NCBI RefSeq assembly: GCF_019649055.1
Contig: NW_026570340.1
Coordinates: forward strand, 310,001-374,000
Direction of reading: 5' to 3'
From: Paramacrobiotus metropolitanus
Taxonomy: Eukaryota > Tardigrada > Eutardigrada > Parachela > Macrobiotidae
Length of the DNA stretch: 64,000 bases
A program made the translations under genes and the position numbers. Below, in pieces: positions 1 to 64,000 of this stretch. Below the pieces are notes generated by a model. It was not told the origin of the DNA. It worked only from the letters and a program-made list of their open reading frames with translations, and searched no databases. The stretch's first letter is position 1. Each line of letters opens with the position of its first letter.

Positions 1-539
1 CAGGAAAATAAAACTGTCACTTTGAAAGTCAAGCACGTTGTAGGAAACATGGGAGATCGTTGCGCTGAGTAGTACACCGAAAGTAGTCCGTGATCGGTTT
101 GCAAATAAAGTCGCAGTTCGCGTTGAAACGAAGAATGTAGGTAAGTAGTAGGTAGGACTAGCCACTAGGTACTACCAGACCTGTGCATCGATTTTTAACT
201 ATTTAACTTAGCATTTTCGAGTTATCCAGTTATAACGAAACTCCGAAGAGCTGCTTCCCGAAAACCTAACTCTACCGTAACTCGCACAAAAACTGCACAT
301 ATCGTCAATGGTGAGTGACTGTCTAAAGCTAGATCCAGAATGAATCCAGGGACGGAGACAGAAACGGAATCTATCCCGTGGAGTGAGCAATACGATCTGG
401 ATTGCGAGCTATGCGGAAACACAAAACGTCGCACCGTAATCGCTGACTTTTAATAATATTGAAAGTCTGGAAAACCAAAAATCAACACTGATCGGCGCAG
501 CTCGATCGTAAAAGCGTAGAGCCAATTCAACAGTGTGTA
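1..539. other. Left-edge sequence without a recognisable gene
   Basis: No convincing reading frame, RNA gene or repeat was seen. Two overlapping 60-70 codon minus-strand frames near 208-434 run in different phases, share no recognisable motif and are not supported. The stretch is mixed-composition non-coding DNA next to the GC-richer gene remnant that follows. Confidence 0.5.
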
Positions 540-1582
540 TCACTGTGCAGCACGTGCTATGCCGCGCCCACTAACACAACTCAAGCCAATCAGAAGAGAC
601 ACAACACAGACACGTAATCCTAAGGCATAGCGCCACAGGCGTAGCGCCACTGACGTGAACGCTAGTGATCCCGGTCTCACAACTGAATAACTCGAAAAGC
701 GGTTTACTTGGATGGATCGCAACTGGTAACGTAATTCGCACGCGAACTGTAAGACTTCTAATTCTAACTCTGTGTGAATTGTGAACTGCACAGTTCTGGG
801 TGCTACTGCCACGAATTCAACATGACATTGAGGAACCTGCATTGTGCTGGCGGATTGCCCCATTTCCACTTCCTTGGTTTCCACAATATACTGCAACTGT
901 CCATCCGCGACGCCGACGTACATCACAGCCCGGAAGTTGTCACTATCTGTAGCTGTCGCTAGTCGCCAGTGCATCTCTTTCACCCAACCATCCAGCTGTG
1001 ATGCTGACGCTCCCTGGCAGTCCTTTGGCAGGGACAAACTGCACTTGACAAAACTTCCCGGTCCCATGCGCTGGGGCAGCGTCACCCTTTGCCTGTCTCT
1101 GTCTCCTGACGCTCACGCGGCCTCGACGTCCACCAGTCGCGGGGAGCGGGCCAGCGGAGGAGATGCAGGGGGACCAGGTCCGTCCATGTGCCTTTGACGC
1201 TGTCATCCCGTCCCTGCACAATGACGACAGCATGCTGCAAATGGGGCGCTGATGACGCGGGGACCAGGTTCTGCGTCTCCGCGGGCCACCAGCGCCACGC
1301 GCCGCCCGGATATTCCCGGCGTAGAACTTCCACCGCACCGCTCGTTAGCGGGGCGGTACGCCGGTTCTTGTAAAAGCGCTGACACCAGCTCCTGGTCAGT
1401 CCAAGCCCGCGGATGGTGCGGAAGACGCTGTGGAAGGGGACGAGTTCGCGGCGCAGACGGGGACAAAGCAAATCGATGTACAGTCCGTTGTCAGCCACGT
1501 CCACCACGCGCCCGTACAGTAGGACACCGTCGTCGCCCACAACGTTGATATGACTGGGGTTGGGTGAAAACGAGGAAAACAT
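540..1582 (-). pseudogene. Broken or spliced gene with Tudor/Agenet-like sequence, unidentified
   Basis: Two long minus-strand frames lie end to end in different phases. The upstream frame begins at an ATG at 1582-1580, in a fair initiation context, and runs 166 codons to a TGA at 1084-1082. The downstream frame opens after a stop at 1115-1113 and runs to 540. The first frame contains a segment of the type GRVVDVADNGLYIDLLCP followed by RRELVPFHSVF. It then has an aromatic PGGAWRWWPAE segment followed by a hydrophobic strand and TDLVPLHLLR. This alternation of short beta strands with aromatic and basic residues resembles tandem Tudor/Agenet SH3-like barrels, which is an inference from pattern only. 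The second frame looks protein-like at its start (WRLATATDSDNFRAVMYVGV) and degrades toward its C-terminus. The phase change at 1082-1112 could be a frameshift, an unrecognised intron or an assembly error. No family was recognised with certainty. Confidence 0.45.
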
Positions 1583-1742
1583 GGCTGACGATAAATGTGA
1601 TACCCGCAGTTTACAACCACAATCCACAGAGACAGCTGGACAACCAGCAGAAAGCGCTGGAAGGAAGTCTACGGTTGCTCAAGAAAGTGGTCAACAGAAC
1701 ACTGCCAAAAATTCAAAATGGAGTGTCTACAAATTAAAATAA
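1581..1742 (+). other. Small 53-codon open frame with good start context, doubtful
   Basis: An ATG at 1581-1583 sits in a strong eukaryotic context (AAAACATGG) and opens a 53-residue frame closed by TAA at 1740-1742. The product is polar and low in hydrophobic residues (it begins MADDKCDTRSLQPQSTETAG) with no domain. The ATG shares a CATG palindrome with the minus-strand ATG of the neighbouring broken gene, so the two frames start back to back. It could be a first coding exon or chance. Nothing downstream supports expression. Confidence 0.15.
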
Positions 1743-1923
1743 ACTTGCGGTTACTTGCCAATAGTTTTGATGAACAAAGGAAAAAAGTCGCACCGATGAC
1801 GACACTACAGCGAATTGCATGTAGTTGAACGACTGTACCGACGACTCGAGTTGCTACTATTTTATGACTCTTGACAGAAAACTGACAAAATGACTGTATT
1901 CAGTCAAACCACGAGCAAATATA

Positions 1924-2305
1924 CTGGGAGCTAGGGTTGTCATCACGCCATCACACGCTATCCCAATTACGCCGATTTCCTGTTCCCAGTCCCATCATGC
2001 CGAAGAATTGTGGCCGTGATAATGTGATGGGATGCATGATGGGATTGGGAAGTGATGAGGAGATTTTCCATTGCCCGAAAATATGTTTTATTGCCAAAAT
2101 TTACCGTGCTTTAGTTATGTCCCATAATTTTTGCGCGTTACAAACTTTTCTTCCTTTCTAAATTAGGCGAACGTTGTATGGGGAAAATTCATTAAAATTC
2201 ATTTTGCTTCGTCCCACCAATCCCACTATTCCCATAACTTCACGTTCTCATTCCCATCACATCCCGCCTCAAAAATCAGGGTGGGATGACAACCCTACTG
2301 GGAGC
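1924..2305. mobile_element. hAT-type MITE with 8-bp target site duplication
   Basis: The left end (1932-1944, TAGGGTTGTCATC) is the exact reverse complement of the right end (2285-2297). Immediately outside both ends stands the same 8-mer, CTGGGAGC (1924-1931 and 2298-2305), which is a perfect target site duplication. An 8-bp duplication with short inverted repeats beginning TAGGG is the hallmark of hAT superfamily elements. The 366-bp interior has no transposase frame, so this is a non-autonomous miniature element. Subterminal motifs of the type GTGATGGGA and its complement TCCCATCA recur inside both halves, as expected for transposase-binding repeats in hAT ends. The perfect ends and duplication suggest a fairly recent insertion. 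Confidence 0.85.
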
Positions 2306-2542
2306 TACATAAGTCTGCATTCACCGCATCGCGCTTTAACGTATAGTGGACACAGACCAGCTACAGATATGTACCACCACGTACACTTTAACTCAACCCG
2401 GATATGGAGCACCTTGCTCAGTGCGCAGGCCATACGGGAAATTTACTGACCAATGATAAATGTCATCTTGCAAATTTCGAAAGCGTCAATACGGAAACAG
2501 ACGGAAGGCCATTTTTTAATTCAAACCATTACTTAACAATGT
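2306..2542. other. Spacer between two inverted-repeat elements, no gene seen
   Basis: The only open frames are short (up to about 90 codons) and lack recognisable motifs. Nothing else was seen. Confidence 0.4.
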
Positions 2543-2739
2543 TAGAGCCCCCAAACAGTATACTGTATACTGTAGCCAAAAACACGCTTTTACAATGGGC
2601 TTGCCGTATACGGTACTGCCGTATACGGTATACGGTACGGTCAGTCCAGTTATTTTTGCCGTAACCGTACCGTACAGTAGGAGCCGTAAGCGGAAACCGT
2701 ACGTAGCCGTACAGATATTTGCTACTGTTTGGGGCTCTA
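2543..2739. mobile_element. 197-bp fold-back element rich in CCGTA/TACGG
   Basis: The ends are inverted copies: TAGAGCCCCCAAACAGTA at 2543-2560 and TACTGTTTGGGGCTCTA at 2723-2739, differing by one C. Inside, the 10-bp palindrome CCGTATACGG occurs at 2604-2613 and 2619-2628, and CCGTA or TACGG motifs fill 2604-2718, so most of the element can pair with itself. No clear target duplication is visible: the flanks AACAATGT and CTTTACAT do not match. It therefore cannot be assigned to a superfamily. It is most likely an old MITE or foldback element. It abuts the stop codon of the retrotransposon remnant that follows. Confidence 0.55.
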
Positions 2740-2761
2740 CTTTACATGTGTTAAAACGCAT

Positions 2762-3336
2762 TTAGCAGAACCAAAGCTCATTAAACATTTCAGATTTCTC
2801 CACAGTGCCCATGACAGAAACCGCATTACCAAGCAGTATCTCTAAAAGACAGTCGCTGTCGTAGAAATTTGTGTGAGCGTGGCTTCTCCAGAATGAGCCC
2901 GTAATCTCTTTCCTAATTCTTTGATGGCAGCAATAGCCGATGGACCTCACGGGCCCATTGTCTCGAAACCGATAGGTACGAAAATATAACGGCCGCCTGA
3001 ATAAGAATATAAACTAGACTTTCTACCTTCTGCTTGCACGGCGGCCGATTCTACGTTAACCGATGTGGATTTAATGTGAGAAGCGGCGACAGTATCCACA
3101 CAGGTGACATCCCATGCCAGACACATTCCTCTTTGCCATGCAAAAGTTGTGCATCCATCCGGACAACGTTCGCTAGTGTGGGAAGTGCCCCGAGGTTCAA
3201 GTTTTGCTGGGATTCCGGCCGACACAAGAGCGCGACATATAATGCTGTTAAGCCCACCGTGCCGAAGATGTCTGCCGGCGGAGAAAGGGCCGGCGGAACG
3301 GAAGTGACACATTGGCACAATCAAACAGGATGACAC
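2762..3336 (-). mobile_element. Decayed C-terminal fragment of a retrotransposon polymerase protein
   Basis: The minus-strand frame at 3336-2947 has the layout of the C-terminal region of retrotransposon polymerase proteins that are abundant in invertebrate genomes. In order it shows SAGRHLRHGGLNSIICRAL, then GIPAKLEP, then CPDG (residues 59-60 are P-D), then LAWDVT (D76) and later YIFVPIGFETMGP. The PD followed 16 residues on by DVT resembles a PD-(D/E)XK endonuclease core, which would suit an R2-like non-LTR element; that is an inference. The frame is interrupted by a TGA at 2949-2947 where homologues usually have Trp. It stays protein-like for about 34 codons to a TAG at 2844-2842. The family ending (GNAVSVMGT) then appears in another phase and stops at 2764-2762. 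Reverse transcriptase motifs are absent, so the copy is 5' truncated, as is common for LINE insertions. It is dead: one nonsense mutation and at least one frameshift. Confidence 0.75.
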
Positions 3337-4541
3337 TTCAGAACTTCCTCATGCGCGCCAGCCCCCATTTATCAGGTTTTTTTTACACACCTATCTGATA
3401 GTTCGAACGCTTTGCTCAATGGCAAGTGGTACGCTCTGTACTTACTCCCGCATTTAAAAAAATGACTGCAGTTTTTGCTGGCGATGTTGGAGCAAGGAAG
3501 ACCGGCGTCAGTCGTCAACGCCAAGAATCCTTAGCTGGTCATTCCCGCGGGAATCGTTGAATTAGTCGAGAAAATTTTTGGGACGAAACACGAGGTACCG
3601 GGCTCATCGGGTCGAATTTCATCAACTAACGGATGCATCAACATTTGCGGGACGCGGTTAAACCTGGATTCACTATACTTTAACGCAAATACTCGGATTA
3701 TCCTGGTGTCTGACCGTCTTAACGACCGTTCGTCCACGGGAGTATTATGGAAGAGCGGCTACAGCATCTCTACTGTTCCTTCTAGTTTCCGAACATCGTG
3801 CGTTTCGCCGCAGCGTGCAACGTGGATCATTCGATCGTGTGCCCGCTGAACTGCTCCGACGTAAAGATCTTTTGAACCCACGCCCAGTACGAGTCGGTCG
3901 TGCAGTACTGCAACCTCATTTTATTCGTGTTTATTTCGACTGACCGAGCTACACGGGGAGGCTACCGACGGTCCGCGGTGAAGACCCGACTGTCTTCGTC
4001 CCCATCAACCTGTACACGGCCTCCGGATTGCCTGGTGACGACCTACAACGGCTGAAAAATGCACCGATGGGGGAATCGAAGCCCGGCTACGTCGTTAGAT
4101 CCGCGTAGGCAGTACCACTGCACCACGGCACAATACGTTGAAATCCTTTGAAAGATTTTGTCGCTGTACGTCAGCCGCTTCTCTCCTCACAGGAAGAACG
4201 GCGGCTCTTCTTCGACTGTCACGGACAGAACCAGGAGTGCGCCCACGGAGAACGTGGCTTAGTGTTTTCAGCAGATGGTCAATCTGTCCGGCGACGCTGA
4301 GTATATTCCTCGGGGCGGCAGCAGACGACCCACATGATAATTATGAATAATAATTTATAGTATTATGTTACGTTTACAGCAATCGTCAGTAATTTTCGCG
4401 TGCAAAAGCTTTCCCCATCAATAATAAGCATATGAATCATAGTAATATTGGTACCGGTACATGTATTTAGACGTTAACTCATATGGGAAACGTATGCCGT
4501 ATTTATCGAATTAGAAGCCCAGGGTTACAAATATTTCAAAT
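3337..4541. other. Intergenic stretch with weak coding-like segments only
   Basis: No gene can be supported. Three weak signals were seen. A 67-codon minus-strand frame lies at 3737-3531. A plus-strand open stretch at 3944-4108 has a protein-like composition (DPTVFVPINLYTASGLPGDD) but no ATG. A pyrimidine tract ends in CAG at 4190-4192 and is followed by 35 open codons to a TGA at 4298-4300, which could be an acceptor site and a last exon. None matches a family I recognise, and none is supported by a neighbour. Confidence 0.35.
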
Positions 4542-4770
4542 GACCCACGGGGTGGGCTCCAATTACGGGCATGGGCTTGTATTTAGGGGGGGGGGCTTCA
4601 ATTTTTCAAACCAGCTTTTTGGCATTTTTTAACATGGGCTTTACGGTATTTAATTAAGCCCATGGGCCTCTATTCAGGGGGGGGGGCTTATAACTTTCAA
4701 ACGACCTTAGGGGTGAGCTCTAATTACGGGGGGGGGGGCTTGTATTTTGGGGGGGCTTCAAATTCGATAA
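4542..4770. repeat. Degenerate G-run tandem repeat, about 161-bp spacing
   Basis: Four runs of G occur at 4586-4595 (10), 4677-4686 (10), 4728-4738 (11) and 4749-4755 (7), each followed by CTT. The motif GACC-N-ACGGGGTGGGCTCC at 4542 returns as GACCTTAGGGGTGAGCTC at 4703, with similar sequence (AATTACGGG, GGGCTTGTATTT) after each copy. This gives a period of about 161 bp. It may be a minisatellite or the subterminal part of an old transposon. The G runs are also places where sequencing is error-prone. Confidence 0.6.
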
Positions 4771-4861
4771 TTACGGTGAATCACAATCACCCTTAATTTA
4801 GTGTTTTTTTGTCTTGAAAAAGACAAAATTTGTCCTGGAAGTATTTTGTCTGTAGAAATTA

Positions 4862-4990
4862 TGGCAGGGTGTAAAACCTGGCAGTGGCACCTGCCAATGG
4901 CACTGCCAGTGGCATGGCATGCGATAAAAACTGGAGACTCTGGCCAATGGACAAGCGATAAAAGCTGGCAGATGCCAGAAACAATATGGC
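4862..4990. repeat. TGGCA/TGCCA-rich patch with a 9-bp inverted repeat
   Basis: CTGGCAGTG at 4878-4886 is the reverse complement of CACTGCCAG at 4901-4909, and many further TGGCA and TGCCA words surround it. A short direct repeat, GCGATAAAA followed by A or G and CTGG, occurs twice about 35 bp apart. TGGCA is the half-site of NFI-type factors, but the spacing here does not fit a canonical full site. The patch is probably simple-sequence expansion. Confidence 0.4.
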
Positions 4991-6561
4991 TACAGATACA
5001 GCGAGGTGCGGATGTCGTAATTGCACATGCCTAACAGCGTGAAAGTGAGGAGAAAAGTAAATGGCGTCGTGCAAATTGTCTGATAACAAAGATCATCGCG
5101 CCAAGTCTTATCCGAAAGCCGAGCACGTGATGTCGGTCGTGAGCTGATTGGATTTCGTGGCACCAAAACAACGGCAATATACATGTAAGCTTTAGTGGAG
5201 TGACCTAGGACTCAAATCATTCCAGTAAAACACAAGATACCTGTTGTCTTTGTGACCTTAATCGCATCGCCGATCTGGCTCATACTTGGCATGATTAATG
5301 ATTTGTAATTTTTACTTTGCACGTGTTACTTTTTTGATGATTTAAGTACACCTTCAGCAATTGTTATTGTACAGGAAATTTAATAAATAGACGGGAGCCT
5401 ACCACTTACCGGTTAAGAGTATCCGGTTTGGCTGCTGTTCTAGACTTCTGGTGGGTTGAATAATTCACCTTTTCACAATCTATCGGCTGTGCGTGCGAAG
5501 TGTACAGAGTAGTGCCATGATAACTAATTTTACCGGTTGTATGCATTAGCTCGTGCTGTACAACGCCAATTACGAGTACTGTACACTGAAGCGGTAAATA
5601 TGACCTTCCTATGCTGGTAACACATATTCACAATAGTCACCGAAATCTGCCAATAACTATGCGTGCAAGAGAATACGACAGAAAGGATACTGTAGCGATG
5701 CTGACCGGAAGCTATTTAACTTTCACACGGGCTGGAAGACACGCTCTTACAATTACGGTTAAGCAGCACGATGCAAAAATTTGCTAGAGTAGCAACTAGC
5801 AAGTATTAAAAGCAAGCTTCAGCGAGAAAAGCACTGATAAGCTAAAAAAACGCATGAGCGCGGAAAGTGCGGGTCAATTTAACCGGAGCAAGAATTAATT
5901 AGCAAGGTTCGGAACGAGCTACAGAAAGACTAATTTCAAGAAAATCCTGACCAAGTGATGCGGTCGGCATAACGTGTGGAAGTTAGGATTCCGATCTCCA
6001 AGAAAACAACCAGTAGAAAGTAAACAAAGGCCACAAACACTCCCATTTGTAGTAGAGTGTAATTCTATTACTACAATATGGTCAAGTATTCGAAGACTCG
6101 AAGACGGGCTGTCTAACGTCAAAACGTTGTTTGTGAAAAAGTACTAGTAATTTCGTACGTAAATACTTATGTTAAAGTATCCCAGTAGAGTGCATTGATT
6201 TTATCAGTCTTGAAACACTAAACATAGCTCAAAATTAACTCTAAGCGATGCTTGTAAAACTATAAATAAATACTGTAATTTAAATGTGTAATGTGCTACA
6301 GACACTTGCTCCTGCCTTATTGTTATGTAAGTACATTTATAAATTACTGACACGCTCCCTCGCCCTGCCCTAAAATATACCAGGGCCTCTGCGGGCAGTT
6401 TTCCTTTATAAAATACATTTGGTATAAAATACGGAACTGATTTTACCGTGCCTGTATTCCATAGAGAAATTTTTCTGTACTACAAAACAAACACGAACGC
6501 TCTCAGTTCTCTCACTTTCACGCTCAATGCTAACTGCATGACTGCAGCATGTATTTAAACT
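4991..6561. other. AT-richer intergenic DNA, nothing recognised
   Basis: No reading frame longer than about 70 codons occurs, and none has a recognisable motif. No tRNA, rRNA or terminal inverted repeat was seen. Composition shifts toward A+T from about 5200 on, as expected for intergenic DNA approaching a satellite block. Confidence 0.4.
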
Positions 6562-6679
6562 ATGTTGTGCCGTGCTGTATACTTTAATGGGTTATCTTTG
6601 AGAGCGGTTTTCCGCTCACGGACGGCAAATTATGAACTGACGTTTGGGTATGTTTACGTAGTTCTAAGCGGCACAACAT
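6562..6679. repeat. 118-bp inverted-repeat element near the array edge
   Basis: ATGTTGTGCCG (6562-6572) is the exact reverse complement of CGGCACAACAT (6669-6679). With one extra base the pairing extends outward into AAAC/GTTT. A small stem, GAGCGG/CCGCTC with a TTTT loop, sits inside at 6602-6617. No target duplication is evident, so a transposon origin is only suggested. It ends about 110 bp before the first satellite sequence. Confidence 0.4.
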
Positions 6680-6789
6680 GTTTTTACGAGAATTATATCA
6701 TTTTATTCTAGTATTCTAGCTAATTGTTGTCGTTTGTACACAGAATTTGCGCATTTATTAAGCGAAGTGAGTGATTATTATAATTTTTT

Positions 6790-9700
6790 ACAAAAACGCA
6801 CCAGACATTCGTATCGAGCATGAGGAGATAGCCGAAATTTTGTAAAGGCATCCATACACGTGGATGCAAAAAAATATGGGCCGCTATCGGTTTGTGTTGC
6901 GACGTCGCCAATAGTGTGATTTATTCGAAGCCACCTAGAGCAACACAAAACTGCAACAAACTCTCGTGTTGGTCACAAGGAGATAGCCAAAAACCGGATT
7001 GCGCTAATATAATTGATTGCTTAACAAATTGTTCTATGCCGTTAGCGGTGTGTATCGTGAGATCGCCAATATTATGTCCTGATTGCATCCGCCTAGAGCA
7101 ACACAAAACGCACCAGACATTCGTATCGAGCATGAGGAGATAGCCGAAATTTGGTAAAGGCATCCATACACGTGGATGCAAAAAAATTGCCATGGGCCGC
7201 TATCGGTTTGTGTTGCGACGTCGCCAATAGTGTGATTTATTCGAAGCCACCTAGAGCAACACAAAACTGCAACAAACTCTCGTGTTGGTCACAAGGAGAT
7301 AGCCAAAAACTGGATTGCGCCAATATAAGTGATTGTTAAACAAATTGTTCCATGCCGTTAGCGGTGTGTATCGTGAGATCGCCAATATTATGTCCTGATT
7401 GCATCCGCCTAGAGCAACACAAAAACGCACCAGACATTCGTATCGAGCATGAGGAGATAGCCGAAATTTTGTAAAGGCATCCATACACGTGGATGCAAAA
7501 AAAAATTGTCTTGGGCCGCTATCTGTTTGTGTTGCGACGTCGCCAATAGTGTGATTTATTCGAAGCCACCTAGAGCAACACAAAAGTGCAACAAACTCTC
7601 GTGTTGGTCACAAGGAGATAGCCAAAAACTGGATTGCGCTAATATAAGTGATTGCTTAACAAATTGTTCCATGCCGTTAGCGGTGTGTATCGTGAGATCG
7701 CCAATATTATGTCCTGATTGCATCCGCCTAGAGCAACACAAAAACGCACCAGACATTCGTATCGAGCATGAGGAGATAGCCGAAATTTTGGTAAAGGCAT
7801 CCATACACGTGGATGCAAAAAAATTGTCATGGGCCGCTATCGGTTTGTGTTGCGACGTCGCCAATAGTGTGATTTATTCGAAGCCACCTAGAGCAACACA
7901 AAACTGCAACAAACTCTCGTGTTGGTCACAAGGAGATAGCCAAAAACCGGATTGCGCTAATATAAGTGATTGCTTAACAAATTGTTCTATGCCGTTAGCG
8001 GTGTGTATCGTGAGATCGCTAATATTATGTCCTGATTGCATCCGCTTAGAGCAACACAAAACGCACCAGAGATTCGTATCGAGCATGAGGAGATAGCCGA
8101 AATTTTGTAAAGGCATCCATACACGTGGATGCAAAAAAAATTGCCATGGGCCGCTATCGGTTTGTGTTGCGACGTCGCCAATAGTGTGATTTATTCGAAG
8201 CCACCTAGAGCAACACAAAACTGCAACAAACTCTCGTGTTGGTCACAAGGAGATAGCCAAAAACTGGATTGCGCTAATATAAGTGATTGTTAAACAAATT
8301 GTTCCATGCCGTTAGCGGTGTGTATCGTGAGATCGCCAATATTATGTCCTGATTGCATCCGCCTAGAGCAACACAAAAACGCACCAGACATTCGTATCGA
8401 GCATGAGGAGATAGCCGAAATTTGGTAAAGGCATCCATACACGTGGATGCAAAAAAATTGCCATGGGCCGCTATCGGTTTGTGTTGCGACGTCGCCAATA
8501 GTGTGATTTATTCGAAGCCACCTAGAGCAACACAAAACTGCAACAAACTCTCGTGTTGGTCACAAGGAGATAGCCAAAAACTGGATTGCGCCAATATAAG
8601 TGATTGTTAAACAAATTGTTCCATGCCGTTAGCGGTGTGTATCGTGAGATCGCCAATATTATGTCCTGATTGCATCCGCCTAGAGCAACACAAAAACGCA
8701 CCAGACATTCGTATCGAGCATGAGGAGATAGCCGAAATTTTGTAAAGGCATCCATACACGTGGATGCAAAAAAATTGCCATGGGCCGCTATCGGTTTGTG
8801 TTGCGACGTCGCCAATAGTGTGATTTATTCGAAGCCACCTAGAGCAACACAAAACTGCAACAAACTCTCGTGTTGGTCACAAGGAGATAGCCAAAAACTG
8901 GATTGCGCTAATATAAGTGATTGCTTAAACAAATTGTTCCCATGCCGTTAGCGGTGTGTATCGTGAGATCGCCAATATTATGTCCTGATTGCATCCGCTT
9001 AGAGCAGCACAAAACGCACCAGAGATTCGTATCGAGCATGAGGAGATAGCCGAAATTTTGTAAAGGCATCCATACACGTGGATGCAAAAAAAATTGCCAT
9101 GGGCCGCTATCGGTTTGTGTTGCGACGTCGCCAATAGTGTGATTTATTCGAAGCCACCTAGAGCAACACAAAACTGCAACAAACTCTCGTGTTGGTCACA
9201 AGGAGATAGCCAAAAACCGGATTGCGCTAATATAAGTGATTGCTTAACAAATTGTTCTATGCCGTTAGCGGTGTGTATCGTGAGATCGCCAATATTATGT
9301 CCTGATTGCATCCGCCTAGAGCAACACAAAAACGCACCAGACATTCGTATCGAGCATGAGGAGATAGCCGAAATTTTTAATTGCATCCATACACGTGGAT
9401 GCAGAAAAAGTTGCCATGGGCCGCTATCGGTTTGTGTTGCGACGTCGCCAATAGTGTGATTTATTCGAAGCCACCTAGAGCAACACAAAACTGCAACAAA
9501 CTCTCGTGTTGGTCACAAGGAGATAGCCAAAAACTGGATTGCGCCAATATAAGTGATTGTTAAACAAATTGTTCCATGCCGTTAGCGGTGTGTATCGTGA
9601 GATCGCCAATATTATGTCCTGATTGCATCCGCCTAGAGCAACACAAAAACGCACCAGACATTCGTATCGAGCATGAGGAGATAGCCGAAATTTTGTAAAG

Positions 9701-12700
9701 GCATCCATACACGTGGATGCAAAAAAAATTGCCATGGGCCGCTATCGGTTTGTGTTGCGACGTCGCCAATAGTGTGATTTATTCGAAGCCACCTAGAGCA
9801 ACACAAAACTGCAACAAACTCTCGTGTTGGTCACAAGGAGATAGCCAAAAACCGGATTGCGCTAATATAAGTGATTGCTTAAACAAATTGTTCCATGCCG
9901 TTAGCGGTGTGTATCGTGAGATCGCCAATATTATGTCCTGATTGCATCCGCCTAGAGCAACACAAAACGCACCAGACATTCGTATCGAGCATGAGGAGAT
10001 AGCCGAAATTTTGTAAAGGCATCCATACACGTGGATGCAAAAAAAATTGCCATGGGCCGCTATCGGTTTGTGTTGCGACGTCGCCAATAGTGTGATTTAT
10101 TCGAAGCCACCTAGAGCAACACAAAACTGCAACAAACTCTCGTGTTGGTCACAAGGAGATAGCCAAAAACTGGATTGCGCTAATATAAGTGATTGCTTAA
10201 ACAAATTGTTCCATGCCGTTAGCGGTGTGTATCGTGAGATCGCCAATATTATGTCCTGATTGCATCCGCCTAGAGCAACACAAAAACGCACCAGACATTC
10301 GTATCGAGCATGAGGAGATAGCCGAAATTTGGTAAAGGCATCCATACACGTGGATGCAAAAAAATTGCCATGGGCCGCTATCGGTTTGTGTTGCGACGTC
10401 GCCAATAGTGTGATTTATTCGAAGCCACCTAGAGCAACACAAAACTGCAACAAACTCTCGTGTTGGTCACAAGGAGATAGCCAAAAACTGGATTGCGCCA
10501 ATATAAGTGATTGTTAAACAAATTGTTCCATGCCGTTAGCGGTGTGTATCGTGAGATCGCCAATATTATGTCCTGATTGCATCCGCCTAGAGCAACACAA
10601 AAACGCACCAGACATTCGTATCGAGCATGAGGAGATAGCCGAAATTTTGTAAAGGCATCCATACACGTGGATGCAAAAAAATTGCCATGGGCCGCTATCG
10701 GTTTGTGTTGCGACGTCGCCAATAGTGTGATTTATTCGAAGCCACCTAGAGCAACACAAAACTGCAACAAACTCTCGTGTTGGTCACAAGGAGATAGCCA
10801 AAAACCGGATTGCGCTAATATAAGTGATTGCTTAACAAATTGTTCTATGCCGTTAGCGGTGTGTATCGTGAGATCGCCAATATTATGTCCTGATTGCATC
10901 CGCCTAGAGCAACACAAAACGCACCAGAGATTCGTATCGAGCATGAGGAGATAGCCGAAATTTTAAAGGCATCCATACACGTGGATGCAAAAAAAATTGC
11001 CATGGGCCGCTATCGGTTTGTGTTGCGACGTCGCCAATAGTGTGATTTATTCGAAGCCACCTAGAGCAACACAAAACTGCAACAAACTCTCGTGTTGGTC
11101 ACAAGGAGATAGCCAAAAACCGGATTGCGCTAATATAAGTGATTGCTTAACAAATTGTTCTATGCCGTTAGCGGTGTGTATCGTGAGATCGCCAATATTA
11201 TGTCCTGATTGCATCCGCCTAGAGCAACACAAAAACGCACCAGACATTCGTATCGAGCATGAGGAGATAGCCGAAATTTTGGTAAAGGCATCCATACACG
11301 TGGATGCAGAAAAAGTTGCCATGGGCCGCTATCGGTTTGTGTTGCGACGTCGCCAATAGTGTGATTTATTCGAAGCCACCTAGAGCAACACAAAACTGCA
11401 ACAAACTCTCGTGTTGGTCACAAGGAGATAGCCAAAAACTGGATTGCGCTAATATAAGTGATTGCTTAAACAAATTGTTCCATGCCGTTAGCGGTGTGTA
11501 TCGTGAGATCGCCAATATTATGTCCTGATTGCATCCGCCTAGAGCAACACAAAACGCACCAGAGATTCGTATCGAGCATGAGGAGATAGCCGAAATTTTA
11601 AAGGCATCCATACACGTGGATGCAGAAAAAGTTGCCATGGGCCGCTATCGGTTTGTGTTGCGACGTCGCCAGTAGTGTGATTTATTCGAAGCCACCTAGA
11701 GTAACACAAAACTGCAACAAACTCTCGCGTTGGTCACAAGGAGATAGCCAAAAACTGGATTGCGCCAATATAAGTGATTGTTAAACAAATTGTTCCATGC
11801 CGTTAGCGGTGTGGATCGTGAGATCGCCAATATTATGTCCTGATTGCATCTGCCTAGAGCAACACAAAAACGCACCAGACATTCGTATCGAGCATGAGGA
11901 GATAGCCGAAATTTTGTAAAGGCATCCATACACGTGGATGCAAAAAAAATTGCCATGGGCCGCTATCGGTTTGTGTTGCGACGTCGCCAATAGTGTGATT
12001 TATTCGAAGCCACCTAGAGCAACACAAAACTGCAACAAACTCTCGTGTTGGTCACAAGGAGATAGCCAAAAACTGGATTGCGCCAATATAAGTGATTGTT
12101 AAACAAATTGTTCCATGCCGTTAGCGGTGTGTATCGTGAGATCGCCAATATTATGTCCTGATTGCATCCGCCTAGAGCAACACAAAAACGCACCAGACAT
12201 TCGTATCGAGCATGAGGAGATAGCCGAAATTTTGTAAAGGCATCCATACACGTGGATGCAAAAAAATTGCCATGGGCCGCTATCGGTTTGTGTTGCGACG
12301 TCGCCAATAGTGTGATTTATTCGAAGCCACCTAGAGCAACACAAAACTGCAACAAACTCTCGTGTTGGTCACAAGGAGATAGCCAAAAACCGGATTGCGC
12401 TAATATAAGTGATTGCTTAAACAAATTGTTCCCATGCCGTTAGCGGTGTGTATCGTGAGATCGCCAATATTATGTCCTGATTGCATCCGCCTAGAGCAAC
12501 ACAAAACGCACCAGACATTCGTATCGAGCATGAGGAGATAGCCGAAATTTTAAAGGCATCCATACACGTGGATGCAAAAAAAATTGCCATGGGCCGCTAT
12601 CGGTTTGTGTTGCGACGTCGCCAATAGTGTGATTTATTCGAAGCCACCTAGAGCAACACAAAACTGCAACAAACTCTCGTGTTGGTCACAAGGAGATAGC

Positions 12701-15700
12701 CAAAAACCGGATTGCGCTAATATAAGTGATTGCTTAAACAAATTGTTCCATGCCGTTAGCGGTGTGTATCGTGAGATCGCCAATATTATGTCCTGATTGC
12801 ATCCGCCTAGAGCAACACAAAAACGCACCAGACATTCGTATCGAGCATGAGGAGATAGCCGAAATTTTAAAGGCATCCATACACGTGGATGCAAAAAAAT
12901 TGCCATGGGCCGCTATCGGTTTGTGTTGCGACGTCGCCAATAGTGTGATTTATTCGAAGCCACCTAGAGCAACACAAAACTGCAACAAACTCTCGTGTTG
13001 GTCACAAGGAGATAGCCAAAAACTGGATTGCGCTAATATAAGTGATTGCTTAAACAAATTGTTCCATGCCGTTAGCGGTGTGTATCGTGAGATCGCCAAT
13101 ATTATGTCCTGATTGCATCCGCCTAGAGCAACACAAAACGCACCAGACATTCGTATCGAGCATGAGGAGATAGCCGAAATTTTGTAAAGGCATCCATACA
13201 CGTGGATGCAAAAAAATTGCCATGGGCCGCTATCGGTTTGTGTTGCGACGTCGCCAATAGTGTGATTTATTCGAAGCCACCTAGAGCAACACAAAACTGC
13301 AACAAACTCTCGTGTTGGTCACAAGGAGATAGCCAAAAACTGGATTGCGCTAATATAAGTGATTGTTAAACAAATTGTTCCATGCCGTTAGCGGTGTGTA
13401 TCGTGAGATCGCCAATATTATGTCCTGATTGCATCCGCCTAGAGCAACACAAAACGCACCAGAGATTCGTATCGAGCATGAGGAGATAGCCGAAATTTTG
13501 TAAAGGCATCCATACACGTGGATGCAAAAAAAATTGCCATGGGCCGCTATCGGTTTGTGTTGCGACGTCGCCAATAGTGTGATTTATTCGAAGCCACCTA
13601 GAGCAACACAAAACTGCAACAAACTCTCGTGTTGGTCACAAGGAGATAGCCAAAAACTGGATTGCGCTAATATAAGTGATTGCTTAAACAAATTGTTCCA
13701 TGCCGTTAGCGGTGTGTATCGTGAGATCGCCAATATTATGTCCTGATTGCATCCGCCTAGAGCAACACAAAAACGCACCAGACATTCGTATCGAGCATGA
13801 GGAGATAGCCGAAATTTTAAAGGCATCCATACACGTGGATGCAAAAAAATTGCCATGGGCCGCTATCGGTTTGTGTTGCGACGTCGCCAATAGTGTGATT
13901 TATTCGAAGCCACCTAGAGCAACACAAAACTGCAACAAACTCTCGTGTTGGTCACAAGGAGATAGCCAAAAACTGGATTGCGCTAATATAAGTGATTGTT
14001 AAACAAATTGTTCCATGCCGTTAGCGGTGTGTATCGTGAGATCGCCAATATTATGTCCTGATTGCATCCGCCTAGAGCAACACAAAAACGCACCAGACAT
14101 TCGTATCGAGCATGAGGAGATAGCCGAAATTTTGTAAAGGCATCCATACACGTGGATGCAAAAAAAATTGCCATGGGCCGCTATCGGTTTGTGTTGCGAC
14201 GTCGCCAATAGTGTGATTTATTCGAAGCCACCTAGAGCAACACAAAACTGCAACAAACTCTCGTGTTGGTCACAAGGAGATAGCCAAAAACCGGATTGCG
14301 CTAATATAAGTGATTGCTTAAACAAATTGTTCCATGCCGTTAGCGGTGTGTATCGTGAGATCGCCAATATTATGTCCTGATTGCATCCGCCTAGAGCAAC
14401 ACAAAACGCACCAGACATTCGTATCGAGCATGAGGAGATAGCCGAAATTTTGTAAAGGCATCCATACACGTGGATGCAAAAAAAATTGCCATGGGCCGCT
14501 ATCGGTTTGTGTTGCGACGTCGCCAATAGTGTGATTTATTCGAAGCCACCTAGAGCAACACAAAACTGCAACAAACTCTCGTGTTGGTCACAAGGAGATA
14601 GCCAAAAACTGGATTGCGCTAATATAAGTGATTGTTAAACAAATTGTTCCATGCCGTTAGCGGTGTGTATCGTGAGATCGCCAATATTATGTCCTGATTG
14701 CATCCGCCTAGAGCAACACAAAAACGCACCAGACATTCGTATCGAGCATGAGGAGATAGCCGAAATTTTGTAAAGGCATCCATACACGTGGATGCAAAAA
14801 AATTGCCATGGGCCGCTATCGGTTTGTGTTGCGACGTCGCCAATAGTGTGATTTATTCGAAGCCACCTAGAGCAACACAAAACTGCAACAAACTCTCGTG
14901 TTGGTCACAAGGAGATAGCCAAAAACTGGATTGCGCTAATATAAGTGATTGCTTAAACAAATTGTTCCATGCCGTTAGCGGTGTGTATCGTGAGATCGCC
15001 AATATTATGTCCTGATTGCATCCGCCTAGAGCAACACAAAAACGCACCAGACATTCGTATCGAGCATGAGGAGATAGCCGAAATTTTGTAAAGGCATCCA
15101 TACACGTGGATGCAAAAAAATTGCCATGGGCCGCTATCGGTTTGTGTTGCGACGTCGCCAATAGTGTGATTTATTCGAAGCCACCTAGAGCAACACAAAA
15201 CTGCAACAAACTCTCGTGTTGGTCACAAGGAGATAGCCAAAAACTGGATTGCGCTAATATAAGTGATTGCTTAAACAAATTGTTCCATGCCGTTAGCGGT
15301 GTGTATCGTGAGATCGCCAATATTATGTCCTGATTGCATCCGCCTAGAGCAACACAAAAACGCACCAGACATTCGTATCGAGCATGAGGAGATAGCCGAA
15401 ATTTTAAAGGCATCCATACACGTGGATGCAAAAAAATTGCCATGGGCCGCTATCGGTTTGTGTTGCGACGTCGCCAATAGTGTGATTTATTCGAAGCCAC
15501 CTAGAGCAACACAAAACTGCAACAAACTCTCGTGTTGGTCACAAGGAGATAGCCAAAAACTGGATTGCGCTAATATAAGTGATTGCTTAAACAAATTGTT
15601 CCATGCCGTTAGCGGTGTGTATCGTGAGATCGCCAATATTATGTCCTGATTGCATCCGCCTAGAGCAACACAAAAACGCACCAGACATTCGTATCGAGCA

Positions 15701-18700
15701 TGAGGAGATAGCCGAAATTTTAAAGGCATCCATACACGTGGATGCAAAAAAAATTGCCATGGGCCGCTATCGGTTTGTGTTGCGACGTCGCCAATAGTGT
15801 GATTTATTCGAAGCCACCTAGAGCAACACAAAACTGCAACAAACTCTCGTGTTGGTCACAAGGAGATAGCCAAAAACCGGATTGCGCTAATATAAGTGAT
15901 TGCTTAAACAAATTGTTCCCATGCCGTTAGCGGTGTGTATCGTGAGATCGCCAATATTATGTCCTGATTGCATCCGCCTAGAGCAACACAAAAACGCACC
16001 AGACATTCGTATCGAGCATGAGGAGATAGCCGAAATTTTGTAAAGGCATCCATACACGTGGATGCAAAAAAAATTGCCATGGGCCGCTATCGGTTTGTGT
16101 TGCGACGTCGCCAATAGTGTGATTTATTCGAAGCCACCTAGAGCAACACAAAACTGCAACAAACTCTCGTGTTGGTCACAAGGAGATAGCCAAAAACCGG
16201 ATTGCGCTAATATAAGTGATTGCTTAAACAAATTGTTCCATGCCGTTAGCGGTGTGTATCGTGAGATCGCCAATATTATGTCCTGATTGCATCCGCCTAG
16301 AGCAACACAAAACGCACCAGACATTCGTATCGAGCATGAGGAGATAGCCGAAATTTTGTAAAGGCATCCATACACGTGGATGCAAAAAAATTATGGGCCG
16401 CTATCGGTTTGTGTTGCGACGTCGCCAATAGTGTGATTTATTCGAAGCCACCTAGAGCAACACAAAACTGCAACAAACTCTCGTGTTGGTCACAAGGAGA
16501 TAGCCAAAAACTGGATTGCGCTAATATAAGTGATTGCTTAAACAAATTGTTCCATGCCGTTAGCGGTGTGTATCGTGAGATCGCCAATATTATGTCCTGA
16601 TTGCATCCGCCTAGAGCAACACAAAAACGCACCAGACATTCGTATCGAGCATGAGGAGATAGCCGAAATTTTGTAAAGGCATCCATACACGTGGATGCAA
16701 AAAAATTGCCATGGGCCGCTATCGGTTTGTGTTGCGACGTCGCCAATAGTGTGATTTATTCGAAGCCACCTAGAGCAACACAAAACTGCAACAAACTCTC
16801 GTGTTGGTCACAAGGAGATAGCCAAAAACTGGATTGCGCTAATATAAGTGATTGCTTAAACAAATTGTTCTATGCCGTTAGCGGTGTGTATCGTGAGATC
16901 GCCAATATTATGTCCTGATTGCATCCGCCTAGAGCAACACAAAAACGCACCAGACATTCGTATCGAGCATGAGGAGATAGCCGAAATTTTAAAGGCATCC
17001 ATACACGTGGATGCAAAAAAATTGCCATGGGCCGCTATCGGTTTGTGTTGCGACGTCGCCAATAGTGTGATTTATTCGAAGCCACCTAGAGCAACACAAA
17101 ACTGCAACAAACTCTCGTGTTGGTCACAAGGAGATAGCCAAAAACTGGATTGCGCTAATATAAGTGATTGCTTAAACAAATTGTTCCATGCCGTTAGCGG
17201 TGTGTATCGTGAGATCGCCAATATTATGTCCTGATTGCATCCGCCTAGAGCAACACAAAACGCACCAGACATTCGTATCGAGCATGAGGAGATAGCCGAA
17301 ATTTTAAAGGCATCCATACACGTGGATGCAAAAAAAATTGCCATGGGCCGCTATCGGTTTGTGTTGCGACGTCGCCAATAGTGTGATTTATTCGAAGCCA
17401 CCTAGAGCAACACAAAACTGCAACAAACTCTCGTGTTGGTCACAAGGAGATAGCCAAAAACTGGATTGCGCTAATATAAGTGATTGCTTAAACAAATTGT
17501 TCCATGCCGTTAGCGGTGTGTATCGTGAGATCGCCAATATTATGTCCTGATTGCATCCGCCTAGAGCAACACAAAAACGCACCAGACATTCGTATCGAGC
17601 ATGAGGAGATAGCCGAAATTTTAAAGGCATCCATACACGTGGATGCAAAAAAAATTGCCATGGGCCGCTATCGGTTTGTGTTGCGACGTCGCCAATAGTG
17701 TGATTTATTCGAAGCCACCTAGAGCAACACAAAACTGCAACAAACTCTCGTGTTGGTCACAAGGAGATAGCCAAAAACTGGATTGCGCTAATATAAGTGA
17801 TTGCTTAACAAATTGTTCTATGCCGTTAGCGGTGTGTATCGTGAGATCGCCAATATTATGTCCTGATTGCATCCGCCTAGAGCAACACAAAAACGCACCA
17901 GACATTCGTATCGAGCATGAGGAGATAGCCGAAATTTTTAAAGGCATCCATACACGTGGATGCAAAAAAAATTGCCATGGGCCGCTATCGGTTTGTGTTG
18001 CGACGTCGCCAATAGTGTGATTTATTCGAAGCCACCTAGAGCAACACAAAACTGCAACAAACTCTCGTGTTGGTCACAAGGATTGCGCTAATATAAGTGA
18101 TTGTTAAACAAATTGTTCCATGCCGTTAGCGGTGTGTATCGTGAGATCGCCAATATTATGTCCTGATTGCATCCGCCTAGAGCAACACAAAAACGCACCA
18201 GACATTCGTATCGAGCATGAGGAGATAGCCGAAATTTTGTAAAGGCATCCATACACGTGGATGCAAAAAAATTGCCATGGGCCGCTATCGGTTTGTGTTG
18301 CGACGTCGCCAATAGTGTGATTTATTCGAAGCCACCTAAAGCAACACAAAAGTGCAACAAACTCTCGTGTTGGTCACAAGGAGATAGCCAAAAACTGGAT
18401 TGCGCTAATATAAGTGATTGCTTAAACAAATTGTTCCATGCCGTTAGCGGTGTGTATCGTGAGATCGCCAATATTATGTCCTGATTGCATCCGCTTAGAG
18501 CAACACAAAAACGCACCAGACATTCGTATCGAGCATGAGGAGATAGCCGAAATTTTAAAGGCATCCATACACGTGGATGCAAAAAAATTGCCATGGGCCG
18601 CTATCGGTTTGTGTTGCGACGTCGCCAATAGTGTGATTTATTCGAAGCCACCTAGAGCAACACAAAACTGCAACAAACTCTCGTGTTGGTCACAAGGAGA

Positions 18701-21700
18701 TAGCCAAAAACTGGATTGCGCTAATATAAGTGATTGTTAAACAAATTGTTCCATGCCGTTAGCGGTGTGTATCGTGAGATCGCCAATATTATGTCCTGAT
18801 TGCATCCGCCTAGAGCAACACAAAACGCACCAGACATTCGTATCGAGCATGAGGAGATAGCCGAAATTTTTAAAGGCATCCATACACGTGGATGCAAAAA
18901 AATTGCCATGCGCCGCTATCGGTTTGTGTTGCGACGTCGCCAATAGTGTGATTTATTCGAAGCCACCTAGAGCAACACAAAACTGCAACAAACTCTCGTG
19001 TTGGTCACAAGGAGATAGCCAAAAACTGGATTGCGCTAATATAAGTGATTGTTAAACAAATTGTTCCATGCCGTTAGCGGTGTGTATCGTGAGATCGCCA
19101 ATATTATGTCCTGATTGCATCCGCCTAGAGCAACACAAAAACGCACCAGACATTCGTATCGAGCATGAGGAGATAGCCGAAATTTTGTAAAGGCATCCAT
19201 ACACGTGGATGCAAAAAAATTGCCATGGGCCGCTATCGGTTTGTGTTGCGACGTCGCCAATAGTGTGATTTATTCGAAGCCACCTAGAGCAACACAAAAC
19301 TGCAACAAACTCTCGTGTTGGTCACAAGGAGATAGCCAAAAACTGGATTGCGCTAATATAAGTGATTGTTAAACAAATTGTTCTATGCCGTTAGCGGTGT
19401 GTATCGTGAGATCGCCAATATTATGTCCTGATTGCATCCGCTTAGAGCAACACAAAACGCACCAGAGATTCGTATCGAGCATGAGGAGATAGCCGAAATT
19501 TTGTAAAGGCATCCATACACGTGGATGCAAAAAAAATTGCCATGGGCCGCTATCGGTTTGTGTTGCGACGTCGCCAATAGTGTGATTTATTCGAAGCCAC
19601 CTAGAGCAACACAAAACTGCAACAAACTCTCGTGTTGGTCACAAGGAGATAGCCAAAAACTGGATTGCGCTAATATAAGTGATTGTTAAACAAATTGTTC
19701 CATGCCGTTAGCGGTGTGTATCGTGAGATCGCCAATATTATGTCCTGATTGCATCCGCCTAGAGCAACACAAAAACGCACCAGACATTCGTATCGAGCAT
19801 GAGGAGATAGCCGAAATTTTAAAGGCATCCATACACGTGGATGCAAAAAAAATTGCCATGGGCCGCTATCGGTTTGTGTTGCGACGTCGCCAATAGTGTG
19901 ATTTATTCGAAGCCACCTAGAGCAACACAAAACTGCAACAAACTCTCGTGTTGGTCACAAGGAGATAGCCAAAAACTGGATTGCGCTAATATAAGTGATT
20001 GCTTAAACAAATTGTTCCATGCCGTTAGCGGTGTGTATCGTGAGATCGCCAATATTATGTCCTGATTGCATCCGCCTAGAGCAACACAAAAACGCACCAG
20101 ACATTCGTATCGAGCATGAGGAGATAGCCGAAATTTTGTAAAGGCATCCATACACGTGGATGCAAAAAAAATTGCCATGGGCCGCTATCGGTTTGTGTTG
20201 CGACGTCGCCAATAGTGTGATTTATTCGAAGCCACCTAGAGCAACACAAAACTGCAACAAACTCTCGTGTTGGTCACAAGGAGATAGCCAAAAACCGGAT
20301 TGCGCTAATATAAGTGATTGCTTAAACAAATTGTTCCATGCCGTTAGCGGTGTGTATCGTGAGATCGCCAATATTATGTCCTGATTGCATCCGCCTAGAG
20401 CAACACAAAAACGCACCAGACATTCGTATCGAGCATGAGGAGATAGCCGAAATTTTGTAAAGGCATCCATACACGTGGATGCAGAAAAAATTGCCATGGG
20501 CCGCTATCGGTTTGTGTTGCGACGTCGCCAATAGTGTGATTTATTCGAAGCCACCTAGAGCAACACAAAACTGCAACAAACTCTCGTGTTGGTCACAAGG
20601 AGATAGCCAAAAACTGGATTGCGCTAATATAAGTGATTGCTTAACAAATTGTTCTATGCCGTTAGCGGTGTGTATCGTGAGATCGCTAATATTATGTCCT
20701 GATTGCATCCGCTTAGAGCAACACAAAACGCACCAGACATTCGTATCGAGCATGAGGAGATAGCCGAAATTTTGTAAAGGCATCCATACACGTGGATGCA
20801 AAAAAAATTGCCATGGGCCGCTATCGGTTTGTGTTGCGACGTCGCCAATAGTGTGATTTATTCGAAGCCACCTAGAGCAACACAAAACTGCAACAAACTC
20901 TCGTGTTGGTCACAAGGAGATAGCCAAAAACTGGATTGCGCTAATATAAGTGATTGCTTAAACAAATTGTTCCATGCCGTTAGCGGTGTGTATCGTGAGA
21001 TCGCCAATATTATGTCCTGATTGCATCCGCCTAGAGCAACACAAAAACGCACCAGACATTCGTATCGAGCATGAGGAGATAGCCGAAATTTTGTAAAGGC
21101 ATCCATACACGTGGATGCAAAAAAAATTGCCATGGGCCGCTATCGGTTTGTGTTGCGACGTCGCCAATAGTGTGATTTATTCGAAGCCACCTAGAGCAAC
21201 ACAAAACTGCAACAAACTCTCGTGTTGGTCACAAGGAGATAGCCAAAAACTGGATTGCGCTAATATAAGTGATTGTTAAACAAATTGTTCCATGCCGTTA
21301 GCGGTGTGTATCGTGAGATCGCCAATATTATGTCCTGATTGCATCCGCCTAGAGCAACACAAAAACGCACCAGACATTCGTATCGAGCATGAGGAGATAG
21401 CCGAAATTTTTAAAGGCATCCATACACGTGGATGCAAAAAAATTGCCATGCGCCGCTATCGGTTTGTGTTGCGACGTCGCCAATAGTGTGATTTATTCGA
21501 AGCCACCTAGAGCAACACAAAACTGCAACAAACTCTCGTGTTGGTCACAAGGAGATAGCCAAAAACTGGATTGCGCTAATATAAGTGATTGTTAAACAAA
21601 TTGTTCCATGCCGTTAGCGGTGTGTATCGTGAGATCGCCAATATTATGTCCTGATTGCATCCGCCTAGAGCAACACAAAACGCACCAGAGATTCGTATCG

Positions 21701-24700
21701 AGCATGAGGAGATAGCCGAAATTTTGTAAAGGCATCCATACACGTGGATGCAAAAAAAATTGCCATGGGCCGCTATCGGTTTGTGTTGCGACGTCGCCAA
21801 TAGTGTGATTTATTCGAAGCCACCTAGAGCAACACAAAACTGCAACAAACTCTCGTGTTGGTCACAAGGAGATAGCCAAAAACTGGATTGCGCTAATATA
21901 AGTGATTGTTAAACAAATTGTTCCATGCCGTTAGCGGTGTGTATCGTGAGATCGCCAATATTATGTCCTGATTGCATCCGCTTAGAGCAACACAAAAACG
22001 CACCAGACATTCGTATCGAGCATGAGGAGATAGCCGAAATTTTTAAAGGCATCCATACACGTGGATGCAAAAAAAATTGCCATGCGCCGCTATCGGTTTG
22101 TGTTGCGACGTCGCCAATAGTGTGATTTATTCGAAGCCACCTAGAGCAACACAAAACTGCAACAAACTCTCGTGTTGGTCACAAGGAGATAGCCAAAAAC
22201 TGGATTGCGCTAATATAAGTGATTGTTAAACAAATTGTTCCATGCCGTTAGCGGTGTGTATCGTGAGATCGCCAATATTATGTCCTGATTGCATCCGCCT
22301 AGAGCAACACAAAACCGCACCAGACATTCGTATCGAGCATGAGGAGATAGCCGAAATTTTTAAAGGCATCCATACACGTGGATGCAAAAAAATTGCCATG
22401 GGCCGCTATCGGTTTGTGTTGCGACGTCGCCAATAGTGTGATTTATTCGAAGCCACCTAGAGCAACACAAAACTGCAACAAACTCTCGTGTTGGTCACAA
22501 GGAGATAGCCAAAAACTGGATTGCGCTAATATAAGTGATTGCTTAAACAAATTGTTCTATGCCGTTAGCGGTGTGTATCGTGAGATCGCCAATATTATGT
22601 CCTGATTGCATCCGCCTAGAGCAACACAAAACGCACCAGACATTCGTATCGAGCATGAGGAGATAGCCGAAATTTTGTAAAGGCATCCATACACGTGGAT
22701 GCAAAAAAATTGCCATGGGCCGCTATCGGTTTGTGTTGCGACGTCGCCAATAGTGTGATTTATTCGAAGCCACCTAGAGCAACACAAAACTGCAACAAAC
22801 TCTCGTGTTGGTCACAAGGAGATAGCCAAAAACTGGATTGCGCTAATATAAGTGATTGTTAAACAAATTGTTCCATGCCGTTAGCGGTGTGTATCGTGAG
22901 ATCGCCAATATTATGTCCTGATTGCATCCGCTTAGAGCAACACAAAAACGCACCAGACATTCGTATCGAGCATGAGGAGATAGCCTAGATTTTAAAGGCA
23001 TCCATACACGTGGATGCAAAAAAAATTGCCATGGGCCGCTATCGGTTTGTGTTGCGACGTCGCCAATAGTGTGATTTATTCGAAGCCACCTAGAGCAACA
23101 CAAAACTGCAACAAACTCTCGTGTTGGTCACAAGGAGATAGCCAAAAACTGGATTGCGCTAATATAAGTGATTGCTTAAACAAATTGTTCTATGCCGTTA
23201 GCGGTGTGTATCGTGAGATCGCCAATATTATGTCCTGATTGCATCCGCTTAGAGCAACACAAAACGCACCAGACATTCGTATCGAGCATGAGGAGATAGC
23301 CGAAATTTTAAAGGCATCCATACACGTGGATGCAAAAAAAATTGCCATGGGCCGCTATCGGTTTGTGTTGCGACGTCGCCAATAGTGTGATTTATTCGAA
23401 GCCACCTAGAGCAACACAAAACTGCAACAAACTCTCGTGTTGGTCACAAGGAGATAGCCAAAAACTGGATTGCGCTAATATAAGTGATTGCTTAAACAAA
23501 TTGTTCCATGCCGTTAGCGGTGTGTATCGTGAGATCGCCAATATTATGTCCTGATTGCATCCGCCTAGAGCAACACAAAACGCACCAGACATTCGTATCG
23601 AGCATGAGGAGATAGCCGAAATTTTAAAGGCATCCATACACGTGGATGCAAAAAAAATTGCCATGGGCCGCTATCGGTTTGTGTTGCGACGTCGCCAATA
23701 GTGTGATTTATTCGAAGCCACCTAGAGCAACACAAAACTGCAACAAACTCTCGTGTTGGTCACAAGGAGATAGCCAAAAACTGGATTGCGCTAATATAAG
23801 TGATTGCTTAAACAAATTGTTCTATGCCGTTAGCGGTGTGTATCGTGAGATCGCCAATATTATGTCCTGATTGCATCCGCCTAGAGCAACACAAAACGCA
23901 CCAGACATTCGTATCGAGCATGAGGAGATAGCCGAAATTTTAAAGGCATCCATACACGTGGATGCAAAAAAAATTGCCATGGGCCGCTATCGGTTTGTGT
24001 TGCGACGTCGCCAATAGTGTGATTTATTCGAAGCCACCTAGAGCAACACAAAACTGCAACAAACTCTCGTGTTGGTCACAAGGAGATAGCCAAAAACCGG
24101 ATTGCGCTAATATAAGTGATTGCTTAAACAAATTGTTCCATGCCGTTAGCGGTGTGTATCGTGAGATCGCCAATATTATGTCCTGATTGCATCCGCCTAG
24201 AGCAACACAAAACGCACCAGAGATTCGTATCGAGCATGAGGAGATAGCCGAAATTTTTAATTGCATCCATACACGTGGATGCAGAAAAAGTTGCCATGGG
24301 CCGCTATCGGTTTGTGTTGCGACGTCGCCAATAGTGTGATTTATTCGAAGCCACCTAGAGCAACACAAAACTGCAACAAACTCTCGTGTTGGTCACAAGG
24401 AGATAGCCAAAAACCGGATTGCGCTAATATAAGTGATTGCTTAAACAAATTGTTCTATGCCGTTAGCGGTGTGTATCGTGAGATCGCCAATATTATGTCC
24501 TGATTGCATCCGCCTAGAGCAACACAAAACGCACCAGACATTCGTATCGAGCATGAGGAGATAGCCGAAATTTTTAAAGGCATCCATACACGTGGATGCA
24601 AAAAAATTGCCATGGGCCGCTATCGGTTTGTGTTGCGACGTCGCCAATAGTGTGATTTATTCGAAGCCACCTAGAGCAACACAAAACTGCAACAAACTCT

Positions 24701-26160
24701 CGTGTTGGTCACAAGGAGATAGCCAAAAACTGGATTGCGCTAATATAAGTGATTGCTTAAACAAATTGTTCCATGCCGTTAGCGGTGTGTATCGTGAGAT
24801 CGCCAATATTATGTCCTGATTGCATCCGCCTAGAGCAACACAAAACGCACCAGACATTCGTATCGAGCATGAGGAGATAGCCGAAATTTTTAAAGGCATC
24901 CATACACGTGGATGCAAAAAAAATTGCCATGGGCCGCTATCGGTTTGTGTTGCGACGTCGCCAATAGTGTGATTTATTCGAAGCCACCTAGAGCAACACA
25001 AAACTGCAACAAACTCTCGTGTTGGTCACAAGGAGATAGCCAAAAACCGGATTGCGCTAATATAAGTGATTGCTTAACAAATTGTTCTATGCCGTTAGCG
25101 GTGTGTATCGTGAGATCGCCAATATTATGTCCTGATTGCATCCGCCTAGAGCAACACAAAACGCACCAGACATTCGTATCGAGCATGAGGAGATAGCCGA
25201 AATTTGGTAAAGGCATCCATACACGTGGATGCAAAAAAAATTGCCATGGGCCGCTATCGGTTTGTGTTGCGACGTCGCCAATAGTGTGATTTATTCGAAG
25301 CCACCTAGAGCAACACAAAACTGCAACAAACTCTCGTGTTGGTCACAAGGAGATAGCCAAAAACTGGATTGCGCCAATATAAGTGATTGTTAAACAAATT
25401 GTTCCATGCCGTTAGCGGTGTGTATCGTGAGATCGCCAATATTATGTCCTGATTGCATCCGCTTAGAGCAACACAAAAACGCACCAGACATTCGTATCGA
25501 GCATGAGGAGATAGCCGAAATTTTTAAAGGCATCCATACACGTGGATGCAAAAAAAATTGCCATGGGCCGCTATCGGTTTGTGTTGCGACGTCGCCAATA
25601 GTGTGATTTATTCGAAGCCACCTAGAGCAACACAAAACTGCAACAAACTCTCGCGTTGGTCACAAGGAGATAGCCAAAAACTGGATTGCGCTAATATAAG
25701 TGATTGCTTAAACAAATTGTTCCATGCCGTTAGCGGTGTGTATCGTGAGATCGCCAATATTATGTCCTGATTGCATCCGCTTAGAGCAACACAAAACGCA
25801 CCAGACATTCGTATCGAGCATGAGGAGATAGCCGAAATTTGGTAAAGGCATCCATACACGTGGATGCAAAAAAAATTGCCATGGGCCGCTATCGGTTTGT
25901 GTTGCGACGTCGCCAATAGTGTGATTTATTCGAAGCCACCTAGAGCAACACAAAACTGCAACAAACTCTCGTGTTGGTCACAAGGAGATAGCCAAAAACC
26001 GGATTGCGCTAATATAAGTGATTGCTTAACAAATTGTTCTATGCCGTTAGCGGTGTGTATCGTGAGATCGCTAATATTATGTCCTGATTGCATCCGCTTA
26101 GAGCAACACAAAACGCACCAGAGATTCGTATCGAGCATGAGGAGATAGCCGAAATTTTTA
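6790..26160. repeat. Left, variant-rich zone of the array
   Basis: Units here mostly carry the junction AAATTTTGTAAAGG or AAATTTGGTAAAGG early on, with the shorter AAATTTTAAAGG appearing from about 10960. CTGG/CCGG, three forms of the GTGATTG segment and GACATTC/GAGATTC are shuffled in nearly every combination from unit to unit. TCGTGTTGG is the rule. The first two-and-a-half units have private changes (a lost TTGCC before ATGGG at 6876, and GTCTTGGG with ATCTG at 7508-7533), as expected for degenerate array edges. Confidence 0.75.
18061..18100. repeat. Satellite unit with a 17-bp deletion
   Basis: GGTCACAAG runs directly into GATTGCGC, so the 17 bases holding GAGATAGCCAAAAACTG are missing. 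Both edges begin with GA, which fits slippage or microhomology repair. Confidence 0.85.
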
Positions 26161-27300
26161 ATTGCATCCATACACGTGGATGCAAAAAAAATTGCAACGA
26201 GCAAGTGCCGTTAGCGGTGTGTATCGTGAGATCGCCAATATTATGTCCTGATTGCATAGAGCAACACAAAACGCACCAGACATTCGTATCGAGCATGAGG
26301 AGATAGCCGAAATTTTAAAGGCATCCATACACGTGGATGCAAAAATGCCATGGGCCGCTATCGGTTTGTGTTGCGACGTCGCCAATAGTGTGATTTATTC
26401 GAAGCCACCTAGAGCAACACAAAACTGCAACAAACTCTCGTGTTGGTCACAAGGAGATAGCCAAAAACTGGATTGCGCTAATATAAGTGATTGTAACAAG
26501 TTGTTCCATGCCGTTAGCGGTGTGTATCGTGAGATCGCCAATATTATGTCCTGATTGCATCCGCCTAGAGCAACACAAAACGCACCAGACATTCGTATCG
26601 AGCATGAGGAGATAGCCGAAATTTTAAAGGCATCCATACACGTGGATGCAAAAATGCCATGGGCCGCTATCGGTTTGTGTTGCGACGTCGCCAATAGTGT
26701 GATTTATTCGAAGCCACCTAGAGCAACACAAAACTGCAACAAACTCTCGTGTTGGTCACAAGGAGATAGCCAAAAACTGGATTGCGCTAATATAAGTGAT
26801 TGTAACAAAATTGTTCCATGCCGTTAGCGGTGTGTATCGTGAGATCGCCAATATTATGTCCTGATTGCATCCGCCTAGAGCAACACAAAACGCACCAGAC
26901 ATTCGTATCGAGCATGAGGAGATAGCCGAAATTTTTAAAGGCATCCATACACGTGGATGCAAAAAAAATTGCCATGGGCCGCTATCGGTTTGTGTTGCGA
27001 CGTCGCCAATAGTGTGATTTATTCGAAGCCACCTAGAGCAACACAAAACTGCAACAAACTCTCGTGTTGGTCACAAGGAGATAGCCAAAACTGGATTGCG
27101 CTAATATAAGTGATTGCTTAACAAATTGTTCCATGCCGTTAGCGGTGTGTATCGTGAGATCGCCAATATTATGTCCTGATTGCATCCGCCTAGAGCAACA
27201 CAAAACGCACCAGACATTCGTATCGAGCATGAGGAGATAGCCGAAATTTTAAAGGCATCCATACACGTGGATGCAAAAAAATGCCATGGGCCGCTATCGG
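26155..27300. repeat. Indel-rich patch with a half-length unit
   Basis: From the hairpin at 26164 to the next at 26321 is only 157 bp: monomer A is missing and the join reads TTGCAACGAGCAAGTGCCG. Nearby units have a 6-base loss (GATTGCATAGAGC at about 26253), A-tracts of only five (26341, 26648), GATTGTAACAAG or GATTGTAACAAAATTG in place of the usual segment, and CCAAAACTGG with one A fewer (27083). The density of one- and two-base indels is higher than elsewhere in the array. Confidence 0.75.
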
Positions 27301-30300
27301 TTTGTGTTGCGACGTCGCCAATAGTGTGATTTATTCGAAGCCACCTAGAGCAACACAAAACTGCAACAAACTCTCGTGTTGGTCACAAGGAGATAGCCAA
27401 AAACCGGATTGCGCTAATATAAGTGATTGTTAACAAATTGTTCTATGCCGTTAGCGGTGTGTATCGTGAGATCGCTAATATTATGTCCTGATTGCATCCG
27501 CCTAGAGCAGCACAAAACGCACCAGACATTCGTATCTAGCATGAGGAGATAGCCGAAATTTTTAAAGGCATCCATACACGTGGATGCAAAAAAAATTGCC
27601 ATGGGCCGCTATCGGTTTGTGTTGCGACGTCGCCAATAGTGTGATTTATTCGAAGCCACCTAGAGCAACACAAAACTGCAACAAACTCTCGCGTTGGTCA
27701 CAAGGAGATAGCCAAAAACTGGATTGCGCTAATATAAGTGATTGTTAAACAAATTGTTCCATGCCGTTAGCGGTGTGTATCGTGAGATCGCCAATATTAT
27801 GTCCTGATTGCATCCGCCTAGAGCAACACAAAACGCACCAGACATTCGTATCGAGCATGAGGAGATAGCCGAAATTTTTAAAGGCATCCATACACGTGGA
27901 TGCAAAAAAAATTGCCATGGGCCGCTATCGGTTTGTGTTGCGACGTCGCCAATAGTGTGATTTATTCGAAGCCACCTAGAGCAACACAAAACTGCAACAA
28001 ACTCTCGCGTTGGTCACAAGGAGATAGCCAAAAACTGGATTGCGCTAATATAAGTGATTGCTTAACAAGTTGTTCTATGCCGTTAGCGGTGTGTATCGTG
28101 AGATCGCCAATATTATGTCCTGATTGCATCCGCCTAGAGCAACACAAAAACGCACCAGACATTCGTATCGAGCATGAGGAGATAGCCGAAATTTTTTTGG
28201 CATCCATACACGTGGATGCAAAAAAAATTGCCATGGGCCGCTATCGGTTTGTGTTGCGACGTCGCCAATAGTGTGATTTATTCGAAGCCACCTAGAGCAA
28301 CACAAAACTGCAACAAACTCTCGCGTTGGTCACAAGGAGATAGCCAAAAACTGGATTGCGCTAATATAAGTGATTGCTTAACAAATTGTTCTATGCCGTT
28401 AGCGGTGTGTATCGTGAGATCGCCAATATTATGTCCTGATTGCATCCGCCTAGAGCAACACAAAACGCACCAGACATTCGTATCGAGCATGAGGAGATAG
28501 CCGAAATTTTTAAAGGCATCCATACACGTGGATGCAAAAAAATTGCCATGGGCCGCTATCGGTTTGTGTTGCGACGTCGCCAATAGTGTGATTTATTCGA
28601 AGCCACCTAGAGCAACACAAAACTGCAACAAACTCTCGCGTTGGTCACAAGGAGATAGCCAAAAACTGGATTGCGCTAATATAAGTGATTGCTTAACAAG
28701 TTGTTCTATGCCGTTAGCGGTGTGTATCGTGAGATCGCCAATATTATGTCCTGATTGCATCCGCCTAGAGCAACACAAAAACGCACCAGACATTCGTATC
28801 GAGCATGAGGAGATAGCCGAAATTTTTAAAGGCATCCATACACGTGGATGCAAAAAAAATTGCCATGGGCCGCTATCGGTTTGTGTTGCGACGTCGCCAA
28901 TAGTGTGATTTATTCGAAGCCACCTAGAGCAACACAAAACTGCAACAAACTCTCGTGTTGGTCACAAGGAGATAGCCAAAAACTGGATTGCGCTAATATA
29001 AGTGATTGTAACAAATTGTTCCATGCCGTTAGCGGTGTGTATCGTGAGATCGCCAATATTATGTCCTGATTGCATCCGCCTAGAGCAACACAAAAACGCA
29101 CCAGACATTCGTATCGAGCATGAGGAGATAGCCGAAATTTTAAAGGCATCCATACACGTGGATGCAAAAAAATTGCCATGGGCCGCTATCGGTTTGTGTT
29201 GCGACGTCGCCAATAGTGTGATTTATTCGAAGCCACCTAGAGCAACACAAAACTGCAACAAACTCTCGCGTTGGTCACAAGGAGATAGCCAAAAACTGGA
29301 TTGCGCTAATATAAGTGATTGCTTAACAAGTTGTTCTATGCCGTTAGCGGTGTGTATCGTGAGATCGCCAATATTATGTCCTGATTGCATCCGCTTAGAG
29401 CAACACAAAAACGCACCAGACATTCGTATCGAGCATGAGGAGATAGCCGAAATTTTTAAAGGCATCCATACACGTGGATGCAAAAAAAATTGCCATGGGC
29501 CGCTATCGGTTTGTGTTGCGACGTCGCCAATAGTGTGATTTATTCGAAGCCACCTAGAGCAACACAAAACTGCAACAAACTCTCGTGTTGGTCACAAGGA
29601 GATAGCCAAAAACTGGATTGCGCTAATATAAGTGATTGCTTAACAAATTGTTCTATGCCGTTAGCGGTGTGTATCGTGAGATCGCCAATATTATGTCCTG
29701 ATTGCATCCGCCTAGAGCAACACAAAACGCACCAGACATTCGTATCGAGCATGAGGAGATAGCCGAAATTTTTAAAGGCATCCATACACGTGGATGCAAA
29801 AAAAATTGCCATGGGCCGCTATCGGTTTGTGTTGCGACGTCGCCAATAGTGTGATTTATTCGAAGCCACCTAGAGCAACACAAAACTGCAACAAACTCTC
29901 GCGTTGGTCACAAGGAGATAGCCAAAAACTGGATTGCGCCAATATAAGTGATTGTTAAACAAATTGTTCTATGCCGTTAGCGGTGTGTATCGTGAGATCG
30001 CCAATATTATGTCCTGATTGCATCCGCCTAGAGCAACACAAAACGCACCAGACATTCGTATCGAGCATGAGGAGATAGCCGAAATTTTTAAAGGCATCCA
30101 TACACGTGGATGCAAAAAAATTGCCATGGGCCGCTATCGGTTTGTGTTGCGACGTCGCCAATAGTGTGATTTATTCGAAGCCACCTAGAGCAACACAAAA
30201 CTGCAACAAACTCTCGTGTTGGTCACAAGGAGATAGCCAAAAACTGGATTGCGCTAATATAAGTGATTGCTTAAACAAATTGTTCCATGCCGTTAGCGGT

Positions 30301-33235
30301 GTGTATCGTGAGATCGCCAATATTATGTCCTGATTGCATCCGCCTAGAGCAACACAAAACGCACCAGACATTCGTATCGAGCATGAGGAGATAGCCGAAA
30401 TTTTTAAAGGCATCCATACACGTGGATGCAAAAAAAATTGCCATGGGCCGCTATCGGTTTGTGTTGCGACGTCGCCAATAGTGTGATTTATTCGAAGCCA
30501 CCTAGAGCAACACAAAACTGCAACAAACTCTCGTGTTGGTCACAAGGAGATAGCCAAAAACTGGATTGCGCTAATATAAGTGATTGCTTAACAAATTGTT
30601 CTATGCCGTTAGCGGTGTGTATCGTGAGATCGCCAATATTATGTCCTGATTGCATCCGCTTAGAGCAACACAAAACGCACCAGACATTCGTATCGAGCAT
30701 GAGGAGATAGCCGAAATTTTTAAAGGCATCCATACACGTGGATGCAAAAAAATTGCCATGGGCCGCTATCGGTTTGTGTTGCGACGTCGCCAATAGTGTG
30801 ATTTATTCGAAGCCACCTAGAGCAACACAAAACTGCAACAAACTCTCGTGTTGGTCACAAGGAGATAGCCAAAAACTGGATTGCGCTAATATAAGTGATT
30901 GCTTAACAAATTGTTCTATGCCGTTAGCGGTGTGTATCGTGAGATCGCCAATATTATGTCCTGATTGCATCCGCCTAGAGCAACACAAAACGCACCAGAC
31001 ATTCGTATCGAGCATGAGGAGATAGCCGAAATTTTAAAGGCATCCATACACGTGGATGCAAAAAAATTGCCATGGGCCGCTATCGGTTTGTGTTGCGACG
31101 TCGCCAATAGTGTGATTTATTCGAAGCCACCTAGAGCAACACAAAACTGCAACAAACTCTCGTGTTGGTCACAAGGAGATAGCCAAAAACTGGATTGCGC
31201 TAATATAAGTGATTGTTAAACAAATTGTTCCATGCCGTTAGCGGTGTGTATCGTGAGATCGCCAATATTATGTCCTGATTGCATCCGCCTAGAGCAACAC
31301 AAAAACGCACCAGACATTCGTATCGAGCATGAGGAGATAGCCGAAATTTTAAAGGCATCCATACACGTGGATGCAAAAAAAATTGCCATGGGCCGCTATC
31401 GGTTTGTGTTGCGACGTCGCCAATAGTGTGATTTATTCGAAGCCACCTAGAGCAACACAAAACTGCAACAAACTCTCGTGTTGGTCACAAGGAGATAGCC
31501 AAAAACTGGATTGCGCTAATATAAGTGATTGCTTAACAAATTGTTCTATGCCGTTAGCGGTGTGTATCGTGAGATCGCCAATATTATGTCCTGATTGCAT
31601 CCGCCTAGAGCAACACAAAACGCACCAGACATTCGTATCGAGCATGAGGAGATAGCCGAAATTTTAAAGGCATCCATACACGTGGATGCAAAAAAATAGT
31701 GCCATGGGCCGCTATCGGTTTGTGTTGCGACGTCGCCAATAGTGTGATTTATTCGAAGCCACCTAGAGCAACACAAAACTGCAACAAACTCTCGCGTTGG
31801 TCACAAGGAGATAGCCAAAAACTGGATTGCGCTAATATAAGTGATTGCTTAAACAAATTGTTCCATGCCGTTAGCGGTGTGTATCGTGAGATCGCCAATA
31901 TTATGTCCTGATTGCATCCGCCTAGAGCAACACAAAACGCACCAGACATTCGTATCGAGCATGAGGAGATAGCCGAAATTTTTAAAGGCATCCATACACG
32001 TGGATGCAAAAAAAATTGCCATGAGCCGCTATCGGTTTGTGTTGCGACGTCGCAAATAGTGTGATTTATTCGAAGCCACCTAGAGCAACACAAAACTGCA
32101 ACAAACTCTCGTGTTGGTCACAAGGAGATAGCCAAAAACTGGATTGCGCTAATATAAGTGATTGTTAAACAAATTGTTCCATGCCGTTAGCGGTGTGTAT
32201 CGTGAGATCGCCAATATTATGTCCTGATTGCATCCGCCTAGAGCAACACAAAACGCACCAGACATTCGTATCGAGCATGAGGAGATAGCCGAAATTTTAA
32301 AGGCATCCATACACGTGGATGCAAAAAAAATTGCCATGGGCCGCTATCGGTTTGTGTTGCGACGTCGCCAATAGTGTGATTTATTCGAAGCCACCTAGAG
32401 CAACACAAAACTGCAACAAACTCTCGTGTTGGTCACAAGGAGATAGCCAAAAAACTGGATTGCGCTAATATAAGTGATTGCTTAACAAATTGTTCCATGC
32501 CGTTAGCGGTGTGTATCGTGAGATCGCCAATATTATGTCCTGATTGCATCCGCTTAGAGCAACACAAAAACGCACCAGACATTCGTATCGAGCATGAGGA
32601 GATAGCCGAAATTTTAAAGGCATCCATACACGTGGATGCAAAAAAAATTGCCATGGGCCGCTATCGGTTTGTGTTGCGACGTCGCCAATAGTGTGATTTA
32701 TTCGAAGCCACCTAGAGCAACACAAAACTGCAACAAACTCTCGCGTTGGTCACAAGGAGATAGCCAAAAACTGGATTGCGCTAATATAAGTGATTGCTTA
32801 ACAAATTGTTCTATGCCGTTAGCGGTGTGTATCGTGAGATCGCCAATATTATGTCCTGATTGCATCCGCCTAGAGCAACACAAAACGCACCAGACATTCG
32901 TATCGAGCATGAGGAGATAGCCGAAATTTTTAAAGGCATCCATACACGTGGATGCAAAAAAAATTGCCATGGGCCGCTATCGGTTTGTGTTGCGACGTCG
33001 CCAATAGTGTGATTTATCTGAAGCCACCTAGAGCAACACAAAACTGCAACAAACTCTCGTGTTGGTCACAAGGAGATAGCCAAAAACTGGATTGCGCTAA
33101 TATAAGTGATTGTTAACAAATTGTTCTATGCCGTTAGCGGTGTGTATCGTGAGATCGCCAATATTATGTCCTGATTGCATCCGCCTAGAGCAACACAAAA
33201 CGCACCAGACATTCGTATCGAGCATGAGGAGATAG

Positions 33236-33290
33236 CCGAAATTTGTCCATGTGGATGCACCAATCGGTGACGAATAGCCACAAAACTGCA
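33236..33290. repeat. Satellite unit with several internal deletions
   Basis: The segment from the hairpin to monomer A is reduced to a mosaic of short pieces. GTCCATGTGGATGCACC is followed by ATCGGT, GACG, AATAG and CCAC, then the normal CAAAACTGC. The pieces occur in the normal order, so several separate short losses in one unit explain it better than foreign DNA. Confidence 0.7.
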
Positions 33291-33819
33291 ACAAACTCTC
33301 GTGTTGGTCACAAGGAGATAGCCAAAAACTGGATTGCGCTAATATAAGTGATTGCTTAACAAGTTGTTCCATGCCGTTAGCGGTGTGTATCGTGAGATCG
33401 CCAATATTATGTCCTGATTGCATCCGCCTAGAGCAACACAAAAACGCACCAGACATTCGTATCGAGCATGAGGAGATAGCCGAAATTTTAAAGGCATCCA
33501 TACACGTGGATGCAAAAAAAATTGCCATGGGCCGCTATCGGTTTGTGTTGCGACGTCGCCAATAGTGTGATTTATTCGAAGCCACCTAGAGCAACACAAA
33601 ACTGCAACAAACTCTCGTGTTGGTCACAAGGAGATAGCCAAAAACTGGATTGCGCTAATATAAGTGATTGCTTAAACAAATTGTTCCATGCCGTTAGCGG
33701 TGTGTATCGTGAGATCGCCAATATTATGTCCTGATTGCATCCGCCTAGAGCAACACAAAAACGCACCAGACATTCGTATCGAGCATGAGGAGATAGCCGA
33801 AATTTTTAAAGGCATCCAT

Positions 33820-33840
33820 ACACGTGGATGTTGCGACGTC
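33820..33840. repeat. Satellite unit with a 35-bp deletion
   Basis: CACGTGGATG continues directly as TTGCGACGTCGCC. The A-tract and the start of monomer A, about 35 bases, are gone, with TG at both breakpoints. The right arm of the hairpin is therefore cut short by one base. Confidence 0.85.
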
Positions 33841-34899
33841 GCCAATAGTGTGATTTATTCGAAGCCACCTAGAGCAACACAAAACTGCAACAAACTCTCG
33901 TGTTGGTCACAAGGAGATAGCCAAAAACTGGATTGCGCCAATATAAGTGATTGTTAAACAAATTGTTCCATGCCGTTAGCGGTGTGTATCGTGAGATCGC
34001 CAATATTATGTCCTGATTGCATCCGCCTAGAGCAACACAAAAACGCACCAGACATTCGTATCGAGCATGAGGAGATAGCCGAAATTTGGTAAAGGCATCC
34101 ATACACGTGGATGCAAAAAAAATTGCCATGGGCCGCTATCGGTTTGTGTTGCGACGTCGCCAATAGTGTGATTTATTCGAAGCCACCTAGAGCAACACAA
34201 AACTGCAACAAACTCTCGTGTTGGTCACAAGGAGATAGCCAAAAACCGGATTGCGCTAATATAAGTGATTGCTTAACAAATTGTTCTATGCCGTTAGCGG
34301 TGTGTATCGTGAGATCGCCAATATTATGTCCTGATTGCATCCGCCTAGAGCAACACAAAAACGCACCAGACATTCGTATCGAGCATGAGGAGATAGCCGA
34401 AATTTGGTAAAGGCATCCATACACGTGGATGCAAAAAAAATTGCCATGGGCCGCTATCGGTTTGTGTTGCGACGTCGCCAATAGTGTGATTTATTCGAAG
34501 CCACCTAGAGCAACACAAAACTGCAACAAACTCTCGTGTTGGTCACAAGGAGATAGCCAAAAACTGGATTGCGCTAATATAAGTGATTGCTTAAACAAAT
34601 TGTTCCATGCCGTTAGCGGTGTGTATCGTGAGATCGCCAATATTATGTCCTGATTGCATCCGCCTAGAGCAACACAAAAACGCACCAGACATTCGTATCG
34701 AGCATGAGGAGATAGCCGAAATTTTTAAAGGCATCCATACACGTGGATGCAAAAAAAATTGCCATGGGCCGCTATCGGTTTGTGTTGCGACGTCGCCAAT
34801 AGTGTGATTTATTCGAAGCCACCTAGAGCAACACAAAACTGCAACAAACTCTCGTGTTGGTCACAAGGAGATAGCCAAAAACTGGATTGCGCTAATATA

Positions 34900-37800
34900 A
34901 GTGATTGCTTAAACAAATTGTTCCATGCCGTTAGCGGTGTGTATCGTGAGATCGCCAATATTATGTCCTGATTGCATCCGCCTAGAGCAACACAAAAACG
35001 CACCAGACATTCGTATCGAGCATGAGGAGATAGCCGAAATTTTAAAGGCATCCATACACGTGGATGCAAAAAAAATTACCATGGGCCGCTATCGGTTTGT
35101 GTTGCGACGTCGCCAATAGTGTGATTTATTCGAAGCCACCTAGAGCAACACAAAACTGCAACAAACTCTCGTGTTGGTCACAAGGAGATAGCCAAAAACT
35201 GGATTGCGCTAATATAAGTGATTGCTTAACAAATTGTTCCATGCCGTTAGCGGTGTGTATCGTGAGATCGCCAATATTATGTCCTGATTGCATCCGCCTA
35301 GAGCAACACAAAAACGCACCAGACATTCGTATCGAGCATGAGGAGATAGCCGAAATTTTAAAGGCATCCATACACGTGGATGCAAAAAAAATGCCATGGG
35401 CCGCTATCGGTTTGTGTTGCGACGTCGCCAATAGTGTGATTTATTCGAAGCCACCTAGAGCAACACAAAACTGCAACAAACTCTCGTGTTGGTCACAAGG
35501 AGATAGCCAAAAACTGGATTGCGCTAATATAAGTGATTGCTTAACAAATTGTTCTATGCCGTTAGCGGTGTGTATCGTGAGATCGCCAATATTATGTCCT
35601 GATTGCATCCGCCTAGAGCAACACAAAAACGCACCAGACATTCGTATCGAGCATGAGGAGATAGCCGAAATTTTAAAGGCATCCATACACGTGGATGCAA
35701 AAAAAATGCCATGGGCCGCTATCGGTTTGTGTTGCGACGTCGCCAATAGTGTGATTTATTCGAAGCCACCTAGAGCAACACAAAACTGCAACAAACTCTC
35801 GTGTTGGTCACAAGGAGATAGCCAAAAACTGGATTGCGCTAATATAAGTGATTGCTTAACAAATTGTTCTATGCCGTTAGCGGTGTGTATCGTGAGATCG
35901 CCAATATTATGTCCTGATTGCATCCGCCTAGAGCAACACAAAAACGCACCAGACATTCGTATCGAGCATGAGGAGATAGCCGAAATTTTAAAGGCATCCA
36001 TACACGTGGATGCAAAAAAAATGCCATGGGCCGCTATCGGTTTGTGTTGCGACGTCGCCAATAGTGTGATTTATTCGAAGCCACCTAGAGCAACACAAAA
36101 CTGCAACAAACTCTCGTGTTGGTCACAAGGAGATAGCCAAAAACTGGATTGCGCTAATATAAGTGATTGCTTAAACAAATTGTTCCATGCCGTTAGCGGT
36201 GTGTATCGTGAGATCGCCAATATTATGTCCTGATTGCATCCGCCTAGAGCAACACAAAAACGCACCAGACATTCGTATCGAGCATGAGGAGATAGCCGAA
36301 ATTTTAAAGGCATCCATACACGTGGATGCAAAAAAAATTACCATGGGCCGCTATCGGTTTGTGTTGCGACGTCGCCAATAGTGTGATTTATTCGAAGCCA
36401 CCTAGAGCAACACAAAACTGCAACAAACTCTCGTGTTGGTCACAAGGAGATAGCCAAAAACTGGATTGCGCTAATATAAGTGATTGCTTAAACAAATTGT
36501 TCTATGCCGTTAGCGGTGTGTATCGTGAGATCGCCAATATTATGTCCTGATTGCATCCGCCTAGAGCAACACAAAAACGCACCAGACATTCGTATCGAGC
36601 ATGAGGAGATAGCCGAAATTTTAAAGGCATCCATACACGTGGATGCAGAAAAAAATTACCATGGGCCGCTATCGGTTTGTGTTGCGACGTCGCCAATAGT
36701 GTGATTTATTCGAAGCCACCTAGAGCAACACAAAACTGCAACAAACTCTCGTGTTGGTCACAAGGAGATAGCCAAAAACTGGATTGCGCTAATATAAGTG
36801 ATTGCTTAAACAAATTGTTCCATGCCGTTAGCGGTGTGTATCGTGAGATCGCCAATATTATGTCCTGATTGCATCCGCCTAGAGCAACACAAAAACGCAC
36901 CAGACATTCGTATCGAGCATGAGGAGATAGCCGAAATTTTGGTAAAGGCATCCATACACGTGGATGCAAAAAAAATGCCATGGGCCGCTATCGGTTTGTG
37001 TTGCGACGTCGCCAATAGTGTGATTTATTCGAAGCCACCTAGAGCAACACAAAACTGCAACAAACTCTCGTGTTGGTCACAAGGAGATAGCCAAAAACTG
37101 GATTGCGCTAATATAAGTGATTGCTTAAACAAATTGTTCCATGCCGTTAGCGGTGTGTATCGTGAGATCGCCAATATTATGTCCTGATTGCATCCGCCTA
37201 GAGCAACACAAAAACGCACCAGACATTCGTTTCTAGCATGAGGAGATAGCCGAAATTTTTAAAGGCATCCATACACGTGGATGCAAAAAAAATTGCCATG
37301 GGCCGCTATCGGTTTGTGTTGCGACGTCGCCAATAGTGTGATTTATTCGAAGCCACCTAGAGCAACACAAAACTGCAACAAACTCTCGTGTTGGTCACAA
37401 GGAGATAGCCAAAAACTGGATTGCACTAATATAAGTGTTTGCTTAACAGGTTGTTCCATGCCGTTAGCGGTGTGTATCGTGAGATCGCCAATATTATGTC
37501 CTGATTGCATCCGCCTAGAGCAACACAAAAACGCACCAGACATTCGTTTCTAGCATGAGGAGATAGCCGAAATTTTAAAGGCATCCATACACGTGGATGC
37601 AAAAAAAATGCCATGGGCCGCTATCGGTTTGTGTTGCGACGTCGCCAATAGTGTGATTTATTCGAAGCCACCTAGAGCAACACAAAACTGCAACAAACTC
37701 TCGTGTTGGTCACAAGGAGATAGCCAAAAACTGGATTGCGCTAATATAAGTGATTGCTTAAACAAATTGTTCCATGCCGTTAGCGGTGTGTATCGTGAGA

Positions 37801-40800
37801 TCGCCAATATTATGTCCTGATTGCATCCGCCTAGAGCAACACAAAAACGCACCAGACATTCGTATCGAGCATGAGGAGATAGCCGAAATTTTAAAGGCAT
37901 CCATACACGTGGATGCAAAAAAAATGCCATGGGCCGCTATCGGTTTGTGTTGCGACGTCGCCAATAGTGTGATTAATTCGAATCCACCTAGAGCAACACA
38001 AAACTGCAACAAACTCTCGTGTTGGTCACAAGGAGATAGCCAAAAACTGGATTGCGCTAATATAAGTGATTGTTAAACAAATTGTTCCATGCCGTTAGCG
38101 GTGTGGATCGTGAGATCGCCAATATTATGTCCTGATTGCATCCGCCTAGAGCAACACAAAAACGCACCAGACATTCGTATCGAGCATGAGGAGATAGCCG
38201 AAATTTTTAATTGCATCCATACACGTGGATGCAGAAAAAGTTGCCATGGGCCGCTATCGGTTTGTGTTGCGACGTCGCCAATAGTGTGATTTATTCGAAG
38301 CCACCTAGAGCAACACAAAACTGCAACAAACTCTCGTGTTGGTCACAAGGAGATAGCCAAAAACCGGATTGCGCTAATATAAGTGATTGCTTAACAAATT
38401 GTTCTATGCCGTTAGCGGTGTGTATCGTGAGATCGCCAATATTATGTCCTGATTGCATCCGCCTAGAGCAACACAAAAACGCACCAGACATTCGTATCGA
38501 GCATGAGGAGATAGCCGAAATTTTAAAGGCATCCATACACGTGGATGCAAAAAAAATTGCCATGGGCCGCTATCGGTTTGTGTTGCGACGTCGCCAATAG
38601 TGTGATTTATTCGAAGCCACCTAGAGCAACACAAAACTGCAACAAACTCTCGTGTTGGTCACAAGGAGATAGCCAAAAACTGGATTGCGCCAATATAAGT
38701 GATTGTTAAACAAATTGTTCTATGCCGTTAGCGGTGTGTATCGTGAGATCGCCAATATTATGTCCTGATTGCATCCGCCTAGAGCAACACAAAAACGCAC
38801 CAGACATTCGTATCGAGCATGAGGAGATAGCCGAAATTTTAATTGCATCCATACACGTGGATGCAGAAAAAGTTGCCATGGGCCGCTATCGGTTTGTGTT
38901 GCGACGTCGCCAGTAGTGTGATTTATTCGAAGCCACCTAGAGCAACACAAAACTGCAACAAACTCTCGTGTTGGTCACAAGGAGATAGCCAAAAACCGGA
39001 TTGCGCTAATATAAGTGATTGCTTAACAAATTGTTCCATGCCGTTAGCGGTGTGTATCGTGAGATCGCCAATATTATGTCCTGATTGCATCCGCCTAGAG
39101 CAACACAAAAACGCACCAGACATTCGTATCGAGCATGAGGAGATAGCCGAAATTTTAAAGGCATCCATACACGTGGATGCAAAAAAAATTGCCATGGGCC
39201 GCTATCGGTTTGTGTTGCGACGTCGCCAATAGTGTGATTTATTCGAAGCCACCTAGAGCAACACAAAACTGCAACAAACTCTCGTGTTGGTCACAAGGAG
39301 ATAGCCAAAAACTGGATTGCGCTAATATAAGTGATTGCTTAACAAGTTGTTCTATGCCGTTAGCGGTGTGTATCGTGAGATCGCCAATATTATGTCCTGA
39401 TTGCATCCGCCTAGAGCAACACAAAAACGCACCAGACATTCGTATCGAGCATGAGGAGATAGCCGAAATTTGGTAAAGGCATCCATACACGTGGATGCAA
39501 AAAAAATTGCTATGGGCCGCTATCGGTTTGTGTTGCGACGTCGCCAATAGTGTGATTTATTCGAAGCCACCTAGAGCAACACAAAACTGCAACAAACTCT
39601 CGTGTTGGTCACAAGGAGATAGCCAAAAAACTGGATTGCGCTAATATAAGTGATTGCTTAAACAAATTGTTCTATGCCGTTAGCGGTGTGTATCGTGAGA
39701 TCGCCAATATTATGTCCTGATTGCATCCGCCTAGAGCAACACAAAAACGCACCAGACATTCGTATCGAGCATGAGGAGATAGCCGAAATTTTAAAGGCAT
39801 CCATACACGTGGATGCAAAAAAAATGCCATGGGCCGCTATCGGTTTGTGTTGCGACGTCGCCAATAGTGTGATTTATTCGAAGCCACCTAGAGCAACACA
39901 AAACTGCAACAAACTCTCGTGTTGGTCACAAGGAGATAGCCAAAAACTGGATTGCGCTAATATAAGTGATTGCTTAAACAAATTGTTCCATGCCGTTAGC
40001 GGTGTGTATCGTGAGATCGCCAATATTATGTCCTGATTGCATCTGCCTAGAGCAACACAAAAACGCTCCAGACATTCGTATCGAGCATGAGGAGATAGCC
40101 GAAATATTTAATTGCATCCATACACGTGGATGCAGAAAAAGATGCCATGGTCCGCTATCGGTTTGTGTTGCGACGTCGCCAGTAGTGTGATTTATTAGAA
40201 GCCACCTAGAGTAACACAAAACTGCAACAAACTCTCGTGTTGGTCACAAGGAGATAGCCAAAAACTGGATTGCGCTAATATAAGTGATTGCTTAAACAAA
40301 TTGTTCTATGCCGTTAGCGGTGTGTATCGTGAGATCGCCAATATTATGTCCTGATTGCATCCGCCTAGAGCAACACAAAAACGCACCAGACATTCGTTTC
40401 TAGCATGAGGAGATAGCCGAAATTTTTAAAGGCATCCATACACGTGGATGCAAAAAAAAATTCCCAAGGGCCGCTATCGGTTTGTGTTGCGACGTCGCCA
40501 ATAGTGTGATTTATTCGAAGCCACCTAGAGCAACACAAAACTGCAACAAACTCTCGTGTTGGTCACAAGGAGATAGCCAAAAACTGGATTGCGCTAATAT
40601 AAGTGATTGCTTAAACAAATTGTTCTATGCCGTTAGCGGTGTGTATCGTGAGATCGCCAATATTATGTCCTGATTGCATCCGCCTAGAGCAACACAAAAA
40701 CGCACCAGACATTCGTATCGAGCATGAGGAGATAGCCGAAATTTTAAAGGCATCCATACACGTGGATGCAAAAAAAATGCCATGGGCCGCTATCGGTTTG

Positions 40801-43800
40801 TGTTGCGACGTCGCCAATAGTGTGATTTATTCGAAGCCACCTAGAGCAACACAAAACTGCAACAAACTCTCGTGTTGGTCACAAGGAGATAGCCAAAAAC
40901 TGGATTGCGCTAATATAAGTGATTGCTTAAACAAATTGTTCCATGCCGTTAGCGGTGTGTATCGTGAGATCGCCAATATTATGTCCTGATTGCATCCGCC
41001 TAGAGCAACACAAAAACGCACCAGACATTCGTATCGAGCATGAGGAGATAGCCGAAATTTTAAAGGCATCCATACACGTGGATGCAAAAAAATTACCATG
41101 GGCCGCTATCGGTTTGTGTTGCGACGTCGCCAATAGTGTGATTTATTCGAAGCCACCTAGAGCAACACAAAACTGCAACAAACTCTCGTGTTGGTCACAA
41201 GGAGATAGCCAAAAACTGGATTGCGCTAATATAAGTGATTGCTTAAACAAATTGTTCCATGCCGTTAGCGGTGTGTATCGTGAGATCGCCAATATTATGT
41301 CCTGATTGCATCCGCCTAGAGCAACACAAAAACGCACCAGACATTCGTATCGAGCATGAGGAGATAGCCGAAATTTTAAAGGCATCCATACACGTGGATG
41401 CAAAAAAAATTACCATGGGCCGCTATCGGTTTGTGTTGCGACGTCGCCAATAGTGTGATTTATTCGAAGCCACCTAGAGCAACACAAAACTGCAACAAAC
41501 TCTCGTGTTGGTCACAAGGAGATAGCCAAAAACTGGATTGCGCTAATATAAGTGATTGCTTAAACAAATTGTTCCATGCCGTTAGCGGTGTGTATCGTGA
41601 GATCGCCAATATTATGTCCTGATTGCATCCGCCTAGAGCAACACAAAAACGCACCAGACATTCGTATCGAGCATGAGGAGATAGCCGAAATTTTAAAGGC
41701 ATCCATACACGTGGATGCAAAAAAAATGCCATGGGCCGCTATCGGTTTGTGTTGCGACGTCGCCAATAGTGTGATTTATTCGAAGCCACCTAGAGCAACA
41801 CAAAACTGCAACAAACTCTCGTGTTGGTCACAAGGAGATAGCCAAAAACTGGATTGCGCTAATATAAGTGATTGCTTAACAAATTGTTCTATGCCGTTAG
41901 CGGTGTGTATCGTGAGATCGCCAATATTATGTCCTGATTGCATCCGCCTAGAGCAACACAAAAACGCACCAGACATTCGTATCGAGCATGAGGAGATAGC
42001 CGAAATTTTAAAGGCATCCATACACGTGGATGCAAAAAAAATTGCCATGGGCCGCTATCGGTTTGTGTTGCGACGTCGCCAATAGTGTGATTTATTCGAA
42101 GCCACCTAGAGCAACACAAAACTGCAACAAACTCTCGTGTTGGTCACAAGGAGATAGCCAAAAACTGGATTGCGCTAATATAAGTGATTGCTTAACAAAT
42201 TGTTCTATGCCGTTAGCGGTGTGTATCGTGAGATCGCCAATATTATGTCCTGATTGCATCCGCCTAGAGCAACACAAAAACGCACCAGACATTCGTATCG
42301 AGCATGAGGAGATAGCCGAAATTTTAAAGGCATCCATACACGTGGATGCAAAAAAAATTGCCATGGGCCGCTATCGGTTTGTGTTGCGACGTCGCCAATA
42401 GTGTGATTTATTCGAAGCCACCTAGAGCAACACAAAACTGCAACAAACTCTCGTGTTGGTCACAAGGAGATAGCCAAAAACTGGATTGCGCTAATATAAG
42501 TGATTGCTTAACAAGTTGTTCTATGCCGTTAGCGGTGTGTATCGTGAGATCGCCAATATTATGTCCTGATTGCATCCGCCTAGAGCAACACAAAAACGCA
42601 CCAGACATTCGTATCGAGCATGAGGAGATAGCCGAAATTTTAAAGGCATCCATACACGTGGATGCAAAAAAAATTGCCATGGGCCGCTATCGGTTTGTGT
42701 TGCGACGTCGCCAATAGTGTGATTTATTCGAAGCCACCTAGAGCAACACAAAACTGCAACAAACTCTCGTGTTGGTCACAAGGAGATAGCCAAAAACTGG
42801 ATTGCGCTAATATAAGTGATTGCTTAAACAAATTGTTCTATGCCGTTAGCGGTGTGTATCGTGAGATCGCCAATATTATGTCCTGATTGCATCCGCCTAG
42901 AGCAACACAAAAACGCACCAGACATTCGTATCGAGCATGAGGAGATAGCCGAAATTTTAAAGGCATCCATACACGTGGATGCAAAAAATTACCATGGGCC
43001 GCTATCGGTTTGTGTTGCGACGTCGCCAATAGTGTGATTTATTCGAAGCCACCTAGAGCAACACAAAACTGCAACAAACTCTCGTGTTGGTCACAAGGAG
43101 ATAGCCAAAAACTGGATTGCGCTAATATAAGTGATTGCTTAACAAATTGTTCTATGCCGTTAGCGGTGTGTATCGTGAGATCGCCAATATTATGTCCTGA
43201 TTGCATCCGCCTAGAGCAACACAAAAACGCACCAGACATTCGTATCGAGCATGAGGAGATAGCCGAAATTTTAAAGGCATCCATACACGTGGATGCAAAA
43301 AAAATGCCATGGGCCGCTATCGGTTTGTGTTGCGACGTCGCCAATAGTGTGATTTATTCGAAGCCACCTAGAGCAACACAAAACTGCAACAAACTCTCGT
43401 GTTGGTCACAAGGAGATAGCCAAAAACTGGATTGCGCTAATATAAGTGATTGCTTAACAAGTTGTTCTATGCCGTTAGCGGTGTGTATCGTGAGATCGCC
43501 AATATTATGTCCTGATTGCATCCGCCTAGAGCAACACAAAAACGCACCAGACATTCGTATCGAGCATGAGGAGATAGCCGAAATTTTTAAAGGCATCCAT
43601 ACACGTGGATGCAAAAAAAATGCCATGGGCCGCTATCGGTTTGTGTTGCGACGTCGCCAATAGTGTGATTTATTCGAAGCCACCTAGAGCAACACAAAAC
43701 TGCAACAAACTCTCGTGTTGGTCACAAGGAGATAGCCAAAAACTGGATTGCGCTAATATAAGTGATTGCTTAACAAATTGTTCTATGCCGTTAGCGGTGT

Positions 43801-46800
43801 GTATCGTGAGATCGCCAATATTATGTCCTGATTGCATCCGCCTAGAGCAACACAAAAACGCACCAGACATTCGTATCGAGCATGAGGAGATAGCCGAAAT
43901 TTTAAAGGCATCCATACACGTGGATGCAAAAAAAATGCCATGGGCCGCTATCGGTTTGTGTTGCGACGTCGCCAATAGTGTGATTTATTCGAAGCCACCT
44001 AGAGCAACACAAAACTGCAACAAACTCTCGTGTTGGTCACAAGGAGATAGCCAAAAACTGGATTGCGCTAATATAAGTGATTGCTTAACAAATTGTTCTA
44101 TGCCGTTAGCGGTGTGTATCGTGAGATCGCCAATATTATGTCCTGATTGCATCCGCTAGAGCAACACAAAAACGCACCAGACATTCGTATCGAGCATGAG
44201 GAGATAGCCGAAATTTTAAAGGCATCCATACACGTGGATGCAAAAAAAATGCCATGGGCCGCTATCGGTTTGTGTTGCGACGTCGCCAATAGTGTGATTT
44301 ATTCGAAGCCACCTAGAGCAACACAAAACTGCAACAAACTCTCGTGTTGGTCACAAGGAGATAGCCAAAAACTGGATTGCGCTAATATAAGTGATTGCTT
44401 AACAAATTGTTCTATGCCGTTAGCGGTGTGTATCGTGAGATCGCCAATATTATGTCCTGATTGCATCCGCCTAGAGCAACACAAAAACGCACCAGACATT
44501 CGTATCGAGCATGAGGAGATAGCCGAAATTTTAAAGGCATCCATACACGTGGATGCAAAAAAAATTGCCATGGGCCGCTATCGGTTTGTGTTGCGACGTC
44601 GCCAATAGTGTGATTTATTCGAAGCCACCTAGAGCAACACAAAACTGCAACAAACTCTCGTGTTGGTCACAAGGAGATAGCCAAAAACTGGATTGCGCTA
44701 ATATAAGTGATTGCTTAACAAGTTGTTCTATGCCGTTAGCGGTGTGTATCGTGAGATCGCCAATATTATGTCCTGATTGCATCCGCCTAGAGCAACACAA
44801 AAACGCACCAGACATTCGTATCGAGCATGAGGAGATAGCCGAAATTTTTAAAGGCATCCATACACGTGGATGCAAAAAAAAATTGCCATGGGCCGCTATC
44901 GGTTTGTGTTGCGACGTCGCCAATAGTGTGATTTATTCGAAGCCACCTAGAGCAACACAAAACTGCAACAAACTCTCGTGTTGGTCACAAGGAGATAGCC
45001 AAAAACTGGATTGCGCTAATATAAGTGATTGTTAAACAAATTGTTCTATGCCGTTAGCGGTGTGTATCGTGAGATCGCCAATATTATGTCCTGATTGCAT
45101 CCGCCTAGAGCAACACAAAAACGCACCAGACATTCGTATCGAGCATGAGGAGATAGCCGAAATTTTAAAGGCATCCATACACGTGGATGCAAAAAAAATG
45201 CCATGGGCCGCTATCGGTTTGTGTTGCGACGTCGCCAATAGTGTGATTTATTCGAAGCCACCTAGAGCAACACAAAAGTGCAACAAACTCTCGTGTTGGT
45301 CACAAGGAGATAGCCAAAAACTGGATTGCGCTAATATAAGTGATTGCTTAACAAATTGTTCTATGCCGTTAGCGGTGTGTATCGTGAGATCGCCAATATT
45401 ATGTCCTGATTGCATCCGCCTAGAGCAACACAAAAACGCACCAGACATTCGTATCGAGCATGAGGAGATAGCCGAAATTTGGTAAAGGCATCCATACACG
45501 TGGATGCAAAAAAAAATGCCATGGGCCGCTATCGGTTTGTGTTGCGACGTCGCCAATAGTGTGATTTATTCGAAGCCACCTAGAGCAACACAAAACTGCA
45601 ACAAACTCTCGTGTTGGTCACAAGGAGATAGCCAAAAACCGGATTGCGCTAATATAATTGATTGCTTAACAAATTGTTCTATGCCGTTAGCGGTGTGTAT
45701 CGTGAGATCGCCAATATTATGTCCTGATTGCATCCGCTAGAGCAACACAAAAACGCACCAGACATTCGTATCGAGCATGAGGAGATAGCCGAAATTTTAA
45801 AGGCATCCATACACGTGGATGCAAAAAAAATGCCATGGGCCGCTATCGGTTTGTGTTGCGACGTCGCCAATAGTGTGATTTATTCGAAGCCACCTAGAGC
45901 AACACAAAACTGCAACAAACTCTCGTGTTGGTCACAAGGAGATAGCCAAGAACTGGATTGCGCTAATATAAGTGATTGCTTAACAAGTTGTTCTATGCCG
46001 TTAGCGGTGTGTATCGTGAGATCGCCAATATTATGTCCTGATTGCATCCGCCTAGAGCAACACAAAAACGCACCAGACATTCGTTTCTAGCATGAGGAGA
46101 TAGCCGAAATTTTTAAAGGCATCCATACACGTGGATGCAAAAAAAAATTCCCAAGGGCCGCTATCGGTTTGTGTTGCGACGTCGCCAATAGTGTGATTTA
46201 TTCGAAGCCACCTAGAGCAACACAAAACTGCAACAAACTCTCGTGTTGGTCACAAGGAGATAGCCAAGAACTGGATTGCGCTAATATAAGTGATTGCTTA
46301 ACAAGTTGTTCTATGCCGTTAGCGGTGTGTATCGTGAGATCGCCAATATTATGTCCTGATTGCATCCGCCTAGAGCAACACAAAAACGCACCAGACATTC
46401 GTATCTAGCATGAGGAGATAGCCGAAATTTTAAAGGCATCCATACACGTGGATGCAAAAAAAATGCCATGGGCCGCTATCGGTTTGTGTTGCGACGTCGC
46501 CAATAGTGTGATTTATTCGAAGCCACCTAGAGCAACACAAAACTGCAACAAACTCTCGTGTTGGTCACAAGGAGATAGCCAAAAACTGGATTGCGCTAAT
46601 ATAAGTGATTGCTTAACAAATTGTTCTATGCCGTTAGCGGTGTGTATCGTGAGATCGCCAATATTATGTCCTGATTGCATCCGCTAGAGCAACACAAAAA
46701 CGCACCAGACATTCGTATCGAGCATGAGGAGATAGCCGAAATTTTAAAGGCATCCATACACGTGGATGCAAAAAAAAATGCCATGGGCCGCTATCGGTTT

Positions 46801-49800
46801 GTGTTGCGACGTCGCCAATAGTGTGATTTATTCGAAGCCACCTAGAGCAACACAAAACTGCAACAAACTCTCGTGTTGGTCACAAGGAGATAGCCAAAAA
46901 CTGGATTGCGCTAATATAAGTGATTGCTTAACAAATTGTTCTATGCCGTTAGCGGTGTGTATCGTGAGATCGCCAATATTATGTCCTGATTGCATCCGCC
47001 TAGAGCAACACAAAAACGCACCAGACATTCGTATCGAGCATGAGGAGATAGCCGAAATTTTAAAGGCATCCATACACGTGGATGCAAAAAAAATGCCATG
47101 GGCCGCTATCGGTTTGTGTTGCGACGTCGCCAATAGTGTGATTTATTCGAAGCCACCTAGAGCAACACAAAACTGCAACAAACTCTCGTGTTGGTCACAA
47201 GGAGATAGCCAAAAACTGGATTGCGCTAATATAAGTGATTGCTTAACAAATTGTTCTATGCCGTTAGCGGTGTGTATCGTGAGATCGCCAATATTATGTC
47301 CTGATTGCATCCGCTAGAGCAACACAAAAACGCACCAGACATTCGTATCGAGCATGAGGAGATAGCCGAAATTTTAAAGGCATCCATACACGTGGATGCA
47401 AAAAAATTACCATGGGCCGCTATCGGTTTGTGTTGCGACGTCGCCAATAGTGTGATTTATTCGAAGCCACCTAGAGCAACACAAAACTGCAACAAACTCT
47501 CGTGTTGGTCACAAGGAGATAGCCAAAAACTGGATTGCGCTAATATAAGTGATTGCTTAACAAGTTGTTCTATGCCGTTAGCGGTGTGTATCGTGAGATC
47601 GCCAATATTATGTCCTGATTGCATCCGCCTAGAGCAACACAAAAACGCACCAGACATTCGTTTCTAGCATGAGGAGATAGCCGAAATTTTTAAAGGCATC
47701 CATACACGTGGATGCAAAAAAAATTGCCAAGGGCCGCTATCGGTTTGTGTTGCGACGTCGCCAATAGTGTGATTTATTGGAAGCCACCTAGAGCAACACA
47801 AAACTGCAACAAACTCTCGTGTTGGTCACAAGGAGATAGCCAAAAACTGGATTGCACTAATATAAGTGTTTGCTTAACAGGTTGTTCTATGCCGTTAGCG
47901 GTGTGTATCGTGAGATCGCCAATATTATGTCCTGATTGCATCCGCCTAGAGCAACACAAAAACGCACCAGACATTCGTATCTAGCATGAGGAGATAGCCG
48001 AAATTTTTAAAGGCATCCATACACGTGGATGCAAAAAAAAATTGCCAAGGGCCGCTATCGGTTTGTGTTGCGACGTCGCCAATAGTGTGATTTATTCGAA
48101 GCCACCTAGAGCAACACAAAAGTGCAACAAACTCTCGTGTTGGTCACAAGGAGATAGCCAAAAACCGGATTGCGCTAATATAATTGATTGCTTAACAAAT
48201 TGTTCTATGCCGTTAGCGGTGTGTATCGTGAGATCGCCAATATTATGTCCTGATTGCATCCGCCTAGAGCAACACAAAAACGCACCAGACATTCGTATCG
48301 AGCATGAGGAGATAGCCGAAATTTTGTAAAGGCATCCATACACGTGGATGCAAAAAAAAATGCCATGGGCCGCTATCGGTTTGTGTTGCGACGTCGCCAA
48401 TAGTGTGATTTATTCGAAGCCACCTAGAGCAACACAAAACTGCAACAAACTCTCGTGTTGGTCACAAGGAGATAGCCAAAAACCGGATTGCGCTAATATA
48501 AGTGATTGCTTAACAAATTGTTCTATGCCGTTAGCGGTGTGTATCGTGAGATCGCCAATATTATGTCCTGATTGCATCCGCTAGAGCAACACAAAAACGC
48601 ACCAGACATTCGTATCGAGCATGAGGAGATAGCCGAAATTTTAAAGGCATCCATACACGTGGATGCAAAAAAAATTACCATGGGCCGCTATCGGTTTGTG
48701 TTGCGACGTCGCCAATAGTGTGATTTATTCGAAGCCACCTAGAGCAACACAAAACTGCAACAAACTCTCGTGTTGGTCACAAGGAGATAGCCAAAAACTG
48801 GATTGCGCTAATATAAGTGATTGCTTAAACAAATTGTTCTATGCCGTTAGCGGTGTGTATCGTGAGATCGCCAATATTATGTCCTGATTGCATCCGCTAG
48901 AGCAACACAAAAACGCACCAGACATTCGTATCGAGCATGAGGAGATAGCCGAAATTTTAAAGGCATCCATACACGTGGATGCAAAAAAAATTGCCATGGG
49001 CCGCTATCGGTTTGTGTTGCGACGTCGCCAATAGTGTGATTTATTCGAAGCCACCTAGAGCAACACAAAACTGCAACAAACTCTCGTGTTGGTCACAAGG
49101 AGATAGCCAAGAACTGGATTGCGCTAATATAAGTGTTTGCTTAACAGGTTGTTCTATGCCGTTAGCGGTGTGTATCGTGAGATCGCCAATATTATGTCCT
49201 GATTGCATCCGCCTAGAGCAACACAAAAACGCACCAGACATTCGTATCTAGCATGAGGAGATAGCCGAAATTTTTAAAGGCATCCATACACGTGGATGCA
49301 AAAAAAAATTCCCAAGGGCCGCTATCGGTTTGTGTTGCGACGTCGCCAATAGTGTGATTTATTGGAAGCCACCTAGAGCAACACAAAACTGCAACAAACT
49401 CTCGTGTTGGTCACAAGGAGATAGCCAAGAACTGGATTGCGCTAATATAAGTGATTGCTTAACAAGTTGTTCTATGCCGTTAGCGGTGTGTATCGTGAGA
49501 TCGCCAATATTATGTCCTGATTGCATCCGCCTAGAGCAACACAAAAACGCACCAGACATTCGTATCTAGCATGAGGAGATAGCCGAAATTTTTAAAGGCA
49601 TCCATACACGTGGATGCAAAAAAAATGCCATGGGCCGCTATCGGTTTGTGTTGCGACGTCGCCAATAGTGTGATTTATTCGAAGCCACCTAGAGCAACAC
49701 AAAACTGCAACAAACTCTCGTGTTGGTCACAAGGAGATAGCCAAAAACTGGATTGCGCTAATATAAGTGATTGTTAACAAATTGTTCCATGCCGTTAGCG

Positions 49801-51160
49801 GTGTGTATCGTGAGATCGCCAATATTATGTCCTGATTGCATCCGCCTAGAGCAACACAAAAACGCACCAGACATTCGTATCGAGCATGAGGAGATAGCCG
49901 AAATTTTAAAGGCATCCATACACGTGGATGCAAAAAAAGTGCCATGGGCCGCTATCGGTTTGTGTTGCGACGTCGCCAATAGTGTGATTTATTCGAAGCC
50001 ACCTAGAGCAACACAAAACTGCAACAAACTCTCGTGTTGGTCACAAGGAGATAGCCAAAAACTGGATTGCGCTAATATAAGTGATTGCTTAACAAATTGT
50101 TCTATGCCGTTAGCGGTGTGTATCGTGAGATCGCCAATATTATGTCCTGATTGCATCCGCTAGAGCAACACAAAAACGCACCAGACATTCGTATCGAGCA
50201 TGAGGAGATAGCCGAAATTTTAAAGGCATCCATACACGTGGATGCAAAAAAAATTACCATGGGCCGCTATCGGTTTGTTTTGCGACGTCGCAAATAGTGT
50301 GATTTATTCGAAGCCACCTAGAGCAACACAAAACTGCAACAAACTCTCGTGTTGGTCACAAGGAGATAGCCAAAAACTGGATTGCGCTAATATAAGTGAT
50401 TGTAAAACAAATTGTTCCATGCCGTTAGCGGTGTGTATCGTGAGATCGCCAATATTATGTCCTGATTGCATCCGCTTAGAGCAACACAAAAACGCACCAG
50501 ACATTCGTATCGAGCATGAGGAGATAGCCGAAATTTTAAAGGCATCCATACACGTGGATGCAAAAAAATGCCATGGGCCGCTATCGGTTTGTTTTGCGAC
50601 GTCGCAAATAGTGTGATTTATTCGAAGCCACCTAGAGCAACACAAAACTGCAACAAACTCTCGTGTTGGTCACAAGGAGATAGCCAAAAACTGGATTGCG
50701 CTAATATAAGTGATTGCTTAAACAAATTGTTCCATGCCGTTAGCGGTGTGTATCGTGAGATCGCCAATATTATGTCCTGATTGCATCCGCCTAGAGCAAC
50801 ACAAAAACGCACCAGACATTCGTATCGAGCATGAGGAGATAGCCGAAATTTTTAAAGGCATCCATACACGTGGATGCAAAAAAAATGCCATGGGCCGCTA
50901 TCGGTTTGTGTTGCGACGTCGCCAATAGTGTGATTTATTCGAAGCCACCTAGAGCAACACAAAACTGCAACAAACTCTCGTGTTGGTCACAAGGAGATAG
51001 CCAAAAACTGGATTGCGCTAATATAAGTGATTGTAAACAAATTGTTCTATGCCGTTAGCGGTGTGTATCGTGAGATCGCCAATATTATGTCCTGATTGCA
51101 TCCGCTAGAGCAACACAAAACGCACCAGACATTCGTATCGAGCATGAGGAGATAGCCGAA
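34900..51160. repeat. Middle zone with runs of 315-bp units
   Basis: Many units in this zone read AAAAAAAATGCCATGGG, having lost TT before GCC, and use the short junction AAATTTTAAAGG, giving exactly 315 bp. Consecutive 315-bp units keep translation phase and create long open frames (for example 35064-36233). The zone also holds the CGTTTCTAGC and TTCCCAAGGG variants (37.2, 40.4, 46.1, 47.7 and 49.3 kb) and CATCCGCTAGAGC copies with one base missing (44.1-51.1 kb). Confidence 0.7.
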
Positions 51161-51220
51161 ATTCATCCATACACGTGGATGCACCATAAGGAGATAGCCG
51201 AAATTTTTAAAGGCATCCAT
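51155..51220. repeat. 50-bp mini-unit with duplicated hairpin
   Basis: Hairpin marks stand at 51164 and 51214, only 50 bp apart. The first is preceded by GCCGAAATT without the usual AAAGG; after it, GCACCATAAGGAGATAGCCG joins the start of monomer A to the GATAGCCG segment of monomer B. The join lies where the A and B cores share AGGAGATAGCC, which fits recombination between the two monomers. Confidence 0.8.
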
Positions 51221-54200
51221 ACACGTGGATGCAAAAAAAATTACCATGCCGCTATCGGTTTGTGTTGCGACGTCGCCAATAGTGTGATTTATTCGAAGCC
51301 ACCTAGAGCAACACAAAACTGCAACAAACTCTCGTGTTGGTCACAAGGAGATAGCCAAAAACTGGATTGCGCTAATATAAGTGATTGTTAACAAATTGTT
51401 CATGCCGTTAGCGGTGTGTATCGTGAGATCGCCAATATTATGTCCTGATTGCATCCGCTTAGAGCAACACAAAACGCACCAGACATTCGTATCGAGCATG
51501 AGGAGATAGCCGAAATTTTTAAAGGCATCCATACACGTGGATGCAAAAAAAATTGCCATGGGCCGCTATCGGTTTGTGTTGCGACGTCGCCAATAGTGTG
51601 ATTTATTCGAAGCCACCTAGAGCAACACAAAACTGCAACAAACTCTCGCGTTGGTCACAAGGAGATAGCCAAAAACTGGATTGCGCCAATATAAGTGATT
51701 GTTAAACAAATTGTTCTATGCCGTTAGCGGTGTGTATCGTGAGATCGCCAATATTATGTCCTGATTGCATCCGCCTAGAGCAACACAAAACGCACCAGAG
51801 ATTCGTATCGAGCATGAGGAGATAGCCGAAATTTTTAATTGCATCCATACACGTGGATGCGGAAAAAATTGCCATGGGCCGCTATCGGTTTGTGTTGCGA
51901 CGTCGCCAATAGTGTGATTTATTCGAAGCCACCTAGAGCAACACAAAACTGCAACAAACTCTCGTGTTGGTCACAAGGAGATAGCCAAAAACCGGATTGC
52001 GCTAATATAAGTGATTGCTTAACAAATTGTTCTATGCCGTTAGCGGTGTGTATCGTGAGATCGCCAATATTATGTCCTGATTGCATCCGCCTAGAGCAAC
52101 ACAAAACGCACCAGACATTCGTATCGAGCATGAGGAGATAGCCGAAATTTTGTAAAGGCATCCATACACGTGGATGCAAAAAAAAATTGCCATGGGCCGC
52201 TATCGGTTTGTGTTGCGACGTCGCCAGTAGTGTGATTTATTCGAAGCCACCTAGAGTAACACAAAACTGCAACAAACTCTCGCGTTGGTCACAAGGAGAT
52301 AGCCAAAAACTGGATTGCGCCAATATAAGTGATTGTTAAACAAATTGTTCCATGCCGTTAGCGGTGTGGATCGTGAGATCGCCAATATTATGTCCTGATT
52401 GCATCCGCTTAGAGCAACACAAAACGCACCAGAGATTCGTATCGAGCATGAGGAGATAGCCGAAATTTTGTAAAGGCATCCATACACGTGGATGCAAAAA
52501 ATTGCCATGGGCCGCTATCGGTTTGTGTTGCGACGTCGCCAATAGTGTGATTTATTCGAAGCCACCTAGAGCAACACAAAACTGCAACAAACTCTCGTGT
52601 TGGTCACAAGGAGATAGCCAAAAACTGGATTGCGCTATTATAAGTGATTGCTTAAACAAATTGTTCTATGCCGTTAGCGGTGTGTATCGTGAGATCGCCA
52701 ATATTATGTCCTGATTGCATCCGCCTAGAGCAACACAAAACGCACCAGACATTCGTATCGAGCATGAGGAGATAGCCGAAATTTGGTAAAGGCATCCATA
52801 CACGTGGATGCAAAAAAAAATTGCCATGGGCCGCTATCGGTTTGTGTTGCGACGTCGCCAGTAGTGTGATTTATTCGAAGCCACCTAGAGTAACACAAAA
52901 CTGCAACAAACTCTCGCGTTGGTCACAAGGAGATAGCCAAAAACTGGATTGCGCCAATATAAGTGATTGTTAAACAAATTGTTCCATGCCGTTAGCGGTG
53001 TGGATCGTGAGATCGCCAATATTATGTCCTGATTGCATCTGCCTAGAGCAACACAAAAACGCACCAGACATTCGTATCGAGCATGAGGAGATAGCCGAAA
53101 TTTTTAATTGCATCCATACACGTGGATGCAAAAAAATTGCCATGGGCCGCTATCGGTTTGTGTTGCGACGTCGCCAATAGTGTGATTTATTCGAAGCCAC
53201 CTAGAGCAACACAAAACTGCAACAAACTCTCGCGTTGGTCACAAGGAGATAGCCAAAAACTGGATTGCGCTAATATAAGTGATTGCTAAACAAATTGTTC
53301 CATGCCGTTAGCGGTGTGTATCGTGAGATTGCCAATATTATGTCCTGATTGCATCCGCTTAGAGCAACACAAAACGCACCAGACATTCGTATCTAGCATG
53401 AGGAGATAGCCGAAATTTTTAAAGGCATCCATACACGTGGATGCAAAAAAATTGCCATGGGCCGCTATCGGTTTGTGTTGCGACATCGCCAATAGTGTGA
53501 TTTATTCGAAGCCACCTAGAGCAACACAAAACTGCAACAAACTCTCGTGTTGGTCACAAGGAGATAGCCAAAAACTGGATTGCGCTAATATAAGTGATTG
53601 TTAAACAAATTGTTCCATGCCGTTAGCGGTGTGTATCGTGAGATCGCCAATATTATGTCCTGATTGCATCCGCCTAGAGCAGCACAAAACGCACCAGACA
53701 TTCGTATCTAGCATGAGGAGATAGCCGAAATTTTTAAAGGCATCCATACACGTGGATGCAAAAAAAATTGCCATGGGCCGCTATCGGTTTGTGTTGCGAC
53801 GTCGCCAATAGTGTGATTTATTCGAAGCCACCTAGAGCAACACAAAACTGCAACAAACTCTCGTGTTGGTCACAAGGAGATAGCCAAAAACTGGATTGCG
53901 CTAATATAAGTGATTGTTAAACAAATTGTTCCATGCCGTTAGCGGTGTGTATCGTGAGATCGCCAATATTATGTCCTGATTGCATCCGCCTAGAGCAACA
54001 CAAAAACGCACCAGACATTCGTATCTAGCATGAGGAGATAGCCGAAATTTTTAAAGGCATCCATACACGTGGATGCAAAAAAAATTGCCATGGGCCGCTA
54101 TCGGTTTGTGTTGCGACGTCGCCAATAGTGTGATTTATTCGAAGCCACCTAGAGCAACACAAAACTGCAACAAACTCTCGCGTTGGTCACAAGGAGATAG

Positions 54201-57200
54201 CCAAAAACTGGATTGCGCTAATATAAGTGATTGTTAAACAAATTGTTCCATGCCGTTAGCGGTGTGTATCGTGAGATCGCCAATATTATGTCCTGATTGC
54301 ATCCGCCTAGAGCAACACAAAAACGCACCAGACATTCGTATCTAGCATGAGGAGATAGCCGAAATTTTTAAAGGCATCCATACACGTGGATGCAAAAAAT
54401 TACCATGGGCCGCTATCGGTTTGTGTTGCGACGTCGCCAATAGTGTGATTTATTCGAAGCCACCTAGAGCAACACAAAACTGCAACAAACTCTCGCGTTG
54501 GTCACAAGGAGATAGCCAAAAACTGGATTGCGCTAATATAAGTGATTGCTTAAACAAATTGTTCCATGCCGTTAGCGGTGTGTATCGTGAGATCGCCAAT
54601 ATTATGTCCTGATTGCATCCGCTTAGAGCAACACAAAAACGCACCAGACATTCGTATCGAGCATGAGGAGATAGCCGAAATTTTTAAAGGCATCCATACA
54701 CGTGGATGCAAAAAAATTGCCATGGGCCGCTATCGGTTTGTGTTGCGACGTCGCCAATAGTGTGATTTATTCGAAGCCACCTAGAGCAACACAAAACTGC
54801 AACAAACTCTCGTGTTGGTCACAAGGAGATAGCCAAAAACTGGATTGCGCTAATATAAGTGATTGCTTAAACAAATTGTTCCATGCCGTTAGCGGTGTGT
54901 ATCGTGAGATCGCCAATATTATGTCCTGATTGCATCCGCCTAGAGCAACACAAAAACGCACCAGACATTCGTATCGAGCATGAGGAGATAGCCGAAATTT
55001 TTAAAGGCATCCATACACGTGGATGCAAAAAAAATTGCCATGGGCCGCTATCGGTTTGTGTTGCGACGTCGCCAATAGTGTGATTTATTCGAAGCCACCT
55101 AGAGCAACACAAAACTGCAACAAACTCTCGTGTTGGTCACAAGGAGATAGCCAAAAACTGGATTGCGCTAATATAAGTGATTGTTAAACAAATTGTTCCA
55201 TGCCGTTAGCGGTGTGTATCGTGAGATCGCCAATATTATGTCCTGATTGCATCCGCCTAGAGCAACACAAAAACGCACCAGACATTCGTATCTAGCATGA
55301 GGAGATAGCCGAAATTTTTAAAGGCATCCATACACGTGGATGCAAAAAAATTGCCATGGGCCGCTATCGGTTTGTGTTGCGACGTCGCCAATAGTGTGAT
55401 TTATTCGAAGCCACCTAGAGCAACACAAAACTGCAACAAACTCTCGCGTTGGTCACAAGGAGATAGCCAAAAACTGGATTGCGCTAATATAAGTGATTGC
55501 TTAAACAAATTGTTCCATGCCGTTAGCGGTGTGTATCGTGAGATCGCCAATATTATGTCCTGATTGCATCCGCCTAGAGCAACACAAAAACGCACCAGAC
55601 ATTCGTATCTAGCATGAGGAGATAGCCGAAATTTTTAAAGGCATCCATACACGTGGATGCAAAAAAAATTGCCATGGGCCGCTATCGGTTTGTGTTGCGA
55701 CGTCGCCAATAGTGTGATTTATTCGAAGCCACCTAGAGCAACACAAAACTGCAACAAACTCTCGCGTTGGTCACAAGGAGATAGCCAAAAACTGGATTGC
55801 GCTAATATAAGTGATTGCTTAAACAAATTGTTCCATGCCGTTAGCGGTGTGTATCGTGAGATCGCCAATATTATGTCCTGATTGCATCCGCCTAGAGCAA
55901 CACAAAAACGCACCAGACATTCGTATCTAGCATGAGGAGATAGCCGAAATTTTTAAAGGCATCCATACACGTGGATGCAAAAAAATTGCCATGGGCCGCT
56001 ATCGGTTTGTGTTGCGACGTCGCCAATAGTGTGATTTATTCGAAGCCACCTAGAGCAACACAAAACTGCAACAAACTCTCGCGTTGGTCACAAGGAGATA
56101 GCCAAAAACTGGATTGCGCTAATATAAGTGATTGCTTAAACAAATTGTTCCATGCCGTTAGCGGTGTGTATCGTGAGATCGCCAATATTATGTCCTGATT
56201 GCATCCGCCTAGAGCAACACAAAAACGCACCAGACATTCGTATCTAGCATGAGGAGATAGCCGAAATTTTTAAAGGCATCCATACACGTGGATGCAAAAA
56301 AAATTGCCATGGGCCGCTATCGGTTTGTGTTGCGACGTCGCCAATAGTGTGATTTATTCGAAGCCACCTAGAGCAACACAAAACTGCAACAAACTCTCGC
56401 GTTGGTCACAAGGAGATAGCCAAAAACTGGATTGCGCTAATATAAGTGATTGTTAAACAAATTGTTCCATGCCGTTAGCGGTGTGTATCGTGAGATCGCC
56501 AATATTATGTCCTGATTGCATCCGCCTAGAGCAACACAAAAACGCACCAGACATTCGTATCTAGCATGAGGAGATAGCCGAAATTTTTAAAGGCATCCAT
56601 ACACGTGGATGCAAAAAAATTGCCATGGGCCGCTATCGGTTTGTGTTGCGACGTCGCCAATAGTGTGATTTATTCGAAGCCACCTAGAGCAACACAAAAC
56701 TGCAACAAACTCTCGTGTTGGTCACAAGGAGATAGCCAAAAACTGGATTGCGCTAATATAAGTGATTGTTAAACAAATTGTTCCATGCCGTTAGCGGTGT
56801 GTATCGTGAGATCGCCAATATTATGTCCTGATTGCATCCGCCTAGAGCAACACAAAAACGCACCAGACATTCGTATCTAGCATGAGGAGATAGCCGAAAT
56901 TTTTAAAGGCATCCATACACGTGGATGCAAAAAAATTGCCATGGGCCGCTATCGGTTTGTGTTGCGACGTCGCCAATAGTGTGATTTATTCGAAGCCACC
57001 TAGAGCAACACAAAACTGCAACAAACTCTCGCGTTGGTCACAAGGAGATAGCCAAAAACTGGATTGCGCTAATATAAGTGATTGTTAAACAAATTGTTCC
57101 ATGCCGTTAGCGGTGTGTATCGTGAGATCGCCAATATTATGTCCTGATTGCATCCGCTTAGAGCAACACAAAAACGCACCAGACATTCGTATCTAGCATG

Positions 57201-58521
57201 AGGAGATAGCCGAAATTTTTAAAGGCATCCATACACGTGGATGCAAAAAAATTGCCATGGGCCGCTATCGGTTTGTGTTGCGACGTCGCCAATAGTGTGA
57301 TTTATTCGAAGCCACCTAGAGCAACACAAAACTGCAACAAACTCTCGCGTTGGTCACAAGGAGATAGCCAAAAACTGGATTGCGCTAATATAAGTGATTG
57401 TTAAACAAATTGTTCCATGCCGTTAGCGGTGTGTATCGTGAGATCGCCAATATTATGTCCTGATTGCATCCGCTTAGAGCAACACAAAAACGCACCAGAC
57501 ATTCGTATCTAGCATGAGGAGATAGCCGAAATTTTTAAAGGCATCCATACACGTGGATGCAAAAAAAATTGCCATGGGCCGCTATCGGTTTGTGTTGCGA
57601 CGTCGCCAATAGTGTGATTTATTCGAAGCCACCTAGAGCAACACAAAACTGCAACAAACTCTCGCGTTGGTCACAAGGAGATAGCCAAAAACTGGATTGC
57701 GCTAATATAAGTGATTGTTAAACAAATTGTTCCATGCCGTTAGCGGTGTGTATCGTGAGATCGCCAATATTATGTCCTGATTGCATCCGCTTAGAGCAAC
57801 ACAAAAACGCACCAGACATTCGTATCTAGCATGAGGAGATAGCCGAAATTTTTAAAGGCATCCATACACGTGGATGCAAAAAAATTGCCATGGGCCGCTA
57901 TCGGTTTGTGTTGCGACGTCGCCAATAGTGTGATTTATTCGAAGCCACCTAGAGCAACACAAAACTGCAACAAACTCTCGCGTTGGTCACAAGGAGATAG
58001 CCAAAAACTGGATTGCGCTAATATAAGTGATTGTTAAACAAATTGTTCCATGCCGTTAGCGGTGTGTATCGTGAGATCGCCAATATTATGTCCTGATTGC
58101 ATCCGCTTAGAGCAACACAAAAACGCACCAGACATTCGTATCTAGCATGAGGAGATAGCCGAAATTTTTAAAGGCATCCATACACGTGGATGCAAAAAAA
58201 TTGCCATGGGCCGCTATCGGTTTGTGTTGCGACGTCGCCAATAGTGTGATTTATTCGAAGCCACCTAGAGCAACACAAAACTGCAACAAACTCTCGCGTT
58301 GGTCACAAGGAGATAGCCAAAAACTGGATTGCGCTAATATAAGTGATTGTTAAACAAATTGTTCCATGCCGTTAGCGGTGTGTATCGTGAGATCGCCAAT
58401 ATTATGTCCTGATTGCATCCGCTTAGAGCAACACAAAAACGCACCAGACATTCGTATCTAGCATGAGGAGATAGCCGAAATTTTTAAAGGCATCCATACA
58501 CGTGGATGCAAAAAAATTGCC

Positions 58522-58681
58522 ATGGGCCGCTATCGGTTTGTGTTGCGACGTCGCCAATAGTGTGATTTATTCGAAGCCACCTAGAGCAACACAAAACTGC
58601 AACAAACTCTCGCGTTGGTCACAAGGAGATAGCCAAAAACTGGATTGCGCTAATATAAGTGATTGTTAAACAAATTGTTCC
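58522..58681 (+). repeat. Representative monomer A (160 bp) of the satellite unit
   Basis: Given as the type copy of the first half-unit. It starts at ATGGGCCGCTATCGG, contains the palindrome GCGACGTCGC, the conserved core CCTAGAGCAACACAAAA and then AAGGAGATAGCC, and ends at AAATTGTTCC. It aligns with monomer B beginning at the same relative place: 25 of 33 positions match in the first block up to CGCCAATA, and 52 of 75 match in the following gapless block up to GATAGCC (by-eye count). Variable sites in A across the array include CTGG/CCGG, TCGTG/TCGCG, GCTAAT/GCCAAT and three forms of the segment after GTGATTG. Confidence 0.9.
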
Positions 58682-58837
58682 ATGCCGTTAGCGGTGTGTA
58701 TCGTGAGATCGCCAATATTATGTCCTGATTGCATCCGCTTAGAGCAACACAAAAACGCACCAGACATTCGTATCTAGCATGAGGAGATAGCCGAAATTTT
58801 TAAAGGCATCCATACACGTGGATGCAAAAAAATTGCC
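58682..58837 (+). repeat. Representative monomer B (156 bp) of the satellite unit
   Basis: Type copy of the second half-unit. It starts at ATGCCGTTAGCGG, carries the shared core CCTAGAGCAACACAAAA (here with CTTAG) and AGGAGATAGCC, then the hairpin and the A-tract, and ends at TTGCC. Relative to A it lacks the 10-bp palindrome (the aligned bases read GTGAGATCGC) but has gained self-complementary arms in the hairpin. The aligned 20 bases of A match at 12 positions and do not form the stem. Variable sites in B include CGCCTAG/CGCTTAG, ACAAAAACG/ACAAAACG, GACATTC/GAGATTC, ATCGAGC/ATCTAGC and the AAATTTT-AAAGG junction. Confidence 0.9.
58806..58825. repeat. Type copy of the per-unit hairpin with CACGTG
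   Basis: GCATCCA and TGGATGC form a perfect 7-bp stem around a 6-base loop (TACACG). The hexamer CACGTG, a palindromic E-box, spans the loop and the right arm. The sequence is almost invariant from the first unit (6848) to the last (63855), even where neighbouring bases vary. Deleted units at 26164 and 51164 keep it; the unit at 33.2 kb has a shortened form. It is directly followed by the A-tract. Confidence 0.8.
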
Positions 58838-58860
58838 ATGGGCCGCTATCGGTTTGTGTT

Positions 58861-58870
58861 GCGACGTCGC
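58861..58870. repeat. Type copy of the per-unit palindrome GCGACGTCGC
   Basis: A perfect 10-bp palindrome occurring once per unit in monomer A and absent from the aligned site of monomer B. It contains three CpG dinucleotides in an otherwise moderately AT-rich unit. Nearly all copies are intact; one mutated copy (GCGACATCGC) is seen at about 53480, and 50280-50610 holds copies whose following base changes (GTCGCAAA). Confidence 0.75.
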
Positions 58871-61800
58871 CAATAGTGTGATTTATTCGAAGCCACCTAG
58901 AGCAACACAAAACTGCAACAAACTCTCGCGTTGGTCACAAGGAGATAGCCAAAAACTGGATTGCGCTAATATAAGTGATTGTTAAACAAATTGTTCCATG
59001 CCGTTAGCGGTGTGTATCGTGAGATCGCCAATATTATGTCCTGATTGCATCCGCTTAGAGCAACACAAAAACGCACCAGACATTCGTATCTAGCATGAGG
59101 AGATAGCCGAAATTTTTAAAGGCATCCATACACGTGGATGCAAAAAAAATTGCCATGGGCCGCTATCGGTTTGTGTTGCGACGTCGCCAATAGTGTGATT
59201 TATTCGAAGCCACCTAGAGCAACACAAAACTGCAACAAACTCTCGCGTTGGTCACAAGGAGATAGCCAAAAACTGGATTGCGCTAATATAAGTGATTGTT
59301 AAACAAATTGTTCCATGCCGTTAGCGGTGTGTATCGTGAGATCGCCAATATTATGTCCTGATTGCATCCGCTTAGAGCAACACAAAAACGCACCAGACAT
59401 TCGTATCTAGCATGAGGAGATAGCCGAAATTTTTAAAGGCATCCATACACGTGGATGCAAAAAAAATTGCCATGGGCCGCTATCGGTTTGTGTTGCGACG
59501 TCGCCAATAGTGTGATTTATTCGAAGCCACCTAGAGCAACACAAAACTGCAACAAACTCTCGCGTTGGTCACAAGGAGATAGCCAAAAACTGGATTGCGC
59601 TAATATAAGTGATTGTTAAACAAATTGTTCCATGCCGTTAGCGGTGTGTATCGTGAGATCGCCAATATTATGTCCTGATTGCATCCGCTTAGAGCAACAC
59701 AAAAACGCACCAGACATTCGTATCGAGCATGAGGAGATAGCCGAAATTTTTAAAGGCATCCATACACGTGGATGCAGAAAAAGTTGCCATGGGCCGCTAT
59801 CGGTTTGTGTTGCGACGTCGCCAATAGTGTGATTTATTCGAAGCCACCTAGAGCAACACAAAACTGCAACAAACTCTCGCGTTGGTCACAAGGAGATAGC
59901 CAAAAACTGGATTGCGCTAATATAAGTGATTGTTAAACAAATTGTTCCATGCCGTTAGCGGTGTGTATCGTGAGATCGCCAATATTATGTCCTGATTGCA
60001 TCCGCTTAGAGCAACACAAAAACGCACCAGACATTCGTATCTAGCATGAGGAGATAGCCGAAATTTTTAAAGGCATCCATACACGTGGATGCAAAAAAAT
60101 TGCCATGGGCCGCTATCGGTTTGTGTTGCGACGTCGCCAATAGTGTGATTTATTCGAAGCCACCTAGAGCAACACAAAACTGCAACAAACTCTCGCGTTG
60201 GTCACAAGGAGATAGCCAAAAACTGGATTGCGCTAATATAAGTGATTGTTAAACAAATTGTTCCATGCCGTTAGCGGTGTGTATCGTGAGATCGCCAATA
60301 TTATGTCCTGATTGCATCCGCTTAGAGCAACACAAAAACGCACCAGACATTCGTATCTAGCATGAGGAGATAGCCAAAATTTTTAAAGGCATCCATACAC
60401 GTGGATGCAAAAAAATTGCCATGGGCCGCTATCGGTTTGTGTTGCGACGTCGCCAATAGTGTGATTTATTCGAAGCCACCTAGAGCAACACAAAACTGCA
60501 ACAAACTCTCGCGTTGGTCACAAGGAGATAGCCAAAAACTGGATTGCGCTAATATAAGTGATTGTTAAACAAATTGTTCCATGCCGTTAGCGGTGTGTAT
60601 CGTGAGATCGCCAATATTATGTCCTGATTGCATCCGCTTAGAGCAACACAAAAACGCACCAGACATTCGTATCTAGCATGAGGAGATAGCCGAAATTTTT
60701 AAAGGCATCCATACACGTGGATGCAAAAAAATTGCCATGGGCCGCTATCGGTTTGTGTTGCGACGTCGCCAATAGTGTGATTTATTCGAAGCCACCTAGA
60801 GCAACACAAAACTGCAACAAACTCTCGCGTTGGTCACAAGGAGATAGCCAAAAACTGGATTGCGCTAATATAAGTGATTGTTAAACAAATTGTTCCATGC
60901 CGTTAGCGGTGTGTATCGTGAGATCGCCAATATTATGTCCTGATTGCATCCGCTTAGAGCAACACAAAAACGCACCAGACATTCGTATCTAGCATGAGGA
61001 GATAGCCGAAATTTTTAAAGGCATCCATACACGTGGATGCAAAAAAATTGCCATGGGCCGCTATCGGTTTGTGTTGCGACGTCGCCAATAGTGTGATTTA
61101 TTCGAAGCCACCTAGAGCAACACAAAACTGCAACAAACTCTCGCGTTGGTCACAAGGAGATAGCCAAAAACTGGATTGCGCTAATATAAGTGATTGTTAA
61201 ACAAATTGTTCCATGCCGTTAGCGGTGTGTATCGTGAGATCGCCAATATTATGTCCTGATTGCATCCGCTTAGAGCAACACAAAAACGCACCAGACATTC
61301 GTATCTAGCATGAGGAGATAGCCGAAATTTTTAAAGGCATCCATACACGTGGATGCAAAAAAATTGCCATGGGCCGCTATCGGTTTGTGTTGCGACGTCG
61401 CCAATAGTGTGATTTATTCGAAGCCACCTAGAGCAACACAAAACTGCAACAAACTCTCGCGTTGGTCACAAGGAGATAGCCAAAAACTGGATTGCGCTAA
61501 TATAAGTGATTGTTAAACAAATTGTTCCATGCCGTTAGCGGTGTGTATCGTGAGATCGCCAATATTATGTCCTGATTGCATCCGCTTAGAGCAACACAAA
61601 AACGCACCAGACATTCGTATCTAGCATGAGGAGATAGCCGAAATTTTTAAAGGCATCCATACACGTGGATGCAAAAAAAATTGCCATGGGCCGCTATCGG
61701 TTTGTGTTGCGACGTCGCCAATAGTGTGATTTATTCGAAGCCACCTAGAGCAACACAAAACTGCAACAAACTCTCGCGTTGGTCACAAGGAGATAGCCAA

Positions 61801-64000
61801 AAACTGGATTGCGCTAATATAAGTGATTGTTAAACAAATTGTTCCATGCCGTTAGCGGTGTGTATCGTGAGATTGCCAATATTGATTGCATCCGCTTAGA
61901 GCAACACAAAAACGCACCAGACATTCGTATCTAGCATGAGGAGATAGCCGAAATTTTTAAAGGCATCCATACACGTGGATGCAAAAAAAATTGCCATGGG
62001 CCGCTATCGGTTTGTGTTGCGACGTCGCCAATAGTGTGATTTATTCGAAGCCACCTAGAGCAACACAAAACTGCAACAAACTCTCGCGTTGGTCACAAGG
62101 AGATAGCCAAAAACTGGATTGCGCTAATATAAGTGATTGTTAAACAAATTGTTCCATGCCGTTAGCGGTGTGTATCGTGAGATCGCCAATATTATGTCCT
62201 GATTGCATCCGCTTAGAGCAACACAAAAACGCACCAGACATTCGTATCTAGCATGAGGAGATAGCCGAAATTTTTAAAGGCATCCATACACGTGGATGCA
62301 AAAAAATTGCCATGGGCCGCTATCGGTTTGTGTTGCGACGTCGCCAATAGTGTGATTTATTCGAAGCCACCTAGAGCAACACAAAACTGCAACAAACTCT
62401 CGCGTTGGTCACAAGGAGATAGCCAAAAACTGGATTGCGCTAATATAAGTGATTGTTAAACAAATTGTTCCATGCCGTTAGCGGTGTGTATCGTGAGATC
62501 GCCAATATTATGTCCTGATTGCATCCGCTTAGAGCAACACAAAAACGCACCAGACATTCGTATCTAGCATGAGGAGATAGCCGAAATTTTTAAAGGCATC
62601 CATACACGTGGATGCAAAAAAATTGCCATGGGCCGCTATCGGTTTGTGTTGCGACGTCGCCAATAGTGTGATTTATTCGAAGCCACCTAGAGCAACACAA
62701 AACTGCAACAAACTCTCGCGTTGGTCACAAGGAGATAGCCAAAAACTGGATTGCGCTAATATAAGTGATTGTTAAACAAATTGTTCCATGCCGTTAGCGG
62801 TGTGTATCGTGAGATCGCCAATATTATGTCCTGATTGCATCCGCTTAGAGCAACACAAAAACGCACCAGACATTCGTATCTAGCATGAGGAGATAGCCGA
62901 AATTTTTAAAGGCATCCATACACGTGGATGCAAAAAAAATTGCCATGGGCCGCTATCGGTTTGTGTTGCGACGTCGCCAATAGTGTGATTTATTCGAAGC
63001 CACCTAGAGCAACACAAAACTGCAACAAACTCTCGCGTTGGTCACAAGGAGATAGCCAAAAACTGGATTGCGCTAATATAAGTGATTGTTAAACAAATTG
63101 TTCCATGCCGTTAGCGGTGTGTATCGTGAGATTGCCAATATTGATTGCATCCGCTTAGAGCAACACAAAAACGCACCAGACATTCGTATCTAGCATGAGG
63201 AGATAGCCGAAATTTTTAAAGGCATCCATACACGTGGATGCAAAAAAAATTGCCATGGGCCGCTATCGGTTTGTGTTGCGACGTCGCCAATAGTGTGATT
63301 TATTCGAAGCCACCTAGAGCAACACAAAACTGCAACAAACTCTCGCGTTGGTCACAAGGAGATAGCCAAAAACTGGATTGCGCTAATATAAGTGATTGTT
63401 AAACAAATTGTTCCATGCCGTTAGCGGTGTGTATCGTGAGATCGCCAATATTATGTCCTGATTGCATCCGCTTAGAGCAACACAAAAACGCACCAGACAT
63501 TCGTATCTAGCATGAGGAGATAGCCGAAATTTTTAAAGGCATCCATACACGTGGATGCAAAAAAATTGCCATGGGCCGCTATCGGTTTGTGTTGCGACGT
63601 CGCCAATAGTGTGATTTATTCGAAGCCACCTAGAGCAACACAAAACTGCAACAAACTCTCGCGTTGGTCACAAGGAGATAGCCAAAAACTGGATTGCGCT
63701 AATATAAGTGATTGTTAAACAAATTGTTCCATGCCGTTAGCGGTGTGTATCGTGAGATCGCCAATATTATGTCCTGATTGCATCCGCTTAGAGCAACACA
63801 AAAACGCACCAGACATTCGTATCTAGCATGAGGAGATAGCCGAAATTTTTAAAGGCATCCATACACGTGGATGCAAAAAAATTGCCATGGGCCGCTATCG
63901 GTTTGTGTTGCGACGTCGCCAATAGTGTGATTTATTCGAAGCCACCTAGAGCAACACAAAACTGCAACAAACTCTCGCGTTGGTCACAAGGAGATAGCCA

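Follow-up and report, generated by a model that had tools for sequence, protein, structure and literature searches.

The window analysed here, a stretch of 64,000 nucleotides of the tardigrade Paramacrobiotus metropolitanus (positions 310001-374000 of contig NW_026570340.1, hereafter C120; the assembly comprises 169.8 Mb in 533 contigs), raises the question of whether its 316-bp tandem repeat is a genuine higher-order repeat made of two related monomers, A and B, and of how such a pair came into being. The AB satellite array, delineated by TRF and nhmmer segmentation, occupies window positions 6790..64000 on the forward strand and runs on to C120:409346, its full extent being C120:316790-409346, or 92.6 kb with 587 monomer matches. 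The window itself holds 181 A and 181 B monomers together with 2 short pieces, and monomer lengths are mostly 156-161 bp, with a few outliers. On the left flank, the first 6,789 bases of the window contain no satellite array. They do contain, on the reverse strand at 2947-3336, a retrotransposon fragment with 84 of 112 residues identical to a reading frame of contig C396 (L021:1731-4619); that frame, 963 aa long, has a reverse transcriptase domain, and the match falls in its final third. At the other end, the array is directly abutted by an AT-rich satellite (33% G+C; C120:409367-410675) with units of 95-109 bp, which reaches the contig end at 410675 and gives a weak hint of doubling (identity of 0.852 at lag 1 and 0.882 at lag 2).

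The unit at 58522-58837 splits into monomer A (58522..58681, 160 bp) and monomer B (58682..58837, 156 bp), both on the forward strand, exactly where the sequence-only reading that preceded this work had placed them. Global alignment of the two halves comprises 111 identities, 40 mismatches, and 14 gap positions, so that 111 of the 151 aligned columns are identical. Its score of 47.5 lies far above those of 2,000 dinucleotide-shuffled versions of B, which average -3.8 (sd 5.3) and do not exceed 18, and rotating B circularly gives no better score than its natural phase (47.5 at rotation 0; maximum 17.5 in 200 shuffles). This comparison with shuffled controls, proposed along with the unit, bears out the descent of A and B from a common ancestor of about 158 bp, and the idea that their likeness reflects chance or low-complexity matching, for which nothing could be counted, is rejected by these same scores as practically inconceivable. 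Several details of the earlier alignment had to be amended. The 25 identities over the opening 33 positions are recovered once A is shifted ahead of B by two bases, which requires a 2-bp gap near the start; the gapless block of 75 columns exists, with 50 matches at best in the range tried rather than 52; and the hairpin region of B comes close to A at 11 of 20 positions instead of 12. Regarding the shared cores that had been reported, all on the forward strand, AGGAGATAGCC is exact in both halves (58624..58634 in A, 58782..58792 in B), while the first core is reduced to TAGAGCAACACAAAA in this unit, A having CCTAGAGC and B CTTAGAGC at the same place. The B consensus of C120 has CCTAGAGC, unlike the B of this unit. 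Shared core sequence also covers 58581..58596 in A (CTAGAGCAACACAAAA) and 58739..58754 in B (TTAGAGCAACACAAAA), and a third core common to both monomers, TCGCCAATA, lies at 58551..58559 in A and 58709..58717 in B. As candidate selected motifs, the shared cores are weak, the longest shared run being reached in 1,145 of 2,000 permutations. Among the AB strings searched for in published text, only AGGAGATAGCC occurs, in papers with unrelated titles.

At least four contigs carry the dimer. Besides C120, AB monomers are found on C116 (374737-419000 and a small block at 426873-427666; 286 monomer matches), C396 (21 matches), and C401 (64 matches), which brings the four arrays to 958 monomer matches and the AB sequence found to ~151 kb, or 0.09% of the 169.8-Mb assembly. 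Both large arrays sit toward contig ends. A pattern built on the two main cores returns 659 exact matches assembly-wide, distributed over the analysed part of C120 (571), C116 (56), and C401 (32); the C396 array does not contain any, so further diverged arrays could have been missed. Between the main C116 array and its small outlying block lie adjoining open frames that resemble an LTR retroelement (C116:420633-426402; L026:133-5902), one of them with an integrase core domain.

In the window, TRF finds the 316-bp array with 94% matches and, over 51185-64000, a period of 158 bp with 65%; the corresponding scores, 74428 for the multimer and 9638 for the monomer, come from different stretches. 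Where both periods are scored over the same stretch, the multimer reaches 6110 versus 2735 for the monomer in C396, and 4032 versus 1915 and 12482 versus 5404 in C401. With gaps counted, the identities at lag 1 and lag 2 amount to 0.660 and 0.979 in C120, 0.650 and 0.949 in C116, and 0.674 and 0.958 in C396 (each sampled with at most 60 pairs per lag), and to 0.669 and 0.923 in C401. Array consensuses compared between three arrays are 91-93% identical for A with A, 90-93% for B with B, and 70-73% for A with B, the C116 consensus being derived from its 404000-420500 part only and that of C120 from 73 sampled monomers per type. Of 949 monomers of usable length in the four arrays, 63 were sampled for a tree, in which a branch of length 0.47 with 100/100 support divides A from B; this support comes from a bootstrap that had not settled, and the sample retains one C396 edge monomer with a very long branch. 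This split across arrays indicates that the AB pair formed before the arrays separated. The satellite is therefore a true dimeric higher-order repeat, as the sequence-only reading had claimed: its monomers are homologous, and the lag identities, TRF analysis, and tree concur in an identity between units that far exceeds the identity between monomers.

Departures from the strict alternation are rare. The four arrays contain only 2 same-type junctions among their 958 monomer matches, both in C120. In one of them, at window positions 26039..26349 (forward strand), B is directly followed by B. In the A-A junction, the second monomer (C120:381616-381778) is a hybrid that starts as B and, by eye, continues as A from the TCGCCAATA core, as expected for exchange between the A and B types; it looks like the product of an A x B exchange at this shared core. 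Other irregular monomers are a truncated B of 85 bp (33126..33210; C120:343126) and an internally rearranged B (51047..51243; C120:361047), both on the forward strand, as well as another short or rearranged piece at C116:410417. The C120 dimers comprise 193 distinct sequences out of 289, the commonest being that of 58522-58837 with 29 identical copies. These unchanged dimers form short series with variant dimers in between, within a strongly homogenised stretch that starts at window position 56941, covers the remainder of the window (56941..64000, forward strand), and continues to C120:379575. Lag-2 identity per 10-kb bin ranges from 0.962 to 0.996 along C120, with its top at 370-380 kb, and per 5-kb bin from 0.924 to 0.974 along C116 for the bins with 22 or more pairs; two C116 bins, each with just three pairs, fall below this range: the one at the left edge has 0.801 and that of the small outlying block 0.815. 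Divergence is thus greater at the left edge of this array, yet A and B still alternate there. The edges of the C120 array consist of near-consensus dimers (0.96-0.99, except for the cut first B) and are devoid of any old monomeric flank. The dimer is locally homogenised, and the pattern of its variants is the mark of local, recent copying in dimer steps. If the array or its regularity were a product of the assembly, the few irregular monomers and the 29 identical dimers could reflect assembler collapse or copying; however, the same AB order recurs on four separate contigs with different sequence variants, which makes this explanation very improbable.

The surroundings of the C116 array suggest another way to account for the pairing, namely selection on the period itself. 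A different satellite, with units of 322-324 bp (L022:1-4688, L026:7145-8559, and L027:589-3600, partly inverted), borders this array on either side and is made up of two ~162-bp halves, C and D, that are homologous to each other (local score of 49 versus a maximum of 17 in 500 shuffles). Within C116:370000-434500, 59 CD matches were obtained, 30 to the left and 29 to the right of the main AB array, in mostly alternating C/D order with 6 inverted matches and a small number of neighbours of like type; one of the 29 right-hand matches extends across the boundary with the small AB block. Same-type pairs drawn from 49 near-full CD monomers average an identity of 0.750 and unlike pairs 0.608, so CD is older or less homogenised than AB. 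Comparison by single sequence detects no homology between AB and CD, and comparison by profile yields 24.3 and 33.7 for the two strands versus shuffle means of 31.7 and 30.7, the positive control of A against B giving 150 versus 40. Elsewhere in the assembly, CD is matched only in C452, where the repeat counts are lower bounds. Two CD stretches about 3 kb apart on C116 (370001-371276 and 373074-374361) show the same succession of C/D identities, which suggests a duplication.

If the two-monomer period were selected, as a dinucleosome-scale unit or as one bound by a protein at every second monomer, unrelated satellites of the region would settle near ~320 bp. The presence of a non-homologous dimer of ~162-bp halves around the C116 array fits this idea, as does the lower variability, within arrays, of the columns in which A and B agree (6 of 153 circular shifts are as low). 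However, these are only two families at one locus, and C120 shows no such contrast in variability (0.0103 versus 0.0105). Moreover, no dinucleotide period accompanies the unit, and the AT-rich satellite next to the C120 array has units of 95-109 bp with only a weak doubling (0.852/0.882). Twenty small contigs, sampled over their initial 3 kb, yielded no satellite of ~160 bp, short-period repeats being present in two of them; there is accordingly no sign of a genome-wide habit. Selection on the period is thus unlikely, and somewhat less likely still is its fuller form, in which the unrelated AB and CD satellites would have independently reached a ~320-bp unit of two halves at C116, a dinucleosome unit or an alternate-nucleosome protein being what was selected while the sequence was replaced. 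Two families are too few to call convergence.

The length of ~158 bp was first remarked upon as being near that of one nucleosome plus linker. This fit in length stands, but the AA/TT/TA/AT periodicity of ~10 bp in the unit does not exceed that of shuffled sequence, 340 out of 500 shuffles being as high, and the nucleosome link of the ~158-bp step is one of length alone. The hairpin of B, an inverted repeat with 7-bp arms (GCATCCA...TGGATGC; 58806..58825, forward strand) that is found in B only, retains 7 of 7 pairs in all 290 C120 B monomers examined and in 10 of 10 in C396. In C116, 72 of 142 monomers lack one or two of the pairs, as do 27 of 30 in C401, where 2 more have no match. As a selected structure the hairpin was rejected: shuffling the unit 300 times yields a perfect 7-bp stem in 54 cases, which keeps it within chance, and the broken variants listed are mismatches, not compensated pairs. 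A search for RNA families over window positions 1-9000, which include about seven dimers, reports 3 matches, all below gathering scores and all outside the array.

What has to be explained is a locally homogenised dimer that is older than the separation of its arrays. In the scenario that we favour, a ~158-bp sequence would have been duplicated in tandem, its copies would have diverged to about 71% identity, and the AB pair would then have become the spreading unit. We infer unequal crossing over and gene conversion as the process: AB, with dimers 92-98% alike in any one array, would pair with AB much more readily than A would with B, so that arrays would grow and homogenise one dimer at a time and A and B would remain distinct. 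Taken together, a dimeric higher-order-repeat satellite with this origin, spread, and homogenisation is a highly probable account of the data. The strongest competitor, which we rate somewhat below an even chance, is that the satellite was dimeric from the start: a single duplication of a 158-bp segment, for instance within a mobile element, would have given the 316-bp product that was then amplified, an array of single 158-bp monomers never having existed. In agreement with this, the four arrays contain no single-type run and just the two same-type junctions, and the near-consensus edges of the C120 array lack an old monomeric flank. Tandem arrays of unpaired 158-bp monomers turned up neither in the four AB arrays nor among the 40 candidates, out of 378 elsewhere in the assembly, that were scored. 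Nothing decisive speaks against it, since an ancestral monomer array would vanish by turnover anyway and a single one-off duplication before amplification would leave the same sequence; at its left edge the C116 array shows greater divergence (0.80, three pairs), with A and B still in alternation.

Whether the AB arrays constitute constitutive heterochromatin at or near centromeres, with their ~158-bp step fitting nucleosome spacing, is close to an even call. The satellite neighbours and the location of the large arrays near contig ends argue for such a role. At 0.09% of the assembly, the AB sequence found is scarcer than one would expect of a main centromere repeat, although collapse of satellite arrays may have lowered the figure. 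The analysed pieces of C120, C116, C396, and C401 contain no telomere-type repeats, which, together with the missing nucleosome-like dinucleotide period, also counts against the centromere. In alpha satellite dimers, one of the two monomers carries a CENP-B box. The 316-bp unit lacks a CENP-B-like box on both strands when up to 2 mismatches are allowed, which likewise counts against the centromere.

The dimeric arrangement is already known from the satellites of many animals and plants, of which AB by itself is one more. In the survey by Melters et al. (2013, PMC4053949), clear higher-order structure is reported for 76 of 171 species with Sanger data. Compared by description, AB resembles the dimers reported there in displaying a doubled period with higher identity and TRF score, and in that A and B cluster apart; a difference is that a second, unrelated dimer of similar size adjoins one of the AB arrays. 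The same paper describes the 343-bp alpha satellite of New World monkeys, which resembles AB in being a dimer of a ~171-bp ancestor with weakly alike halves that became the repeating unit, and differs in that the AB monomer is ~158 bp long and that single-monomer relatives exist in other primates, none being found here. Human alpha satellite of the SF1 and SF2 families likewise alternates two monomers up to ~30% apart (PMC8122249), whereas the AB unit is devoid of a CENP-B-like box within 2 mismatches. With monomers of mostly 156-161 bp, AB also differs from alpha satellite and its monomer of 171 bp. Compared by description, the regular and usually dimeric higher-order repeats of several beetles (PMC5615363) and Drosophila Responder, a dimer of 120-bp monomers that are 84% alike (PMC8122249), share the dimeric build of AB and differ in monomer length and divergence. 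Lastly, active human centromeres are surrounded by older satellite layers (PMC2729386), and C116 is similar in having a homogeneous array with more diverged satellite on both sides. The C116 flanks, however, are not detectably of the AB family, as the older layers of a layered centromere would be, and represent one locus.

The part worth following is therefore C116, where two unrelated dimers of the same size share one locus. It offers a testable case of satellite replacement: a homogeneous dimer sits there between stretches of an unrelated one, which is of similar size and more diverged. Should CENH3 be located on such arrays, the locus would bear on whether centromeres keep repeat length and pairing rather than sequence. 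As a minor observation on a different repeat, C452 carries an 84-bp tandem repeat of 16.8 copies (L030:2-1411) with long open frames on both strands.
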